From IMG/VR virus record IMGVR_UViG_3300042562_002450, positions 62,001-126,000 of that record: 64,000 bases of DNA. One strand, written 5' to 3'. Below are positions 1 to 64,000 of this stretch, piece after piece. Source of the stretch: a virus. The position numbers and the translations under genes were made by a program. Each line of letters opens with the position of its first letter. Positions within the stretch are counted from its first letter, which is position 1. Under the pieces are notes generated by a model. That model had not been told where the DNA came from. It saw only the letters and a list, made by a program, of their open reading frames with translations, and searched no databases.

Positions 1-86
1 ACCTTTTAGAAGACTTTAAGCATTTTTTAAATGCTTGTGGTTATATTATTAATGGGACTTTAGTAGTTGAACCAGATGAAGAATAA
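1..86 (+). CDS. 3' end of a hypothetical protein (truncated by window start)
   Basis: An open frame enters from the left edge in the frame starting at base 3 and stops at TAA 84-86. The 27 visible residues contain the segment HFLNACGYIINGTLVVEP. No start or family can be determined from the C-terminus alone. The strand and short spacing suggest it belongs to the same accessory gene run as the genes that follow. Confidence 0.5.
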   Translation, partial: LLEDFKHFLNACGYIINGTLVVEPDEE

Positions 87-106
87 ATAAAAACAAGGAA
101 TAAATT

Positions 107-148
107 ATGTTTATAAATTGTAAAAGTTGGAGAACAGGTGTTGATTAA
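107..148 (+). CDS. possible 13-codon leader peptide ORF
   Basis: ATG at 107 follows an AAGGA-like ribosome binding site (about 95-99) and runs 13 codons to TAA at 146-148. It encodes MFINCKSWRTGVD. Its stop codon lies in the 5' arm of a hairpin (146-163) that abuts the ribosome binding site of the next gene, so it could be a leader whose translation affects that gene. There is no homology support and it may be chance. Confidence 0.2.
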   Translation: MFINCKSWRTGVD

Positions 149-163
149 GTAACTTATTACTTA
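146..163 (+). promoter_or_regulatory. hairpin abutting the ribosome binding site of the 174-725 gene
   Basis: Perfect 7-bp stem TAAGTAA (146-152) / TTACTTA (157-163) with a CTTA loop. The 3' arm ends immediately before GGAG (164-167), the ribosome binding site of the gene starting at 174. There is no T-tract, so it does not look like a terminator. A role in translation initiation is inferred from position only. Confidence 0.35.
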
Positions 164-173
164 GGAGACAGAC

Positions 174-725
174 ATGTGGATCAACACAGAAGATTACTGC
201 AGTGATAAGCAGTATAAAAAAATTCAAGAAACTTGGATCAAACATTACCAAGCTGAATTAGAGAAGAGATCCTATTACGAATCTTCTCATGTTCGCTTTG
301 TAAGAATTCAAGAGTTATATTTTGATGGCAGAATGCGTAAGCGTCTTGAGCTAATGGATTTTAAACAATTCCAAAAGCGGCTGACAAGAAATGAATACAA
401 CTATTATTACTATAAACGTTGGAATCATAATTGCTTACGTAACCACATTAAATATAATGTACATGGTAGAAAACATCCGGTTGATTATTCTGAAAAGAAA
501 ATTTTAACGGAAGATCAAATTGCAAAACGTGAGTGGCGCAATAAAGTTAAAGATCCTAGAGATCAGAAGTTTCCGAAGAACTATCGTGGAGCTGTTTCAG
601 CTTTTAAGCATGACACAAGAAGACTACATAGAGCTTTTGAAAAGCACTGTTTGGTAAATAACCAAGTTGACAAGCTTCATCAACGCACTTGGAAACAAAT
701 GGCTGATTGGTGGAGTTATGATTAA
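174..725 (+). CDS. hypothetical basic protein, 183 aa
   Basis: Starts at ATG 174 with GGAG 7 nt upstream. The protein is strongly basic and rich in Tyr, Trp, Lys and Arg, including a YNYYYYKRW stretch near residue 82. There is no signal peptide or membrane segment. The composition fits a nucleic-acid-binding or packaging protein, but I recognise no family. It is followed by about 87 nt with no clear gene and then by two tRNA genes. Confidence 0.75.
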   Translation: MWINTEDYCSDKQYKKIQETWIKHYQAELEKRSYYESSHVRFVRIQELYFDGRMRKRLELMDFKQFQKRLTRNEYNYYYYKRWNHNCLRNHIKYNVHGRKHPVDYSEKKILTEDQIAKREWRNKVKDPRDQKFPKNYRGAVSAFKHDTRRLHRAFEKHCLVNNQVDKLHQRTWKQMADWWSYD

Positions 726-812
726 TAAAAAGATAGTGTCACCTACGACGAGCCTCATCTTAGTGGCCGTGCCTAGTGGTGAGTGAGGGGACGCTGCAGC
801 GAACATATAAAT

Positions 813-890
813 AGGGGTATCGGCAAGTTGGCTTAAGCCAGTGGATTTTGATTCCACGATTCGGTGGTTCAAATCCATCTACCCCTACCA
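813..890 (+). tRNA. tRNA-Gln (anticodon TTG)
   Basis: A cloverleaf can be drawn by hand. The acceptor is AGGGGTA (813-819) / TACCCCT with discriminator A and an encoded CCA end (888-890). The D stem is GGC/GCC. The anticodon stem is GTGGA/TCCAC with loop TTTTGAT, anticodon TTG at 848-850. The T stem is GGTGG/CCATC around TTCAAAT. It reads CAA codons, which dominate the Gln-rich collagen-like fibre at 10.9-14.3 kb. It lies 2 nt before the next tRNA, so both probably come from one transcript. Confidence 0.93.
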
Positions 891-892
891 AT

Positions 893-978
893 GGTGTGGT
901 ATGCAAGTGGTTAAAGCGCGCAGACTGTAAATCTGTTCTCTTCGGGGTTCGTAGGTTCAAATCCTACCCGCACCACCA
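893..978 (+). tRNA. tRNA-Tyr (anticodon GTA)
   Basis: The acceptor is GGTGTGG (893-899) pairing with CCGCACC, followed by ACCA, with CCA encoded. The anticodon arm is GCAGA/TCTGT with loop CTGTAAA and anticodon GTA at 927-929. A long variable arm (about 937-952) marks a class II tRNA, as expected for bacterial tRNA-Tyr. The T arm is GTAGG-TTCAAAT-CCTAC. It ends 20 nt before the thermonuclease start codon. Confidence 0.93.
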
Positions 979-998
979 TTCTCTAAAGGAGATAAGTT

Positions 999-1343
999 AT
1001 GTTGAAACAAGAATATATTTACAATGCTTTAATTACAAATGTTGTAGACGGTGATACAGTGGATCTAATGGTCGACTTGGGCTTCGGGACATATCGACAA
1101 GACAGATTTAGATTAGCAAGAATCAATACTGCTGAATTAAACTCTAAAATTGAAGATGAAAAAAAGCTTGCACAAGATGCTAAGAATTGGATGATGGCTT
1201 TTCTTAATCAGAAAGTTATATTTAAAAGTATGAGAAAAGATAAGTATGGAAGATACTTAGCTGAATTATATTTACCAGATCAAACAGTATCTCTTAATCA
1301 AAGACTTATTGATAGTGGACTAGCTCAATTATATATAGGCTAA
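999..1343 (+). CDS. thermonuclease-like (SNase family) nuclease, 114 aa
   Basis: A small Ca2+-dependent nuclease of the staphylococcal nuclease fold, which cleaves DNA or RNA. The family pattern is visible. DGDTVDLMVDLGF near residues 18-30 is followed by RFRLARINTAEL, carrying the Arg and Asp/Glu region of the active site. Then come KNWMMAFLNQK and DKYGRYLAELYL, and the C-terminal SLNQRLIDSGLA helix is typical. It lacks a signal peptide, so it would act in the cytoplasm, for example in host DNA degradation or recycling. The start is ATG 999 with AAAGGAG 8-10 nt upstream. Confidence 0.88.
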   Translation: MLKQEYIYNALITNVVDGDTVDLMVDLGFGTYRQDRFRLARINTAELNSKIEDEKKLAQDAKNWMMAFLNQKVIFKSMRKDKYGRYLAELYLPDQTVSLNQRLIDSGLAQLYIG

Positions 1344-1345
1344 CA

Positions 1346-1373
1346 GGGCGCAGGCTCAAAACCTGTATATCCG
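1346..1373 (+). other. isolated anticodon-arm-like hairpin
   Basis: In the 52-nt gap after the thermonuclease gene, GCAGG-CTCAAAA-CCTGT forms a 5-bp hairpin with a 7-nt loop. The loop has T at loop position 2, CAA at positions 3-5 and A at 6-7, which is the geometry of a tRNA anticodon arm reading UUG (Leu). No D or T arm is present. It could be a decayed tRNA close to the two intact ones, or chance. Confidence 0.2.
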
Positions 1374-1394
1374 AACATTTTATAAAAGGAAAGT

Positions 1395-2042
1395 ATGAGC
1401 GAAAAATTAGTTATCAAAGTTAATAAACAGGATGGATTCAGTGATGAGCAATTTAAAAAATACTTAAATGCTATTGAGCTAACTCAGAAAGTTATTAATG
1501 CAAAACGCTTTGAAGAAAAGCTAATGAAATTAAAACTTACTAATACTAATGGATTAACAAATGAAGAAATTTTTAGTAAAATGAGATCAGGTGCTGAAAA
1601 TCTTGATCCTGTAGTGGATAATGAGGTTGATGTTTTTATAACTATGTATTATAAAAATAACAGTACTGTTGGATATACATTTCCTTCAGTTAAGGATACG
1701 TGGGTTAATAGCAAGTTCTTTAACTCATATGAGCCTGCTGATATAGGTTGTAACTTGATTCATGAATGGTTACATAAGCTTGGGTTCGATCATGCTTCTG
1801 CCAAGGAACATACAAGTGTTCCTTACGCAGTAGGGTATTTGGTTGAAGAGTGCATTAGAGAAATGGAGAAAAGTCCTCATCTTTATGATGATGAAATTTC
1901 GCCTCCAGTTTCTAGTCCAGAGACTAAGCCATTACCTACTCCTCTTCCTGAACCTGTGCCAGAACCTGAACAAGTTAAGAAGAAAGTATGTAAAAGATTA
2001 TGGTATACATTTTGGTTAAAAGAAGTTTGTTGGTTTGAATAG
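1395..2042 (+). CDS. putative zinc metalloprotease with Pro-rich tail, 215 aa
   Basis: Residues 123-133 read HEWLHKLGFDH, matching the HExxHxxGxxH zinc site of metzincin-type peptidases, with His123, Glu124, His127 and His133 as expected. About 40 residues follow (from about 166) with a run of Pro-Glu/Pro-Leu repeats and a basic, aromatic C-terminus containing two Cys (VCKRLWYTFWLKEVCWFE). No signal peptide is seen. The substrate is unknown; virion maturation, host take-over and lysis are all possible. The start at ATG 1395 follows AAAGGA. Confidence 0.7.
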   Translation: MSEKLVIKVNKQDGFSDEQFKKYLNAIELTQKVINAKRFEEKLMKLKLTNTNGLTNEEIFSKMRSGAENLDPVVDNEVDVFITMYYKNNSTVGYTFPSVKDTWVNSKFFNSYEPADIGCNLIHEWLHKLGFDHASAKEHTSVPYAVGYLVEECIREMEKSPHLYDDEISPPVSSPETKPLPTPLPEPVPEPEQVKKKVCKRLWYTFWLKEVCWFE

Positions 2043-2049
2043 ACAATAC

Positions 2050-2124
2050 GTGTGCATGTAGTCGCTGAAACGAGAAAACGGAAACACTACATTGACAGCC
2101 TGGAAAGACAGGCATTACTTAATA
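2050..2124 (+). ncRNA. two-hairpin structured region of unknown function
   Basis: The 97-nt gap between two genes holds two perfect stems. The first is ATGTAGT/ACTACAT (7 bp), enclosing about 23 nt rich in GAAA/GAAAA. The second is GCCTG-GAAAGA-CAGGC (5 bp). Neither is followed by a T-tract, so a terminator is unlikely. It may be a structured leader of the gene at 2140 or an independent RNA. I could not match it to a known riboswitch or ribozyme. Confidence 0.35.
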
Positions 2125-2139
2125 TTTAATTGAGAAAAT

Positions 2140-2688
2140 ATGACAAATCAAAATCTTCCTCCTTTACAAATATATGTTCACAATAGTTTTTTATTTGAAA
2201 ACGGAACTGGTACATCAGAAGGTACTTTAATAGGTGTTCGATCTTTAATGAATCAAGCATTTCAATTTACAGTACTAATGTCAGATGGAGCTCTATATAC
2301 TGGATTACCGATTAATGCATTAACTAGAAAAAAAGAAAACAACACTATACTTCCTATACAAGAAGCACAAGCCTATGATTGTATTGGCTCAAGTATTGAA
2401 GTAATTACTTTTGATGTTTTAAGATACATGAAATGTAAGTTGAAAACTTTTTTTAATATTTTGCATAATTGTTATTACTTATTTACGATTGATTTTATTG
2501 ATGAGAATGGCTTAGCAAGGCATCCCGTTCAATGGAAACAATTTCATGTATTAGAGAATACAGATGGTAATCTTATGTGTTATCCTCAGTACAGAATACA
2601 ATTTAAAGATGGTGCCTTTTGTTTTGACTCGGACAAAGACTTGCCTCGTTATAAATATAATGAAACTATTCATTTAGCTGAAACTTAA
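2140..2688 (+). CDS. hypothetical phage protein, 182 aa
   Basis: Starts at ATG 2140 after GAGAAAAT, a weak ribosome binding site. The sequence is mixed alpha/beta, with GTLIGVRSLMNQAFQFTVLMSDGALYTGLPINAL near the N-terminus and a C-terminal segment of aromatic and charged residues. No catalytic motif, signal peptide or membrane segment is evident. It resembles conserved phage accessory proteins with a GLP(I)xAL pattern, but I cannot name a function. Confidence 0.65.
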   Translation: MTNQNLPPLQIYVHNSFLFENGTGTSEGTLIGVRSLMNQAFQFTVLMSDGALYTGLPINALTRKKENNTILPIQEAQAYDCIGSSIEVITFDVLRYMKCKLKTFFNILHNCYYLFTIDFIDENGLARHPVQWKQFHVLENTDGNLMCYPQYRIQFKDGAFCFDSDKDLPRYKYNETIHLAET

Positions 2689-2734
2689 TTAAAAAAATAT
2701 ACAATTAGCTTTGATATTTTCTTTAAGGAGAAAC

Positions 2735-2989
2735 ATGAGTCTTTGGACTAGAATGTATTGTGATAACTGCCAGTTTGTTTTAATGCACTGTCAGTGCGAA
2801 AAGGAAGAGCAAGTGAAACTCTCAGATCGATTTAACTCATACAGTATTGGTAATTATAATCTTGGTCTACAATTAGCTCTACGTAACCTTTTTGAAAAAA
2901 AAGATTTTACAATAAGATACATTCAACTAATTTTTAAATTACTAGGAACACAATTTAAATTTGAATTTAAATTTGCTAATTCGATTTAG
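2735..2989 (+). CDS. small Cys-rich hypothetical protein, 84 aa
   Basis: An upstream in-frame start at 2711 exists, but AAGGAG lies 5-10 nt before ATG 2735, so this start is preferred. Residues 1-30 carry CDNC, an HC pair and a further CxC (YCDNCQFVLMHCQCEKEE), an arrangement that could bind one zinc. The C-terminal half is helical and basic. The 3' end overlaps the convergent lipoprotein gene by 14 nt. Confidence 0.6.
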   Translation: MSLWTRMYCDNCQFVLMHCQCEKEEQVKLSDRFNSYSIGNYNLGLQLALRNLFEKKDFTIRYIQLIFKLLGTQFKFEFKFANSI

Positions 2990-3449
2990 GTATTCTTGAA
3001 AATAGTTCTTTAAGATAATAATCCCTATGCTGCTCATATTGAGGAAAGGTGTAGGGGTGCATTATACTTTTAGGCCTAACGAAAATGAAATCTCCTATCA
3101 TAGTATCATCATGCTCTAGGTCAAACATGCAATGGCCAAGCTCATGAATGATTGTCGATTCTCTCTGATAAGGGGTAGCATTATCCCAATAGGTTTTATC
3201 TATAAGAATAAACCTAAGAAACCTAGGCCCTTTAAAAAAATAACACACCCCTAACGTCCTATAACCCTCTTCTTTTTGAGGGATATCAACAATATCTATT
3301 GGTATATCTACTTTCTGATTAAAAGTTTCTTCAAAAACTTTAATGGAATTATTTAAAGGTGAACCATATTCCTTGCAAGTACCGCAACTAAACAGTAAAA
3401 AGATTAATAAGAATATGATTATATTATTACTCATAACTAATTTTATCAT
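2976..3449 (-). CDS. putative secreted lipoprotein zinc metallopeptidase, 157 aa
   Basis: This gene is on the opposite strand to its neighbours. Residues 8-21 form a hydrophobic signal segment ending LLFSC, with Cys22 as a plausible lipidation site. Residues 102-113 read HELGHCMFDLEH followed by DD, giving zinc ligands His102, His106 and probably His113, with Glu103 as base. A SIMHP segment about 15 residues later resembles a Met-turn. The product would be anchored in the host envelope after export. The strand, the lipoprotein signal and the host-like protein family suggest an acquired accessory gene. The start could be Met1 or Met6; neither has a clear ribosome binding site. Confidence 0.7.
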   Translation of the reverse strand: MIKLVMSNNIIIFLLIFLLFSCGTCKEYGSPLNNSIKVFEETFNQKVDIPIDIVDIPQKEEGYRTLGVCYFFKGPRFLRFILIDKTYWDNATPYQRESTIIHELGHCMFDLEHDDTMIGDFIFVRPKSIMHPYTFPQYEQHRDYYLKELFSRIPKSN

Positions 3450-3566
3450 GATTTTTAAAAATACATGGTTTTTGAAACTAATATTTACTAACAGCTAAAG
3501 TCAAGATCTAAAAGTATAACTTCTATTGAAATATTTGCTATACAAAGATAATTAAAGATATTAATA

Positions 3567-3595
3567 TTACCAGATATAAATCAATATTTTATAAT
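3567..3595 (+). promoter_or_regulatory. sigma70-like promoter for the AdoMetDC-like gene
   Basis: TTACCA (3567-3572), a 17-nt spacer, then TATAAT (3590-3595). It lies in the intergenic space between the divergent lipoprotein and AdoMetDC-like genes. The predicted start site is near 3602, leaving a short leader with CGGAG before ATG 3620. The -35 matches consensus at 4 of 6 positions and the -10 at 6 of 6. Confidence 0.5.
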
Positions 3596-3619
3596 AATAA
3601 TACGGAGTTAGAAAATAAA

Positions 3620-4021
3620 ATGAGCAAAGAACTTTTTCACCAGCATTTACTTATCAGAGCATTTGTTAATAATCCACCAGTAGAAGAGACTATTCTTAAT
3701 CAGTGGATGACAGAGCTAGTTGCTGACATTGGAATGAAAGTGGTAGTTCCTGCCAAATCTAAGTACGTAGACGCAGTAGGCAATGAAGGACTTACTGGTT
3801 CTATTAATATTGAAACATCCCATATGGCTATTCATATCTGGTCTAAACAAGAGCCTGCGCGAATTGAAATGGATGTCTACTCTTGCGCTTGTTTTGAAGA
3901 AAAAACTATTCTTAAAAAACTTGATGAGTGGGGATTGATTAAATTTCATTCAATGATGATTGATAGGAATGGAGAAGAGTTTAAAGTTATATCTCAATCA
4001 GATGGATACCAAACGCCTTAA
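3620..4021 (+). CDS. speD: S-adenosylmethionine decarboxylase-like protein, 133 aa
   Basis: It resembles the prokaryotic AdoMetDC (SpeD/SpeH) fold, which makes decarboxylated SAM for polyamine synthesis through a self-generated pyruvoyl group. The core GSINIETSHMAIHIW aligns with the family pattern E-S-H-x-x-I-H-x-W. Ser67 would be the pyruvoyl precursor, His72 the processing histidine, and Cys89 in DVYSC the catalytic Cys. The residue before the cleaved Ser is Thr66 rather than the usual Glu, so self-processing is not assured. The N-terminal part is also family-like in length. Start ATG 3620 has CGGAG upstream. Confidence 0.68.
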   Translation: MSKELFHQHLLIRAFVNNPPVEETILNQWMTELVADIGMKVVVPAKSKYVDAVGNEGLTGSINIETSHMAIHIWSKQEPARIEMDVYSCACFEEKTILKKLDEWGLIKFHSMMIDRNGEEFKVISQSDGYQTP

Positions 4022-4026
4022 GTTAA

Positions 4027-4767
4027 ATGAAAGATCCATATCTTAATATAATCCCAAATATTTATTTAGTTAGAGAAACTAAAGAAATTAAAAAAATAAG
4101 AAATGAGTACATTTTAACTAAAAGAAATTCCTTTACTAAGAAAGAAATATTAGAAAAAATAGTAAATACTACATATAATAGAAAATGGCCAAATGGCAAA
4201 ATTCATAGCTTATCTAAAAATGGTGAATACGTATCTCACTCAGTTACTCCATACGCTAAAGATTTCCTAGATAACATTGAAGATGGAATTAAGCCATTAG
4301 TTATAGCACTTAAAGATAAAGGATACTTATCCATAAGCAGTTGTGAAGGCCACAACCTTTGGGATCGTCGTTTTGTTGTATTGATTTTTCCAAGTAAAAA
4401 AGAAGCTATAAGCTTTCAGAACAAAATGCCTTTTAATGTTACATCTGAAATCAAGCATCATACAGAATTTCTGAATACTAGACTAAGTGTTGATGGATAT
4501 GGTCAGATACTGAATGCCGAAAAGAAAGAATTTAAAAAAGATCCAAATGAAAGTCTAGACTATATTAATACTTTTACTAAAAGAAATTATGCTGACGCAT
4601 GGTTTCTTGAGTTAATCATTATTGATAAGATAGAATATACAGATGGATTTTGGAAGTATATCAAAAACATTAAATATATATTATTTAGAAAGTTTTTTTT
4701 AAAGTTTTATACTAAATGCATTACTGACTATGTGCTATCAGACTCTATGCCAAGTAATATTTATTAA
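4027..4767 (+). CDS. hypothetical protein with SCEGH motif, 246 aa
   Basis: Starts 5 nt after the AdoMetDC-like gene and is probably cotranscribed with it. Near residues 90-120 the pattern IKPLVIALKDKGYLSISSCEGH, followed by a basic DRRFVVLIF strand, resembles small domains in which a Cys-Glu-Gly-His loop follows a helix-strand unit. I have seen this pattern in uncharacterised phage proteins but cannot assign a reaction. The C-terminus (about 200-246) is basic and hydrophobic (IKNIKYILFRKFFLKF) and could contact membrane. Confidence 0.6.
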   Translation: MKDPYLNIIPNIYLVRETKEIKKIRNEYILTKRNSFTKKEILEKIVNTTYNRKWPNGKIHSLSKNGEYVSHSVTPYAKDFLDNIEDGIKPLVIALKDKGYLSISSCEGHNLWDRRFVVLIFPSKKEAISFQNKMPFNVTSEIKHHTEFLNTRLSVDGYGQILNAEKKEFKKDPNESLDYINTFTKRNYADAWFLELIIIDKIEYTDGFWKYIKNIKYILFRKFFLKFYTKCITDYVLSDSMPSNIY

Positions 4768-4783
4768 CAAGCAGAGATAGAAA

Positions 4784-4945
4784 TTGAACCAATGCGAAAA
4801 AGACCTACGTGATTTATTAAAAAAATTAAATCAAATATTATCACTAGAAAGTATCGACGACAAAACATCTGATGCAATAACTGAAACTATGCTAAAATGT
4901 GAGGACATTTTATGGGCAGCAAGAAAGCTATCCAAACCAGCATAG
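4784..4945 (+). CDS. small hypothetical acidic protein, 53 aa
   Basis: This ORF starts at TTG 4784 behind an AGAGAT-like site and ends at TAG 4943-4945, just before the AGAGG that serves the next gene. It encodes a helical charged peptide (CEKDLRDLLKKLNQILSLES and onward) with a second Cys near residue 40. Compact spacing between its neighbours supports it as a gene; there is no homology evidence. Confidence 0.45.
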   Translation: MNQCEKDLRDLLKKLNQILSLESIDDKTSDAITETMLKCEDILWAARKLSKPA

Positions 4946-4952
4946 AGGTTTT

Positions 4953-5624
4953 GTGTCTACCAAATTTTACTATAAGTTCTTATTTTGGCTAGTAAGTACA
5001 AGATTGTATCTTTGGGCAATGAAAAAGGTAATCCCCTTTATTCGTTTTACAACATACTATGCAATTCCAGAAAATAAAAAGTTTGCTCAATGGGGACCAT
5101 TAGAGCGTAAGGGCTATGCACGTCTTCAGCCTGGTGATCTTGTCTTTACTATTGATAAGATGAAGTTTTCATCAATGGTAATTGGCAGAGCAACAGCAAA
5201 ACTAGGACATAAGAAACCTCTTTTTACACCTAGTCACATAGCCTTGTGTGTCGCTAAGGGATCTGAATTTGAGATTGCAGAGATGACACATAATGACTTT
5301 ACTAGATCTACATGGGAAGATGTAACTAGAGGTTCTACTAGAGTTGTTATCGGAAGAATAGATAATTGGGACAAGGAATATATCACAGATGTAGTCATTC
5401 CAACAACACTTTCCTTTAGTGGTAAGAAGTACGATGATCGTTTTTTAATGGGAGAAGATTCTCTTGCCTGTTCTGAGCTTCCTTATTTTGCAGATAAAGA
5501 AAGAAGAGCAAAAGTTAACTTAGAACCAATTATTGGAACCGAACCATACATAACTCCAGTTGGCTGGATTCTTGCAGACAATATAGAATTTATTTGGGAT
5601 TCAAATGCTGAGCTTAATAACTAA
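4953..5624 (+). CDS. permuted papain-like amidase/peptidase (YiiX/C92-type), 223 aa
   Basis: The family is NlpC/P60-related amidases acting on peptidoglycan peptides or acyl bonds. From GTG 4953, LQPGDLVF at about 58-65 opens the domain. PSHIALCV at 93-100 supplies His95, EIAEM at about 107-111 the acidic partner region, and SLACSEL at 170-176 the nucleophile Cys173. This His-before-Cys order is the circular permutation typical of the family. Residues 8-24 are hydrophobic and may be a membrane anchor. GTG 4953 has AGAGG 4 nt upstream; an in-frame GTG at 4899 has none and would overlap the preceding small gene. The gene sits in a lysis-like cluster. Confidence 0.75.
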   Translation: MSTKFYYKFLFWLVSTRLYLWAMKKVIPFIRFTTYYAIPENKKFAQWGPLERKGYARLQPGDLVFTIDKMKFSSMVIGRATAKLGHKKPLFTPSHIALCVAKGSEFEIAEMTHNDFTRSTWEDVTRGSTRVVIGRIDNWDKEYITDVVIPTTLSFSGKKYDDRFLMGEDSLACSELPYFADKERRAKVNLEPIIGTEPYITPVGWILADNIEFIWDSNAELNN

Positions 5625-5781
5625 ATCATTAAATGATATAAGACAACTTCTAGTAGGGATTCGGAATTCAGCATATGGATTGTTCCTTGGTATTGGATTA
5701 CAAACTATTAGTTTGATCTTTCATATATTAAAGAATACATTTGAACTTGGATTTAAACTTTATAAAGTAATAATGAAATAG
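5605..5781 (+). CDS. small membrane protein, 58 aa, candidate holin
   Basis: ATG 5605 overlaps the 3' end of the amidase gene by 20 nt and the frame closes at TAG 5779-5781, 9 nt before the lysozyme start. The peptide has a basic N-terminus, a hydrophobic segment around residues 22-42 (SAYGLFLGIGLQTISLIFHI) and a basic C-terminus (KLYKVIMK). A small membrane protein between a cell-wall amidase and a lysozyme is the usual place for a holin or spanin-like factor. That function is inferred from size and place only. Confidence 0.55.
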   Translation: MLSLITKSLNDIRQLLVGIRNSAYGLFLGIGLQTISLIFHILKNTFELGFKLYKVIMK

Positions 5782-5790
5782 GATATTGAT

Positions 5791-6339
5791 ATGACTACTA
5801 AAATATTTGATCCACAGTACGAGAAAAATTATAATGAAGCTGCTATAGATAAAAATAGACTTGCTGAAGTTACTCTTGTCTCTAAAAAGATACTTGAAAA
5901 CAAAGCACGATATTTGACTGTTAGCGAAAAGACAAGTATCCCTTGGGATATAATTGCTTGTCTTCATCTTAGGGAATCTTCTTTGCGTTTTGATTGTGTT
6001 CTTCATAATGGAGAAAGAATAATTGGAACAAGTAAGAAAACCAAGTTAGTTCCTGCTGGTCATGGTCCATTCTCAACATGGGAAGAGGCAGCGATAGATG
6101 CGCTTATGCTTAAGAAATATCTATTCCCAAAGACATGGTCTATTGCACTTCAGTTAAAATTCATTGAAGGCTTTAATGGTTTTGGTTACAGGAAACGTGG
6201 AGAACTTAGTCCATATGTTTGGGCTGGAACTACTAAACATAGTGAGAAAGGGAAGTATGTCGCTGATGGGCACTATGATCCAAATGCACCAGAGAAGCAA
6301 TTAGGTGCAGTCGCTATCTTGAAATATCTAAGAAAATAA
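5791..6339 (+). CDS. lysozyme-family endolysin, 182 aa
   Basis: A peptidoglycan hydrolase that degrades the host wall at lysis. Residues 50-75 (IPWDIIACLHLRESSLRFDC, then VLHNGE) give the signature of a phage lysozyme family in which Glu62 of RESS would be the catalytic acid. The later FNGFGYRKRGELSPYVW, GKYVADGHYDP and KQLGAVAIL segments are also characteristic. No signal peptide is present, so release would need the neighbouring membrane protein. The start ATG 5791 follows AGGATATTG. Confidence 0.85.
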   Translation: MTTKIFDPQYEKNYNEAAIDKNRLAEVTLVSKKILENKARYLTVSEKTSIPWDIIACLHLRESSLRFDCVLHNGERIIGTSKKTKLVPAGHGPFSTWEEAAIDALMLKKYLFPKTWSIALQLKFIEGFNGFGYRKRGELSPYVWAGTTKHSEKGKYVADGHYDPNAPEKQLGAVAILKYLRK

Positions 6340-6351
6340 TTAAGGAAAAAC

Positions 6352-6429
6352 ATGCACATTCCACATAACTGCTACTCAGGTAGCTCTCCTATTTATTTTG
6401 CTAAAATAGGAATTAAGTTTCAAAATTAA
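6352..6429 (+). CDS. possible 25-aa peptide
   Basis: ATG 6352 is preceded by TTAAGGAAAAAC, a fair ribosome binding site, and reads 25 codons to TAA 6427-6429 (N-terminus MHIPHNCYSGSSPIYFAK). It lies in the gap between the lysozyme and PhoH genes. The remaining bases up to 6507 are AT-rich and hold only the AAGGAG site of the PhoH gene. Confidence 0.25.
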   Translation: MHIPHNCYSGSSPIYFAKIGIKFQN

Positions 6430-6507
6430 AAAAATAAATTAGAAAAATTAAAGATGCTTTTGTTAGAAAACTAATTTAGAATAAGTAGTCTTTAATAAGG
6501 AGATTTA

Positions 6508-7977
6508 ATGACTTCAAGTAAAATAAAACACTACGTCCTAGACACCTGCGTTCTGCTTCATGATCCAGACTCTTTGCTTTCATTCCAAGAACATAATGTA
6601 TATCTACCATTAATAGTGATAGAAGAATTAGATAAGTTTAAGAAAGAAGAGAATGAGAAAGGTCGTAATTGCCGCTCTGCTACAAGAACAATTGACGAGC
6701 TAAGGATTCAAGGATCACTAACTGAGGGCGTTAAGCTTCCTGGTGGTGGAACTTTTAAAGTCCTTCCTGTCTACTCGGGTATGGGATCTCTTCCATTATC
6801 TTTTGATATTAATGACGATAAGATCCTTTCTACTACCGCTGTCTTGCAAACCCTACATAAGAATGATGAAGTTATTCTTGTCACTAATGACATTAATATG
6901 CGCGTTAGAGCAAATATATTTAAAATCCCAGTTGAGGTCTTTGGCAAGAAACTAAACAAGGACTTACTACATACAGGAATTAAAACTGTATATCTTGATC
7001 ATCCTGAGTATGCATCATTTAAACAACATGGACATGTAGCTCCATCAAGCTTAATTCATGTTCCTGGTAAAACTGTTTCTACAATACATAATAATGAAGA
7101 AACACTAATTCAACCTAACGATTATATTAAACTTGTAAATAAACAAGATGAGAATAAGTTTGCCTATGGAGCTTATGTCGCTTCTGTTAAATCTATTCAA
7201 AAGATTAGAGGTAAAAATGACCAAGTATTTGGTATCATTCCAAAAAATGATGAACAAGCTTGTGCGCTCGATGCACTTATGGATCCAGATATCAGCCTTG
7301 TTACTCTCATTGGCAAGGCAGGATCGGGGAAAACACTTATTGCTATCGCCGCAGCCCTTGAAGCTACATTAGAACATAAGATATATGATAAGATTTTAAT
7401 TGCTAGACCTGTTCAACCAATGGGTAAAGATATCGGGTACTTACCTGGAACCTTAGAAGAAAAGCTAGCTCCATGGATGCAACCAATTTTTGATAATCTT
7501 GAATTCCTTTTTTCTATTAAGAAAAAACATGTTGGTTCTTATGAACAAACAAAAAAACAAAAGATTAGACATACAAGAACTTCAAATTCAAGAAGAGGAG
7601 AGAAACCAGAAAAACCAGTTGAACAAGAATCTGCACCAAAGAAAAACTATGAATTCTTACTTGAAAGTAAAATGATTCAAGTTGAAGCTTTAACTTATAT
7701 TAGAGGACGATCAATTCCAAGACAGTTTATCATTATTGATGAGGCGCAAAACTTAACTCCTCATGAGATTAAAACAATTATAACTCGTGCTGGTGAAGGT
7801 ACCAAAATTGTTTTGACAGGTGATACTGAGCAGATTGATAATCCTTATTTAGACGAAGTAAGCAATGGACTAACTTATGCCGTGGAGCGTCTTAAGCATC
7901 TTGGTATGACTTCTCATATTACTTTATTTGAATGTGAAAGATCTGCCTTAGCTGAAGCTGGGACTAAGTTTTTATGA
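6508..7977 (+). CDS. phoH2: PIN-PhoH fusion ATPase (PhoH2-like), 489 aa
   Basis: Residues 8-150 form a PIN ribonuclease domain, with acidic positions in VLDTCVLLHD (Asp12), EELDKF and TNDINMR. Residues 235-489 form a PhoH P-loop ATPase, with Walker A GKAGSGKT at 269-276 and Walker B IIIDEAQ at 408-414. RPVQPMGKDIGYLPGT and the LTGDTEQID sensor region are also present. Related bacterial proteins unwind and cleave RNA. An insert at about 338-382, very basic and rich in Lys, Arg, Ser and Pro, interrupts the ATPase core and is likely disordered. Phages often carry phoH; its role in infection is unsettled. Start ATG 6508 has AAGGAG upstream. Confidence 0.92.
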   Translation: MTSSKIKHYVLDTCVLLHDPDSLLSFQEHNVYLPLIVIEELDKFKKEENEKGRNCRSATRTIDELRIQGSLTEGVKLPGGGTFKVLPVYSGMGSLPLSFDINDDKILSTTAVLQTLHKNDEVILVTNDINMRVRANIFKIPVEVFGKKLNKDLLHTGIKTVYLDHPEYASFKQHGHVAPSSLIHVPGKTVSTIHNNEETLIQPNDYIKLVNKQDENKFAYGAYVASVKSIQKIRGKNDQVFGIIPKNDEQACALDALMDPDISLVTLIGKAGSGKTLIAIAAALEATLEHKIYDKILIARPVQPMGKDIGYLPGTLEEKLAPWMQPIFDNLEFLFSIKKKHVGSYEQTKKQKIRHTRTSNSRRGEKPEKPVEQESAPKKNYEFLLESKMIQVEALTYIRGRSIPRQFIIIDEAQNLTPHEIKTIITRAGEGTKIVLTGDTEQIDNPYLDEVSNGLTYAVERLKHLGMTSHITLFECERSALAEAGTKFL

Positions 7978-8063
7978 TAAAATCTATTAACTTTAGTTCG
8001 TCAAAAAAAACTATACTCCATATTTTCTTTAATATATAATCAGGCTATCTATATGGAGGCACA

Positions 8064-10913
8064 GTGACGGCTCAGACTACGTTTAAATCGGTATATAGGC
8101 CGGTTAGTAAAAAAATTAATACGGTTTTAGCAAATGCTGCACTAGATTTTTCTGGAAGAGCAACAAATATTGATTTCATAGCTAACCAACTAGCCCCCTT
8201 TGATTCTATCATTGGCAATGCTCATTTTATTGATGGGCAAACTGTCATTATTTCAAATAAAACTGGATTCGATATCATTCTAAATCCTTCTCTTATGGAG
8301 AATGGTTTATCTTATGATATTGAACCAGGGACCACTGCTGTCTTTCTTTATCTAGCTGATTTAAATAAGTTTTTTGATGCTGGTGGATCTGCTACATCTA
8401 TAGATATTCAAGAAAATTTAGATGCAGCTATCATTTCTATTAACTCAGAAATCCAATCAATAGAAACATTAATAGAAAGCAATTATGAAGAACTTGATCA
8501 AAGAGTAACTGAAGAAGAAGTAACAAGAGCTTTAGCAGATACAAATTTACAAAATCAAATTAACAATGTTTTATCAAACATAGACCCTTCAGCTATAGAT
8601 TCTTTTGTAGAAATTGTTGCCGCTTTTGAAGCTGCAGATTTAAACCTAAATGGTGCAATAACAAACTTATCAACAGCTCTTTCTCAACAAATATCAAGTC
8701 TTGACTTAGAGCTTGATCAAGAAAAGATTGATAGAGCATCTGGAGATGCAGCACTAGACACAAGGATAATCGCACTTGAAGATCAGGTTGGAGATGACTT
8801 ACAGACAGCAATAATAAGCCTTCAAGCATCAATAGCAGCAGAAGAATTAACAAGAATAGCTGCAGATGCTGCAACATTGCAATCAGCTAAAGACTACACC
8901 AATGCTGAGATTGAGGCAATTCCTTCTATTGATCTCTCATTATATGAGACTACTATAAACGTAGACTCTAAAGACGCTTCTACTTTAGCTGCAGCCAATC
9001 TTTATACAGACAATGCCATTGCAGAAATACCGCCTGTTGATCTAACAAGTTATGCTCCCATAGATTATGTTGATACAGAAATTGATCAAGCCGTAACAGG
9101 CCTTCAATCTCAAATCTCTTACATTACTCAGAATACTGACCCAGCAGCTATCGACTCTCTAGTCGAAGTTGTAACTGCATTTCAAGAAGCTGATCAAAAT
9201 TTAAATGGCGCAATAACAAACTTATCCACAACTCTTTCTCAACAAATATCAAGTCTTGATTCAGAGCTTGATCAAGAAAAACTTGATAGAGCATCTGGTG
9301 ATGCATCACTAGACACAAGGATAACTGTCCTTGAAGATCAGGTGGGAGATGACTTACAAACAGCAATAACAAGTTTGCAAGCATCAATAGCATCTGAAGA
9401 GTCTGCAAGAGTTGCTGCAGATTTAGATATAACAACAAGGATAGCCACACTAGAAGAAGAGATTGGAGACAATCTTCAACAAGCAATTTCTAGTCTACAA
9501 GCAGCAAATGCTACTTTAGATACTAGAATTACAGATCTTGAAGATCAAGTTGGAGATAACCTACAAACAGCAATATCTCAAATCCAATTAGATATTTCTG
9601 CAGAAGCAACAACGAGAGCCTCTGCCGATATTGCATTGCAAGCAAACATAACAAATGTTCAATCAAATCTTTCTCAAGAAATAATTGACAGAATTGCGGC
9701 AGACCAAACCCTCCAGTCAAACATTGGATTGGAAGCTACTAGAGCAACAGCTGTTGAGCAACAGATAGTAAGTAACCTTCTTACTGAAAAAACACGCATT
9801 GATGCAATTCTTCTCAGTACAGATAATTTGGATTCTCGCCTCGATATAATTGAACCTAAAGTATCAATTTTAGAAAGCGAAATGAATTTAGTCGAATCTA
9901 ATATTGCCTCTGAGATACAAAGAGCTATACTTGCTGAAGGCGAGTTAGATGGCAGACTTGATTCTCTTGAGCCAAAGGTATCTACACTTGAAACTGAAAT
10001 GGATGCTGTTGAGTCAAATCTTGCATCTGAAATACTAAGAGCTACGTTAGCCGAAAATGCGTTAGATAACAGACTTGATATTTTGGAACCAAAAGTTTCA
10101 ACTTTAGAAACAAAAATGGATTCAGTTCAGTCGGGTCTTTCTCAAGAAGTTCTTGATAGACAATCTATAGACTTAGCGCTTCAAGGACAAATTAATACAG
10201 AAAAGTTTCGCACTGATGCAATCCTTTTAGCTTCAGATGCTGACAAGGATACCTTTGCAGAAATAGTTCAGCTTATTAATTCAATAGACACAAGTAATGA
10301 TTCAGCATTTGCCTCATATGTCATATCTAACAATGCCGCAATTGGAAGTCTTGACTCAAGACTTGATTTCATTGAACCAAAAGTGACTACAGTTCAAGTT
10401 GATCTTGCTCAAGAAGTTGTAAGCAGAGAAAATGCCGACATTGTTTTGCAGCAGCAAGTTAATTTATCAAATTTAAATATTGATTCATTAGAAAGCTTAG
10501 CTTCTACTCAAGAGCAAGAAATTATAAATTTAAAGAAAAGAGTTCTTGAGCTAGAAATAGATCAAGATGATTTTTTATTTAAGAGAGAAAAAATAGCAAT
10601 TCAGTTACAGCAAGATCTTACTTATGTAGATCTTGAATACAAGGTAATACCTAATTCAATAGTCGCAAGCATTGATAGGTTAATGATTTATTTAAATGAT
10701 GATTTTGAAGTTTCAGAAGTAAACAACGTAACAAGAATAACATGGATTGGACCGTTAAACTTTACCACAGGGGATGAGAAAATAGGATTAGGTGATATTT
10801 TAAAAGTAAACTATAAAATATCAAATAGTGTTTTTGATTCTGCTCCAACTCCTTTAATCCTTGATGATGGTTCTTCTTTTACACTAGACAATGGTGATGA
10901 ATTAATTTTTTAA
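8064..10913 (+). CDS. long coiled-coil tail-fibre protein, 949 aa
   Basis: A fibre or adhesin subunit expected to trimerise. Residues 1-110 are an N-terminal virion-attachment-like domain, clearly related to the N-terminus of the fibre at 35850-37748 (TTFxSV and GxxxxIDGQxxxISN patterns). Residues 115-860 are heptad-rich coiled coil with repeated modules, including two near-identical copies starting AIDSxVEIV/VEVV. Residues 860-949 are a small C-terminal beta domain shared with the fibre at 14708-18448. Start GTG 8064 has a strong GGAGG 5 nt upstream; no ATG is as well placed. A gene for a collagen-like fibre follows after 14 nt. Confidence 0.85.
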   Translation: MTAQTTFKSVYRPVSKKINTVLANAALDFSGRATNIDFIANQLAPFDSIIGNAHFIDGQTVIISNKTGFDIILNPSLMENGLSYDIEPGTTAVFLYLADLNKFFDAGGSATSIDIQENLDAAIISINSEIQSIETLIESNYEELDQRVTEEEVTRALADTNLQNQINNVLSNIDPSAIDSFVEIVAAFEAADLNLNGAITNLSTALSQQISSLDLELDQEKIDRASGDAALDTRIIALEDQVGDDLQTAIISLQASIAAEELTRIAADAATLQSAKDYTNAEIEAIPSIDLSLYETTINVDSKDASTLAAANLYTDNAIAEIPPVDLTSYAPIDYVDTEIDQAVTGLQSQISYITQNTDPAAIDSLVEVVTAFQEADQNLNGAITNLSTTLSQQISSLDSELDQEKLDRASGDASLDTRITVLEDQVGDDLQTAITSLQASIASEESARVAADLDITTRIATLEEEIGDNLQQAISSLQAANATLDTRITDLEDQVGDNLQTAISQIQLDISAEATTRASADIALQANITNVQSNLSQEIIDRIAADQTLQSNIGLEATRATAVEQQIVSNLLTEKTRIDAILLSTDNLDSRLDIIEPKVSILESEMNLVESNIASEIQRAILAEGELDGRLDSLEPKVSTLETEMDAVESNLASEILRATLAENALDNRLDILEPKVSTLETKMDSVQSGLSQEVLDRQSIDLALQGQINTEKFRTDAILLASDADKDTFAEIVQLINSIDTSNDSAFASYVISNNAAIGSLDSRLDFIEPKVTTVQVDLAQEVVSRENADIVLQQQVNLSNLNIDSLESLASTQEQEIINLKKRVLELEIDQDDFLFKREKIAIQLQQDLTYVDLEYKVIPNSIVASIDRLMIYLNDDFEVSEVNNVTRITWIGPLNFTTGDEKIGLGDILKVNYKISNSVFDSAPTPLILDDGSSFTLDNGDELIF
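8578..9421 (+). repeat. two copies of a ~290-bp coiled-coil module
   Basis: Within the 949-aa fibre, 8578-8866 and 9133-9421 encode nearly the same ~96 residues (AIDSxVEIV...LNGAITNLS...DQEKxDRASGD...LEDQVGDDLQTAI). A third, shorter copy of the LEDQVGDNLQTAI part follows near 9535. The related unit also appears twice in the 1246-aa fibre (near 15293 and 17670). This is internal duplication and exchange of a fibre shaft segment. Confidence 0.7.
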
Positions 10914-10927
10914 TATAAGAGGAATAT

Positions 10928-13900
10928 ATGGCTAAAAAAATAGCAGATCTAATCAGAAAGACAACCCCACTAGAATCAGAAGATCTCTTTTTGGTTTCGA
11001 CCTCTGTTGGATCTAGATCAATAAAAGCTCTAGATATGACGGGCACACTTCAAGGTCCAGTTGGCTCACAAGGTCCAGCTGGTGAAGTTGGCTCACAAGG
11101 CATTCAAGGTATCCAGGGAGTCCAAGGAGATAAAGGTGATCAGGGTGAACAAGGCATCCAGGGTATTCAGGGTGAAACTGGAGTTCAAGGACCAGAAGGT
11201 CAAGTTGGTCCTCAGGGCATAGAAGGTCTTCAAGGTCCTGCAGGCGCTGATGGTGCCGATGGTTCTCAAGGTGAACAAGGAGTTCAGGGGATTCAGGGAG
11301 AAGCTGGACCACAAGGTGTTCAAGGTGTTGCTGGAGCTGATGGAACAACTGGCGCTCAAGGTGATCAAGGATTACAAGGTCAAGTCGGCTTAAAAGGTGA
11401 TCAGGGAGAAATCGGATCTCAAGGTACTCAAGGTATCCAAGGCGAAGTTGGCTCTCAAGGAATTCAGGGTATTCAAGGAGTTCAGGGAGATAAAGGCGAT
11501 AAGGGAGATCAAGGAATACAAGGTATTCAAGGACCACAAGGTATCCAAGGTATTCATGGTGAAACTGGTGCTCAAGGACCAGAGGGTCAAGTTGGACCTC
11601 AGGGTATCCAAGGAGAAGTTGGGCCACAAGGCGAACAAGGTTCTCAAGGGATTCAAGGAATCCAAGGAATCCAGGGAGAGATCGGATCTCAAGGTTTGAA
11701 AGGTGACCAAGGAGAAACTGGTTCACAAGGACTTCAAGGCGAGCAAGGCATCCAAGGTATTCAAGGAATACAAGGCGAACAAGGGATTGAAGGAATTCAA
11801 GGAATACAAGGCGAGCAAGGCTTAGTTGGTCTTCAAGGAATCCAAGGCGAAAAAGGAGACAAAGGCGATCAGGGAATTCAAGGGTTCACTGGTCAAGATG
11901 GTACATCTTTTTCAATTGCTAAAATTTACTCCTCTTTAGCTCAGCTTCAATCTGATTCTTTACCTGGAATACAGAGTGGAGAATTCGCAATAATTAGTAC
12001 ATTAGATGAAAATGATACAGACAATTCAAAACTATTTGTCTGGAATGGATCTCAATATAATTTTGTTACAGATTTAAGTGGAGCCGTTGGTATTCAAGGA
12101 CCTCAGGGAACTCAAGGAATTCAAGGCGAAAAAGGTAACAAAGGTGATCAAGGTGAGCAAGGACTAATCGGCTTGCAAGGAATACAAGGTACTCAAGGAA
12201 ACCAAGGTGAAATTGGTCCTCAAGGCTTAGAAGGTATTCAGGGAATACAAGGAATTCAAGGAGCAGAAGGTTCTCAAGGCTCTCAGGGCTTACAAGGATT
12301 ACAGGGAATTCAAGGAGAAGTTGGCTCACAAGGAGCTCAAGGTATCCAGGGTGAACAAGGTATCCAAGGCTCTCAAGGCGAAAAAGGTGATAAAGGCGAC
12401 CAAGGCGAAATTGGTCTTCAAGGACTTCAAGGAGTTCAAGGCGAAGTTGGAACTGAAGGATCCCAAGGGATTCAAGGTATTCAAGGAGAGCAAGGTCTTC
12501 AAGGAATAGAAGGTCCACAAGGTTTACAGGGAGAACAAGGTCTTCCAGGTGAAACTGGTCCTGAAGGTCTTATGGGTGAAGGTGGTCCTATGGGTGAAGC
12601 TGGACCTCAAGGAGCTCAAGGCATTCAAGGCAATACTGGTGATACAGGTATTGCAGGTGCTGGAGTAACCACATCTAATCTAGTTCAAGGAGAAACATTA
12701 AGCATAGGAAATCTTGCATATGTGTCATCCGGTACAGGTAACGATTCCACAAGAATCGCTGGTGCATTATATAAACTAGATTTATCAAACTCGGCTAGAA
12801 ATAAATTTGCTGGAATTGTTCTTAACTATGACAACACAAGTCCTCACTTTAGTGAGGATTTTTCTAGTGGAAACTTTACAAATAATGGCTGGACAGAAGT
12901 AAACGGGACTCAAGCAAACAAATGGCATGTAGGTTCTGCAACATTTAATTCATCTAGCTATTCCGCATACATATCTAGCAATGGTGGAGTTTCCAACACA
13001 TACAACACAGGTATTGCATCAGCTGTATATTTTTATAAAGATATATTCGTACTCAATTCTGCAAATCCTGTTCAGTTAAGATATTCCATAAGAGCAACGG
13101 GAGAGTATACCTCATTACCATATGACTACGGTATGATTCTAATAGACCCAAATTTAACAACCGTTCCAGTAGCAGGTACACCAATATTGTTAGCACCATC
13201 TGGGGGAACTAGAACCTTGCTTTCTCCCTCAACATCTTGGTCACAAAGAACAATTAGCGTAAACGCATATAAAAATACGACTATTCGTTTAATCTTTGGA
13301 TGGGTCAATGATCCTAGTCTCGGGGCAAATCCCCCAATTGCTATAGATGATATTAGAATAGAAGATATACCTACCGCAACCATACAAAGCTCTGGATTGT
13401 TCAGTCAAGCAACTGGTTTAGTAACTGGTAGTTATTACTATCCATCAGCTACTGCTGGGGCTTATTTAAACTCAGTACCTACATCTATTGCCTCCCCTAT
13501 TGGATTAGCTATATCTGCCACGGAGATGATAATAAATCCACCAGCAAATAATTCGCCATCCTTAGTACCTTCAGGCACAGTAATGGCTTATGCGCCGTCA
13601 TCCACGCCTACTGGATACTTACTTTGTACTGGTCAAGCCGTAAGTAGAGCAACTTACTATAGTCTATATTCAGCAATTGGTATTCAATATGGTCAGGGTG
13701 ATGGCAGTACAACTTTTAACGTACCAGACTACCAAGGTATGTTTTTAAGAGGACGAGTAACAACAGCAGCATCTGTTACTGGAACTGGAACACCCGCAAC
13801 TAACAATGCAACCTTTACTTCTCATGGTATCAACAGGAATGGATTTAAAGTTAGATTCACAAGTGTTGGGACCTTAACTGGCGTGGTTATTAATACTGAT

Positions 13901-14293
13901 TATTACGCTATAGTTGTTGATTCAAGCACATTAGCATTTGCAGCAACTTTAGCAAATGCTGTTGCGGCAACTCCAACTAAAATTATCTTAGGTGGGACAA
14001 ACAATGCTGTGATTGCTCAGTGGGAAGATCCAGATGCATCATTAAGATCAGTTTTTGCAACTGGCGCAAATGGCGGAATGTCAGCAGGATCTTTTCAAGC
14101 TGATGATTTTGCACTACATACTCATACTGCTGAAATTCCCGCAACTTCATACACCGCTGCTCTGGCTGGAGTATCTAATAGTGTTGGTGGAGCTAACCTA
14201 ACTGGAACTCAAGTATCGAACGTATTAGGAAGCACTGGTGGATATGAAACTCGCCCTAGAAACATATCTATAAACTATATTATTAAAACCTAG
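10928..14293 (+). CDS. collagen-like tail fibre with tail-collar domain, 1121 aa
   Basis: The N-terminus (1-40, ESEDLFLVSTSVGSRSIKAL) resembles phage fibre attachment segments. Gly-X-Y collagen-like repeats fill about 42-326 and 388-578, rich in GIQGIQGEQ and GDKGDQG triplets. They are interrupted by a roughly 60-residue globular insert. A beta-sandwich stretch of about 300 residues follows. A phage tail-collar domain (PTGYLLCTGQAVSRATYYSLYSAIG...TFNVPDYQGMFLRG) begins near 882, and a C-terminal HTHT segment ends in ETRPRNISINYIIK. Gln is extremely abundant and mostly encoded by CAA. Start ATG 10928 follows AAGAGGA. Confidence 0.92.
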   Translation: MAKKIADLIRKTTPLESEDLFLVSTSVGSRSIKALDMTGTLQGPVGSQGPAGEVGSQGIQGIQGVQGDKGDQGEQGIQGIQGETGVQGPEGQVGPQGIEGLQGPAGADGADGSQGEQGVQGIQGEAGPQGVQGVAGADGTTGAQGDQGLQGQVGLKGDQGEIGSQGTQGIQGEVGSQGIQGIQGVQGDKGDKGDQGIQGIQGPQGIQGIHGETGAQGPEGQVGPQGIQGEVGPQGEQGSQGIQGIQGIQGEIGSQGLKGDQGETGSQGLQGEQGIQGIQGIQGEQGIEGIQGIQGEQGLVGLQGIQGEKGDKGDQGIQGFTGQDGTSFSIAKIYSSLAQLQSDSLPGIQSGEFAIISTLDENDTDNSKLFVWNGSQYNFVTDLSGAVGIQGPQGTQGIQGEKGNKGDQGEQGLIGLQGIQGTQGNQGEIGPQGLEGIQGIQGIQGAEGSQGSQGLQGLQGIQGEVGSQGAQGIQGEQGIQGSQGEKGDKGDQGEIGLQGLQGVQGEVGTEGSQGIQGIQGEQGLQGIEGPQGLQGEQGLPGETGPEGLMGEGGPMGEAGPQGAQGIQGNTGDTGIAGAGVTTSNLVQGETLSIGNLAYVSSGTGNDSTRIAGALYKLDLSNSARNKFAGIVLNYDNTSPHFSEDFSSGNFTNNGWTEVNGTQANKWHVGSATFNSSSYSAYISSNGGVSNTYNTGIASAVYFYKDIFVLNSANPVQLRYSIRATGEYTSLPYDYGMILIDPNLTTVPVAGTPILLAPSGGTRTLLSPSTSWSQRTISVNAYKNTTIRLIFGWVNDPSLGANPPIAIDDIRIEDIPTATIQSSGLFSQATGLVTGSYYYPSATAGAYLNSVPTSIASPIGLAISATEMIINPPANNSPSLVPSGTVMAYAPSSTPTGYLLCTGQAVSRATYYSLYSAIGIQYGQGDGSTTFNVPDYQGMFLRGRVTTAASVTGTGTPATNNATFTSHGINRNGFKVRFTSVGTLTGVVINTDYYAIVVDSSTLAFAATLANAVAATPTKIILGGTNNAVIAQWEDPDASLRSVFATGANGGMSAGSFQADDFALHTHTAEIPATSYTAALAGVSNSVGGANLTGTQVSNVLGSTGGYETRPRNISINYIIKT
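11053..12663 (+). repeat. collagen-like Gly-X-Y coding repeats (two blocks)
   Basis: A 9-nt periodic sequence (GGT/GGA followed by two codons, most often ATT/ATC CAA) occupies 11053-11906 and 12090-12663. It produces long open frames in other phases that are not genes. Small period-9 indels are expected to vary between relatives. Confidence 0.85.
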
Positions 14294-14300
14294 GACAAAT

Positions 14301-14459
14301 ATGACATTTCATAAATACGACATCGACACTAAACTATATATAGAATCAGTTGAAACAGAAGAACAGCCAGAAAACTCTGTGTCAGGTATTCTTCCAGAGA
14401 TGACAGACTTGTATGCTTTGGCTTTTATAGAAAATGAATGGGTTTCTGTTTTAAAATAA
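14301..14459 (+). CDS. small tail-fibre-assembly-like protein, 52 aa
   Basis: ATG 14301 lies 7 nt after the collagen-like fibre stop and the frame ends at TAA 14457-14459, just before a terminator. The sequence FHKYDIDTKLYIESVE, then LPEMTD and a C-terminal ENEWVSVL, matches the general pattern of small proteins encoded after fibres (YD..TG.Y....P...P..T....F.NG.W..V). Such proteins often act in fibre assembly. The assignment is tentative because of the length. Confidence 0.55.
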   Translation: MTFHKYDIDTKLYIESVETEEQPENSVSGILPEMTDLYALAFIENEWVSVLK

Positions 14460-14464
14460 TAAAT

Positions 14465-14491
14465 AAAAGGGGTGTTTAATGCACCCCTTTT
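14465..14491 (+). terminator. rho-independent terminator, bidirectional
   Basis: Perfect 10-bp stem AAAAGGGGTG (14465-14474) / CACCCCTTTT (14482-14491) with a 7-nt loop, ending in TTTTGTTT. It closes the fibre gene run. The about 215 nt after it hold no gene, are very AT-rich, and contain a promoter-like sequence. Confidence 0.9.
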
Positions 14492-14636
14492 GTTTAATCC
14501 TCAAACAAATATAATATAAAAATATTTTTTTTTTAAAAATTGCATAAACTTTTTTTTTAAAGTTTTAAACTTATTTTTATTTTAATTTATTGTATAGTAT
14601 ATTGCTTACATCTTTTGTTAAAACTATTTTATTATT

Positions 14637-14666
14637 TTGGATACAAAAAAATAAATATGTTAGAAT
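14637..14666 (+). promoter_or_regulatory. possible promoter upstream of the 1246-aa fibre gene
   Basis: TTGGAT (14637-14642), an 18-nt spacer and TAGAAT (14661-14666) precede the gene at 14708, after a strong terminator, where a promoter is needed. The -35 box is poor. An alternative phage-specific late promoter in this AT-rich gap cannot be excluded. Confidence 0.3.
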
Positions 14667-14707
14667 TCTCTCTGGTGATATGTAGAAAAACACAATAGGA
14701 GAGAATA

Positions 14708-17700
14708 ATGTCATTACAAATTAAAAAGAAAAATCTTGGCAGCAATGAAGTAGATGGTTCAAAAATCTTACTTGCTCAAGGCCAAGCCATTAGAGGTTTC
14801 GACCAAAATGGAATTGAAAAAGACTTAATCGAATTCGGTGAGTCTGGTGAAATTTTAGTAAATGGTTCAGAGGTTACTTACAAGTCAGTAACGGATGTTA
14901 TTGAATCAGATCTTTCTAACGAAGTTGCTCGTGCAATCTCTGAGGAAGAAGCGCTCCTAGAAGAAATTAATTTAGGAATGAGAGTATCGAATGATCGTTG
15001 GGCTGCAACTCAAGCTGCAGATACCGCTATTCGTTCAGAATTTGCTGCTGCTGATAGTGTTGAACAATCAGCTCGTATTGCAGGAGATGAAACAGCTCAA
15101 GCGAATCTAGTTTCTGCTGAGGCAGGTCTCATACAACTAGTTGAAAGTGAAGAGCTTAGAGCATCAGATGCTGAAATTCTTATCGCAGGTAGAATAGATC
15201 AAGAAATCTTTGATCGCGTTGCAGGTGATGTTTCTACTTTAGCTGAGTCAAAGTCTTACACTGATGGGAAAGTTAGTCTTGTTTTAAGTAACCTAGATTC
15301 AACTGCTCTAGATTCATTAGTCGAAGTTGTTGGTGCTTTCCAACAAGCTGACCAAGATCTAAATAATGCAATCTCAGGTCTTGCAACTCAACTTGATGTG
15401 AGAATTGATCAAGTTGATATAGATGTTGATTCATTGGAAATGAGAATGCTTTCTGCTGAAGGCAATATCTCCAATGAAGTATCAAGAGCAACTTCTGAAG
15501 AGCTTCTTCTTAAATCAAGAGTTACTACTGCAGAACAAGATGTTGATTCTTTAGAGATGAGAATGCTTTCTGCGGAAGGTAACATTTCTAACGAAGTATC
15601 AAGAGCGACCTCTGAAGAGTTGCTACTTAAGTCTCGCGCTACTACCTCAGAGCAAGACATTGATTCTTTAGAAATGCGTATGCTTTCTTCTGAAGGAAAT
15701 ATTTCTAACGAAATTTCTCGTGCAACTTCTGAAGAATTACTTATTCGTTCTGATTTTGCTACTGCTGATGCTGCTAAGTTAGTTGAAGCAAAAGCATACA
15801 CAGACGCTCAGATTGCTACTATACCGGAAGTTGATCTTTCTGGCTTAGAGACTAGAGTATCAAATGCTGAAAGCGATATTGTTGCTCTGGAAGTTTATTC
15901 TAAAAATATTGTGCATGTTGATGCTGTTAACGGTATAGATGAAATCGGTCGCGGTTCATTACTTCGTCCATTTAAAACTATCAACTTTGCTTATTCACAA
16001 GTTCCGTCACTCGGAAACCCTTCAAACACTTCGTACAACGCTAACGTTGGAAAATTTGTTACTGAAAAACTAATTATTAACCTTGCTCCGGGTCGATATA
16101 CTGAGAACGTAGTTCTCGGATTTAAAAGAGCAAGAGTTCAATTAAAAGGTGACGGTGCAACTATTATTGGTGATGTTAAAACATCAGTAAAACTTGCCGA
16201 CTTTCCATGTGCTGCTTTAGAAAATATGAAAGCTAGTTTTCCTGCACCATTCACTGGTGTTTCAGCTTTCATGAATATCGAAATTTCGGGAAATGCTGGC
16301 GGAGGTCTTGAGTCAGACCCTACATCTAGTGTCTTTACCATTACCGGTCAAGCTTCTTTAGCTTTCGAAGAATCAACAGTAGCTGGTTTCGGTACAGGTC
16401 TTAACTGGGATAGTTCTCATGGTCAGTTCTATGCTAACCTTGATAGTGCTTCAGTTGGTAACTGGGTAGTTACCTCAAGCTATACAGCAAACATGGCAAG
16501 AGCTTTACCTAGTGGTGTAATTGAAGTTGATTCTTGTAACATTGCTTCTTCAACTACTTACAGAATGTTCTTCGGTGCTGTTCCTTATTCTTACTTAACA
16601 GATTTCGCTACATGGAACGTTGCTAGTAAGGGTACAGTAAACAAGGCTCCGAATTCAGGTCTTACACTTAAGGCGCACAATTCGACATTTGGTAACGTTA
16701 TCGGCCCTGCTTTAACTCTTGGTGAAATAGACGGTTGTAGAATTTACGATATTGATAGAACGATGAGAGGCACAGTTGATAACGGTTCAATCATCGGATC
16801 TACATCAACTTCTTATCTTGGTTTTGTTAATAACCAATTTAGAATTTTCTCTGGTTCAGGTGATCTTGCGTCTTTTTACAAACTTGGTCAAGCGGTAGGT
16901 GCTACTCGCTATAAGATGGATTCTGTCTCTCATACAACAATGTCTTTCAACAGAAGTTCATCAGGTGTATTAACTGCTAGAGCTTTAGATCTAGGAGCAG
17001 GAGTAAGCTTTGACTTCTTGGATGATGCACGCAGTATTTCTGTTGCTGATCCTGCTACCAACTACACAAGAACTGCAAGCACTGTAGACGCTTCTCTTGA
17101 AGGTATTGATACTGCTCTAGGTCTCAAAGCTAGTTCAGCATCTGTAATTGCCGGAAATGCTTCTAGTTTAGTTGAAGCTAAAGCTTATACAGATACTCAA
17201 ATTGCTGCTATTCCAAGTGTAGACCTTTCTTCTTATGAAACAATTGCAAATGTTGATTCAAAAGATGCTGCTAAACTTGTTGAAGCAAAAGCTTATGCAG
17301 ATCAGGTTTCATCTTTAGCTCAAGATAACGCTGAAGACTATACCGATTCTCAAATTGCTGCAATTCCAGCTGTTGATTTGTCTAACTACTATATTACATC
17401 AGAAGTAGATGAATTAATCGCAGGACAAGAAGCTTATTCTGATGAAGTTGCTGATAATACTCTAACAGCTTCTATCGAAGCTTCTAAAGCTTATGCCGAT
17501 GCGACTTTTGCACTAATAACAGATGTTGTATCTATTGATCAATCTCTAATGGCTGCGCAAGAAGAGACTGCTTTACTTCGTTCCGAGGCATTTGAAGCTA
17601 TTGGTACGGAGAATCTTAGAGCCTTTGCAGCTGAAGCTTCTCTTCAAAGCCAAATAACAAATGTTCTTTCAAATGTTGATGGAGCTGCTCTTGACTCATT

Positions 17701-18448
17701 GACTGAAATCGTATCAGCTTTTCAAGCTGCCGATTCAACTCTGAACGGAGCTATCACAAGCTTAGCTTCTTCTGCTTCTTCTGCTATAAGCACTGAACAG
17801 GCTGCTCGTATTGCTGCTGACTCTGCACTTCAAGGTGAAATTGATGCTGAAGAAGTTGCTCGTGCTGCGGCTGATACAACTCTTCAAAACAACATTAGCT
17901 CTGAAGCTTCTATTAGAGCAAGTGCAATTTCTTCTGTTCAATCAGCTGTTGATGCTGAAGAAACTAGAGCTATGGGTGTTGAAGCTCAGCTTCAATCTGA
18001 CCATGATGATCTTGATGGATATGCTCAAGATATTCGCTCTGATGTTGACGACTTGGATGGATACGCTCAGGATATTCGTTCTGATCTAGATAGCGAGATT
18101 TCTCGTGCTCAAGCAGCCGAGTCTTCAATCTCTTCAGCCTTGTCAGCCTTATCTGCAAGCCATGACTCAAGACTTGATGTACTTGAAGCACAAACAGATG
18201 GTCCATCTTTCCATAAAATGAAAATTGAAATTAGCACAAATCTTGTTTATGTTGAGCTTGCTCATCAAGCAATTGCTAACTCAATCGTAGTTTCTGTTGG
18301 TCGATTGATGGCTCACAAAGATGAAGACTTTACTGTTTCTGTTGTCGGTGGTGTAACACACCTCACTTGGATTGGCTCTATGGTCAGCCCAGATGGTGTT
18401 GAAGCAATCGAAAGCGGCGATAAAGTTTTTGTAACTTACGCTTACTAA
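14708..18448 (+). CDS. coiled-coil/beta-helix tail-fibre protein, 1246 aa
   Basis: Residues 1-60 form a small N-terminal domain. Residues 60-395 are coiled coil with three tandem 39-residue repeats (SLEMRMLSAEGNISNEVSRA). Residues about 397-765 form a right-handed beta-helix-like domain of the pectin-lyase superfamily type, opened by VDAVNGIDEIGRGSLLRPFK and LAPGRYTENV. Residues 765-1160 are again coiled coil with IPxVDLSxYE modules. The last 80 residues are the small beta domain shared with the 949-aa fibre. The product is probably an adhesin that binds or degrades surface polysaccharide. Start ATG 14708 follows AGGAGAG. The gene is flanked by strong terminators. Confidence 0.86.
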   Translation: MSLQIKKKNLGSNEVDGSKILLAQGQAIRGFDQNGIEKDLIEFGESGEILVNGSEVTYKSVTDVIESDLSNEVARAISEEEALLEEINLGMRVSNDRWAATQAADTAIRSEFAAADSVEQSARIAGDETAQANLVSAEAGLIQLVESEELRASDAEILIAGRIDQEIFDRVAGDVSTLAESKSYTDGKVSLVLSNLDSTALDSLVEVVGAFQQADQDLNNAISGLATQLDVRIDQVDIDVDSLEMRMLSAEGNISNEVSRATSEELLLKSRVTTAEQDVDSLEMRMLSAEGNISNEVSRATSEELLLKSRATTSEQDIDSLEMRMLSSEGNISNEISRATSEELLIRSDFATADAAKLVEAKAYTDAQIATIPEVDLSGLETRVSNAESDIVALEVYSKNIVHVDAVNGIDEIGRGSLLRPFKTINFAYSQVPSLGNPSNTSYNANVGKFVTEKLIINLAPGRYTENVVLGFKRARVQLKGDGATIIGDVKTSVKLADFPCAALENMKASFPAPFTGVSAFMNIEISGNAGGGLESDPTSSVFTITGQASLAFEESTVAGFGTGLNWDSSHGQFYANLDSASVGNWVVTSSYTANMARALPSGVIEVDSCNIASSTTYRMFFGAVPYSYLTDFATWNVASKGTVNKAPNSGLTLKAHNSTFGNVIGPALTLGEIDGCRIYDIDRTMRGTVDNGSIIGSTSTSYLGFVNNQFRIFSGSGDLASFYKLGQAVGATRYKMDSVSHTTMSFNRSSSGVLTARALDLGAGVSFDFLDDARSISVADPATNYTRTASTVDASLEGIDTALGLKASSASVIAGNASSLVEAKAYTDTQIAAIPSVDLSSYETIANVDSKDAAKLVEAKAYADQVSSLAQDNAEDYTDSQIAAIPAVDLSNYYITSEVDELIAGQEAYSDEVADNTLTASIEASKAYADATFALITDVVSIDQSLMAAQEETALLRSEAFEAIGTENLRAFAAEASLQSQITNVLSNVDGAALDSLTEIVSAFQAADSTLNGAITSLASSASSAISTEQAARIAADSALQGEIDAEEVARAAADTTLQNNISSEASIRASAISSVQSAVDAEETRAMGVEAQLQSDHDDLDGYAQDIRSDVDDLDGYAQDIRSDLDSEISRAQAAESSISSALSALSASHDSRLDVLEAQTDGPSFHKMKIEISTNLVYVELAHQAIANSIVVSVGRLMAHKDEDFTVSVVGGVTHLTWIGSMVSPDGVEAIESGDKVFVTYAY
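15422..15772 (+). repeat. three tandem 117-bp repeats
   Basis: Copies begin at 15422, 15539 and 15656, each encoding 39 residues of the form DSLEMRMLSxEGNISNExSRATSEELLxxS. The third codon positions differ between copies, so the duplications are not very recent or the protein sequence is under selection. They lie in the coiled-coil stalk of the 1246-aa fibre. Confidence 0.8.
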
Positions 18449-18456
18449 TTAATAAC

Positions 18457-18490
18457 AGTAGCACCGAGTAAAATCGGTGCTACTTTTGTT
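18457..18490 (+). terminator. rho-independent terminator after the 1246-aa fibre gene
   Basis: AGTAGCACCGA (18457-18467) pairs with TCGGTGCTACT (18474-18484), an 11-bp perfect stem with a 6-nt loop GTAAAA, followed by TTTGTT. It is placed 8 nt after the stop codon. Confidence 0.92.
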
Positions 18491-18521
18491 AAGTGTTTTA
18501 AATTAATTATTAAAAATATTT

Positions 18522-18543
18522 AAGAAGGAAATTAATCCTTCTT
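18522..18543 (+). promoter_or_regulatory. hairpin in the tailspike leader
   Basis: AAGAAGGA (18522-18529) / TCCTTCTT (18536-18543) forms an 8-bp stem with an AATTAA loop, directly upstream of the GGGAG ribosome binding site (18548-18552) of the tailspike gene. The 5' arm itself looks like a ribosome binding site (AAGGA). It may stabilise the mRNA 5' end or keep the decoy site closed. Confidence 0.4.
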
Positions 18544-18557
18544 TTATGGGAGAGAAA

Positions 18558-20231
18558 ATGGCTATATTTAATGTGCGGAAAAACGGGTCAGGTACGCATA
18601 CTGACATTAAAAGTGCTTACATGGCAGCTTCTTCTGGCGATACAATTGATATCGGAGAAGGAACTTTTACTGAATCAATCGAAGTTCTTAAACAAAACCT
18701 AAGCTTTACAGGAGCGGGGAAAGATCAAACAATCATCCAAGGTAACTATGTGGCGGGCGCTGTATCTCAAGCTGCTGGGTGTTCTTGGACTTCCGGTGAT
18801 AACTTCTTTACCTATACAACTCCGAGTACCGGCGGGGTTTTTGTTCCTTTTGCTGTTGGTATGTCTATTGGTGATACTTCAGCATCTTTAGCTACTCCGG
18901 GCGGGTTCCCTGCTGCTTCTCAGGTTACATCAATAGATGTCGCAAATAAAAAGGTTTATATCAATAAAACTTTTACTGCTACTCAAACAGCTAAAACAGT
19001 AAGACACTACGGTGTTCAGGCAACCTTTGAAGTGAGAGCTTCTGGCTTTTCTATGTCTAACCTAAAGGTTATTGATATGTCAGGAAGTGTTGTTTCTGGT
19101 TCTATTGAATACTCTGCTATATTCCTTGGTTCAAGGACAGTTACTCCCGCATTGAGTAAATACTCTGGTTCACATGCTTCAGGATTTAACATCAATAATT
19201 GCGAGATTGTTGCTGATGGCGACTCTGCTATTCTATCTGAGGGAAATGTCGGTGTTGGTAATGGTACTGTTGATTCTTGTATTATCTCAGGTAAAACATT
19301 TACAGGTCAATACTCACCAGGTACAGGTAACGCAGTAAAAAGTCCCGTTTTCTTTCAATCGGCTAACCTCCCTATTACATTTACAAATAATAAACTAGAT
19401 GTAATCTGTGGTGGTATGACGAATGCAGCTACTCCTATATATGGTGGAAACCAAATTGCGACAATTGATGCTTATGGATCTGTTGTAACTGGTAACCAAT
19501 TTAAAGGTAAAGCTGTTGATCCTTCTGGTTCATTTTTTAATTTGGCTAGTCTTTCTTTAAGAATGAGAGGAGGAGCAGCAACTGTTTCTAGTAACGTAAT
19601 CAAAGGATTTAATGGTTTAGTTACTGGCGGTTATTTGATCCTTCCAACTTATGCAAACCTTGCTGGTAAAACAATACCAGTAGGCGAGGTTGTTACTGTT
19701 TCTAATAGGTACTTTAAATGTACTGTAGAACACCTTTACGCTACAGACAAACATCCAGTCACAGGTACTTCTCCGGTAGCCCACTGGAGTGAGTTAACAG
19801 GAGACATTGCTGCGCTATTAATTGCAAACGGAAAAGCAAACTATCAAGCAAACTCAGGAACAAACATTACCGTAACTGCAGGTCTTGTCTCTGCATCTCA
19901 GCCTTCTGTTGGGCAACCAGTTGCTACAAACCTAGACAAAGCTCAATTAAAACTTGTGCCTAAGGTATCTGGCTCTGTTGCTTTTGCTGATGATACAAGC
20001 TGGGAACTAGTTTCTTGTATTTTCAAAAAAGCTGGTAGTTCTCAGAGAATCGTTATGTCTTTCAGAGATTTTTCTGCTCAAAAACTTGCCAAGCTAAAAG
20101 CTGGTATGGCTGGTGGTGATAATTTTCAATTACACAAAATCATCATCTCTAAGTCAGACAGAAGTTTGCTAGTTCTTAATCGTTCAGATATCGCTGAAGT
20201 TAGTGATAATGATTTTGCTTTAAAGTCTTAA
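18558..20231 (+). CDS. beta-helix tailspike-like protein, 557 aa
   Basis: Residues 1-60 (AIFNVRKNGSGTHTDIKSAY, then GDTIDIGEGTFTESI) give the opening turns of a right-handed beta-helix of the pectin-lyase superfamily, with an LSFTGAGKDQTIIQGNY strand. Many turns follow up to about residue 350. The C-terminal part is a mixed beta region, perhaps binding receptor or cell. Such phage proteins bind or cleave polysaccharide, but no catalytic residues can be assigned. GGGAGAG immediately precedes ATG 18558, so this start is preferred over ATG 18546, which lies within that ribosome binding site. Tandem hairpins follow the gene. Confidence 0.8.
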   Translation: MAIFNVRKNGSGTHTDIKSAYMAASSGDTIDIGEGTFTESIEVLKQNLSFTGAGKDQTIIQGNYVAGAVSQAAGCSWTSGDNFFTYTTPSTGGVFVPFAVGMSIGDTSASLATPGGFPAASQVTSIDVANKKVYINKTFTATQTAKTVRHYGVQATFEVRASGFSMSNLKVIDMSGSVVSGSIEYSAIFLGSRTVTPALSKYSGSHASGFNINNCEIVADGDSAILSEGNVGVGNGTVDSCIISGKTFTGQYSPGTGNAVKSPVFFQSANLPITFTNNKLDVICGGMTNAATPIYGGNQIATIDAYGSVVTGNQFKGKAVDPSGSFFNLASLSLRMRGGAATVSSNVIKGFNGLVTGGYLILPTYANLAGKTIPVGEVVTVSNRYFKCTVEHLYATDKHPVTGTSPVAHWSELTGDIAALLIANGKANYQANSGTNITVTAGLVSASQPSVGQPVATNLDKAQLKLVPKVSGSVAFADDTSWELVSCIFKKAGSSQRIVMSFRDFSAQKLAKLKAGMAGGDNFQLHKIIISKSDRSLLVLNRSDIAEVSDNDFALKS

Positions 20232-20242
20232 TTTCTTTTGCT

Positions 20243-20295
20243 GCGTAGAGGCGAAAGTCTCTACGCTTCTAATATGCAGTATAGAAGCATTTTTT
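20243..20295 (+). terminator. tandem hairpin terminator
   Basis: Two consecutive hairpins: GCGTAGAG (20243-20250) / CTCTACGC (20259-20266), then GCTTCTA (20265-20271) / TAGAAGC (20282-20288), followed by ATTTTTT. The arms share two bases (20265-20266), so both cannot be fully paired at once. The second, with its T-tract, is the likely terminator of the tailspike transcript. The gap up to 20438 has no gene; it holds AT-rich sequence with TTGCAA at 20335-20340 and TATAAA-like boxes. Confidence 0.75.
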
Positions 20296-20438
20296 AATCC
20301 ATAATCTAAAAATATTTAATATCATTAATTGCTTTTGCAATAGCAATATTCAGTAAATTAAACTATTATATAAATCATACACCATAAAGTGTTTAGATAT
20401 TTAATCCTTAACTTTACATAATATATAGGAAAATAGAA

Positions 20439-21485
20439 ATGATAAAACCAGTTGGCCTAGATGTTGGTACTCATATGTTAATTGCTTCTGAAGCTGATGC
20501 TTCTGGAGAAGTAACCTATAAAGAACAAGTTGATGCATTTTTTGTAATGGAATCAACAGATGAAGCAAAAAACATGCTAGACACACTCTCTGTCCCTTAC
20601 TCTGAAAAGAATGGAAAGACATATGTACTAGGTGAAGAAGCTAGAAAATTTGCAAATATGTTTAAGCAAGAGACTCGCCGCCCAATGCAAACGGGATGTC
20701 TTAATAAAAAAGACATTGAAGCACTTGGAATGCTTAACGCACTACTTTCTAATCTGCTAGAAAATGGCAATGGTTCCCCTATCGTCTATTCAGTCACATC
20801 TCAGCCATTAGGTAGTGAGATGAGCTTTGACTATCACAGGGCTCAAGTAGAGTCTCTATTAAAAGGAATGGGATATGAACCTAAGCCTATTCAAGAGGCT
20901 AGGGCAATTGCTCTCGCTGAGTTGGCCGCTGATCGCTTTACTGGTCTTGCTATCTCTTGTGGATCTGGCACTACCACTGTTTGGCTTGGTTTGTTGGGAA
21001 TGGATAATCCAAATTTTCAGTTTTCCATTGATCGTGGTGGTGATTGGATTGACACTAATGCTGCTGAGAATTTTGCCGGATTGACAAGAACTAAAGTTCA
21101 GACAGTAAAAGAGCGTGGCATTAAAATTAAAGAATATGAAAATGTTGAGACAGACCATCTTTCTGGCCATGAGCTTACTGAAGCTAGAGCTAAGCAAGCA
21201 CTATCTATTTACTATAGAGAGTATATCCGAGCTGTAGTTAAAGGTATTAAATATAAACTCGATAAAGAACAGCTACCTGAGTTTGATGGACCAATTCCAA
21301 TTGTTATTGCAGGTGGAACTAGTTCTCCTTCTGACTTTGTAGAAGTCTTCAAAGAAGAATGGGACAAAGCAAAGACTGGGCTAGATATCTCTGAAATCAG
21401 AAGAGCTAATGATCAATTCCGAGCTGTGTCTAAAGGTTGTTTAATTGCTGCTCAGCTTGAAGCAAAAAAGATGCTTAAGAAATAA
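20439..21485 (+). CDS. actin-like ATPase (ParM/MreB-type fold), 348 aa
   Basis: The actin/Hsp70/hexokinase fold shows its three nucleotide-binding motifs in order. Phosphate-1 is PVGLDVGTHML (residues 4-14, Asp8). Phosphate-2 is AISCGSGTTTVWLGLLG (171-187). The adenosine motif is PIVIAGGTSSP (near 286-296). RGGDWIDTNAA follows phosphate-2 as in bacterial actins. The length is close to ParM and MreB. Such proteins form filaments that position DNA or phage particles, so this is a candidate phage cytoskeletal protein. It stands alone after a terminator, with its own AGGA site, and two unknown genes follow. A non-filamentous Hsp70-like role cannot be excluded. Confidence 0.75.
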   Translation: MIKPVGLDVGTHMLIASEADASGEVTYKEQVDAFFVMESTDEAKNMLDTLSVPYSEKNGKTYVLGEEARKFANMFKQETRRPMQTGCLNKKDIEALGMLNALLSNLLENGNGSPIVYSVTSQPLGSEMSFDYHRAQVESLLKGMGYEPKPIQEARAIALAELAADRFTGLAISCGSGTTTVWLGLLGMDNPNFQFSIDRGGDWIDTNAAENFAGLTRTKVQTVKERGIKIKEYENVETDHLSGHELTEARAKQALSIYYREYIRAVVKGIKYKLDKEQLPEFDGPIPIVIAGGTSSPSDFVEVFKEEWDKAKTGLDISEIRRANDQFRAVSKGCLIAAQLEAKKMLKK

Positions 21486-21487
21486 AC

Positions 21488-21516
21488 TTGGCATGAAGTC
21501 ATTTTTTAAATATAAT
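21488..21516 (+). promoter_or_regulatory. strong sigma70-like promoter
   Basis: TTGGCA (21488-21493), exactly 17 nt, then TATAAT (21511-21516). The predicted start is near 21523, giving a short leader with AGGAG before the gene at 21560. It begins 3 nt after the actin-like gene ends. It is the best consensus match seen in the window. Confidence 0.7.
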
Positions 21517-21559
21517 AAAAGACTAATGGTATTAAATCCAGTCTAGGAGTTTTGATACA

Positions 21560-22009
21560 ATGTATGCTAAACATGAAAAGTATATTGATACTGCCGTCGA
21601 TGGTATGATTTTCGACATTGAACATAATCTTAAAACTATGATGCCATTAGCATCCCTGTATGAGCCAATCGGCTTAACAGATTTCCGCTCCGTTTCTCTT
21701 TATGATTCAAGGGTTGGTTTTATTGAATCTAAAGGTCTTAATGTAAGTAGAGTAAGTTTTAGTGCACCGTTTCAAGGTTACATCTCATTCTTAGATATTA
21801 AGAATGCAAAACCCAGTCTTGAAGATCGATTAAACAAAATTGAGTCTACAATCTCTTCTGCGATTCAGCAGCAAAAAAGTTTTACTACCATTTCTCAATG
21901 GAAGGAAATGAATAATTTTGAAGAAAAAGAACTTCAGGTGTTAAGAAGTGCAATTAACGTTCTGAGTAATCAATTGAGTTCATTAGAAGAGGAAGTAAAA
22001 AACCTCTAA
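21560..22009 (+). CDS. hypothetical protein with C-terminal coiled coil, 149 aa
   Basis: ATG 21560 has TAGGAG upstream and its own promoter. Residues 1-75 look globular; residues 83-149 are helical and heptad-like (LEDRLNKIESTISSAIQQQ, then LRSAINVLSNQLSSLEEEV). I recognise no family. Its place right after an actin-like ATPase invites the idea of a filament partner, but its separate promoter speaks against a simple two-gene partition operon. Confidence 0.65.
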   Translation: MYAKHEKYIDTAVDGMIFDIEHNLKTMMPLASLYEPIGLTDFRSVSLYDSRVGFIESKGLNVSRVSFSAPFQGYISFLDIKNAKPSLEDRLNKIESTISSAIQQQKSFTTISQWKEMNNFEEKELQVLRSAINVLSNQLSSLEEEVKNL

Positions 22010-22018
22010 GACAGATGT

Positions 22019-22086
22019 GGTTTATTGGGAACTATAGTTGTATATATTTTTAGCCTGACCAAAAGCTTCTATTGTCCCAATAAACC
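22019..22086. other. long-range 12-bp stem-loop between convergent genes
   Basis: GGTTTATTGGGA (22019-22030) pairs perfectly with TCCCAATAAACC (22075-22086) around a 44-nt loop. On the + strand it is followed by CTACTGTTTCTTTTTTTTTG, so it can act as a terminator for the gene ending at 22009. The loop is unusually long for a terminator, and a small RNA or a site for a duplex-binding protein is also possible. Confidence 0.6.
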
Positions 22087-22125
22087 CTACTGTTTCTTTT
22101 TTTTTGTTTTATTATTTTAACATTA

Positions 22126-22548
22126 TTATATTTCTAAGTCTTGTAGAATATCCATACTTTCTTTTATCGAATCTTTACTTTTCGAAGTTTTCCCAATCTT
22201 TCCTTTTATTTCAATCTTTTCAGTTTTAATTATAACTGGACCATCATCATAATTAAAGGTCTGCTTATTGATGTCATCTGGTTGTCGTCTGGTGAATTCA
22301 GGATATGCATGCGACTGCAGCTTGTCTCCTATTCTTTCGATAATCCTATTTGCAATATCATCGACATCTAATGAAACTTCTACCTTATTTTCTCTCATAA
22401 AAGCAACCATCATGCGCTCTGCGATATCTGAAGCTTTTTTTAAAAGATCATGCTCAAGATCTAATGTGTTAAAGTAATACTGCTTGTCTCTTACAATGTT
22501 GACTGGTGGAACTCTTAGATTTTTTGTTTGTGTTGTTCTTTGTGACAT
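22126..22548 (-). CDS. hypothetical protein, 140 aa
   Basis: A lone - strand gene between the actin-like region and the radical SAM locus. Its middle (residues 30-85) is helical (LKKASDIAERMMVAFMREN, then DVDDIANRIIERIGDKL). The C-terminus is Lys-rich and acidic (KIGKTSKSKDSIKESMDILQ) and probably disordered. There are no motifs that give a function. It starts at ATG 22548, 85 nt from the divergent radical SAM gene. Confidence 0.65.
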   Translation of the reverse strand: MSQRTTQTKNLRVPPVNIVRDKQYYFNTLDLEHDLLKKASDIAERMMVAFMRENKVEVSLDVDDIANRIIERIGDKLQSHAYPEFTRRQPDDINKQTFNYDDGPVIIKTEKIEIKGKIGKTSKSKDSIKESMDILQDLEI

Positions 22549-22633
22549 ATCTTATTGTAACTAAAAAATATTTTAATGACTAGCAAAGACTCATCTCCTT
22601 TACTTTTCTCTTCTCTACAATTAATATAAGCTA

Positions 22634-23692
22634 ATGATTATCTCAGATAGCATCAATATATACTTAAAGACCACAGAGACATGTAACTTGAATTGTGATC
22701 ATTGTTTTACCTCTGGAAGCAAAGGTAGGAAGATTTTTTTTAATCCAGAGAAAACATTTCTTTTTCTAGATAAGCTTTTTAGTCATCAGAAATACAAGCA
22801 TAAAAAAGTTATTCTTCATGGTGGAGAGCCGATGCTTGCACCTGCCTCTGATATTAGAAAGATACATAAGTTAATAAAAGATAAGTATCCTGAAACAGAA
22901 TTTAGTCTACAGACAAATCTAGTATATAAGTTAAACGAAGAGCGGCAATCCTTAATTGATGATCTTTTTCTTGAAAAAGGAATGGGAACATCTTGGGATT
23001 ACAAGATGAGATTTGCTTCTTATCAACAGCAGCTTCAGTGGGAAGATAATGTTCGAGCTCTACTAGCCAAAGGTCATTACCTTTCTGTTATGGTATCTTT
23101 AAACAAAGACTTACTTGATAACTTTGAGCCTGTAGATATCATTCAGTACTTTATTGATCTTGGGATTCAGCATGTTCTTTTTGAACGCATAACCTCTAAT
23201 GGTAACGCTCTACTTAATCCTAACATTCAGCCTCAGAATAAAGATCTAGATGCTTGGCTTCTAAAGATGTATGAACAGACAATAGAATATAAGCTCTATG
23301 ATAAAATCCATAATATGTTTCTTGATGAAATAGCTACGACTTATGTTAATAGGATCCATGCTGGAAACAGATGTAGAAACTGTGAACAAAGCCTAGTTAC
23401 CATTAATGCTGATGGTAGTCTTTCTGGATGTCCTAATAGTGCTGCTAGCGAATACTGGGGAAATATTGAATGGTCGATCCAAGAAAATCTTTCCTCTAAA
23501 AAAAGATTGAAGACAATGGCTTGTGAGCTTAAGCGAAATGATAACTGCCTAACTTGTCCTGTGAATAGTATCTGCAATGGTGATTGTCATAGACTCCCCT
23601 GGCAAGGTGATATCTGCGCGGCTCCCAAAAGCCTAATGAAGATGATGAAAGAACAAAATAAGATTGAAGATTACAGAAAGTTAATGTTATGA
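22634..23692 (+). CDS. radical SAM/SPASM enzyme A, 352 aa
   Basis: CNLNCDHC at 17-24 supplies the three Cys that bind the [4Fe-4S] cluster cleaving S-adenosylmethionine. HGGEP at 62-66 binds the SAM amino group. A Cys-rich C-terminal region from about residue 247 (RCRNCEQSLVTINADGSLSGC, then CLTCPVNSICNGDC and a late C) matches SPASM or twitch-type auxiliary cluster domains. Those domains are found in enzymes that modify peptides and proteins, such as RiPP maturases and sulfatase maturases. No clear ribosome binding site precedes ATG 22634. The stop overlaps the next start (ATGA), so the downstream gene is translationally coupled. Confidence 0.88.
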   Translation: MIISDSINIYLKTTETCNLNCDHCFTSGSKGRKIFFNPEKTFLFLDKLFSHQKYKHKKVILHGGEPMLAPASDIRKIHKLIKDKYPETEFSLQTNLVYKLNEERQSLIDDLFLEKGMGTSWDYKMRFASYQQQLQWEDNVRALLAKGHYLSVMVSLNKDLLDNFEPVDIIQYFIDLGIQHVLFERITSNGNALLNPNIQPQNKDLDAWLLKMYEQTIEYKLYDKIHNMFLDEIATTYVNRIHAGNRCRNCEQSLVTINADGSLSGCPNSAASEYWGNIEWSIQENLSSKKRLKTMACELKRNDNCLTCPVNSICNGDCHRLPWQGDICAAPKSLMKMMKEQNKIEDYRKLML

Positions 23693-24144
23693 ATTGGAAA
23701 ATGAGATCTAAGATATATCACATGATGACTCCTGAGCCAGGAGACAATCTTGAGAAAGAAACCATTGTTGAAGAGTGGGACAAAAAAAGTATTATAAAAA
23801 GAGCAATCGAATATCCAACTTTTCAAACTAAAGAGTTATATTATCCAGCGAAGTCATATGCAATTGCTACATTGTATGCTATTCTTTTGACTGAAAATTT
23901 TGGTGGCGAACCTCTTGATTATTTAAAAGATCCAGAATTACTTGCAGGAAATGATCCATATTTCAAACCTTACGATAGCTCTAATAAAGATATTTATTCA
24001 ATAATTTGGAGCCATATTTTTCTAGCATTGGAAGATGGTTCAGAAAAAACTTCTGAAAATTTTAATAAATCTGTACAATATTTCTACGAGGAATTTTTAC
24101 TTGCTGAAAATACAAAAGTCTACTTGCCTCCTGACGAAAGATGA
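23689..24144 (+). CDS. hypothetical protein coupled to radical SAM A, 151 aa
   Basis: Its start codon overlaps the end of the radical SAM gene by 4 nt (ATGA), and its end overlaps the following oxygenase-like gene. The protein is acidic and mostly helical, with Trp/Tyr-rich segments (PTFQTKELYYPAKSYAIATLY). I see no metal site or known fold. The coupling suggests a partner or substrate-recognition protein for radical SAM A or for the oxygenase. Confidence 0.6.
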   Translation: MNWKMRSKIYHMMTPEPGDNLEKETIVEEWDKKSIIKRAIEYPTFQTKELYYPAKSYAIATLYAILLTENFGGEPLDYLKDPELLAGNDPYFKPYDSSNKDIYSIIWSHIFLALEDGSEKTSENFNKSVQYFYEEFLLAENTKVYLPPDER

Positions 24145-24634
24145 AATCAATAGTCTTATCTATGACTATGATCTATATCTATCTAAGAGCTTTTACATAA
24201 TCAATAAAGAACGGAAAGAATACAATGAAGATAATCATTCTCCAGATTTTATGTCTCATATACAAAAACTTGAAAAAGCATCCGGTGAAGGCTGCACTAT
24301 CATTGTTAAGAATATGGAAAGATATAACAGCCAAATACAAGAAACGGCAGAAGAGCTAGCACCAGGAACAGACGTTCATCTTTACTTAGTATTCGCTGAA
24401 GAAAGTGGAGATAGTTTTAATTGGCATAGAGATGATAAACCAGTTTGGATAAAAATGATCTATGGTGAGAAATTTTTTTCAATTAGATCAAGAGCAAAAG
24501 AAACTGTTTTCATAGATTCCTATAAAGTAAAAGAAAATGGATACTTATATATTGGATTAAGAGAGCATAGAGCTGAACCAATGGGACCATCTGCTATGTT
24601 AAGCTTTGGCTTGCCCAATCAAGAAGATCTCTAA
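24101..24634 (+). CDS. JmjC/cupin-like Fe(II) oxygenase, about 178 aa
   Basis: The core WHRDDKPVWIKMIYGEKFF has the HxD pair of the iron site. It is followed about 40 residues later by YLYIGLREHRAEPMGPSAMLSFG, where His of REHRAE would be the third ligand. This order and the strand pattern resemble JmjC and ROXA-type protein hydroxylases (cupin fold, 2-oxoglutarate). TTG 24101 has GAGGA 8 nt upstream and is preferred; an in-frame ATG at 24035 would overlap the preceding gene by 110 nt. The 3' end overlaps the convergent radical SAM gene by 41 nt. Confidence 0.62.
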   Translation: MLKIQKSTCLLTKDEINSLIYDYDLYLSKSFYIINKERKEYNEDNHSPDFMSHIQKLEKASGEGCTIIVKNMERYNSQIQETAEELAPGTDVHLYLVFAEESGDSFNWHRDDKPVWIKMIYGEKFFSIRSRAKETVFIDSYKVKENGYLYIGLREHRAEPMGPSAMLSFGLPNQEDL

Positions 24635-25532
24635 AACCACTACATGATTTTTCAATTGATTTAACATCGCGATAATGTTCTGTTAAGCATCGTCCCAAGT
24701 AAGGACATGCTGAACATATCGGATTTGATTTAACCTTAGTCTTTTCTAATCTAGCCCATAACAAGTATTCGTTAAAGCTATCCATCTCAAAAAAGTACTC
24801 ATTTTGTTCCAGATCAAACTCGAGAACGCCAAACTTTCCATTGGGAGTAATATAAACATGGCTATCACTATAAGCAGAATATAAACCACTGAGACTATCC
24901 TTGATCCTGTTTTTATTTATAAATGTAAAGTTTTTACGAATAGGAGAGATTAACCATTGCTTAACAAATTCTTCATACTCCTTATCAGTTACAGGTAAGG
25001 TATTTGCTTGGTTAGATGAGTATGGCTTTATCTCAACTGAAACTACATTTTGATATGTATTAAGTATACCGATCATCCTGTTAATGTCTAATTTCAACAA
25101 GTTAGGTGATGCCAACATTAGTATGGCAATTGGTTTCGATATCTTAGCCATGTTACTAAGTACCAACTCATGCTTCTCTCTGGCTTCAAAATCTAAGCTA
25201 ACAGAAAGATCTACATAGTCATGTAAGAAATATGAATTTATTTTAGAAAGATTTGTGATAACACTTATGCTTGGTTTCGAATAAACATTTAAAATTTCAT
25301 CTAATTTTTCCAAATAAGTAGGAGAAAGCAATCCTACTTCTCCACCATACAGATCTACGTGCTCTATGTAATAGCCATGGCTTCTTATCTCTTCAACCAT
25401 TGCAACAAGCCTTGATGGATCTAGTTTCTTTTGATCAGCTAATTGTTCTGGTCTAAGATAACAAAACTCACATCTAAAGTTACAAAGATATGTTGGATTT
25501 AAAGATATTGTTAATGGCTTAGCAGAGTCCAT
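24594..25532 (-). CDS. radical SAM enzyme B, 312 aa
   Basis: CNFRCEFC at 17-24 is the CxxxCxxC cluster motif and DLYGGEVGLL near residue 60 is the GGE SAM-binding element. A short Cys-rich C-terminus (ICSACPYLGRC, then SCSGF) suggests an auxiliary Fe-S cluster. The protein is smaller than A, C and D and has a distinct substrate region. It is the second gene of a two-gene - strand operon, overlapping radical SAM C by 14 nt, so the two are probably made in fixed ratio. Confidence 0.85.
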   Translation of the reverse strand: MDSAKPLTISLNPTYLCNFRCEFCYLRPEQLADQKKLDPSRLVAMVEEIRSHGYYIEHVDLYGGEVGLLSPTYLEKLDEILNVYSKPSISVITNLSKINSYFLHDYVDLSVSLDFEAREKHELVLSNMAKISKPIAILMLASPNLLKLDINRMIGILNTYQNVVSVEIKPYSSNQANTLPVTDKEYEEFVKQWLISPIRKNFTFINKNRIKDSLSGLYSAYSDSHVYITPNGKFGVLEFDLEQNEYFFEMDSFNEYLLWARLEKTKVKSNPICSACPYLGRCLTEHYRDVKSIEKSCSGFRDLLDWASQSLT

Positions 25533-26538
25533 GTTCTATTGCTCTCTTTCTAAACTCTTTCATTTTGACACAGCTTTCTTCGACAAGATTGTGCCTCTTT
25601 AGATCTTGAACTGTTTTATAGCATCCATTACATATAATAAAGTTTGGACAAGAAAGACATTCTTCTTTTTGATACTGAATGTTATGATCTGACTGTAGTG
25701 GCTTAAAGAATTCTCCAGCCATCTCTTTTTCAAAATCAATAGGATATTCCTGATCATCTCCCAATGATCCACATGATCCATACTCATATCCACTTTCGGA
25801 AACAGGCTGCAGATTTCTTATTCCCTCATCGCATTTTCTATTCTGAGGACATGTTGTAAATTCAGAGCCTTTGAGTCTCATAAGCATTTGTTTGGTAGAG
25901 TATTCCCATTCAGATAATCCAGCCTCGTATACGTTCATGTATATCTCATACATGTAACCAATAGGGAAAGGTCTCCCTTCTCTACCTGATGCCATTGCAT
26001 AATTCATCTTGCATTCAGCGCCGATATGTTTCGCAAGCCTTACATTGTTTAGTGCAAGATGCTTGTTATCTTCCGTAATTACAGAAATGAAATGTGGAAC
26101 ATATCCAAAGTCACCTTTGAATTTGTCTATAACTTTTAAAAATATTTCCTCAGTAAAGACTTGTCCTGGTCGTATTTGTCGGCTATCGCCATAATGAAAT
26201 GAAGTACATATTTGAACCTGAGATTGACTAAAAAGTTCTCTCCATTTGTCTGGATGAAGCCAATAGTCCCATAAGTTAGTAGTAAAACTGATGACACAAT
26301 CTGTCATCTTTCTTTCTTCTAGCATCTTAATTATTTGCCAGTAATACTCAGGAGATACCATAAGAGGATCTCCTCCATTTACTATTATTGTTTTAGTTTC
26401 TGGGAATCTATCAAGAAATTGACGGACCTTGTCTATATCAAGATCATCGATCGGTTTATTAGATTTTGCAATCTCTGTTGAGCTACAGAACGTACATGAG
26501 AAATTACACCTTTGCGTTGGCTTAATGATGAGATCCAT
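25519..26538 (-). CDS. radical SAM/SPASM enzyme C, 339 aa
   Basis: CNFSCTFC at residues 11-18 binds the radical SAM cluster and NGGDPLM near 55-61 replaces GGEP with GGDP. The C-terminal third has several paired Cys (CPQNRKC, YGSCGS, ECLSCPNFIICNGC, ESCVKM), fitting a SPASM-type domain with auxiliary clusters. The gene starts at ATG 26538 with AGGAAAG upstream. It is transcribed away from the twin Cys-tail genes from a shared divergent control region. Confidence 0.87.
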   Translation of the reverse strand: MDLIIKPTQRCNFSCTFCSSTEIAKSNKPIDDLDIDKVRQFLDRFPETKTIIVNGGDPLMVSPEYYWQIIKMLEERKMTDCVISFTTNLWDYWLHPDKWRELFSQSQVQICTSFHYGDSRQIRPGQVFTEEIFLKVIDKFKGDFGYVPHFISVITEDNKHLALNNVRLAKHIGAECKMNYAMASGREGRPFPIGYMYEIYMNVYEAGLSEWEYSTKQMLMRLKGSEFTTCPQNRKCDEGIRNLQPVSESGYEYGSCGSLGDDQEYPIDFEKEMAGEFFKPLQSDHNIQYQKEECLSCPNFIICNGCYKTVQDLKRHNLVEESCVKMKEFRKRAIEHGLC

Positions 26539-26547
26539 GCTTTCCTA

Positions 26548-26576
26548 TTGTATTAAATTTTTAATTAATATATAAT
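26548..26576 (+). promoter_or_regulatory. sigma70-like promoter of the Cys-tail/radical SAM D operon
   Basis: TTGTAT (26548-26553), 17 nt, TATAAT (26571-26576), with the start expected near 26583. It drives the gene at 26631 (AAAGG site upstream) and probably the whole run to 31468, where gaps are at most 14 nt. Confidence 0.6.
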
Positions 26577-26581
26577 AACTT

Positions 26582-26610
26582 ATCATAGTATAGTTTACAC
26601 TAACTTTAAA
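26582..26610 (-). promoter_or_regulatory. divergent promoter for radical SAM C/B
   Basis: Read on the - strand: TTTAAA (26610-26605), 17 nt, TATGAT (26587-26582). It faces the radical SAM C gene and overlaps the predicted transcription start region of the + strand promoter, so the two promoters could interfere or be co-regulated. Confidence 0.45.
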
Positions 26611-26630
26611 GTGATTTTAAAGGCAACCAG

Positions 26631-27365
26631 ATGGCAATAGTAAAAGATGAAGGTATCACAAGAGAAGATATCATCAATAAATTTAACTTGAGAGTAAGAG
26701 ACTGGGTAGCTTCAAATGTTACTCTACTTGGAAATAGAACTTATACAGCAAGTCATTCTGTATGGAATGGAACTCCAGGTTGGAAAAATGGTGGTGACAC
26801 TTCAGGTCCTGCGTACAGAGTGACTAGAACATTAAACTCGACAGCAGCAGCACTTGCTCTTAATTCAACAAATGCTGGTGGTGCAACAGACTCAATATTG
26901 AATACAGACCGTATACTTTCTGAAGTAATGCTTACTAGTGATTTTACTCCTGACGTAGGTGCAGCAAATAGCACTGGGCATGTAATTAAAATATTAAGAG
27001 ACATGATGGCTTCATACTCAAGAGTTCACCAGATTCGTATTCAGAATATAGGAAATCTTACATTCTCAATTTCTGGAGTAGCAGGAACTATGCTGTCTGA
27101 TACTGGAGTTGCAATTGGAACGACAACCAGACCAACAGCTATTGCTTTGATGAATACAGATATGGATTTATATATAAATACTAATAATTTAAAAGCTGGT
27201 GGCACTCTTGATGCAGATAAGTTCAACAACTTTCTTGAAACATGTAGATCTATATGGCTTAATCGCTGTGTAAACTCAGGAGTGCTAGAAACATTTAACT
27301 TTAGCTATTGCCACTCATCATGTCATTCAAATGTTACTTGTTATAACTCAAGAGGCCGAAGGTAA
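26631..27365 (+). CDS. Cys-tail protein 1, candidate modified precursor/tail protein, 244 aa
   Basis: The N-terminal ITREDIINKFNLRVRDWVASN, an internal segment around IKILRDMMASY, and FLETCRSIW near the end are shared with the next gene. The last 18 residues are CHSSCHSNVTCYNSRGRR. The tail has three Cys, two His and several Ser/Thr/Asn/Tyr, a basic end and little else, unlike the Gly/Asn/Thr-rich body. A long leader-like domain plus a conserved residue-rich tail, next to radical SAM and 2OG enzymes, suggests a post-translationally modified substrate. The body could equally be a virion domain. This role is inference; no family is recognised. Confidence 0.75.
   Translation: MAIVKDEGITREDIINKFNLRVRDWVASNVTLLGNRTYTASHSVWNGTPGWKNGGDTSGPAYRVTRTLNSTAAALALNSTNAGGATDSILNTDRILSEVMLTSDFTPDVGAANSTGHVIKILRDMMASYSRVHQIRIQNIGNLTFSISGVAGTMLSDTGVAIGTTTRPTAIALMNTDMDLYINTNNLKAGGTLDADKFNNFLETCRSIWLNRCVNSGVLETFNFSYCHSSCHSNVTCYNSRGRR
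27288..27365 (+). other. conserved C-terminal tail coding segment, copy 1
   Basis: The 25 codons from GAA 27288 encode ETFN, then a Phe, then the SYCHSS and SNVTCYNSRGRR parts of the shared tail. Compared with copy 2, ten codons differ silently and one changes Phe to Tyr. Selection is therefore on the peptide, not on the DNA. Confidence 0.8.
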
Positions 27366-27369
27366 AGTT

Positions 27370-27987
27370 ATGTCTATTATTTTAAATAATACAATTACTA
27401 GAGAAAATATTATTGCAAAATTTAATGAAAGAGTTAGAGACTGGGTAGTCTCTAATACTAACTTCTTAAATGCGACTCCAGTATGGAATCAAACTGTTGG
27501 TTACATAACAGCAAACAGCTCAGCTTTTGGTGGAGGTATTAACCGGATAACAGAAGTTTCGGCTACTCCAGTTTCTATTCAGGTCACAGATTTAATATCT
27601 AACATCGGTGCTGATAATTCAGCTGCAGGAAAAATCGTAAAAGTATTAAAAGATTTCTTAATCTTATATGCAAATAATCATAGAATAACATTAAACAATA
27701 CTGGGAATCTTGCTCCAGCAAATTATGTTGGAGTCGCAAGACTTAATGGAACGCCACTTGCAACACAAACTGCAATAGGAACTGATGTTGACGCTGCAGC
27801 AATTGCAAGTAATGTTTCTAATGGTCAACTTATAACTGCATTAAATCTTAATAGTTTTATTGAGTCATGTAGAACAATTTGGACTAATAGAGCATTCACT
27901 CCAAGCTTAGAAACATTTAATTATAGTTATTGTCATTCATCGTGCCACTCAAATGTTACTTGTTACAATTCAAGAGGTCGAAGGTAA
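27370..27987 (+). CDS. Cys-tail protein 2, paralogue of protein 1, 205 aa
   Basis: The preferred start is ATG 27370, behind GAAGG, which falls in the last codons and stop of the preceding gene. An earlier ATG at 27331 would read over the preceding tail. It shares with protein 1 the N-terminal ITRENIIAKFNERVRDWV, IESCRTIW and the same last 18 residues CHSSCHSNVTCYNSRGRR. The middle is shorter and strongly diverged. The two genes are clearly duplicates kept together, with the tail the most constrained part. Confidence 0.78.
   Translation: MSIILNNTITRENIIAKFNERVRDWVVSNTNFLNATPVWNQTVGYITANSSAFGGGINRITEVSATPVSIQVTDLISNIGADNSAAGKIVKVLKDFLILYANNHRITLNNTGNLAPANYVGVARLNGTPLATQTAIGTDVDAAAIASNVSNGQLITALNLNSFIESCRTIWTNRAFTPSLETFNYSYCHSSCHSNVTCYNSRGRR
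27910..27987 (+). other. conserved C-terminal tail coding segment, copy 2
   Basis: The 25 codons from GAA 27910 encode the same tail as copy 1, with Tyr in place of Phe at the fifth position. The final codons CGAAGG-TAA also provide a ribosome binding site for the following gene, as in copy 1. Confidence 0.8.
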
Positions 27988-27995
27988 GGTTATCT

Positions 27996-29132
27996 ATGGA
28001 GAAAACCTTAATAAACAAAGATGGCCCAAAGAGTATTAATGATTTCTTGAAGATCAAAGAGTCATATAAAACAAAAGACTCAATGCTTCTCTCTATATTT
28101 AAAGAGAAGACTCCACCTTATACTGAGATTGAAATTTCTTTCTTTGAACTATGCAATCTACATTGTCGTTTTTGCTGGCAAGATAATTATAATCCCACTG
28201 GAATTAATTCAATTAAAGAAAAAGCAGAAATTGTAATCGACTATCTAGATAAGCAAAAGGAAAGGCTACAGCCAAATATTCAAGTACACATGCTTGGTGG
28301 TGAGCTCTTTGAAGATAGCAATGATTACTATGATCAGTATTATTCTTTTATTAGTTCTATTTCTGAATATGTAAAAGCTAAAATGCCTGAAAAACATTTA
28401 CGCTTTGTCTTTTTAACTAATATGAATTTTCAAAAAGATGAGACCAAAATGAAGCTGGAGCATTTCCTCTTAAAGCTTCAACTTAAAGAAATTAAGTTTA
28501 TTCTAACTACATCTTGGGATCCAACAGGTCGCCCACTCAAAGGTGATATTGAGACTCAGTTCCATAAGAACATTACTTACTTTAAGGAGTATCTAAGTGA
28601 GGTAACTTTCGTATTAACGAAATCAACAATAAACCGACTTTTACAAGATAAAAATGATTACCTTGATCTATTAGTAAATCAAGGCTTTAACATCGATTAT
28701 GATTACTATATGCCCACAACCTGGGTTGATCAAATGATGCCTAGTGATAGAGATCTGCTTAATGCCTTTAGGTATCTAATTTATAAATATCCAAATATCC
28801 GTAAGTTAAAAGCATGGACAAGCAAGGAACCTGGAGAAGGAACTATCAGTTGTGCTAGCCTTAATAAGATAACAATACTACCAGATGGTACTATTACTAA
28901 CTGTAGACATCTTAAATATGATCAAAAAGATTTTGAAAGCAAGGTGCAAAATGAATCAAATAGTGATATGATTCTAACCTATCTATCAAAGCGCGAGTGT
29001 TTAAACTGCCCTTACTTTAAGGAGTGTCCTCTAAGTTGTTTCCTTATGGCTGATCATAAGAAATTTAATGGAAACTTAGAGCTTTCTGAGTGTCTTTATA
29101 GTATCCTTTTTAAGGAAAAATATAAGAGGTAA
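27996..29132 (+). CDS. radical SAM/SPASM-like enzyme D, 378 aa
   Basis: CNLHCRFC at 53-60 is the CxxxCxxC motif, set after an N-terminal extension of about 45 residues that could bind a substrate. HMLGGELF supplies the GGE element. The C-terminus has LPDGTITNCRHL and CLNCPYFKECPLSCF, with one more Cys, as in SPASM or twitch domains. ATG 27996 is 8 nt after Cys-tail protein 2, with AAGG upstream, so this enzyme is the one most directly linked to the twin proteins. The earlier ATG 27930 lies inside the preceding gene. Confidence 0.87.
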   Translation: MEKTLINKDGPKSINDFLKIKESYKTKDSMLLSIFKEKTPPYTEIEISFFELCNLHCRFCWQDNYNPTGINSIKEKAEIVIDYLDKQKERLQPNIQVHMLGGELFEDSNDYYDQYYSFISSISEYVKAKMPEKHLRFVFLTNMNFQKDETKMKLEHFLLKLQLKEIKFILTTSWDPTGRPLKGDIETQFHKNITYFKEYLSEVTFVLTKSTINRLLQDKNDYLDLLVNQGFNIDYDYYMPTTWVDQMMPSDRDLLNAFRYLIYKYPNIRKLKAWTSKEPGEGTISCASLNKITILPDGTITNCRHLKYDQKDFESKVQNESNSDMILTYLSKRECLNCPYFKECPLSCFLMADHKKFNGNLELSECLYSILFKEKYKR

Positions 29133-29134
29133 AT

Positions 29135-29866
29135 ATGAATACTAAAACTTTAATTAAAACATTGCCTTTATCAACTGATGATTTGATTTCTCTTTTTGAT
29201 AATCCAGGCCAGATCTTAGATATTGATTATTCTAAATCATCTTTAAAGGATGATGCATTTTTTGCATATGTTTCTAATGTTAAGATTCAATGTCGTCTTC
29301 ATGGTTATGAGGATCTCTCCTATAATGAAAAAGAAAGATTATTAAATTCATTTATTAATTCAAAATATACAATGGAAATTGAAAATCTAAAAGAAACTAT
29401 TGTTGGTATTCTACTTAATGCAGATCCTAAAAGTATTTCTTTTTTCAAAGAAGATGAAATTGAAAAATACAAAGTAGAAAATAGAGATAGATTAAATCAG
29501 CTAGTTCAATTTTTTAATTCAATGCTAATAATGATTCCATCTATATCTAGTGATTTTAAGAAACTCTTTATAGACACAGGGATAGAGGATGGCTCAATAG
29601 CAGAGATTGATGGAACTGATTTTATAACTCCAAATATTTATAACTTAACTTTTTATCCAGGTTTTATTGATCTCTTTATTGGCAATCAAGAAGAAGAACA
29701 TTCTTTAGTCTTTTACAAAGGTGTTATCGATAGCTACCAATATAAAAATAAAAGCTTTTTCTCTCTTCTTACTGATAATGAAACAGCACCAAATCTAATT
29801 ACAATTTTTAATTATTTCTTTATTGAAAATGAAGAAAGTGAAAAAGAACTAAAAGAAGCCATCTAA
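29135..29866 (+). CDS. hypothetical protein in the radical SAM D operon, 243 aa
   Basis: It begins 2 nt after radical SAM D, with AAGAGG in the end of that gene as ribosome binding site. The sequence is acidic and mixed alpha/beta (LSTDDLISLFDNPGQILDID near the start, YNLTFYPGFIDLFIGNQEEE later) and ends in a very acidic helix. I recognise no domain. Operon position suggests a structural, recognition or assembly partner of the Cys-tail proteins. Confidence 0.65.
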   Translation: MNTKTLIKTLPLSTDDLISLFDNPGQILDIDYSKSSLKDDAFFAYVSNVKIQCRLHGYEDLSYNEKERLLNSFINSKYTMEIENLKETIVGILLNADPKSISFFKEDEIEKYKVENRDRLNQLVQFFNSMLIMIPSISSDFKKLFIDTGIEDGSIAEIDGTDFITPNIYNLTFYPGFIDLFIGNQEEEHSLVFYKGVIDSYQYKNKSFFSLLTDNETAPNLITIFNYFFIENEESEKELKEAI

Positions 29867-29880
29867 CAAAGGTAAAAAAT

Positions 29881-31011
29881 ATGATCCACTTCCTAGGTAA
29901 AGTATTCCTTGAATATACTGAAACCAAACCACAACTTGACCATATGACTGTAAAGCCATCTCAATATATAAGAATTGTAGATAGAGGGCTTGCTAACATT
30001 ATGGATAGTTACTCAATCAATAAGCACATTGCAAACTTTAAAGATGTAGAAGAATGTCTTGAGAAATTCGTAACATTTGATAATTTTATTTCTTTCCTTA
30101 ATGAGAAAGAAAAAGAAGAAAGAGTTATTATTTACTGTGATGAAGTCTCTATGCCAAAACTTCTTTGTAGTCTTTGGAAGAGTATCTTCCCTGGCATAAC
30201 TAAAGAAATTGCATATAGTTTTTATGTCTCATATAAAGACAATGAATACTTCAGAAGAGATGACAGAAATGAGTATATTGAGATAGATATTAATAGTGCT
30301 AAAATAGAAAAGACAGCATTCCTTACTCGTTACTGGGACTTAGATAGAGAACTTTTTTATTCTTATTTTGATAATGCAGAATCTTTTAGTCTTGAGAATA
30401 AAGAAACAGCAATTGGCCTTGAGTTTGCCTTCACCAAGTTATTGCTAGACAATGAAAGATTTAAGCCTGTTTTTTCTGAGAAGTTAGAATATCTATATAA
30501 AAAGAATATCTCTAAAGAAATCATTTTCATGATCTCAACTATAAGAGAACATTGTCTTATTCTTCTAAGAAAAAAAGGAATAATGAATGAGATCATGCTT
30601 AATGACACATCGGTAATCGACTATCTTAAAGGACAGGAAAGATATAATATTCTTTTTGATGGGAACGTTAAGCATGCACCAGAGACCTATGATTATCTTA
30701 GATCTAAAGGAAACATTTTAAAACTTATTTCAGATCTTACATTTGACTGTTCAGTTATCCACAAAGAGATAAATCCAAGTTTTGTTTCTTTTGAAGAATT
30801 TAAACAAGAAAATCCAATTTGTTCATATATTCTTGAACAAAAGAAAGAACCTATTCTTGAAGACTTAATGGATGCTAATATTCTTAAGTTCTCTAATTAT
30901 CATTTCATTAGAAGTTATGTACAAACTGGTATTTTTAATTACTTTCTTCTTCAGTCTATTTGCATTACAAATGAAGCCAACCCTTCAGCACTAGATGCTC
31001 TTAAAGTCTAA
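29881..31011 (+). CDS. hypothetical protein in the radical SAM D operon, 376 aa
   Basis: ATG 29881 follows AAAGG. The N-terminal 130 residues include FVTFDNFISFLNEKEKEERVIIYCDEVSMP, a beta-strand/acidic pattern, and the rest is largely helical. No cluster, iron or nucleotide motif is visible. The 3' end overlaps the next gene by 17 nt, so translation is probably coupled. It could be a large scaffold or substrate-binding protein. The function is unknown. Confidence 0.65.
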   Translation: MIHFLGKVFLEYTETKPQLDHMTVKPSQYIRIVDRGLANIMDSYSINKHIANFKDVEECLEKFVTFDNFISFLNEKEKEERVIIYCDEVSMPKLLCSLWKSIFPGITKEIAYSFYVSYKDNEYFRRDDRNEYIEIDINSAKIEKTAFLTRYWDLDRELFYSYFDNAESFSLENKETAIGLEFAFTKLLLDNERFKPVFSEKLEYLYKKNISKEIIFMISTIREHCLILLRKKGIMNEIMLNDTSVIDYLKGQERYNILFDGNVKHAPETYDYLRSKGNILKLISDLTFDCSVIHKEINPSFVSFEEFKQENPICSYILEQKKEPILEDLMDANILKFSNYHFIRSYVQTGIFNYFLLQSICITNEANPSALDALKV

Positions 31012-31468
31012 TCAGCTACTTAATAGAATCAATAAGGAAGGATTTGTATTTGCAGAATACGATCCTTCTTTAATACAATATCTTCAATCTCATGAAGATA
31101 GAATTCTTATTCTAAAAGAATGGATTAAAGAGATAATAGATATAGAAGGTGAAACTCTGTATGCAGACTGGGAAGCTCTAGATAAAGACCAATCCATCAA
31201 GCTCCATTATCATGTTATCCCTGGATCTTTTCAAGCAGTAACATGGGTTCCTGAAAATAACTTTGAAGGTAGAGAATTCCTATACGGCATAAAGGATGAA
31301 ATCTTAAAGGTAAAGCCCAGACTGGGTCTTATTTGTTTCTTTAAACCAAATGATGAAAACTATATACATGGAGTGGCTCCACTACTTAGCGACACTAAGG
31401 TCTATAGCTATGGCTTTACTAGTTCAGTTTTGGATATTTCTCAAACAGAAAATGATATTTACGTATGA
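30995..31468 (+). CDS. 2OG-oxygenase-like protein with altered iron site (HxH), 157 aa
   Basis: The C-terminal half aligns well by eye with the oxygenase at 33743-34327 (EGREFLYG / VGRDLHIV; KVKPRLGLICFF / KVRPIPGLLCFI; ENYIHGV / ENTYHGV). The iron pair HTD of that protein is HYH here (His71, His73), with the distal His125 kept. Loss of the acid is seen in some 2OG halogenases, which have Ala or Gly at that position, and in inactive members. His is unusual and could still bind metal. It is the last gene of the + strand run and overlaps the convergent oxygenase by 10 nt. Confidence 0.6.
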   Translation: MLLKSNQLLNRINKEGFVFAEYDPSLIQYLQSHEDRILILKEWIKEIIDIEGETLYADWEALDKDQSIKLHYHVIPGSFQAVTWVPENNFEGREFLYGIKDEILKVKPRLGLICFFKPNDENYIHGVAPLLSDTKVYSYGFTSSVLDISQTENDIYV

Positions 31469-32298
31469 ACATAACTGCTAAGCAGGATAACTTCTTGATC
31501 GGCTTTTAGCTTCTCGACTTTATGAACAAATCTTGGATTATAAGTATTTAAGAATAAGACCATTCCATCTTTAATTTCAATTTTAGTTTCTTTAATTATA
31601 TTTCCACTTCTGCAAATACCTTTCTGGTCTAACTCTATTGTTAAGAGATCTCTTTCTCCAATAACTAGTTCTCTTCCTTCTATCTTTTTAGAGTTAGAGA
31701 AGTAATTGAATATCATATAATAGACCCCAGGTGTGTAATCCATATGGAAACTATACGGTCCTCTTGTGTCTAATTCATTTTCTTTATATCTGTACTTCAG
31801 AGCATCTGTAGATATTATTCTCCTATCTAATCTTAATGGTCCAGAATACTTAGGGACATTAAGAACTATATAGTTTAACTCTTCAGCATTTGAATTCAAT
31901 ATACTTAATGGTAGGTTGTCATCTTTAAAAAAGACAATGCTGTTTATCTTTTCTCTTACCTTTTCATGCACATCATAGTGAGCTACAAAGTAGCCATCAT
32001 GTTGCATGTCGCGCCAAAAGTAATCAAAACTATTTTTCTTATTACCAATGAAAGAGATTGGGATAAAGCTTCCAGCTTTATACTCTGATGAGCTATCTTT
32101 ACTATAGATTTCGTCTATATAGTATCCATCCTCTGTGACCTTAATGAATTCAAATTCAAGATTAGGTAGGAATACCATCTCTCCATAAAGATCCGTAAAA
32201 TAGGAATAAAGCCATGACTTTTTAAATTCATCAGGAGTTCCAAACCAGCCCTTACCTTTAGTAAAGAAATTAATAGTTTCTGGTGTCATTAGTCCCAC
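31459..32298 (-). CDS. 2OG-Fe(II) oxygenase-like protein, 279 aa
   Basis: The core YSFHMDYTPGVYYMIFNYF carries the HxD pair (His185, Asp187) and NPRFVHKVEKL the distal His259, about 72 residues later. EGRELVIG and IKDGMVLFLN strands fit the double-stranded beta-helix. The N-terminal 180 residues are an extra domain of unknown role. It is the fourth gene of a four-gene - strand operon and overlaps the preceding gene by 29 nt. GTG 32298 or ATG 32289 may be the start; neither has a strong ribosome binding site. Confidence 0.7.
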   Translation of the reverse strand: MGLMTPETINFFTKGKGWFGTPDEFKKSWLYSYFTDLYGEMVFLPNLEFEFIKVTEDGYYIDEIYSKDSSSEYKAGSFIPISFIGNKKNSFDYFWRDMQHDGYFVAHYDVHEKVREKINSIVFFKDDNLPLSILNSNAEELNYIVLNVPKYSGPLRLDRRIISTDALKYRYKENELDTRGPYSFHMDYTPGVYYMIFNYFSNSKKIEGRELVIGERDLLTIELDQKGICRSGNIIKETKIEIKDGMVLFLNTYNPRFVHKVEKLKADQEVILLSSYVHT

Positions 32299-32827
32299 TT
32301 TTTATAAAAAAGTTAACTCTGTATGTATATCTATCTACTGGTGTTGGTAGTACTGCATGTGGATGTGTATAGAAGGTTGGCATAATAATCATTCTTCCGG
32401 CTCTTGGCTTTATAACTAAAGATTGTTTTGGAAAGACAATTTCTCCTCCTTCAATATCTTGGAGGTAAAGCAAGACTATAAAATTTCTCCTTAGTCCACC
32501 TTCAGAGATCTCATTATCGTAATGCATAGTCAAACCAGTGCCAGTCTTTAGTTTTAATAGCATACTATTTTCCAAATAATACTCAGCTTGAACCGTACCT
32601 ATTGATTGGAGATATTTGTCTACTTCCTTCTGGGCTAGTTCTCTAACATTAGAGTCAAAAGCTTTTAAGCTTTGAATCTTATCTAGGTTCATGAACTCAT
32701 GCTGCTCTCCATCGAAATTGATCTCTTTTGTTTTTCTTTGAAGATTTTCTTTCTCTAATGAAAAAATAAACTCTTCACAGGATTCTTTAGATATTAAATT
32801 ATCAATTTGGCGTATGAAGGTTTCCAT
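32270..32827 (-). CDS. prolyl-4-hydroxylase-like 2OG-Fe(II) oxygenase, 185 aa
   Basis: The clearest oxygenase of the group. MHYDNE gives His102 and Asp104, HPHAVLPTPVDRY gives the distal His (157, or 155) and Arg166 for the 2OG carboxylate, and GGEIVFP is the usual central strand. The P4H-like core fills residues 85-175. Enzymes of this type hydroxylate Pro or Lys in proteins, or small molecules. Its ATG overlaps the stop of the upstream gene (TAATG), so translation is coupled. Confidence 0.85.
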   Translation of the reverse strand: METFIRQIDNLISKESCEEFIFSLEKENLQRKTKEINFDGEQHEFMNLDKIQSLKAFDSNVRELAQKEVDKYLQSIGTVQAEYYLENSMLLKLKTGTGLTMHYDNEISEGGLRRNFIVLLYLQDIEGGEIVFPKQSLVIKPRAGRMIIMPTFYTHPHAVLPTPVDRYTYRVNFFIKSGTNDTRNY

Positions 32828-33750
32828 TATCTTTTTAACTTTATTTGATCAACAATAGAATGCATACTTAAGTGAGAAGGAATACTGTACATCTTTCCAG
32901 GCCCATGGAACTCTGAAACCTCATGATAAAAACGCGGATTAAAAACATTAACAAGAACACTGATGTTGGTATCTGCCCATATCTTATTCTCTTCTTTTCT
33001 ATCTGCAACTATATTATTTGTAGCTTCCCAGTCTTCGGTTATTATTGAATGAAACATATAATCATACCAGTCATAACTTCCAGTACATAAATAACGAGAA
33101 CCAGAGTTTTCTGTATTATAACTAACCATATTTACAAACATACGAAAATCAACATCATTATGAGGTAATATACTTCGTCCCTTGTTCCACTCTAAAGCGA
33201 TACAATCAAAGGCATCCATTGAAGACAATATTGGAGAAAAGCTAACTACTCGCTTCAGTTCTTTTTCTACATTCTTGTAAACATCTCGACATGTACTATT
33301 TTGGAAGTTTGGTTTTCCCCAAGCATTAGAATTGAATTTTAAAGTTTTAGATGGCTCTGTAGCTCTTTCACAACCAAGATCACTAAATGGTAGTCTTGGA
33401 AGTTTGTATAGTGTATTTTCAATATATGCTCTTGTATTGTTAGCTATAGCATATCCATGAGTAGATAATGCTGAGCCTATATTGCTAAATTCAATATCTC
33501 CCTTATTAAAGTTAATACCTTCAAAAGTAATATACTGATCTGAAGGATCTCCATACTCTTTGAATACATTCTCAAGTAAACGTACAAAACCTTGCTTTTT
33601 TACAATCTTAATAAAACCAGAGCTAGAGACTACAAGTTTTTTCTTATAAAGCATTTCAAAATATTTACAAAGATCAGACTCGAAGAATTCTTCAATGTTT
33701 CTAATATCAACAATATTGTAATCAAAGAAGTCTTTGGCAATCTTAAGCAT
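32827..33750 (-). CDS. 2OG-Fe(II) oxygenase-like protein, 307 aa
   Basis: Residues 193-285 hold the core: SILPHNDVDFRMFVNMV with His197 and Asp199, and VFNPRFYHEVSEF with distal His276. The NPRFYH segment is very like NPRFVH of the neighbour at 31459-32298, so the two are related, but this protein has a different N-terminal half of about 180 residues with several Cys. The substrate is unknown. It overlaps the upstream gene by 8 nt. Confidence 0.7.
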   Translation of the reverse strand: MLKIAKDFFDYNIVDIRNIEEFFESDLCKYFEMLYKKKLVVSSSGFIKIVKKQGFVRLLENVFKEYGDPSDQYITFEGINFNKGDIEFSNIGSALSTHGYAIANNTRAYIENTLYKLPRLPFSDLGCERATEPSKTLKFNSNAWGKPNFQNSTCRDVYKNVEKELKRVVSFSPILSSMDAFDCIALEWNKGRSILPHNDVDFRMFVNMVSYNTENSGSRYLCTGSYDWYDYMFHSIITEDWEATNNIVADRKEENKIWADTNISVLVNVFNPRFYHEVSEFHGPGKMYSIPSHLSMHSIVDQIKLKR

Positions 33751-34327
33751 GTAGCTTCTTTTCTTTTAGATTAATGCTATCTCTCCATTCCCTTGAGTTG
33801 ATGCCAATGCCACCTATGATTACATATAACTCTGAGTCAGAAGTTAGTTCTGTTACTCCATGGTATGTATTCTCAGCAAAAGCATTAATAAAACAGAGGA
33901 GACCAGGTATGGGCCGAACCTTTAAATTGTAATCAGGACTGACAATATGAAGGTCTCGCCCAACAAAGGTATTGTCTTTAGGTATGTAAAGAAGAACCTC
34001 ATATGGATTGATTCTGCCCTTATCAGTATGCAAGGGAAGCCCATCTCCTTTTGTGTACTTATCTATGCCAAATTGGAATGACTGTATATCATTTTTTATT
34101 TGGTCATCTACTGATAACTGGCTAAGTATTAGATCTTTGATCTTAATATCTAAGTCCTTATCTACTTCCATTATCTTGTACTTAATATCTTCACTTGGTT
34201 CTTCATCCCCAGCATATTTAAGAGAATCAAGATAATCTACAAAACCTTCTGGAATCTGTATCTTAGTGAAAACAAAGTCATTCTGAACCAAATCAGTATA
34301 AGTTATATCTTTCTTTTTAAATAGCAT
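33743..34327 (-). CDS. 2OG-Fe(II) oxygenase-like protein, 194 aa
   Basis: First gene of the four-gene - strand operon. PLHTDKGRINPYEVLLYIP carries His100 and Asp102; ENTYHGVTEL carries His156. The strands VGRDLHIV and KVRPIPGLLCFINAF complete the fold. The C-terminal basic residue that binds 2OG is not obvious. It is closest in the window to the HxH variant at 30995-31468, suggesting a duplication followed by loss of the acidic ligand there. It starts at ATG 34327. Confidence 0.72.
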   Translation of the reverse strand: MLFKKKDITYTDLVQNDFVFTKIQIPEGFVDYLDSLKYAGDEEPSEDIKYKIMEVDKDLDIKIKDLILSQLSVDDQIKNDIQSFQFGIDKYTKGDGLPLHTDKGRINPYEVLLYIPKDNTFVGRDLHIVSPDYNLKVRPIPGLLCFINAFAENTYHGVTELTSDSELYVIIGGIGINSREWRDSINLKEKKLHA

Positions 34328-34374
34328 AGGTAGTTTCTTCTTTTGTTCTACAATCTTAACATTAAAAAACTAAA

Positions 34375-34403
34375 TTGCAATTCCAAAAATACCAGATTAT
34401 AAT
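34375..34403 (+). promoter_or_regulatory. sigma70-like promoter, apparently for a leaderless mRNA
   Basis: TTGCAA (34375-34380), 17 nt, TATAAT (34398-34403). The expected start falls at or next to the A of ATG 34410, and no ribosome binding site lies between. Both boxes are in palindromic sequence (TTGCAA and GATTATAATC), in the divergent gap between two oxygenase genes. Confidence 0.6.
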
Positions 34404-34409
34404 CACTAA

Positions 34410-34949
34410 ATGATTACCAAACATGGCACGATACTATATGGACATAAAGTCTTTTCTGATACTTTTTGCTGGAAAGCAATTGACTCGATGACTTCTCAAA
34501 ATAAATTAAATAGAGGATATGGAGCAGAATGTTTTGATCTTGATATAACTCAATCCATGATAAGTGAGATAAAGAATGTCTTTACTGAAGCAAGGAAATC
34601 TATTGAGATACCTCCATTAATTATAAGAAATAGAGGAGAGGTTCTCAAGTATACTCCAGGTATGAAGCTAGATACTCATTTTGATATTCCATACTGCAAA
34701 GATGACTTCTATCCATTCGTAACTGTGATTAACTTAAACGAAGGATATGGAGGAGGTCTTTACTTTGACTGTGCTGATTTAGAAATAGAAGGAATGGGAT
34801 CTATCGTAATGACCCCATCTTCTTTTATGTCAACTCACTCAGTAAGAGAAATAACTGGAAAAGATAGATACTCTTTGCTATTGGATATTACATATCCCGA
34901 AATGCTTGAAAAGTGTTCTGGAAAAAAAGAAGATTGGATATTTATCTAG
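34410..34949 (+). CDS. prolyl-hydroxylase-like 2OG-Fe(II) oxygenase, 179 aa
   Basis: LDTHFDIPYCKDDFYPFVTV gives His90 and Asp92, SFMSTHSVREITGKDRYSLL gives the distal His143 and Arg153, and GGGLYFD is the central strand of the P4H-like fold. All residues needed for iron and 2OG binding are therefore visible. It stands alone on the + strand, divergent from the oxygenase operon, and overlaps the convergent small gene by 4 nt. The start at ATG 34410 lacks a ribosome binding site, fitting the leaderless promoter just upstream. Confidence 0.82.
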   Translation: MITKHGTILYGHKVFSDTFCWKAIDSMTSQNKLNRGYGAECFDLDITQSMISEIKNVFTEARKSIEIPPLIIRNRGEVLKYTPGMKLDTHFDIPYCKDDFYPFVTVINLNEGYGGGLYFDCADLEIEGMGSIVMTPSSFMSTHSVREITGKDRYSLLLDITYPEMLEKCSGKKEDWIFI

Positions 34950-35245
34950 TCTTTCTTATTCATAATTCTAGTAACTAATGGAATTAAGTATGGTGATACT
35001 TCTATTCCTAATGCTATGATCTGTTCATTAGAAATGCCTGACATTTCTTTTGAAATATTATTAAGTCCTGAGAATCCATCTTTAACTTTTTTTAAGAAAA
35101 TCTTATCTTGTGTTAGTTTAGAATAAACAGAAATAAGGTCTTCAAGATCAGCTCCATCTTCTAGACGATTAAGAGCAAACTCAACAATAGAAACAAGTGC
35201 AATTATTGCTTCTTTTGTATCTTTAGTTCCAATATCAATACTCAT
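34946..35245 (-). CDS. small helical hypothetical protein, 99 aa
   Basis: An all-helical, weakly acidic protein (TKEAIIALVSIVEFALNRLEDGADLEDLI at the N-terminus) with a hydrophobic C-terminal helix ending in SPYLIPLVTRIMNKKD. In its helix pattern and size it resembles the 105-aa protein encoded upstream, and both may be distant paralogues. A strong terminator separates them. The function is unknown. Confidence 0.6.
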   Translation of the reverse strand: MSIDIGTKDTKEAIIALVSIVEFALNRLEDGADLEDLISVYSKLTQDKIFLKKVKDGFSGLNNISKEMSGISNEQIIALGIEVSPYLIPLVTRIMNKKD

Positions 35246-35256
35246 AAAATCTCCAG

Positions 35257-35286
35257 AATAAAAAAGGGGAAGCCATAGCCTCCCCT
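35257..35286 (-). terminator. rho-independent terminator between two small - strand genes
   Basis: On the - strand, GGGGAGGC (35285-35278), loop TATG, GCTTCCCC (35273-35266), then TTTTTT (toward 35260). The stem is 8 bp including one G-U pair. It ends transcription of the 105-aa gene, and readthrough would be needed to reach the 99-aa gene. Confidence 0.85.
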
Positions 35287-35324
35287 CATTATAACATTTA
35301 AATAAGTTTTAGGCTATTAGCCTT

Positions 35325-35642
35325 TTAGCCTTTTACAAGTTTAACAAGCTCTGCAATCCCAACAACTAGATCAAATGATTTCTCAATGATCTCTTCTGTT
35401 CTTTCAGATTTAAGAACAAACTTAGACTTAAGACTAGCAATTAACTCAGCTTTTTGCTCTGGAGTTGCAGAAGCAAGTTCATCTTTCGCAGCTTTAAAAG
35501 CTGAAAGAGCTGGACCGATTTGCATAGCTGGAGCCATGATGTGAGGGATATCCAAGAAGTCAACTTTGTTATCAGCCAAGACTTTGTCTACTGAGTTTGC
35601 AAAAGTAACTGCGAAATTAACGATAGTTTTTAAAGATTCCAT
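35325..35642 (-). CDS. small helical hypothetical protein, 105 aa
   Basis: ATG 35642 follows AAGGAGAATTCT, a strong ribosome binding site. The protein is helical and Ala/Lys-rich (VNFAVTFANSVDKVLADNKVDFLDI, then LSAFKAAKDELASATPEQKAEL). Its own terminator, strong ribosome binding site and promoter-like sequence suggest separate, high expression, as for an abundant virion or scaffold component. I recognise no family. Confidence 0.65.
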   Translation of the reverse strand: MESLKTIVNFAVTFANSVDKVLADNKVDFLDIPHIMAPAMQIGPALSAFKAAKDELASATPEQKAELIASLKSKFVLKSERTEEIIEKSFDLVVGIAELVKLVKG

Positions 35643-35778
35643 AGAATTCTCCTTAATTTTTTTAATCTTAAATTAGATTAAAATAAAACATAGTAATAAT
35701 ACTTTTTATTAAAAAGTAAAGCAAGACACATTTTGTCATACTTTCTAATGAATTAATTTTAGGCAATTTGTATATAGC

Positions 35779-35788
35779 AAGTATAATC
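35779..35788 (-). promoter_or_regulatory. promoter-like GATTATACTT motif
   Basis: On the - strand GATTATACTT lies 137 nt upstream of the 105-aa gene. The same 10-mer occurs at 37787-37778, upstream of the 632-aa fibre gene. TATACT could be a -10 box. The -35 region here is weak. Confidence 0.3.
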
Positions 35789-35789
35789 A

Positions 35790-35816
35790 ATGGAAGCTCT
35801 TTTATTGAGCTTCCAT
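35790..35816. terminator. 10-bp hairpin after the 632-aa fibre gene
   Basis: ATGGAAGCTC (35790-35799) / GAGCTTCCAT (35807-35816), perfect 10-bp stem with a 7-nt TTTTATT loop. It is 34 nt beyond the fibre gene stop. No T-tract follows on the - strand, so termination may be weak or factor-assisted; it could also protect the mRNA 3' end. Confidence 0.55.
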
Positions 35817-35849
35817 CTATTCTATCAACTTATTTTTTTTAAATCAAAT

Positions 35850-37748
35850 CTAACTAAGTTTTGTTATATTAATAATTCTAACTTCAACGACTTCGCCTGC
35901 AAGAAGCTGACCGCCTCCATTAGCAGTAAGAGTAAGAACAGAACCTGCGATAGTATAACCAACTCCACCAATGAGCATTGCTCCATCTCTATTAACTAAA
36001 GCATTCATGTATGTAGCACTAGACAAATCTTGAACAGTTCCTCCTGTAAGCTGATCAACAAAGTCAGCTGTAAGATTTAGTGAAGTTGCGCCAGTTGACA
36101 TAGCTTCATGTAATCCTCTTTTTAAATTTACAAGATTAAGAGCTTCTACTTTTGTGTCGACTTCAACTAAAACATCTTCAAGAGAAACAGCAGTAAAGCG
36201 GTCTCCTGCATCATGAACAGAAATTAGAGATGCACCATTACCAAAAGATGCAGATGATAAATCTGCCTTATGTGCAAGATCTAATGCAAATAAATCAGAA
36301 AGATCTGAAGTATGTTGAGCAAGAGTTGCAGTGTGACTAATGATAGTAGCTTCAGCATTATTTATATCTAGCTCTGCAATATCGATATGTTCTCGTGCTT
36401 CTTTCAAAGCTTCTTCCACAGTTAATGCAAGATACAGATTATTGGTATCATGAATACCAATCAATGATGCGCCATTGTTTGAAGCATACATTGCTTCTTG
36501 TGAATTTTGAGAAGTTAAAATAGCTGAATCACGATCAAGAACTTCTTGTGCAATAGATGTAGCAATTGCTGAATTTCTATTAGTAACTTCTAAGGCAATA
36601 GCATCTGATAAATCTGTAGCTGTATCTGTTTTATTCTTTTCTATATTCCCATCAAGTTTTTGAAGACCAGTCTGAACCGAATCTCCAGAAACGATAGTTT
36701 GACCACCAGGGCCAGCAAGGTAGTCATTTGTAATTACAATACTTGTTGCAGTCTCCCAATCAAGATCTCCAAGTTTAAGTGCAGTTTTTGGAGCTCCATC
36801 TTCAATGTGGTAAATAGCTTGAGTCTCTTTATCTTCAGGAGAACCAAGAAGATCTTTGCCAACAATAAAGGTGTCGCCAGCAGTAACTGCTCGTGAAACT
36901 TTTAAATTTATATCTACTTCTGTTTCATCATAATATTTCTTAGTACCAACAATATCTCTAACAATCATTAGCTTAGGTTCTTCTCCTGCTTTAAGAAAAA
37001 CGATGTTTGAACCAACTGGAATATTTGCCACTGTAGCATAATCAGGACCTTGATCATCTTCGAATAAACGAAGATCTCCAGCTCCATAACTAGAGTCAAG
37101 AAGAGTACTTCCATTTGCAGGGATAGAACCACTAGTAAATTTTGTTATGAAATTGACTTTAGATCTCCACTGAAGTGAAGTTGCAGATGATGAAATTGAA
37201 GAATAGATAGCTGCAACAATAGCATCAAGCTGAGCCTTCTGAACAGCTTGATCTCCATTAATGGCTGCAGGTACATTGTTTAAAAACTTATTATTAACAT
37301 TTACATTTCCAGTTAGAGCTCTTGAGCCATCTAACTTGAAAAGAGTATCTGTATCAGCTATGCGATCTGAAGTCTCAGTAGAAATTGCAAGTGCATTCGC
37401 TGCGATATTATCTTCTAATGGCTTGAGGTCAGCATGCTTCTTGTGTGCATAAAAAGATGAGTTAGCAGCATCATAATAAAGAACAGCTCCATAGCCAGCT
37501 GGGATCACTTTTGAAAATGAACCAATTGAAATTGAAATTGGACTTGTAAGGTGAGCATTAGAAATAACGATTTCTTGTCCATCAATTAAATACTGATGTC
37601 CCAATAATGAAGTTATAGATCCAACTGCTGCATCAGACAAAACAAAAATTGTTGCCTGATCTAATATCAACTGACCCCCAGCAAGAGCTGAGGATAGTAC
37701 TTTAACTTTAGGTTTCGCAACGCTTCTAAAGGTTGTCTGAATTGTCAT
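35850..37748 (-). CDS. tail-fibre protein, 632 aa
   Basis: Residues 1-105 are an attachment domain related to the N-terminus of the 949-aa fibre on the other strand (MTxQTTFxSV; LIDGQEIVISN). Next come a fibre segment with ALTGNVNVNNKFLNNVP, a beta region, and coiled-coil parts with two GASLIxxHD motifs. The C-terminus is a small beta domain (GVGYTIAGSVLTLTANGGGQLLAGEVVEVRI). ATG 37748 has GAGAGGA upstream. It is the last gene of the large - strand structural run. Confidence 0.82.
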   Translation of the reverse strand: MTIQTTFRSVAKPKVKVLSSALAGGQLILDQATIFVLSDAAVGSITSLLGHQYLIDGQEIVISNAHLTSPISISIGSFSKVIPAGYGAVLYYDAANSSFYAHKKHADLKPLEDNIAANALAISTETSDRIADTDTLFKLDGSRALTGNVNVNNKFLNNVPAAINGDQAVQKAQLDAIVAAIYSSISSSATSLQWRSKVNFITKFTSGSIPANGSTLLDSSYGAGDLRLFEDDQGPDYATVANIPVGSNIVFLKAGEEPKLMIVRDIVGTKKYYDETEVDINLKVSRAVTAGDTFIVGKDLLGSPEDKETQAIYHIEDGAPKTALKLGDLDWETATSIVITNDYLAGPGGQTIVSGDSVQTGLQKLDGNIEKNKTDTATDLSDAIALEVTNRNSAIATSIAQEVLDRDSAILTSQNSQEAMYASNNGASLIGIHDTNNLYLALTVEEALKEAREHIDIAELDINNAEATIISHTATLAQHTSDLSDLFALDLAHKADLSSASFGNGASLISVHDAGDRFTAVSLEDVLVEVDTKVEALNLVNLKRGLHEAMSTGATSLNLTADFVDQLTGGTVQDLSSATYMNALVNRDGAMLIGGVGYTIAGSVLTLTANGGGQLLAGEVVEVRIINITKLS

Positions 37749-37777
37749 TATGTCCTCTCAATTTTATTTTTCTTTTT

Positions 37778-37807
37778 AAGTATAATCTGTTCTATTTATC
37801 TCGTCTA
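37778..37807 (-). promoter_or_regulatory. possible sigma70-like promoter for the 632-aa fibre gene
   Basis: Read on the - strand: TAGACG (37807-37802), 17 nt, TATACT (37784-37779) within the GATTATACTT motif also found near 35785. It lies 30 nt upstream of the fibre start codon. This would let the last fibre gene be expressed apart from the long upstream run. Confidence 0.35.
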
Positions 37808-37810
37808 GCA

Positions 37811-39301
37811 TTATGATCTAGAGACTTCTCTCCAGATTCCATCATCAAATGATAATGTAATGCCACCATAATCATTTGTATTCGTATATGTTGTGCTGCC
37901 TTTCAGCAATACTTTTTGAGTTGCAGTCACATTGTTAAAAAGAATAGTAAATGAGTTTGCAGGTACTTTTTTGTAAAGATGGATTATTTGTCCTTCTCTT
38001 CCTTCAATGAATCCTTTAATCTCTATGTTTCCTGCTGTCGTATCAATCATTATTTTAGATTTTTCTTTGACATTAATTTGCTGACCCAAGCCAACTATTG
38101 AATGTGTTGCATTCTCAATCCCAAAGCTTGCAGGCATATGGGTAGAAGCCCTATCTATCTTACCAAGGACTAATTTATCAGTTAATCCAACATCTCCAAC
38201 CGAAACTGTTGAAAGAGTAATAGATGCTCCATAAGTCCCATTTGAGTAATCTTCTTCTGAGGAAACTGAAAATTCAGCTCCAGTTAGGAAGTCAACTCCA
38301 TCATAGCCCTGGAAGCCTTGATTATAGATCTCATGCTGAAGAGGAATTGGAATAGGTACAACACTTGATCCTAATGCTTTTCTTACTATGCTTTGTATAG
38401 GATTATTATCAGAAAAAAGTTTTTCTTCTATTATTGATTGATTCTCAGAAACAAAGAGAATTCCATCTTTATTAAAAAGATGAGTAGCACTACCTTCAAA
38501 TATTAAGTTTAGATTACCAGACACAGAGCTGATACCAGTAGTCGACAAACTAGAGAAAGTCAAAGATGGAGTAGACAAAGAACCTGCAGGTAGAACCATC
38601 TGGTCTGCAAGCAATGTTAATGCGGAACCACTAAGACTTAACTTCTTAGAACCACTAACTCCAAAATGAAGAACTGAATCTACATTATCTTTAAATAAGC
38701 CCGTGGTTGGTTCGGAACTAAATGAGTAGGCAGGGCTTAATGCAGAGCCATTAATTAATCTTAAATTGCTAAGAAGTTTTGTTTCAGTATCTGAGAATAC
38801 AGCTTTTTCTGTTGCTGCCCCAGTAAGACTTGTGATCTTGAAACCTGACAGATCAGAACCAAGAGCCCATAGTAAATTTGGTGCTGATGAGTTTAATATC
38901 TGAAGCTGTGTGCCATTTGCTGCTTTTAATGTAAGGGCTGAAGTTGTTAAATTGAATGGCTCTAAGCCATTTAATACAATAGAGAGTTGATTGCTTCCAA
39001 GTGATGCAATCCCTGCTGTTCCAATACTAAGAGAAGGAACGGCTAAAGTTCCTGTACCTAAACTTATTTTAGACGATACTAGGTTAAGAATATAACCATT
39101 AGAAAAAGAAGCTGGAATAGAACCTAGGCTATACTGATTATTTGCTACAGGAAGAATATCTCTATCTAAGAATAATAGATCCTCATCTGCATCAGCTATG
39201 GCTTTTAAGTGAGCATCGTTTTCAAATAAACTATTAAAATAGTTAAGATCTACAGGTACCCCATTAATTTTTCGAACTAGACTTAAGTCATTGTATGGCA
39301 T
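37811..39301 (-). CDS. tail-fibre-like structural protein, 496 aa
   Basis: The middle carries fibre repeats of the type SPAYSFSSEPTTGLF and SFSSLSTTGISS, where an S-F-x-x-x-x-T-G core recurs in phage fibres. The C-terminal about 90 residues (IEIKGFIEGREGQIIHLYKK, TQKV, YGGITLSF) form a beta module also found near the N-terminus of the 421-aa protein at 39933-41198. The product is probably part of a branched or multi-protein fibre. The start is ATG 39301, after the preceding gene by 4 nt. Confidence 0.72.
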   Translation of the reverse strand: MPYNDLSLVRKINGVPVDLNYFNSLFENDAHLKAIADADEDLLFLDRDILPVANNQYSLGSIPASFSNGYILNLVSSKISLGTGTLAVPSLSIGTAGIASLGSNQLSIVLNGLEPFNLTTSALTLKAANGTQLQILNSSAPNLLWALGSDLSGFKITSLTGAATEKAVFSDTETKLLSNLRLINGSALSPAYSFSSEPTTGLFKDNVDSVLHFGVSGSKKLSLSGSALTLLADQMVLPAGSLSTPSLTFSSLSTTGISSVSGNLNLIFEGSATHLFNKDGILFVSENQSIIEEKLFSDNNPIQSIVRKALGSSVVPIPIPLQHEIYNQGFQGYDGVDFLTGAEFSVSSEEDYSNGTYGASITLSTVSVGDVGLTDKLVLGKIDRASTHMPASFGIENATHSIVGLGQQINVKEKSKIMIDTTAGNIEIKGFIEGREGQIIHLYKKVPANSFTILFNNVTATQKVLLKGSTTYTNTNDYGGITLSFDDGIWREVSRS

Positions 39302-39305
39302 GATC

Positions 39306-39932
39306 TCATCCTACTTTTTGTTTGATTATATCAACTTTCATTTTAACTGTAGAAAAGTCTTCACTAAGCTCTATAGTATTAGTATTTATAATAGTCCATG
39401 TAGAGTCATTACTTGATGATCTGTATCCATTAATGTATACGTCAACTCGACCTTCATTTAATAAGAACTCTGCAGTTATTCTTGTCTTCCCTCCGAAAAC
39501 GATAGGAGGTAATGCTCTAATGGAAGGAATGCTATTGTCTGTATAGACAGTTGCTTCAATCATCGATTGGACATATCCGCTTGTGCCAGAAACTGGAGGA
39601 GCAACAGGAATAGAGCTAACAACACCAGAGGCTCCTGTTAACTTTTTTACTTCAATTGTTTCAGTATCAAGCAAGCCAGGAAAGACTCTAATCACATTAG
39701 AGCCAACAATATCATAGCCTTGACTTTGATGCAGGAATGCTCCATCTCTAAAAATAGAGATTAAGCCAGAATCCTCTAAGCTTATTCCAATCCCATCTCC
39801 AACAAGTTGAGACTGAAGATCTATGTCTGTGTAAGCCATGAAAGATTGAGTAGTTGGTGTTCCGTAAAATTTACCAGTTAGGTATGTATATGCGAAGTAC
39901 TGAGGGAATCCATTAACGACTTTTTGTGTCAT
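39306..39932 (-). CDS. tail structural protein, 208 aa
   Basis: A beta-rich protein with VDVYINGYRSSSNDSTWTI near the C-terminus, the L/V-x-V-x-(I/L)-N-G module common in phage fibre and connector proteins. There is no enzymatic motif. It sits between two fibre-like genes with gaps of 0-4 nt. Confidence 0.65.
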   Translation of the reverse strand: MTQKVVNGFPQYFAYTYLTGKFYGTPTTQSFMAYTDIDLQSQLVGDGIGISLEDSGLISIFRDGAFLHQSQGYDIVGSNVIRVFPGLLDTETIEVKKLTGASGVVSSIPVAPPVSGTSGYVQSMIEATVYTDNSIPSIRALPPIVFGGKTRITAEFLLNEGRVDVYINGYRSSSNDSTWTIINTNTIELSEDFSTVKMKVDIIKQKVG

Positions 39933-41198
39933 TTAAATCACGCATCTAGTTACAACGAGAACTAGTCCTTCTTCTGCTGTCAGCTTGTCTTCTAATGCTC
40001 TTGCAACAACTTGTCCAATAACGCCAGACTCTCCAACTCCAGGAAGATTAGAAAGAACAATAGCATCTCCCTTCTGAATCAAACCAATAACTCTACATGG
40101 TACGCGACCAGCCAAAGCAACATATGGATGTGTATCATCTAAACCAGCATCAACATTCATTTTAAATCCTGGATTCGCAGAAATAATACCAAATGGATTG
40201 AACCCATCTGCGATTGTAATTTCTTTAGCTCCACCAATTTTAACTATTGTTCCTGCTGGGTAAATAGCATCAGCTTCATATCTTTCAGCTAAGTCAGCGT
40301 ATAAAGCACTTGTTGCAGTTCCTATAAACTGACCTGCTGTTCTAACATTCCCTTTTGAATAAATTCCATTAGTAGGAATTAATATTGAATCAGTATCCAG
40401 ATCAGATGACAACAAGCTACTGATTCTTAATTGCTGAGGAGTTGTTCCATCTATTCCAGTTAGTTTGAACACTCCAGAACTTCTTAAATTTGGATTTTGA
40501 AGCTCAAGAGCTCCAGCCTTATGGAAGGTTATTCTTGAAATAGCATCCATTGAAATATCAATTCCATTAACGGTTTTAACGAATCCAGTATCTGAATCAT
40601 TAATAAAAGATATCCCTGGATTAAGAAGAGAACCATCTTGAAATAGTGATGGAACTAACATATTAAATGTTGTCTGGTTATACCAAAACTTTTCAACTCC
40701 TGCTGATGTAAAACCAACATTTCCACTAGATTTTAAATATAATCCAGTAGAGCTATCTGAAGCAAAAGCAATAGATGGACTTCCAACTAATCCATTTGCA
40801 AAAAACCCATTTGTATCTATCTGATACCAGTAAGAGTTTGCACCCTCTACTCTACAGATTAACATTACTCCACCATACTGAGATGAAGCTAGAGTTAAGT
40901 TCTGCTTATTTGCTATTCTTACATTCTGAGTACCAGTACCATGCTGAAGAATAAAAGTATTAGAAAGTGAGGGTTTATAAATTAAAAGAACTTGCCCATC
41001 GACACCGCCAGAGAATCCTGTGATCGTGACGTTTGATAGTGATGTATCGATAACAAGATTACTCTTGCCTCCAACATTAATAATTCCATCTGAAGTAACA
41101 ACCAATGATGGTGTAATCCAAAGGACTGGAGCCTTTAATGAATTTGCATGAATTGGGCCAGTATAATTATCCTGATAATATGCATATGGAAAAGGCAT
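39933..41198 (-). CDS. tail-fibre protein with YADLAERY C-terminal domain, 421 aa
   Basis: Residues 45-130 hold the beta module shared with the 496-aa neighbour. Residues 135-215 carry two fibre repeats (SIAFASDSSTGLYL, GISFINDSDTGFV). The C-terminal 140 residues (SALYADLAERYEADAIYPAGTIV, then FGIIS, VALAGRVPCRV, KGDAIVLS) match a domain frequent at the ends of phage fibres, probably for trimerisation or receptor contact. The stop overlaps nothing, and the start overlaps the next gene by 1 nt. Confidence 0.75.
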   Translation of the reverse strand: MPFPYAYYQDNYTGPIHANSLKAPVLWITPSLVVTSDGIINVGGKSNLVIDTSLSNVTITGFSGGVDGQVLLIYKPSLSNTFILQHGTGTQNVRIANKQNLTLASSQYGGVMLICRVEGANSYWYQIDTNGFFANGLVGSPSIAFASDSSTGLYLKSSGNVGFTSAGVEKFWYNQTTFNMLVPSLFQDGSLLNPGISFINDSDTGFVKTVNGIDISMDAISRITFHKAGALELQNPNLRSSGVFKLTGIDGTTPQQLRISSLLSSDLDTDSILIPTNGIYSKGNVRTAGQFIGTATSALYADLAERYEADAIYPAGTIVKIGGAKEITIADGFNPFGIISANPGFKMNVDAGLDDTHPYVALAGRVPCRVIGLIQKGDAIVLSNLPGVGESGVIGQVVARALEDKLTAEEGLVLVVTRCVI

Positions 41199-42118
41199 TA
41201 CTCTAGCTCCTCAATCACTGAGGCATATAATTTTCCCCCAGCTTTTATGAAAGTGAATCCACTCTGTTTCCCAGCACGAATAAGGGTAAGAGGCAATCCT
41301 CCCTGCCATAGTGCAACAGGAAAAGTTACATTTATATTTGAACCACTATTGTTTTTAATAAAGAAAGTTTTAACTTTCCCATCTTGATCATTGTTAAAAG
41401 TAAATGTTGTATTTGCTGATAGCTCAGAGTAAAAATACTCAGCAGTATTCCAATCAACAATATTTGAAAAGATTTGAAGATATCTTTCATCTAGCTCAAA
41501 CGTAGTTAGTTCTGATTCATCAAAGAAACAGATTCCACCATTTGAGATTAGTTCTATATAAAATTTAACATAACGAGTATTCGGCTTAAGAGACCTTATA
41601 GATGAAGCTGATTCACCAAAAGCTGTAGATTTATAAAAAGAATAAACGTTAGTTGAAACTGGAGTTACAGCATTAGCTACAAATCCTCCATTGGTCCCAA
41701 GATAGACTTGGTCTTCATCGTAACATCTTATTCCAACATTTACAGTTGTTGCTAAATTATTTGCTCCAAAATAAATTTTTGCGGTAGCTCCTCTAGTATC
41801 AGAAACAGGAACAAATCTATTATATTCAAAGATTCCAGTTTCACTAATTTCATATCTTCCTTTACCAATCTTACTTGCACCAAACTGATTATAAGTAAGC
41901 GTTCCTGTTCCGCTAACTCTAGTCCACTTATCAACGAAAAGACCTTTCTTTGACCAGTTAATTAAACCAGGAGACATAGCATCAGGAGATGAATCTTTTA
42001 AACCATTATCAATTGCAATTAGTAAAGCATCTAGACTTACACCAGAAGCATTCGCTAAGTATGGAAGAACTCTCTCCACTCTAATATCAATAACTTCAGC
42101 TTTAGTTGTTAGTGCCAT
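41198..42118 (-). CDS. tail structural protein with carbohydrate-binding-like domain, 306 aa
   Basis: Residues 60-215 form a jelly-roll-like region (TVNVGIRCYDEDQVYLGTNG, then NTRYVKFYIEL and CFFDESEL) of the kind seen in carbohydrate-binding modules. A similar segment ends the 901-aa protein at 56082-58787. The C-terminal 80 residues match the beta module of the two fibre-like neighbours. Sugar binding is inferred from the fold pattern. Confidence 0.65.
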   Translation of the reverse strand: MALTTKAEVIDIRVERVLPYLANASGVSLDALLIAIDNGLKDSSPDAMSPGLINWSKKGLFVDKWTRVSGTGTLTYNQFGASKIGKGRYEISETGIFEYNRFVPVSDTRGATAKIYFGANNLATTVNVGIRCYDEDQVYLGTNGGFVANAVTPVSTNVYSFYKSTAFGESASSIRSLKPNTRYVKFYIELISNGGICFFDESELTTFELDERYLQIFSNIVDWNTAEYFYSELSANTTFTFNNDQDGKVKTFFIKNNSGSNINVTFPVALWQGGLPLTLIRAGKQSGFTFIKAGGKLYASVIEELE

Positions 42119-42127
42119 CTTTTAATC

Positions 42128-45070
42128 CTAATAAAAATTTGCAGCTGGTGCAGTACCCATCATTTGTACTCCATCAACAATAAATTGTCTTCTGTCTTCT
42201 ATAACCCCTATCTTAACCGCAGCATCGCCAAGTGTAAATCCACCATTTAAAGTTCTCCATGGTTTAAAATTACCTTGAGAAGTTAAATATAATGGCTTGC
42301 CAATATCTTGATCATCAAATGCTATTTCTGAAGAGTGAAGTGAAATTGACTTATGTATATCAATAGAGTCTCCAATATTGATATTAATAGTAGGATTAAC
42401 CATACCTATAACCCAAAACTTTTGATCAAGATTTGCATTAGCCTTATCGGCTTTATAAATACGACTTCTGGTTTCTCCATCTATAGCAAAACGAACTAGT
42501 TTAGTTTCATTTGCATTAAACGCTTCTCCTGCGATTCCGACTTTCCATGCTCTAGAAGACCTAGGTACAAGGACAACCTTAACAAGCAAATGACCACCAT
42601 CTACAAGTCCAACCTGAACTTCTTCGTCATTTGGAAGATAAGTAACATTTGATCTGGAAACAATAGATCCAGGATTTCTTGGATCAACAACAAGTAATGT
42701 ATCATGAGCTATGCCCAAACCTGTAAGCTTAAACTGACCCGATATGACAACAAGGCCAGTTGTTCCTACTTGTATATTCTCAGCAGCAAGACCAATACAT
42801 CTCGAAGCACTTAAACTATTTGAAGTATCACAAAGGATAACAGCGTTAGGCAAAGATGGATGCAGGGCAAGAGCTTTGCCTTTAGGAATTAGAATTCCAG
42901 TACCATTAAACATTTCGATTTTAACTACAGTTTTTGCTTCGTCAATTTCATTTAAAATGTTAATATCTTTAGCTACGTTATTCTTATATTGATGATATAT
43001 CAAATCAGAATTACTATTTACATATAATTGATTTTGATCAAGATCTCCAACTAGTGTGCTTATCTTTTGGAATAATAAACTCTTTAAATTAAAAATTTTA
43101 TTTGTTATGTTTACGCTACCAGCTATATCTAAAAGTAGATCGGTATCATAAGATAACATTTGGACTGGGCCATAAAGACCAGCTATCGAGATGATTGGTC
43201 CAGCAAGATAAGCAGATTGTAATGTTGGAACTTCAAAGCCACCTGTAACTGCTGCGGCGGCATATGTTACTCTAAAATGTATTGAACTATTTGGAGCAAT
43301 ATCTTTAAGAGCTCTGATTCTACCAATTGGCTCACCTTGTGTCTCTTCGTAATCCTTACCAACTTCTTGATATAGTCCATCTATATAGACTTCTAGTTGT
43401 CCTCTGCCTGGCTTGTATGTTTGAAGCAAACCACCAGCTCTACTATTTGACGGAAGAGTAACTAAGGCACCAGCCGCAACACCTGAGATGCCAACTAAGA
43501 CAACTTCATCATAATACGCTGCAGACATTCCCATAGTAAGGAAAGGTCTTTGATCTTCGAGTATCTCGATAGAAGAGAGAGATATACCACCAAGGCCATC
43601 TCCTTGAACAATAAACATTGCAAGTTTCATGAATGCAGAAGGGATGAAGTTAGCATATTCCGCTATAGCATCAGCTCTTAATGTTCTTTGTGGTCCATAG
43701 TAAAAATGAACAGTATCATTGTCTTTAATGTATACATTAAATATTTGCCACTTGCTTCCAAGACCTACAGCTTGAGCGTCAGAAATAAACTTAGCCTGAA
43801 TATCGATAGTAGCCCCAGCATAGCTAGAGGCTCTTTCCATTCCAATCCATGCTCCTATCTTTTCACCATCATAATTAATTGAATAACCAGGTGCAACTGT
43901 TAGTTGCTTAACCCCAGGAATAAGTTTAACTTTGAGCAAGTCAGTAAAGGTTAAATCTCCAATCCCAACATAGCCTGTTCTATTTGGCAGTTTCCAGATC
44001 TGACTTTGCGTTAATGACTGCTTGGTTAAGGTACCATTGAATGCAGTTGTTCTGTCAGACAATTCATAAGTTGTCCCTAGGACATTCCCTTGATCAGTAA
44101 CTTGAAATCCAAGTCGTTTTTGTGAATCAAGTATTTTTAAATTAGTAGAGTCATTATTTGCACCTAATTCAAAAGAATAGTTAAGTGCTGATTTACCAAG
44201 AAAATCATTAAAACTTGTGCTGTATCCAGTACCTGTTTTGTTGATAACAAGAGCATCATTTGATGATGACTCGTTGATTGTAAGACGACCAGTAAAGATG
44301 TCTGTCGAGTTTCTTAATGATCTATTAAGTGATGTTTGTGCATTTGCAGAACTATTATTTTTAACTGTTGAACTATTGCTTGCACTGTAAGCTTGAATTA
44401 ATGGTGTAGACCATGCGATCTGATTTCCATTATAATCAACTACTGTTATTGTTCTTGTTTCTGGTCCGGCTACTGTTGATTGGAATTCTACAGTATCACC
44501 TGGATTAAACCATTTAATATCTACAGCTGAGATATTTGCTTGGGTTGCCCCCGTATTAATACTTATAGGTAATACGTATTGGTTTCCAACACTAATAGCA
44601 GATGCATCATGTGCATTACTTGTTTTTTCAAGATGTGCAATTAGATTACTAAATTGCTCTGCGATGTCACCAGTTATGCTTGGGAAAAGAATACCATAAA
44701 GATTTTGAACTTGAGTTCCAAGTTCATTATGTTGAAACTCAAGGCTTGAAATTAAATTACTAAGGACTAGGTAGTCAGCATCAGTCATTGCATTAAATGC
44801 TAATTTAAGCTTTGTGATAGTGCTATTGGCAATCACTCCACCATCAATACTATTAGGAAGTAAAGAATGTGCAGTTGCTAAGTCTTTAGCTATATGCAAA
44901 GTAATTGAAGCTGAATTTGCAATTGCTTCGTTTAAAGTAGTTCCAGTCCCAGTGAATCCATTAAGCTGGTTCAACAAAGAGGCATTAACACTTAACCCTG
45001 CTAACAGATTGATTTGATCTTCTGTTGTTGTTATATTCTGGAGATCCCTCCATCGAGTTATACCACTCAT
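42128..45070 (-). CDS. large tail-fibre-like protein, 980 aa
   Basis: The N-terminus (SGITRWRDLQNITTTEDQINLLAGL) is of the phage fibre type. A helical region follows to about 150, then beta-rich domains. Around 555-600 GQLEVYIDGLYQEVGKDYEET is the NG-type beta module. The C-terminal about 290 residues (PKGKALALHPSLPNAVILCD, VDGGHLLVKV, QFIVDGVQMMG) resemble another known kind of fibre end domain. It is the largest gene of this fibre subcluster. The start ATG 45070 overlaps the stop of the preceding gene by 1 nt. Confidence 0.72.
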   Translation of the reverse strand: MSGITRWRDLQNITTTEDQINLLAGLSVNASLLNQLNGFTGTGTTLNEAIANSASITLHIAKDLATAHSLLPNSIDGGVIANSTITKLKLAFNAMTDADYLVLSNLISSLEFQHNELGTQVQNLYGILFPSITGDIAEQFSNLIAHLEKTSNAHDASAISVGNQYVLPISINTGATQANISAVDIKWFNPGDTVEFQSTVAGPETRTITVVDYNGNQIAWSTPLIQAYSASNSSTVKNNSSANAQTSLNRSLRNSTDIFTGRLTINESSSNDALVINKTGTGYSTSFNDFLGKSALNYSFELGANNDSTNLKILDSQKRLGFQVTDQGNVLGTTYELSDRTTAFNGTLTKQSLTQSQIWKLPNRTGYVGIGDLTFTDLLKVKLIPGVKQLTVAPGYSINYDGEKIGAWIGMERASSYAGATIDIQAKFISDAQAVGLGSKWQIFNVYIKDNDTVHFYYGPQRTLRADAIAEYANFIPSAFMKLAMFIVQGDGLGGISLSSIEILEDQRPFLTMGMSAAYYDEVVLVGISGVAAGALVTLPSNSRAGGLLQTYKPGRGQLEVYIDGLYQEVGKDYEETQGEPIGRIRALKDIAPNSSIHFRVTYAAAAVTGGFEVPTLQSAYLAGPIISIAGLYGPVQMLSYDTDLLLDIAGSVNITNKIFNLKSLLFQKISTLVGDLDQNQLYVNSNSDLIYHQYKNNVAKDINILNEIDEAKTVVKIEMFNGTGILIPKGKALALHPSLPNAVILCDTSNSLSASRCIGLAAENIQVGTTGLVVISGQFKLTGLGIAHDTLLVVDPRNPGSIVSRSNVTYLPNDEEVQVGLVDGGHLLVKVVLVPRSSRAWKVGIAGEAFNANETKLVRFAIDGETRSRIYKADKANANLDQKFWVIGMVNPTININIGDSIDIHKSISLHSSEIAFDDQDIGKPLYLTSQGNFKPWRTLNGGFTLGDAAVKIGVIEDRRQFIVDGVQMMGTAPAANFY

Positions 45071-46023
45071 TATTTCTCTCCAGTAATGTCAATATCATAA
45101 TGAATCCAGATCATATCATCTGACCCGTTTGTATCGCTTTCTAATGCAGGCCTTATTGATGTAATCGTAAAGCCCTTATTGTTTGGATGTTCTGTATAGA
45201 ACTTTGATTTCTTCTGCTCTACTCCATTGATTAAAACCTTCAAAGAACCAGGATTAAATTCTTCACCAGAAGGAAGATAGTAATCTCTATTAGTTCCATC
45301 AAGAGCACCAATTGGAGTTACATGATATCTATGCTCATGGAACTTAAGATGCCTATGATCCATTGAGTTAAAATCAGAGTTATAATTATGAGAATCTTGT
45401 ATAGCTTTGATCTGATCGAAAAGAGAATGGATAAGAGACTGAGTCCCATTTCCTTGCAAGTAAGAGCTACTTCCAGACACGTCTAATGCTAATTGATCAA
45501 TAAATCTTGAGTGACTACTAATCGCTCCATCTATAGAAGAAGGGCTTGATTCTGTCCCAGGGTTGAATATTCTAGATCCAATTGCTTGTTTTTGTCGTGG
45601 CGTTAAACCACTGTTCTTATTTGTCTGTGCAATTTTTATATCTAAATCTTGAATGTTTTGGTTCAACTGATTTTGAATTTTATTGAATGTTTCTTTTATT
45701 GTTAAGGGTCTTCTTGAATCATCATTGTAGAATCGACCATTGTCAGAGACTGAGGTAGAGGTTAAGTCTGTAAAAAATTGACTACCATCAAAACCATTAA
45801 GAAATGGATTTGGTGTAGAAGTTCTATTATCTTTAATTACACCAATAGAACCTGTAGGTAAAGTATCTATTAATGGTTGTAGTTGCGTATTCCATGCAAT
45901 ACTGATTTGAGCTAAAGAATTCTTTATCTCTTCCATTGTGGCGTTATAGTCTGCAGAAGATGTTGGCCCCTTATTTGGAGCAATCCTTTCCGTCAAACCT
46001 ACATCTATCTTATTTAATGCCAT
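45070..46023 (-). CDS. tail structural protein with His-rich segment, 317 aa
   Basis: The N-terminal half is helical. Near residues 222-236 lies DHRHLKFHEHRYHV, with six His in about a dozen residues, placed directly before a beta module (GSLKVLINGVEQKKSKFYTE). Such H-x-H clusters in phage spikes and fibres bind iron or zinc. Metal binding is inferred here. The gene follows the 694-aa gene by 11 nt. Confidence 0.68.
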   Translation of the reverse strand: MALNKIDVGLTERIAPNKGPTSSADYNATMEEIKNSLAQISIAWNTQLQPLIDTLPTGSIGVIKDNRTSTPNPFLNGFDGSQFFTDLTSTSVSDNGRFYNDDSRRPLTIKETFNKIQNQLNQNIQDLDIKIAQTNKNSGLTPRQKQAIGSRIFNPGTESSPSSIDGAISSHSRFIDQLALDVSGSSSYLQGNGTQSLIHSLFDQIKAIQDSHNYNSDFNSMDHRHLKFHEHRYHVTPIGALDGTNRDYYLPSGEEFNPGSLKVLINGVEQKKSKFYTEHPNNKGFTITSIRPALESDTNGSDDMIWIHYDIDITGEK

Positions 46024-46034
46024 ATCTTCCCTAA

Positions 46035-48119
46035 CTATCTAATCTTAACTAAATATTCAGTTAAGATAGGTGATACATTGTTATTCGTTGTTTCAAGGAT
46101 TGCCTTAAAAATCAAACCCTTAATGTTCTCAGCACTATGTAGCTTTGTTATTATAGAGAATGTTTCATTGTTTATCAATCCAATATCTGGATCCGACTTT
46201 ACAATAATACGTTCTTGATTAGTATTATCTATTTTATAGGAGAAAACATCAAGTTCATTTTTAGCTTTTGATACAAAAGTATCGAAATTAAACTCTCTCA
46301 TCTTAATTGCCCAGCAATTCCTAGGATTACTAGAATAGATCCCAGATTTATCAATAATTTTAAGTAGAGTGGTATCATCAATAACTTGAGATAGACTCCT
46401 CCCATAGAGTGTTTGGCCAATGCCTTCAATCAAATATTTATGATTATATGGATATAAAGGATCTACAGATTGAGTTGATGCTACAGGCAATGAAGATAAG
46501 TCAATTGACTTCCAATTGTCCCTATGCGTCACTATGAAGTTCAGGCCCTTAGCTATGCCAACTTTACCATTAACTTTTTTATTATTAATGAAAATTTCAG
46601 TTGAGCCAGTATCAATAAGTATTCCATCTTCATCTTCCACTAAGAGATATGTTGAATAGTAAGAACCATCGAATGCCCAACCAGTTTGAGTCTTAAGATT
46701 CTCTAAGCCAAGACTTAGTTGAGAGTTCTGATCTAATCCATTCCTTAGAAGGGTAGTTTGGCTTTTTGAGTATCCAGAAGGAAGCACCGTGTCTAGGCAG
46801 AAATCATATTGCGCTTTGTCTTTATAGCTTAGACTTTCCTTAAGATTTAAATTATTAATTACAGGAAAGCTTGAAACATTTAAAAAGTCGAAAACAACAA
46901 GATCTTTGTCTGCAAAATTTAATGGATAATAAGTAAGATCCAAGATGCTTTTTATTTGATTATTAATATCTTCTAGCTCACTTTCATAGACTGGAGCTAG
47001 TGAGTATTTAATAGAAGATTCTGATGGCTTAGAGTCACAAATCTTAACACTAGCAATCTTTATATTATTTTTAAAAACAATAGGTTTTGAATAAAAGTAA
47101 CCAAGATCATTTCTTGATATCTTATTGTATTTTTTACCATAAAAAGAAACAGATCTAAGCCCGAAGTTATAAACATAAGAGTCAGAAAAGAATCCATCAT
47201 TCCCAAATTTTGTAAGCCTAATTTTCCAGTATTCTGACTTTAATCCTTTGAAAGATAAAGATGTAAGATTCTGAAGTCTCTTCTTATTTTCACCATCTGG
47301 AATAAGCCAGTTGAGTCCATCATTAGAATAATAAATTTCTAGATTAACTTGAGTTCTTAAATCTACAGAATAAGGATCGAATACAATCTTATTAACTTCA
47401 ACTTCTGAAGAGGGAACTCTGATTATAATATCAACATAAACTGATGACAAAGCTTCTGATGCTGATATTTGATGCATCCAAACTTTGTTACTTCCTTTTA
47501 CTATATTCTCAATTCCCATCTCTCCAACATCTACTGAGTTGCTTATTCTAGGATTGACCTCAGCTAAAAGCCGAATATCTACAGCACTAGTAGCAAGGTC
47601 TATGCCGTACTGCTCTTTACTTTGTAAGCTAACTTCCCCTAATGCTAAATTGGCATCTATCGTTGAATTCTTAATATCAACCATATCTTTAGATGAAAAC
47701 TTTTCATAAAAAAGCTCTTCATGAGTATCTGTGTTCTTTGATTCAAAAAGAACTTTCTCAACATTTTTTTTGATTGTATCTATCTTGTTCTGAAGACTTT
47801 TAAGTTTTGAAAAACTAGTATCATATAGATCGGAAACTTTATTTTCCTGATCTAGGACAGCATTAATGCAAGTATTTAAATCTAACTCTATAGCTTCAAA
47901 TGTCTGATTACTTTTTGAGGCAGAAGATATCTCTCCTTCTTCAATGTAGTAATTAGTTCCTGCTAAGATTGGATTTTGAAATTGATTACTTTTCAAAGCA
48001 AAAGCATTTATCTTTTCTTCTATTTGTAATTGAGTTGGGATCTTTGAACTTTTAAGAAAATCTTTTAAGATCTTGCCTTTCATGAATTCATAATAAAAAG
48101 CAGAAATTGAATATTTCAC
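46035..48119 (-). CDS. large tail/baseplate-type protein, 694 aa, discoidin-like
   Basis: A helical N-terminal part (to about 140) precedes two beta-sandwich regions. VEVNKIVFDPYSVDLRTQVNLEIYYSNDGLNW and the later NFGLRSVSFYGKKYN resemble discoidin-like (F5/8 type C) domains that bind sugars or proteins. The next two genes upstream show the same plan, so the three look like diverged paralogues. It overlaps the preceding gene by 4 nt. Confidence 0.6.
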   Translation of the reverse strand: MKYSISAFYYEFMKGKILKDFLKSSKIPTQLQIEEKINAFALKSNQFQNPILAGTNYYIEEGEISSASKSNQTFEAIELDLNTCINAVLDQENKVSDLYDTSFSKLKSLQNKIDTIKKNVEKVLFESKNTDTHEELFYEKFSSKDMVDIKNSTIDANLALGEVSLQSKEQYGIDLATSAVDIRLLAEVNPRISNSVDVGEMGIENIVKGSNKVWMHQISASEALSSVYVDIIIRVPSSEVEVNKIVFDPYSVDLRTQVNLEIYYSNDGLNWLIPDGENKKRLQNLTSLSFKGLKSEYWKIRLTKFGNDGFFSDSYVYNFGLRSVSFYGKKYNKISRNDLGYFYSKPIVFKNNIKIASVKICDSKPSESSIKYSLAPVYESELEDINNQIKSILDLTYYPLNFADKDLVVFDFLNVSSFPVINNLNLKESLSYKDKAQYDFCLDTVLPSGYSKSQTTLLRNGLDQNSQLSLGLENLKTQTGWAFDGSYYSTYLLVEDEDGILIDTGSTEIFINNKKVNGKVGIAKGLNFIVTHRDNWKSIDLSSLPVASTQSVDPLYPYNHKYLIEGIGQTLYGRSLSQVIDDTTLLKIIDKSGIYSSNPRNCWAIKMREFNFDTFVSKAKNELDVFSYKIDNTNQERIIVKSDPDIGLINNETFSIITKLHSAENIKGLIFKAILETTNNNVSPILTEYLVKIR

Positions 48120-50875
48120 AAAGATTCCTTCGGAGTTGTAATAAGATTGTATTCCATAATAAATGGAGTAACATAAGGAAGCAAGTCAGATAATGATTCT
48201 TTGATTTCTTCAGTGTATGAATACTCAACTTTAAGAAGAGAAGACAATGAAGGATCATCAAAAGATGAATTAAAAAAATCACTAACAAACTTTTCGCTAA
48301 ACTCTAACTCTTGGTTATCTCTACGAATAACATAGCTTGTTTCTGGAATCTTAGAAACAATATTATACTCTGCATAATAATTACTATTAATTAGTATCCC
48401 AGAGAAAGTTCCACTTTCTTTTTCTTGTAAGTAAACAATACCATTCTTGTAATCAATAGCATATCTTCCACTTGATCCTAGTTCGTTGAACTTCTTTTCC
48501 ATTTCAGAATACTGGACTTCTTCTTTCATTGTAGAAGGAATTTCAATAAAAGAAACTGTTTTTTCTTCTATGTTTTTAAATCCAAGATTAACAGCATAAG
48601 TATCTACAGGTGCGATAATCTTAAAAGTTCTATTCTCTTTCTTTAAGATTTCTGTTGTAATTAACTCTCCATCATTTAAGTCAAAAGAGATCGGATTCTT
48701 TTTCTTATATGAGATGTTAACTCTAACTTCATCAGTTGAGCTTAATGGCTTATACGTATATAAGATCCCTCTTTTTTTATCAATTGAGTAATCTCCATTA
48801 GAAAATAATTCTAATACCCCATTGATATAGTCCTTTTCAGATAAAAGAACAGATTCCGTATCAGCAAGAACGCTAACAGACTGAACTTCAGAAAGACCTG
48901 TCCTATGAACAGACGCTAGGTTCCTTAGTTTGAATACTGACTCGGATATACTTTCATCTATGGAATAGATTGAGATATTATCCTTAATAGCATCATGTCT
49001 AAAATTAGTCTTAATTAAAGTACCTTTCTCTCTAGGAGAAAGAGTTACATTTTCTCTTTTTAATTTAAAGAATATATCACCGCTTGGCTTTTTCCCAAGT
49101 CTTGCTGAGTTTTCTTCTTTATGAAATGTTGCAATATTATTTAGATAATCAAACTCATAGACTAGTGAGTTTACATTATGAGATGGTAAGAACTTATCAA
49201 CTCTAGTCCAAAGATAATTATCAATAAATAATTCTTCTTGATCTATCTGAATAGAATCAAGACCAAAAACATCTAATGGCATCTGTACAAGATACCTATC
49301 TGTTAATTCTTTAACTAAGTTAGCTTTTACTTTTAAGTATGTATCTTTTCCTACAGATCCAAAGTTTGTTCTGTATAAAAAGACTTGACCAAATGGCTTC
49401 TGGTTAAGAGATAAGATTTTAGATCCAATAGGAATACTTTTAAATTCAACTTGTTTTTTTGTTATTGGACTAGAGAGTACAGAAGCACCGTCTTCACTTT
49501 CTTTTATTGAGAAATCAGCTTTAAGTTTAACAGAAATTATTGGAAAATCTGTCTTTTTTGAATCAACTAGGTAATCAACATTATATGTTAATATCTCTGG
49601 AATCTTATCTTTTATTTTTTGGGTTGGAGAAATCTCCTCCCAATTAAGTCCATCATCCACTGAGATAAAATAGTCGAATTTGCTTTCAAATCCAGCAGGA
49701 GAATATTCTTTTGTAAACAAGCCTATTTTAGATATTTCTTTATTTGAAAGAAATGTTGTTGTTACAAGTTGTCCCTCGTTCTTATATTTTTGAGATTTTA
49801 TTTTAATTTCTCTAAGCCCGATTGCTCTTCTGTATTTAGTTCCTGAAGATGTTCTTATGAAATAAGAGCTATCTTCAATAAGTTTAATTGATAAGAATTT
49901 AATTTTTTTTGGATAGAAATATAATAAATTTTCTGAATTTGGATTCTCTAGATTATTTCCTAGTTGTATAATTGAATTTCCAATTGAATCAAACCCTTGA
50001 TCTCCAAGATATAACTTTTTCAAATCAAAAAAAGATGAACCATCAACTGAACCTTTAATCTCAAGGATAGCAGGAGATGAGCCATTAGGCATTTGGACTG
50101 TTGCAATATCTAAAAGATTAAAAAATATTTCTTTTTCAAGTTCTAGTTTTAAATTCAAAACAGTAGGAGCTTCAAGTTCATTTGTTCCTACTTGTTCGAA
50201 CTCGAACCACGTATCGTTAGATCCATCAATTGCAAGTCTTAAAGCATCTCTCGCTAGAGAGTTTAGCTCTTGGTTGTTTCCTGATGTTCCTATGCTATCC
50301 TCTACTATATTTAATCGTAAGACTTTAGCAGACTCAGCTTCTTTATTTAGTGGGAGTACAGCATTACTATTAAAGATATCAATAAAAGCTTTTTCTTTTG
50401 TGAACTTAGTTTTGTCATTTTCTATCTTATAAAGATTAAAGAAAGAATCAGAAAAAAGAGGTGAAAACTTATTTGTATTCTGAATTTTATAGTCTATAAG
50501 CTTTGATGATGCTTCCGCTATATCGGACTTGAGCTTAAGGCTCATGCCTGACAATGTATTGTAATTGCTTGATAAGACATCTCTAATACTTGATAGTGTC
50601 TGATAAAGAATATTTAAATCATTATAAGCATTATAGTAATTATTATTTATTTTAACTATATCGGGATTTGATCCTTCGAGAATAGAGCTATGTTTAAATA
50701 TGCTTCTATTAAGATTACTATAGTATTCTTTTGTTACCTTATTAAAGGCAGATGAAATATCTTCCTTTGTTGAAAGTCCCAATACTCCTAGCTCACTGTT
50801 CAGATCATTTAGAATTGTTCTTAGTTTAATATCTAAGTAGATTCCAGAATGTGATGTCTCTATTTTATTTGTCAT
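48116..50875 (-). CDS. large tail/baseplate-type protein, 919 aa, discoidin-like
   Basis: Residues 1-130 form a helical segment. A beta-sandwich follows (EKEIFFNLLDIATVQMPNGSSP; SIKLIEDSSYFIR; AIGLREIKIKSQKY) like that in the 694-aa protein. Then FDYFISVDDGLNWEEISP repeats the short 'DDGLNW' strand motif, and further beta repeats with YSIDKKRGILYTYKPL and YAIDYKNGIVYLQEKE follow. Those two show an internal duplication of an about 130-residue unit (ID-x-K-x-G-I-x-Y). Probably structural; no catalytic motif. Confidence 0.62.
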   Translation of the reverse strand: MTNKIETSHSGIYLDIKLRTILNDLNSELGVLGLSTKEDISSAFNKVTKEYYSNLNRSIFKHSSILEGSNPDIVKINNNYYNAYNDLNILYQTLSSIRDVLSSNYNTLSGMSLKLKSDIAEASSKLIDYKIQNTNKFSPLFSDSFFNLYKIENDKTKFTKEKAFIDIFNSNAVLPLNKEAESAKVLRLNIVEDSIGTSGNNQELNSLARDALRLAIDGSNDTWFEFEQVGTNELEAPTVLNLKLELEKEIFFNLLDIATVQMPNGSSPAILEIKGSVDGSSFFDLKKLYLGDQGFDSIGNSIIQLGNNLENPNSENLLYFYPKKIKFLSIKLIEDSSYFIRTSSGTKYRRAIGLREIKIKSQKYKNEGQLVTTTFLSNKEISKIGLFTKEYSPAGFESKFDYFISVDDGLNWEEISPTQKIKDKIPEILTYNVDYLVDSKKTDFPIISVKLKADFSIKESEDGASVLSSPITKKQVEFKSIPIGSKILSLNQKPFGQVFLYRTNFGSVGKDTYLKVKANLVKELTDRYLVQMPLDVFGLDSIQIDQEELFIDNYLWTRVDKFLPSHNVNSLVYEFDYLNNIATFHKEENSARLGKKPSGDIFFKLKRENVTLSPREKGTLIKTNFRHDAIKDNISIYSIDESISESVFKLRNLASVHRTGLSEVQSVSVLADTESVLLSEKDYINGVLELFSNGDYSIDKKRGILYTYKPLSSTDEVRVNISYKKKNPISFDLNDGELITTEILKKENRTFKIIAPVDTYAVNLGFKNIEEKTVSFIEIPSTMKEEVQYSEMEKKFNELGSSGRYAIDYKNGIVYLQEKESGTFSGILINSNYYAEYNIVSKIPETSYVIRRDNQELEFSEKFVSDFFNSSFDDPSLSSLLKVEYSYTEEIKESLSDLLPYVTPFIMEYNLITTPKESL

Positions 50876-52771
50876 CTATTCTTCCTTACCAGCTAAACGA
50901 TAATAATCCAGATATGGAGTTAGAAAACTAGTCTCAACATGATTCCTAATAATAACATGCACGTAGACATCTGTCTTTGTGATTTCTTGTCCTCTAATAG
51001 TATCTGGAGTAAGTATAGAGTTATTTTCTAAAAATCTAACATTATTGTCAATCACTAGTTCTTCTGGTTCTAAGATATATCTAGGAGTATATTTTGCTGT
51101 ATAAATTCCATTAATAATCTGGTCTGCTCTATGCATCAATTCAATGGCTGTCTTGTTTTCTGTTTCAAGAACGAATGGACTATTAGATGCAAGATCTTGT
51201 CTTTTATTAAATTTCCAGTCAACTCCTCTAATTAGGAGTTCTCCATTCCTGTAGAGCTCTATATTTGAGCCATCTCCATCTTTCTTATGAGCAAGGAATC
51301 TTAATCCAACTATGGATGTCTTTTCAAAATAAAGTCTTTCATTTGGTACTTCTAATGTCCCAATTGGCAAAATGTTAATAAAAGAAGTCTTCATTAGATT
51401 TCCATTAGAATCATAGTCTTTTTTGAATAAGCTATATTCGATTGAACCAGAAAGGATCTCTTGATTTGTTTCCCAGTGTTTTGCAGTTGGTATCATATCT
51501 TTAACATATAAACCAAGATTCCTTAGTGACTTAAACTCTTCAGGCTTAGATACATAAATGCCTTTGTTCTTATAACTATCATTTGATACTGTTATGGAAT
51601 TTAAAAGAAAAGAATAATGATACATTAAAACTGAATCTTCTAATCTTTTTTGCTCTAGACCAAGAATGTTTTTAACATTTGGGTCTTTTATTGACTCTCT
51701 AACCTGGGTGTCTATTGAGTCTAAACTTAGAGGTAAGCTTGGCTTCCTTTGCAGTTCAGCTAATGTTATTGGCTTTAATGGATTGAATGGAACTACCTGA
51801 CTAACGTCTTGTTTGAAAACAAAGAACAAACCTTTAGAAACTCTTTTTCTGAAAAGAATAGTTTTTGTTTCTGAAAGAATTCCTTTCTCTATTTCTATAC
51901 TTTCTTTTATATTATTACTGTCTAGAGTGTAGACCTCATCTAAGTAAGCAGGATCACTAGAGTTTGGTGAGATGGTTACTGAGTTAAATTCCTTAATGTC
52001 TCCAAAGTCTAATGCGATGACTAGCTTTGCTGGCTCTTTTAATTGTTTTCTAACTAAGACAGAATAACCCCAAGACTGAATAAAAGAAGGACTAACAATA
52101 TTTAGAATATCATTACCTGGATATGAGATGTCATGCTCAGAAGTAGTTGTCTGTTCTGCGACTACTCTAACTTCTGGAATAGCAATATTTACTCCATTAA
52201 ATTTTGGAAGAGATAGCTTCCCTTGTTTTGTATCTATACTACAAAGACTAATAAGATCTCCACGTTTTGCCATAGGGAAATCATAATAAAACTCTTTTGC
52301 AGAGTTATTTAAAAAATCAAGTTTATAAGATCCATCAATGAATGTATTATGATATATCTGATTAAATGCATTACTCGGAGAAGTTTCAATCTTTGCTGAT
52401 TCTAGATTCTGCTCTAATCTTTTGATTAAGAGCTCAGCCTCTGTGACTCCTCTTTCGAAAAAAATCTCTTGAGACTTTATCTTTGAAAATACATAATTTA
52501 TTTCCTGAAAGAGAACTTCAATGTCAGCTAATATTTCATCATTATTATTATTAAAGACTTCAGAATAAGCAATTCCAGGAGAAAGAAGTAAAGGAACAAA
52601 AAGAGGCTGATTGGCTGTTGACGCCACCTCTACTAAGTTATTCTTTAAGTCTTGTTTAAATTCTAATTCATTCCTATAAAAGCCTTGATCTTTCTTTTTT
52701 GAAAGCTTTCTTAATACTTGATTTCCTTGCAAGCTACCAATGAGTGAGCCAATACTCTCTAGTATCTTCAT
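50876..52771 (-). CDS. large tail/baseplate-type protein, 631 aa
   Basis: It has the same overall plan as its two downstream neighbours: a helical N-terminal third, then beta-sandwich segments (PAKLVIALDFGDIKEFNSVTISP; GIYVSKPEEFKSLRNLGLYV; GSIEYSLFKKDYDSNGN). It is placed between a small beta protein gene and the 919-aa gene with overlaps or gaps under 5 nt, which indicates one assembly unit, probably baseplate or proximal tail. Assignment is by context. Confidence 0.6.
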   Translation of the reverse strand: MKILESIGSLIGSLQGNQVLRKLSKKKDQGFYRNELEFKQDLKNNLVEVASTANQPLFVPLLLSPGIAYSEVFNNNNDEILADIEVLFQEINYVFSKIKSQEIFFERGVTEAELLIKRLEQNLESAKIETSPSNAFNQIYHNTFIDGSYKLDFLNNSAKEFYYDFPMAKRGDLISLCSIDTKQGKLSLPKFNGVNIAIPEVRVVAEQTTTSEHDISYPGNDILNIVSPSFIQSWGYSVLVRKQLKEPAKLVIALDFGDIKEFNSVTISPNSSDPAYLDEVYTLDSNNIKESIEIEKGILSETKTILFRKRVSKGLFFVFKQDVSQVVPFNPLKPITLAELQRKPSLPLSLDSIDTQVRESIKDPNVKNILGLEQKRLEDSVLMYHYSFLLNSITVSNDSYKNKGIYVSKPEEFKSLRNLGLYVKDMIPTAKHWETNQEILSGSIEYSLFKKDYDSNGNLMKTSFINILPIGTLEVPNERLYFEKTSIVGLRFLAHKKDGDGSNIELYRNGELLIRGVDWKFNKRQDLASNSPFVLETENKTAIELMHRADQIINGIYTAKYTPRYILEPEELVIDNNVRFLENNSILTPDTIRGQEITKTDVYVHVIIRNHVETSFLTPYLDYYRLAGKEE

Positions 52772-53469
52772 AGAAGATCTCCTGGTGTGTATTTTATATT
52801 CAAAGTAAATAAATGATTTCCTGATTCTTTAATATATTCTGGAATTTTTAATTTAAATTTAATGCTGGCTTCTTCAAATCTTTGAATAACTCCTGCATTA
52901 TAAAGTAAAGGAATTGGATAATCAGAAGAAGATCCAAGTTTGCTTTTAATTATATGCTCAGTTGTGATTTGAATCTTATATCGATCACCCTCTAACGCTG
53001 CAGTAAAGTTATCATTAAGAGTGAATAGATTATTAACTGTATCGTAACTAGTAACAGTTCTTTTTTCTCCATTAGAAAAACCTGATAGCATTTCAATTTC
53101 TGACCCTGTAAAAATATCTCTTGTTTCTTTTCTTGAAATATCAACTAGTCTCCGGCTATCCTGTCTATATACTTCACCATAAAGTAATATATCTTGCTTG
53201 ATACACAGACCATAACCAGGATAATTATCTGCAAACCATAAGATTTTTTCAAAATCATATTCTTTGGTTTTAGTGCCATTATAATAATTATCATAAGGAG
53301 AGATGAACAATCCACAATCGACTATTGGCTTATTTGAATTGTGATTTATCTTAATCTCTAGGAAATCTGTTTCTGATTCTTTCTGTAATATACCTAGGTC
53401 TATATTGTCACGAATAATCTTATCATTTATTTTAAATGTTATAGCTGTACTGTTACTCATATGATCCAT
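52768..53469 (-). CDS. beta-rich tail structural protein, about 233 aa
   Basis: Three in-frame ATGs are possible (53490, 53469, 53460). GAAGGA lies 8 nt before 53469, so this start is preferred. The protein is beta-rich (TAITFKINDKIIRDNIDLGIL) and contains IEMLSGFSNGEKRTVTSYDTVNNLFTLND. This SG-x-x-x-G-x-x-x-x-I/V-x-x-Y unit also occurs in the 769-aa protein upstream (IELLSGPNSGFKTKISGYNS). The role is unknown. Confidence 0.62.
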   Translation of the reverse strand: MDHMSNSTAITFKINDKIIRDNIDLGILQKESETDFLEIKINHNSNKPIVDCGLFISPYDNYYNGTKTKEYDFEKILWFADNYPGYGLCIKQDILLYGEVYRQDSRRLVDISRKETRDIFTGSEIEMLSGFSNGEKRTVTSYDTVNNLFTLNDNFTAALEGDRYKIQITTEHIIKSKLGSSSDYPIPLLYNAGVIQRFEEASIKFKLKIPEYIKESGNHLFTLNIKYTPGDLL

Positions 53470-55762
53470 TCCCGAATTCCTTCTCTCCATACTTCATACT
53501 AGGTAAACTACTTGAGTAGTTAAATGGCATGAATCCTAGAATCTTCGACCCAAGTCTAGATATCCCACCGACTATAGGAACAATCTGAACGTAATAATTT
53601 TTATCATTTTCTAAATTTTTTAATGTAATACTTGTTCTTGTTCCTGGCTCTGATGAATACTTCTGAAGGTTATCTGGGCTATTGCCAAGATAGATATCAT
53701 AATAATTGGCATTAATTAAACGCCATTCAAGATAAGCCTCTTTATCTCTAGGAGTAATATTTAGTATCTCTGTAGATTCATCATAGTATTCTATTATAAT
53801 AAAAGAACCACTTGAAGTATGTCTCTTAACTATCTCTTCTACTTGTTCTCTTCCAAATTCACCACCAAGCTCTTTTAGTATATATCTTGGAAGGTTAACA
53901 ACAATCGTTCCCATTCCAGGATATGCTTTCCCATCCCAGTTCCCTAGATCCCAGTACCATTCAGATTCATTTTGAAGTTTAATTGCCGAGCCTATTTGCT
54001 CTTTTGCAATTCCTCCACCTAATATTCTTGTGTCAAGCAACTCGATATCGGGAATTGATAATGTTTGTAATATAAAAGCTTCTGCAATTATTAAATAAAA
54101 TCGGCCTTGTGCAAGTGATTCCCACCCGCCATAAAAATAGCCAGATGAAGTATAAGAAGAAACTTTTTTAATAATTCTATAAACTGTTTCTTTTTCTATA
54201 TCTTGACTTGCACTATTGGTTAAAGATAATGTCTTAAGTAATGAGTTATAACCTGAAATTTTTGTTTTAAAACCAGAGTTAGGTCCAGAAAGTAATTCAA
54301 TCTCATAACCTGAATAGAAATCAGATTCCGAAAGGTTTGGATCTGAAAGAGTATTGTGAGAACCACCTGCAGCAATGCCATTAAAATTTGTATATCCTTG
54401 TGTCTCTGATGATTCTAGAATTGAATCATCATTATCAATAACAAGATGATGTACTCCTCTACTACTAGCATTTGGTACCATGTAGAAGATTATTTTCTTA
54501 CCTAAAATATCTGGATTTATATTAGGATTAACTGAAAGGTCATCATATGAATAGTATCTTTCAACGTATCGATAAGAAGCATAAACATTACTACCTTCTT
54601 CTATGTCCCTGTCTAATTGAAAGAAACCTGAGTTTGAAGATACAGATTTTATTGCATTCTTTTCATAGAAGATATCACTAACAAAACCTTGTTTTGTTAT
54701 GTATGTGTCAGAGTCAGGGTCATCCGTAAAAGCATGAGTTATTGCTCCATCTTCTTTTTTTACTACAATGTAAAAATAGAACTCTTGAATTCCTAAATTT
54801 GATATTGGATTAATATCAAGATGGAAAAGACTTGAGTTTATTCTTGTTGCTTTCTGTTCTTTTATTACTCTATAAGGAAATGCTGGATTAAAGAGCTGAG
54901 TGTAGTATTCAGGTACCCAATATTTTTTTCCATTATAGAAGAAGTCGCCTGGGGTGATTTTAAAATTCCATCGATCTTGCATCCCACCTAGTGCTGGAGC
55001 TTCTACTGATATCTTGCTTTGCTTCCTTCTTTTAAACCAAAATCTTTGAGAGTCAGTGGATGGTGTTGGACTTTTATTATAAGAATCAAAACCAACTTTT
55101 ACTGAGTAGCTATTCCCAACTTGAGTAATTGTATACTCTCTTTTCTCTGAAGAAGAAGAGTAAGATGCTTGCTGATAAAAAATTCTAGAATCAAGAAGAC
55201 TCTCGACGACTAGTTGATTGTCGAGGTTCTTATATCTAACATAGTATATTTCATATACTTCTTCTTTTATATTGCAAATTAGATTTGTATATATCCCTTT
55301 TTTAGAATATCCAATGGTTGCCGATTCATCATAATAAGACCAGAGTGTTTTACTAACTGGAAGCTTATCTTCATTTAGTAGTTCAATATTACTTATATTC
55401 TGAACATGACTTAAGTCATGCCAGTAGTAAAGTGGAGTATCTACTCCATCTGTATTTTTTACAACATCTGTAATATGAAATCCAGCATAGTCGATAACAA
55501 TATCATCTACTCTGAATTCTTCTTCTTCAATGCTTTCTTTTGAGTTACGACTAATAACATTAGACTTATCTATGATTAGAATATTTTTCTTTGTATTAAT
55601 CTTTGGAGATGAGATATATGAAACCCCTAGACTTTGATTCGCATAGCGAGACCCTAGTCTTAAGAATTCAATCTCATCTTTAACATTAATTCTAGTATCA
55701 AATTTCTTTTCAATACTATGATTATTTAAAGTATAATTAAAGCTAACAGAACCAATTGGCAT
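53453..55762 (-). CDS. multidomain tail protein with Fn3-like C-terminus, 769 aa
   Basis: Mostly beta-sheet. A segment near residue 480 (IELLSGPNSGFKTKISGYNSLLKTLSLTN) is shared with the next gene. Residues 670-740 (RDKEAYLEWRLINANYYDIYLGNS, then ITLKNLENDKNYYVQIVP) have the Trp, Tyr and Leu pattern of a fibronectin type III domain, frequent in phage tail and baseplate proteins. It overlaps the glutaredoxin-like gene by 20 nt. Confidence 0.65.
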   Translation of the reverse strand: MPIGSVSFNYTLNNHSIEKKFDTRINVKDEIEFLRLGSRYANQSLGVSYISSPKINTKKNILIIDKSNVISRNSKESIEEEEFRVDDIVIDYAGFHITDVVKNTDGVDTPLYYWHDLSHVQNISNIELLNEDKLPVSKTLWSYYDESATIGYSKKGIYTNLICNIKEEVYEIYYVRYKNLDNQLVVESLLDSRIFYQQASYSSSSEKREYTITQVGNSYSVKVGFDSYNKSPTPSTDSQRFWFKRRKQSKISVEAPALGGMQDRWNFKITPGDFFYNGKKYWVPEYYTQLFNPAFPYRVIKEQKATRINSSLFHLDINPISNLGIQEFYFYIVVKKEDGAITHAFTDDPDSDTYITKQGFVSDIFYEKNAIKSVSSNSGFFQLDRDIEEGSNVYASYRYVERYYSYDDLSVNPNINPDILGKKIIFYMVPNASSRGVHHLVIDNDDSILESSETQGYTNFNGIAAGGSHNTLSDPNLSESDFYSGYEIELLSGPNSGFKTKISGYNSLLKTLSLTNSASQDIEKETVYRIIKKVSSYTSSGYFYGGWESLAQGRFYLIIAEAFILQTLSIPDIELLDTRILGGGIAKEQIGSAIKLQNESEWYWDLGNWDGKAYPGMGTIVVNLPRYILKELGGEFGREQVEEIVKRHTSSGSFIIIEYYDESTEILNITPRDKEAYLEWRLINANYYDIYLGNSPDNLQKYSSEPGTRTSITLKNLENDKNYYVQIVPIVGGISRLGSKILGFMPFNYSSSLPSMKYGEKEFGNGSYE

Positions 55763-56018
55763 TGCTTAATTCTCCAAAAACTTCATCACCACCAACAATT
55801 AACTCATCGCGTGATCTAAGATATAATGCAGGCACCTGACTAACAGGGGAGATACCAACAAGATTATTATCAATATAAGATTCTATTTTTCCTTCATTAT
55901 CAGATTTTACATAAACTAGCGTTAAGCATCTAGTCCATTTTTCAGAATCTTTTTGGCTTATTATCTTAAGTAGAAATGAGCAAATAAGGCAATCTTCTGA
56001 TAGAAATAAGTAATTCAT
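55743..56018 (-). CDS. glutaredoxin/thioredoxin-like protein, 91 aa
   Basis: SEDCLICSFLLK supplies a CxxC pair (Cys10, Cys13) at the start of the first helix. VSQVPALYLRSRDELIVGGDEV around residues 59-80 has the cis-Pro position (Pro63) and the strand/Gly-Gly turn of the thioredoxin fold. The size fits glutaredoxins. It lies inside the tail gene run and could make or break disulfides in virion proteins or keep Cys residues reduced. Start ATG 56018 has GAGG 6 nt upstream, inside a long hairpin. Confidence 0.7.
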   Translation of the reverse strand: MNYLFLSEDCLICSFLLKIISQKDSEKWTRCLTLVYVKSDNEGKIESYIDNNLVGISPVSQVPALYLRSRDELIVGGDEVFGELSNANWFC

Positions 56019-56021
56019 TTA

Positions 56022-56061
56022 AACCTCAAGTGATAATTATGATATTCTATCACTTGAAGTT
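56022..56061 (-). promoter_or_regulatory. long hairpin that covers the ribosome binding site of the glutaredoxin-like gene
   Basis: On the - strand, AACTTCAAGTGATA (56061-56048) pairs with TATCACTTGAGGTT (56035-56022), 14 bp with one U-G pair, around a 12-nt loop. The GAGG site for ATG 56018 is within the 3' arm. No T-tract follows. The hairpin would lower translation of the gene unless opened, or could be an RNase processing site. Confidence 0.65.
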
Positions 56062-56081
56062 TAATAATCAAAGAACTTATT

Positions 56082-58787
56082 TTACGACCAAGAACTTGCT
56101 CTAGCATATGTCATATTGAAAATCTCAAAAGAGTCAAAAACAATGCCTGTACTGCTTAGTGTAACATTTATGATTGGCTGAACAAATCTAGTATCGACAG
56201 GGAACATTAATCCTGTATATCCAGAAGTTCCTACCATCATTGCTTTATAAAAGTTTTCATCCATTGATGTATTTAATAGAGAGAAACCGCTAAGGATAAA
56301 ATATCTAGTACCAAGGTAAGCATAGTCTGCGCTATAGCAATCTACGCCAACAGAGGCTCCACCTGTTGCCCCTCCTCTTATAATATTAATATGCCCAGCA
56401 ATACCAACATTAATATTTACTGGTAGCATTTTCTTAGAAACAATAGTGCCATCTCCAACAATCTTGAATGCTCCTTTACCCATAGCTCCTGGTAGCGTAT
56501 TGTCAAAAGTAACAATAGATGATCCTGCTTTAACAACGTATTCATTAAGGATTTCATCTTTTAAAGACCAGTCATTAACTGTTGAACCAGAATAACATAT
56601 TGCATTCTTGGATACAGTCTGAACTGTTTTAATCAATGAAGCGCCTGTGTACTCAGTTGTTTTTATACAATTAAAGAAATTTACATTCTCTAATATTCTT
56701 AGATCATTAGCGCTAGAAGTTATCTGTATCGCGGTATTTAATGAAGAACAATTAACTTTAGAAATAACGCAATTGCTTGTATTTGCTAGTATTCCAATTG
56801 CTGCATTTTGAATAAGGACATCGCAGACTTTTGATCCTGACCCCATACTTATCAATGTTCCAGTACCAGTTATTGTTGTAGAATTTCCTGCACCCTCAAG
56901 AATAACATTTGCAGGAAGTGTAATCGTATTACCTAGAATATTGTAGTTACCAGCAAGAACTTTAATTGTTCCACCATAAGCAACATCATCAAGAGCTGAT
57001 GTGAAGGTACTATAGCTTTGCCCGTTATACTTACCAAAACTATTAATTCCATCTCCGATTACTACGGTATATCCTGAGAAAGCCCATGGACTTATCCACT
57101 TAGATCCATTGTAAAAGACAATAGCTTTTTCAAGAGAACTATATAGAAGCTTCCCTTCTTCTGCTGTAGTTCCAGCAGTAGTCCGTGGAATGAATGTTAG
57201 TTCATCATTAATGTATACTTTCCCTTGCATGAAGATTGTATCTGATGCTAGATGGCCTAGTACTATATTTCCAGAAGTTCGAATGTCTCCTTCGAGAAAG
57301 ATATTTTTACGTGCTGAGTTTAGGTCACTGACTGCACCTTGAATCCATAGTCCACAATCAATTATACCTGTAGTTAAGCCACCGTAAGCATGATCAATGT
57401 TATATGTTTTGAATTTAGCATATTTAATTTCTGGACCTTTGGCTATATTTCCAAAGTATAAAGAATTAGAGTCTGAGTCAACATTGTAGTTTTCATGAAT
57501 TGAATCACTTGCACCTGTTGAGTTACTGCCAATTACAACATGGCCTCTGATTATATTACCTCCAGCTCCTTTATCTGTATCAGTAAAACCATCTCGATGA
57601 AAATACATAGAGTGATCATTATTAATAATGTTAGAAGGGCCATAATATTTAGATCTATTTGTGATGCTTACGGTTCCAGTTCTAAGGTCTAATAGATTTT
57701 TGTGACTAATTAATCGGGTCATATCGTTTCCGACACCCGTATTGCCATAGACTATTTGAGTAAGGCCACTGAGCTGAGTTGCTATACTATTTGCAGCAAC
57801 GACAATAACATACTTACCAGATGCTACATTTAATATAATATCTGACTCAGTTTGCATTGTGAATTGATACTTTCTAGCTGAGCTTGAAGTTGCAGCCTGA
57901 AGGAAAATGATACCTTCAACTTCTCTTTTAGTATTCCAATCATATAACTTAATTAAGTTTAAAGGTATTTGTTTTGAAAATCCATTAGTATCATCAGCAT
58001 CTAATCCCAGTCCATCAAGACCAAAGAAAAATTTTGGTAACTCATATTGACTATTAAGGCCAACACTAGAAACCTTATTCGAAGCAGAGAAGTCAACAAT
58101 AGCACCAAGCTTATCGTACATCTTAGTTCTTACTGGTAATGTAACTTCATAAATCTTAGCATTAGAATCGATAACACTAATTGAAACAAATGGTCCATCA
58201 TTTTCAGCTTGTGCTAAATTTGGGATTGTATTTTCTGATGCAGATTCAAGAGAAGAACCTCTTCCTGATGTGACTTTTTTAAATATAATACTACCGCCCT
58301 CAGATGGGGCATGAGTAACTAGTTTCCTTCCTCTTTTAATATTCCCAGCTTCAACATAAGAAGATACTATAGTCCAGTCGCCTGGGGTCTCAAGTAGTTC
58401 TACTGTATTCTTATACTGACCAATAGAGACTGATGAGTCAGAACTAAGATCGATCAAGTCGTTAAGTGATCCAACTGGAATCATATCCATCTCGTGCTCA
58501 ACAGCACCCAGAGTTAGATTCTGAGTATATCCTGTCAACTCATAGGCGGGAAGTATGTGTGGATTTAATTTACTGAAGTCACCAAGATTTCTAGCGAGTG
58601 TAGCGACCCATGTATTAAATTGCCCTTCTTCTCCTGCGAGATCTCCTATCTTGTTTTCAAGATATTCTATAGCAGAATCTGCTTGTCTCATCATCCCTTG
58701 TAGCTTTTCAGCTGTCGGAGATTCACCAGGAACAAATGATGTTACTAGAGGAGTAAGGTCACGGATTTTATCATTCTTATATGTCAT
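56082..58787 (-). CDS. tail protein with beta-helix and carbohydrate-binding-like end, 901 aa
   Basis: The N-terminus (TAEKLQGMMRQADSAIEYLENKIGDL) is helical. The middle is beta-rich with fibre-type segments. Residues about 575-735 form a right-handed beta-helix (STFTSALDDVAYGGTIKVLAGNY; LPANVILEGAGNSTTITGTGT). The C-terminal 130 residues (ASVGVDCYSADYAYLGTRYF, then DTRFVQPIINV) resemble the carbohydrate-binding-like part of the 306-aa protein at 41198-42118. The product is probably a spike or side fibre. Confidence 0.72.
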   Translation of the reverse strand: MTYKNDKIRDLTPLVTSFVPGESPTAEKLQGMMRQADSAIEYLENKIGDLAGEEGQFNTWVATLARNLGDFSKLNPHILPAYELTGYTQNLTLGAVEHEMDMIPVGSLNDLIDLSSDSSVSIGQYKNTVELLETPGDWTIVSSYVEAGNIKRGRKLVTHAPSEGGSIIFKKVTSGRGSSLESASENTIPNLAQAENDGPFVSISVIDSNAKIYEVTLPVRTKMYDKLGAIVDFSASNKVSSVGLNSQYELPKFFFGLDGLGLDADDTNGFSKQIPLNLIKLYDWNTKREVEGIIFLQAATSSSARKYQFTMQTESDIILNVASGKYVIVVAANSIATQLSGLTQIVYGNTGVGNDMTRLISHKNLLDLRTGTVSITNRSKYYGPSNIINNDHSMYFHRDGFTDTDKGAGGNIIRGHVVIGSNSTGASDSIHENYNVDSDSNSLYFGNIAKGPEIKYAKFKTYNIDHAYGGLTTGIIDCGLWIQGAVSDLNSARKNIFLEGDIRTSGNIVLGHLASDTIFMQGKVYINDELTFIPRTTAGTTAEEGKLLYSSLEKAIVFYNGSKWISPWAFSGYTVVIGDGINSFGKYNGQSYSTFTSALDDVAYGGTIKVLAGNYNILGNTITLPANVILEGAGNSTTITGTGTLISMGSGSKVCDVLIQNAAIGILANTSNCVISKVNCSSLNTAIQITSSANDLRILENVNFFNCIKTTEYTGASLIKTVQTVSKNAICYSGSTVNDWSLKDEILNEYVVKAGSSIVTFDNTLPGAMGKGAFKIVGDGTIVSKKMLPVNINVGIAGHINIIRGGATGGASVGVDCYSADYAYLGTRYFILSGFSLLNTSMDENFYKAMMVGTSGYTGLMFPVDTRFVQPIINVTLSSTGIVFDSFEIFNMTYARASSWS

Positions 58788-58794
58788 ATTTCAC

Positions 58795-61700
58795 CTATAC
58801 ATTGATATCGATATATGTAGCTGTATTAATTTGAGATCTCTCATAACTCAAAGGAGGGGTTGGTAATGTCCATGTCCCTGTCTGAATTGGAGAGTACTCA
58901 CATGTTAAGCTTACAATGTTTGAATACACTCTAGCACCATCTATGTCAACAAAAGCTCTTGCTTCAATATTCTTCTTAGCTACGACATAAAAGCCTCTAA
59001 GGCTTGGTTCATAGTTTGGAGCATATGGATCAAAAGGTTGAGGTAACTGCTCGCTAAAACCAATAATGGATCCAGCAAGATATTCTCCACGAACTGGAGC
59101 TCCATCTTTATATAAAAGGACTAAACGTCCACCTTTTCTTGTAATGCTATTATATGGTAAAAAGTTATCGTTATCATCTAAAATTTTAAATATTAAAATA
59201 TTAGCAAGATCACCTTGTATGGTTTCACTTAGCTTTAATGAGTAATAAGGGAATCCACCTTTAGTGCCATAGTTGTTCTCTAAAGAACTACCTGCAGTAG
59301 AGATAGAAAGCCCAGCCTCATAAAGATCAACGCGCATACCCATATCTTCAAGTCGAGAAGATGGGATGTATGTAGTTGAGACGTAACCATCTGAATTTGT
59401 TACTAAAGCCTTATCTCTAAATGCACCTGCACCATTAATGAATTCAAAATTAATCTTGGTTCCTGATACTAGTTCATCATCTTGTGTCAATACAACTGCA
59501 GATATCTCTGCAGTTTCAAATACGTTAATTGCTTTAGATGCAAATTCCGCAACAATCTGACTTGGTATTATCTTTTTTCTATCAAGATAAAGGAAACCTG
59601 CATTCATATTCTGCTTAGTTAAATTAAGATCAATGCTCTTTGCAGTCCAAAGATTGTTTGATTCTTCTGGTTCAAATTGGATTTTAAGTGTTGGTTTATA
59701 GCCAGCAAGTACTCTTAAATACTTGCCAGGAATTTGTCCTGTTATATTATTTCCAAATTTAATTAAACCAAGAGCAGGGTCTACTTCATAAACCTTATCA
59801 GTAGGTCCATATCCTGATATGCTCTTAACTCTTCTCCAGTCTGAATCAAAAGAATTGTCATATTCATCATAAAGAAATATCGAAAAATTCTTAGTATCAA
59901 GTAGTTGAATACTAGAGTAATCTATAATTGGAAAATCGCTTAATCTAAAAGACTGTAATGGATTTCCACTTGAGAAGCCTAAGTTGTCAAGTGTCCCAAG
60001 ATCTGAGAAATTTGGATCTGTAATTCTAGACCCCTTATCTGAAGTATAATCATGATTAAATTCAATCACTGCGGGGTAATCGAAAACATAAGAGATACTT
60101 CCTAGATCCTTATATGGATAGGCTAAACTAACTTCAACTTCTCCTGTTTGGTAATCAACAGCATAATCTCCAATCTCTTCAACGCCTTCTCCAAAAAGAA
60201 AAGAGCCATAGCTTGCTTCACCATATCTGTTTGCTTTTGTTTTTTGTTTTTTAAATATATCTTTTCTAGAAAAAATCATATTAAATTCTTTCAATGGAAC
60301 TGATGGTAATTGAAAAAAATAAGAACCAGCAATCAGATCAGTAGTTATTGGAATTTTCCAATTCTCCATTTTATTATTTTTATTTAGCTTAACAATAAAC
60401 TCATCTTGATTTGAATCAATGTTAGATGGATTTTCTGTGTTTAACTCAACTCCATTTACAATCTTACCAGTAAAGCTTGCTTTCTTTAATATCTTCTTCT
60501 TTTGTAGAGTAACCTTGGTATCTGGATCTTCCTTCATTGAGAAAGCGGCAACAGGTATTCCAATCTTAGGATAATATAAAAGATTGTGATAAGACCTTCC
60601 ATCTTCTGTTTTTTGTTCACTTAGGTATTCAATAATTGATTCATCACTAAATAAATAATACGGAACATTCTCAATATAGTAAGTCCCATGATTTAGTTTT
60701 GCATACCATGACTCTTGATCATTTTGTTTATTTTTATATATCCCATTAACACTTAAGGCATTATCAGAACCAACTCCAGATTCAAAAAAAAGATTTGGAA
60801 TATTCCCTGTTGTTGGATCCCAAAGAGTAGGGACAGAAAGTTCTTTATTCTTTTGATTTTCTGGAAGAAGGTAACCTTCATCCCACTGAAATCCTTCTTG
60901 ATTTTTAAATAGATCTTCTCTCGATGGATTGACGTACTGAGCATAAATTGCTTGGATTGTATCATAATCTTTCTTTACTTTTCCAGCTCCAGCACCTAAT
61001 ACATAACGTACATTATCTATTTTCTTTTGAATAGTAAGATCTGCTGACATAACAATTAAGTCACCAAGGAGAATTTCTCCTGGTATTGTTATAGTTCTAA
61101 TCTTTGTACTTTCAAAAGAAACAATTCGTGTTGGATATCCACCAAAAGAAACAGCACTAAGAGCACAAAGATTTTTGACTAAAACACTTGAATTTAAAGC
61201 GACTCCATTCTCGGGAGTTTCTGAAAAGACTTCTAACCTATATGCGGAGGAGTCTTGTGTTTTTAATTTTAATAAAAAAATCTCTGTAGAGTCAATAACA
61301 ACTGAACCATGTAATTGTCCACCTGAAATATGGATACCAAGCTTTTCTACTGAATTTGGATTAATTGACTCTTCAACTCTTGAGATTAAAGAAGTCCCTA
61401 GTTTTTCTTCTAAGACTAGCTGGTAACCTTTGAGTTCGCTATAGTTAAAATATAAGCGAATTTTCTTTGAAGTATTATCTTCACTTATTAATTCAAAACC
61501 TAATAGCTTTGCATTCTTAATCAAAGGTAACGATAGAGGCAATATAGAGAAATCTAATAACATCTTAAAAGCAGAAGGCATAAGTCTATCTAATCTAAAA
61601 GAAGATCTTTGAGAAAGATTCTCAGTTATGTTCAACTTAATCCCAGCTGTATTATCTTCAAGAGATGCTAGGTTTGTAGATGTATTAATTACATTACTTA

Positions 61701-61809
61701 TCGATGGGACTATCTCATACTTTGGCTTGAGAAAATTATTACCAGTGATGTCAATTGTAACGCCACCAGTAATCTTTGAAGTTTTTGGTTCAATACTGAA
61801 TATTGCCAC
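58795..61809 (-). CDS. large tail protein with Ig-like domains, 1004 aa
   Basis: Residues 1-35 (FSIEPKTSKITGGVTIDITG, then NNFLKP) look like an IPT/TIG Ig-like domain start. Long beta regions follow. Near residues 770-830, VAEFASKAINVFETAEISAVV leads to TKINFEFINGAGAF and NSDGYVSTTYIPS, the pattern of invasin-type (Big_1) bacterial Ig domains. Ig-like domains in virion proteins usually add surface contacts. No enzymatic motif is seen. The gene is tightly coupled to both neighbours. Confidence 0.68.
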   Translation of the reverse strand: MAIFSIEPKTSKITGGVTIDITGNNFLKPKYEIVPSISNVINTSTNLASLEDNTAGIKLNITENLSQRSSFRLDRLMPSAFKMLLDFSILPLSLPLIKNAKLLGFELISEDNTSKKIRLYFNYSELKGYQLVLEEKLGTSLISRVEESINPNSVEKLGIHISGGQLHGSVVIDSTEIFLLKLKTQDSSAYRLEVFSETPENGVALNSSVLVKNLCALSAVSFGGYPTRIVSFESTKIRTITIPGEILLGDLIVMSADLTIQKKIDNVRYVLGAGAGKVKKDYDTIQAIYAQYVNPSREDLFKNQEGFQWDEGYLLPENQKNKELSVPTLWDPTTGNIPNLFFESGVGSDNALSVNGIYKNKQNDQESWYAKLNHGTYYIENVPYYLFSDESIIEYLSEQKTEDGRSYHNLLYYPKIGIPVAAFSMKEDPDTKVTLQKKKILKKASFTGKIVNGVELNTENPSNIDSNQDEFIVKLNKNNKMENWKIPITTDLIAGSYFFQLPSVPLKEFNMIFSRKDIFKKQKTKANRYGEASYGSFLFGEGVEEIGDYAVDYQTGEVEVSLAYPYKDLGSISYVFDYPAVIEFNHDYTSDKGSRITDPNFSDLGTLDNLGFSSGNPLQSFRLSDFPIIDYSSIQLLDTKNFSIFLYDEYDNSFDSDWRRVKSISGYGPTDKVYEVDPALGLIKFGNNITGQIPGKYLRVLAGYKPTLKIQFEPEESNNLWTAKSIDLNLTKQNMNAGFLYLDRKKIIPSQIVAEFASKAINVFETAEISAVVLTQDDELVSGTKINFEFINGAGAFRDKALVTNSDGYVSTTYIPSSRLEDMGMRVDLYEAGLSISTAGSSLENNYGTKGGFPYYSLKLSETIQGDLANILIFKILDDNDNFLPYNSITRKGGRLVLLYKDGAPVRGEYLAGSIIGFSEQLPQPFDPYAPNYEPSLRGFYVVAKKNIEARAFVDIDGARVYSNIVSLTCEYSPIQTGTWTLPTPPLSYERSQINTATYIDINV

Positions 61810-63119
61810 TATAGACCCCAGGCTTGTTTGTTTGCAGAAAGTGTTTTAGATATGTATCCTATCATTTCAGCTTTTGGTTGGCTAGACACAAAACGATCTC
61901 TAAAATCATCATAGATTATTTTTTCTTTCTGAGAGAACAAAGAAAACTCAGATTCCTTATCTGAGAAATCAATAATACTTGCAGGGGCATGCTCTAGCTG
62001 AAACGGAAATTCCATATATGTATAGCTAACCTGACCTTGACCATTAGGTAGTAGGTTAGAGCTAACTACCCCCTCACTGTAGTTGACTGCATAATATGGT
62101 CCATAAACTTCTGGATCCACTATGTCCTCTTCCTTACCAAAGACTAATGACTCTGAAAAATTAAGAGTTCCTTGTTTGATATTTTTATTTTTAATTTTAA
62201 ATAATCGAGAAAGAGGAACATCTTCATCGAATATTCTAATATCTGAATCTTTTTGTTTAAATGTGAATGCTGGGAGTTCTTCTTTATATGGTCTCTTGTC
62301 TGTTAGTTGGAAAAAAGAACTTTCTTTATTCACCAAGGAACAAAGTGAGCGATGCGTAAGATTTCGATCTGTAATATCAATGATAAGATCTAATTGATAA
62401 TTCTCTTCATTTAAGTAATCTTTATAGAAGATAATTCTAGATGCTGTAACTTTTACTCTTGGCCTGTTTAGATTTAATGAAAACTTTGGATTAACCCTAT
62501 GTGCTATCTTCTTATTTAATGTAAAGCTTTTATTTGTATTTGAAATAATAAGATACTTATCATCTTCTAATGACATAGAATAGTTAACAAAAGAATTTGG
62601 AATATACTCAGCATTAATAATAAAAGTCTGACCTATTAAAAGATCATTAGGATCTATATTCAGAATCACTTCATTTGCGGTATTTGATATAATCTGGAAT
62701 TTTTTATTTGAAATACTTAGAGTTAATCCAGCCAAGTAGTTGATAGGCCATGTATCATCTGTCACAATTAGTTTGTTACCTAGAAACCGCTTTTCTATTC
62801 CATCAATCAATCCCTGATAACTTCTATTATCTGTTATGATATATTCTGTAAACTGAAAAGCTGAATCAGAGAGATCTCCCTCTAATATCTTTTTAAAATC
62901 AATAGAAACAACTTCTTCTTGTTTTAATCCAAGCTCTCTATTTATTCCATTAATAAGACCTGTGTATGATGAATTTGCAACCTTGGTGCTTGACTCTAGT
63001 ATTCTCTTCTTGTATTCAAAGAGCTTCTCTCCAGGAATACGAGTAAGATCAAAAAGCATACCTATCTCATCGGCACTTGTTACTGTATTGAATTTTTCTG
63101 GAAAATATCTTTTTGTCAT
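61809..63119 (-). CDS. tail/baseplate-type protein, 436 aa
   Basis: The N-terminus (IGMLFDLTRIPGEKLFEYKKRILESST, then SYTGLINGINRELGL) is of a type found repeatedly in large phages next to tail genes: L-x-R-x-P-G-E, Y-K-x-R and GLINGINRELG. The rest is beta-rich. It is probably baseplate-associated, by context and pattern. It overlaps the next gene by 1 nt and is 2 nt from the preceding one. Confidence 0.66.
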   Translation of the reverse strand: MTKRYFPEKFNTVTSADEIGMLFDLTRIPGEKLFEYKKRILESSTKVANSSYTGLINGINRELGLKQEEVVSIDFKKILEGDLSDSAFQFTEYIITDNRSYQGLIDGIEKRFLGNKLIVTDDTWPINYLAGLTLSISNKKFQIISNTANEVILNIDPNDLLIGQTFIINAEYIPNSFVNYSMSLEDDKYLIISNTNKSFTLNKKIAHRVNPKFSLNLNRPRVKVTASRIIFYKDYLNEENYQLDLIIDITDRNLTHRSLCSLVNKESSFFQLTDKRPYKEELPAFTFKQKDSDIRIFDEDVPLSRLFKIKNKNIKQGTLNFSESLVFGKEEDIVDPEVYGPYYAVNYSEGVVSSNLLPNGQGQVSYTYMEFPFQLEHAPASIIDFSDKESEFSLFSQKEKIIYDDFRDRFVSSQPKAEMIGYISKTLSANKQAWGL

Positions 63120-63121
63120 TT

Positions 63122-64000
63122 TTAATCCACATCGATTGAGGTGTACTCTTCTGAAGAATAAATAACCTTATTTATATAGTCAATAACGATACCATCTTTG
63201 TGAAACTTAATCTTGTGAAGACTTGAAATGTCTGTGTATATTTTAAGCTCTTGGTCTGTATCTATAAAAATAGAAACTGGAACTGCATCTCCAAGGATTC
63301 TTTTTAATTTATATTTAGCTAAAGCACAGTTCTTAACTATATGAGCAAAAGAAAAATCTCTAGAGATGTCCCCACCAGAATACATTGTTTCTAGTTCGAA
63401 AAGATATTCTCCAGCCATATCTGCATTAAAGCTATTTTCTATTGGATCAATAATATAACTATCTACTTTTAGAAAAATACTAGCTATGCTTGGATCTGAT
63501 GTTATCGTTCCATCTTTTAAAATAAAGATAATACTGTTATCTGGCTTTGTTACTTTTATTCTATACTTAATGACCTTACGGCCTGGGATAGATTGGATGC
63601 ATTTAATTAAGATTTCTTTTAAACCATTCTCATCTAAAAAAGAAGCATCAGAGACAAGAGTTAATGAAAAGTCAGCAGATCCATTATTGCCAGGTATCTT
63701 TTTAAGAGTTTTAGGATATGCTTCTCTCTTGTCAAAGATATATAGGAAGTCATTTGTAACACCATATGCAAAGTTAGAATTAGAATCTGAAACAATGTCT
63801 ATCAATTCGAGAGGTGTCTCATTATCAATATCGTAAAGTCCTGATTCGGAAACGACCTCTGTTCTACCTCCAAACTTAAGGACATCAAGAGCTGACTCTC
63901 CTATTGTTCTATTTCTTTGAAGCACACTAATCTGATTCCTATTATCCAATGACCATATTGCAAGATCAGATGTTCCATCTACATTCGTTATTCTTTTTGA
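63122..64000 (-). CDS. tail structural protein, 5' end outside the window
   Basis: The open frame continues from a TTG at 63949 without a stop to the right edge (adding RITNVDGTSDLAIWSLDN), so the true start lies outside. At least 292 residues are visible, mixed beta-rich, with LDVLKFGGRTEVVSESGLYD near the left part and a C-terminus of ten strands or so. No motif. It is the most upstream visible member of the - strand structural run. Confidence 0.65.
   Translation of the reverse strand, partial: SKRITNVDGTSDLAIWSLDNRNQISVLQRNRTIGESALDVLKFGGRTEVVSESGLYDIDNETPLELIDIVSDSNSNFAYGVTNDFLYIFDKREAYPKTLKKIPGNNGSADFSLTLVSDASFLDENGLKEILIKCIQSIPGRKVIKYRIKVTKPDNSIIFILKDGTITSDPSIASIFLKVDSYIIDPIENSFNADMAGEYLFELETMYSGGDISRDFSFAHIVKNCALAKYKLKRILGDAVPVSIFIDTDQELKIYTDISSLHKIKFHKDGIVIDYINKVIYSSEEYTSIDVD

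Follow-up and report, generated by a model that had tools for sequence, protein, structure and literature searches.

The cassette described here lies between tail-fibre modules in the window, by which we mean the whole 64-kb stretch of viral DNA analysed, and it comprises four radical SAM enzymes, one JmjC/cupin-like protein (Cup), three unnamed helpers (Hx, Hy and Hz) and two Cys-tail proteins which we presume to be the substrates. Radical SAM A, which is of the SPASM type (22634..23692, + strand), radical SAM B (24594..25532, - strand), radical SAM C (25519..26538, - strand) and radical SAM D (27996..29132, + strand) are all core genes, with CxxxCxxC motifs of the forms CNLNCDHC, CNFRCEFC, CNFSCTFC and CNLHCRFC, respectively. 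The preliminary description had listed all four as CxxxCxxC/GGE proteins; each is present with its CxxxCxxC motif, but radical SAM C has GGD and not GGE. Three of the four pass the PF04055 cut-off of 29.5 bits (A, 33.5; B, 34.9; C, 39.1 bits) and radical SAM D falls below it at 21.8 bits, but is orthologous over its full length to radical SAM proteins of other phages (33% identity, E 2e-58; FLC8_76 at 33%, Phosso_287, Atu gp168 and DT01_62). Radical SAM A also matches the SPASM family TIGR04085 (33.2 bits, cut-off 27), its cysteines are invariant in both the radical SAM and the SPASM parts, and its orthologues in Phosso, Atu_ph07, FLC8 and DT01 share 37–42% identity; its usual place in cassette loci is directly upstream of the tail protein. 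Orthologues of radical SAM B are 45–50% identical and those of radical SAM C, the best conserved of the core genes, 48–50%, with relatives of the latter encoded in 318 viral contigs.

Cup (24035..24634, + strand) is a further core gene of the Fe(II) oxygenase type (HRD...H) with orthologues Atu gp172, Phosso_291 and DT01_67; the open reading frame had been placed at 24101, and it begins further upstream, at 24035 or 24059. The enzymes and the Cys-tail pair of the original gene inventory are all there, but three conserved unnamed genes have to be added to it. These are Hz (23689..24144, + strand), a small protein matching PHROG 20737 (E 1e-25; orthologues Phosso_282, DT01_55 and FLC8_85), Hx (29135..29866, + strand; PHROG 20767), for which the AlphaFold2 model (pLDDT 87.6) had no match among solved structures in the PDB, and Hy (29881..31011, + strand), which has an orthologue in FLC8_73 (E 8e-7).

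Downstream lie six oxygenase-like proteins, and here the motifs reported earlier were found at every site (HxD...H, or the variant HYH...H at 30995), but only one of these proteins passes a Pfam threshold. This is the 2OG-Fe(II) oxygenase at 32270..32827 (- strand; PF13640, 43.9 bits, cut-off 27), with the HFD...H protein at 34410..34949 (+ strand) just under at 25.4 bits. Neither Cup nor the remaining proteins had a Pfam oxygenase match, and these calls are therefore at the level of motifs: the accessory HMD...H (31459..32298, - strand) and HND...H (32827..33750, - strand) proteins are recognised by motif only, and the accessory HTD...H protein (33743..34327, - strand) has a paralogue in the HYH...H protein (30995..31468, + strand; 38% identity over 60 aa), both having relatives in another cassette locus, L189. 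The six 2OG oxygenases are for the most part peculiar to the lineage of the window, and relatives of the 32270 protein occur in 249 phage records, mostly cyanophages, compared with only seven records for the radical SAM enzymes. We regard the 2OG oxygenases as variable accessories, possibly separate from the cassette, and the earlier proposal of several chemistries acting on one target is supported for the radical SAM enzymes, which are linked to the tail, but less well for the oxygenases, which are mostly lineage-specific and, in the case of the 32270 type, widespread without the cassette.

The two Cys-tail proteins (protein 1, 26631..27365, + strand, 244 aa, with the C-terminal sequence SYCHSSCHSNVTCYNSRGRR; protein 2, 27370..27987, + strand, 205 aa) both end in YCHSSCHSNVTCYNSRGRR and have identical tails. 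Their last 20 residues are the same despite an overall identity of 38%, and as the codons for these residues differ by nine synonymous and no non-synonymous changes, we conclude that the tail is under strong selection. In other cassette phages the consensus end is CH[S/T]SCHxSCHx[S/A]R[G/S]RR-stop, and all 135 proteins found by a DNA-pattern search had the motif at the C-terminus itself, at a distance of exactly 16 residues from the stop (a second scan gave 79 terminal and no internal occurrences). Tail proteins are 125–320 aa long and their bodies diverge (28% mean column identity) whereas the tail is almost invariant; among 56 aligned proteins the only invariant columns are C-terminal. The tail can be written as C-[H/Y/F]-x-[S/N/A/D/K] three times up to a C-terminal R-x-RR, in which the aromatic position is His, or rarely Tyr (the window and L267) or Phe (L134), the i+1 residue is free, Gly included, and the i+2 residue is Ser, Asn, Ala, Asp or Lys. 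Most tails have H-x-S in units 1 to 3, but in the window only the first unit is strictly H-x-S and the third carries Tyr as its aromatic.

The window tail protein used as a homology query had no phage match at E 0.01 and returned no related viral loci, window radical SAM A used as a single query also found no related viral loci, strict patterns for the window's own variant tail had no match, and two marine tail proteins used as tblastn queries matched no cultured phage. The short tail alone, however, returned Atu_ph07 at E 0.7, and this match was then validated by gene neighbourhood. The fold of Cys-tail protein 1 matches its Cys-tail counterparts from DT01 and Atu_ph07 (Foldseek, viral library), with the body modelled at medium confidence (pLDDT 68.7); sequence and fold searches of the PDB gave nothing useful for the body or for Hx.

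The same cassette is found in the jumbo phages Atu_ph07, Phosso, FLC6/FLC8/SURPRISE13 and pPa_SNUABM_DT01. Radical SAM A, C or D each return the same seven records from 50,697 phage records by tblastn (Atu_ph07 is counted twice), and all seven have a CHxSCHxSCH tail protein inside the cassette. A DNA pattern for the tail end matched 101 viral stretches and only six in 11.3 million GTDB contigs. Loci selected by the tail had cassette genes in 102 of 105 cases, the remaining three being short or cut stretches, and a second tail scan gave 63 of 64; of 97 tail loci, 78 contained Hx and 40 contained Hy. In the other direction, when 80 of the 318 contigs encoding a radical SAM C relative were chosen solely by that enzyme, 59 had the tail protein, as did 45 of the 46 which showed both usual tail neighbours (Cup was also present in 59 of the 80). 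The tail protein and cassette are thus linked near-obligately in both directions across unrelated phages, and the system, which recurs in hundreds of phage contigs, is larger than the window. The preliminary description had inferred that the radical SAM enzymes belong with the Cys-tail pair, and had named tail homologues commonly found without the enzymes as the refuting outcome; the two-way co-occurrence supports the inference and is the opposite of that outcome. That the entire cassette recurs independently in other phages shows the locus to be more than chance.

It had also been suggested that the locus sits between fibre modules and acts on a virion-associated target, and both points find support: the genes flanking the cassette belong to tail-fibre or tail families, in other loci as well as in the window, and in Atu_ph07 the gene cluster for virion proteins found by mass spectrometry is given as 'CDS 170-215' (PMC6102473), of which CDS 170 (gp170, AUZ94952.1), the first, is the Cys-tail protein. 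That the tail protein is part of the virion is supported but indirect, resting on gene neighbours and the boundary of the Atu_ph07 cluster.

Our preferred reading, to which we assign a probability of about 70%, is that the cassette carries out a phage-specific, RiPP-like maturation of the tip of a virion protein. The cassette probably rewrites the last 16 to 18 residues of this protein, the Cys-His-Xaa-Ser repeat, by a chemistry which we infer from the motif, as each unit fits, by analogy, the i/i+2 rule of radical-SAM cyclophanes. For known enzymes of this type the pairs linked at i/i+2 are His-Ala, His-Arg, Tyr-Asp, Tyr-Arg and Phe-Ser, and the cross-links known at this spacing run from His, Tyr or Phe to Ala, Arg, Asp, Ser or Asn (PMC11002830). 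The Cys-tail pair would be small, fast-evolving, tail-associated proteins in which, according to the model, the body ends in a strand followed by an exposed and near-invariant C-terminus of 16 to 18 residues built from three Cys-aromatic-X-Ser/Asn units and RGRR. Radical SAM A–D, the JmjC/cupin-like protein and Hx, Hy and Hz would act on this C-terminus in the infected cell, with any assignment of enzymes to steps being provisional. Most likely, each aromatic-X-Ser/Asn unit would become a three-residue ring, closed by a bond between a carbon of the aromatic ring and the beta-carbon at position i+2, although the type of bond is our suggestion, the Cys residues might be cross-linked or used as ligands, and the variable 2OG oxygenases could add further oxidations. 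The matured protein would then take its place in the virion alongside the tail fibres, and its rigid tip, locked by covalent bonds, may serve in host contact. The broader proposition, that a dedicated protein-crosslinking system is common to large phages from several unrelated lineages and produces a polycyclic, locked Cys/His tail tip needed for attachment or penetration, seems to us evenly balanced.

The closest known systems are only partly alike. Triceptide or three-residue cyclophane maturases (YhhB, HaaB, MscB and XncB; 3-CyFE) are also SPASM-type radical SAM enzymes and act on aromatic-X-X repeats near the substrate C-terminus, but those systems use one radical SAM enzyme where the cassette has four or more different and phage-borne ones, a large virion-linked substrate, a Cys before nearly every aromatic and three unnamed helper families. 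The cassette enzymes also score far under the curated cut-offs: radical SAM A has its best NCBIfam match in YhhB, a cyclophane maturase, and reaches 60.7 bits where the cut-off is 445, which places it outside the characterised families, and among the four enzymes other cyclophane maturase families reached 23.5 bits against 450 (XyeB) and 41.9 against 370 (FxsB). The His-Xaa-Ser system (HxsABCD) likewise has C-terminal His-Xaa-Ser repeats in its substrate and at least two radical SAM enzymes, but the cassette differs from it in the Cys and RGRR features and in its phage context, and radical SAM B and C score 16–27 bits against HxsB and HxsC (cut-offs 370 and 268; the best scores among the four enzymes were 24.7 against 370 and 27.3 against 267.9, respectively). 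It should be noted that a strict definition of RiPPs entails a short, leader-bearing precursor which is cleaved and exported, whereas the presumed substrates here are 125–320 aa and Pfam, NCBIfam and PHROG profile searches of the window cassette recognised neither a peptidase nor a transporter.

This last result bears directly on the possibility that the tail is cleaved to release a small modified peptide, such as a toxin, signal or superinfection exclusion factor, as a secreted phage RiPP. A C-terminal motif beside SPASM enzymes does resemble RiPP pathways, but with the motif on a folded body of this size, and the Atu_ph07 protein grouped with virion proteins, we consider it distinctly improbable. 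The tail might instead serve the cassette enzymes as no more than a tag for recognition or a docking peptide, its protein being an assembly adaptor and the modified target another protein, such as a neighbouring collagen-like or other fibre. Fibre genes do flank the cassette, one of the window's fibres (at 10928) contains 160 Gly-X-Y triplets, and collagens are classical targets of 2OG hydroxylases. However, the hydroxylated Y position in this fibre is mostly Gln and not Pro (Gln in 99 of 160), which also makes a role for the 2OG oxygenases as its prolyl hydroxylases a weak candidate; the loci differ in fibre family with no single one common to all; and the repeat holds exactly the residue types cross-linked by radical SAM peptide enzymes, with substitutions obeying the aromatic/i+2 rule. 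We think a tag unlikely.

Alternating Cys and His could also bind metal without modification, and the tail may be a zinc, copper or Fe-S site of a tail-tip protein, with the radical SAM enzymes making or inserting its cofactor and not cross-linking the peptide. Three CH pairs per tail, the occurrence of tandem copies and the invariant terminal R-x-RR would agree with this, and a metal-carrying tip would suit a membrane-puncturing or receptor role, but a pure metal site would need no Ser/Asn fixed at i+2, replacement of His by Tyr or Phe or the loss of one Cys is tolerated (L143, L134 and the window), and no cofactor-maturation family in NCBIfam was matched above cut-off by the cassette enzymes. 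We judge such a site to be improbable. Covalent binding of haem (CxxxCH) was also considered and rejected, as it would leave the i+2 Ser/Asn rule unexplained and as haem is attached outside the cytoplasm. Finally, the radical SAM genes might be metabolic or surface-sugar genes for host takeover which lie near the tail by chance or as mobile cargo. This was proposed for CP220, and the T4-like Campylobacter phages CP220/CPt10 have many radical SAM genes in an exchangeable module (the 11 of CP220 being explained as metabolic; PMC2853527), and Fe-S-rich marine phages have been noted earlier (PMC5332604). CP220 has neither cassette orthologues nor the Cys tail, and we rejected it as a relative; given the near-obligate linkage of tail and cassette both ways in unrelated phages, we regard this explanation as very improbable and close to refuted.

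A description of the set as one system was not found in the literature searched, and a text search for the CHSSCH motif gave no relevant title among the matches listed. In the sections available of the descriptions of FLC6, SURPRISE13 and RP12/RP31, the same or comparable genes are annotated singly as cupin, Fe-S oxidoreductase, radical SAM or 2OG oxygenase and are not grouped, with the tail protein left 'hypothetical'. Pelagimyophages have radical SAM 'gene cassettes' in a host recognition cluster, among the tail-fibre genes of marine T4-like phages, and these are possibly the same cassette; the sections of that text searched name no substrate, tail motif or link to unrelated jumbo phages (PMC7029224).

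Clusters of radical SAM genes have been known from phages for 15 years, with metabolism or Fe-S supply given as the reason, and such a cluster is now tied to a definite conserved protein next to the tail fibres, its presumed substrate. Should the tail be modified, these phages build part of the virion by peptide-crosslinking, using four or more radical SAM enzymes on three repeated units, and the cassette would offer a ready-made system for new enzymology, with cultured carriers existing in FLC8, SURPRISE13, Atu_ph07 and pPa_SNUABM_DT01. It would also be a host-contact element that has been overlooked where tail fibres are annotated by sequence. The broader proposition, if correct, would account for at least some of the unexplained radical SAM clusters in large phages, and the tip would represent a class of post-translationally built virion part with a chemistry unlike that of any known viral structural protein.

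The 64 kb window comes from a 198.6 kb virus record, and the modification locus was said in the preliminary description to lie between fibre modules. We find a tail-fibre module on one side, with a collagen-like tail fibre at 10928-14293 (160 Gly-X-Y triplets, with Gln at Y in 99) and a fibre at 14708-18448, and a second structural module on the other, which runs from 35850 onward and has virion structural protein families from 46035. All four radical SAM ORFs that had been proposed (A, 22634; B, 24594-25532, minus strand; C, 25519-26538, minus strand; D, 27996) and both Cys-tail ORFs (26631-27365 and 27370-27987) were confirmed. Of the four radical SAM proteins, three score above the Pfam cut-off, and the remaining one shows clear orthology to radical SAM proteins encoded by other phages. 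The proposed 2OG/Fe(II) oxygenase-like set was borne out in its motifs, with 32270 alone passing a curated cut-off and the others standing as motif-level calls. We note that a gene for a Volactin family actin-like protein (20439-21485; PF25216, 228.9 bits) adjoins the tail-fibre genes immediately 5' of the cassette, and that two small proteins (34946-35245 and 35325-35642, minus strand) are encoded in the interval that separates the oxygenase genes from the fibre gene that follows.

The same cassette was found in cultured phages. When used as a BLAST query, the whole window tail protein had no relative among 50,697 phage records. The 27-residue tail alone brought up Agrobacterium phage Atu_ph07 gp170, with an E value (0.7) that was not significant; gp170 ends in CHSSCHASCHNSRSRR and has radical SAM genes on either side. 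Radical SAM A, D and C each retrieved the identical seven records from this set (Phosso, two entries for Atu_ph07, FLC6, FLC8, SURPRISE13 and pPa_SNUABM_DT01), and all seven encode a tail protein of the same kind within the cassette. BLASTP showed one-to-one orthologues of radical SAM A (37-42% identity), B (45-50%), C (48-50%) and D (26-33%), as well as of the JmjC/cupin-like protein (Cup, 24035/24059), the small protein Hz (23689-24144) and protein Hx (29135-29866), with an orthologue of Hy (29881-31011) in FLC8. As Atu_ph07 is a T4-like relative of the Rak2 phages (PMC6102473) whereas FLC8 and SURPRISE13 are Chimalliviridae (PMC11898562), the cassette spans unrelated lineages. It should be noted that the annotated start of Atu_ph07 gp164 (L013:16264-17175) is too far downstream, and extending the frame upstream restores the CxxxCxxC radical SAM motif. 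The Burkholderia phage cassettes also include two dihydrofolate-reductase-like genes (FLC8 gp77 and gp78, L015:15722-16937; so annotated in SURPRISE13), and these enzymes could modify the tail further.

Linkage between tail and cassette was evident in both directions. A search for CHxSCHxSCHxxR[GS]R with a degenerate DNA pattern located 101 stretches in IMG/VR and six in GTDB genomes, and in 135/135 encoded proteins the distance from motif to stop is exactly 16 residues. In a further, less stringent scan all 79 matches were terminal and none was internal. Cassette genes, detected by profiles made from five reference cassettes only, were present in 102 of 105 tail loci (the other three are short or cut stretches), which is the opposite of the common enzyme-free occurrence of Cys-tail homologues that the preliminary description had named as evidence against modification. 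Conversely, relatives of radical SAM C are encoded by 318 viral contigs, and a tail protein was found in 59 of the 80 loci sampled from these, those lacking it being mostly short or ending before its position. Radical SAM A occurs with Hx or Hy on one strand in 46 loci, and the tail protein lies between or beside them in all except L204 (45/46). The genes most often run Cup, radical SAM A, tail, Hx, Hy, radical SAM D, C, B, oxygenases and Hz; in an alternative arrangement, mainly from marine loci, short tail proteins stand in tandem and as many as nine radical SAM genes are present. DT01 (PA10_00057/58, L016:6642-8673) and many marine loci also have another divergent radical SAM family, the DT57 type, with up to five or six copies next to tandem short tail proteins. 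A re-ordered cassette with a tail protein also occurs on a 382 kb contig binned as bacterial (Halobacteriovoraceae MAG); this could be a jumbo phage or prophage, and a search of the genome for a tail sheath gave no match.

Cup is core to the cassette. 2OG-type genes occur in 66/80 radical SAM C loci, and since the window's six oxygenases are mostly unrelated to those elsewhere and 32270-like genes are frequent in phages that lack the cassette (249 records), the oxygenases are most readily viewed as exchangeable accessories.

The bodies of the Cys-tail proteins (about 125-320 aa) fall into several unrelated BLAST clusters, and aligned proteins have a mean column identity of 28% with invariant columns only at the C-terminus. 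There the tail is nearly fixed, with C and H at positions 1-2, 5-6 and 9-10, a free position (Gly included) after each His, then Ser or rarely Asn, Ala, Asp or Lys, and R-[G/S]-R-R after the three units; the search pattern was biased to Ser/Thr at two of these i+2 positions, and the same rule holds in loci picked by radical SAM C alone. The exceptions, which are a third His replaced by Tyr in the window, a second His by Phe in L134, a Tyr in both the first and the third unit of L267 (its first unit also having Asp at i+2), and a missing Cys with His-x-Ser kept in L143, reduce the rule to aromatic-X-(residue with a beta-carbon) with Cys before the aromatic. The last 20 codons of the two window tails differ by nine synonymous and zero non-synonymous changes, and the residues preceding the tail show a strand-like hydrophobic/polar alternation. 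We put the probability that the tail is a substrate of some cassette chemistry at about 0.9.

Enzymes that form three-residue cyclophanes link an aromatic ring to the beta-carbon of the residue two positions further along, with Phe-Ser (MscB), His-Ala (HaaB), His-Arg and Tyr-Arg (YhhB) and Tyr-Asp (YxdB) as proven pairs (PMC11002830), and the tail units conform to this rule. The closest curated family to radical SAM A is YhhB, followed by the ranthipeptide enzyme PapB; every score of the cassette enzymes against curated family models was far under the family cut-off, so none can be assigned to a known maturase, and we offer the cyclophane reading tentatively, at slightly less than even odds. 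AlphaFold2 modelled the window tail protein with 56 sequences at pLDDT 68.7, for which Foldseek found nothing in the PDB and, among viral models, plausible matches only to the DT01 and Atu_ph07 Cys-tail proteins and two Myoviridae sp. ctijX18 proteins. The Hx model was confident (pLDDT 87.6) and had no match in the PDB.

A location in the virion is probable for the Cys-tail protein. Cassette neighbours in ten sampled loci belong to tail-fibre or virion-structural families or are T4 gp15-like tail sheath stabilisers. In Atu_ph07 virions, most of the proteins found by mass spectrometry belong to three gene clusters, among them 'CDS 170-215' (PMC6102473), a numbering that matches the Atu_ph07 record (gp198 portal, gp204 prohead core). 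As this cluster begins at the tail protein, CDS 170, and leaves its neighbours gp164-169 outside, gp170 is itself likely to have been among the proteins detected.

Radical SAM genes have been noted earlier in CP220, where they were explained as metabolic (PMC2853527), in marine Fe-S-rich phages (PMC5332604) and in pelagimyophage host recognition clusters (PMC7029224), and the reports on FLC6, SURPRISE13 and RP12/RP31 list such genes individually. Unlike the cassette phages, CP220 is without the Cys tail and cassette orthologues; its radical SAM cluster (L209:20690-27721), with amidinotransferase and sugar-transferase-like genes, is different and unrelated. In the open-access text that we searched, neither the tail protein nor the cassette as a single system was found described. 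We rate radical SAM peptide maturation as known, and as new its probable virion-linked protein target in a phage-specific system of four conserved radical SAM enzymes and their helpers.
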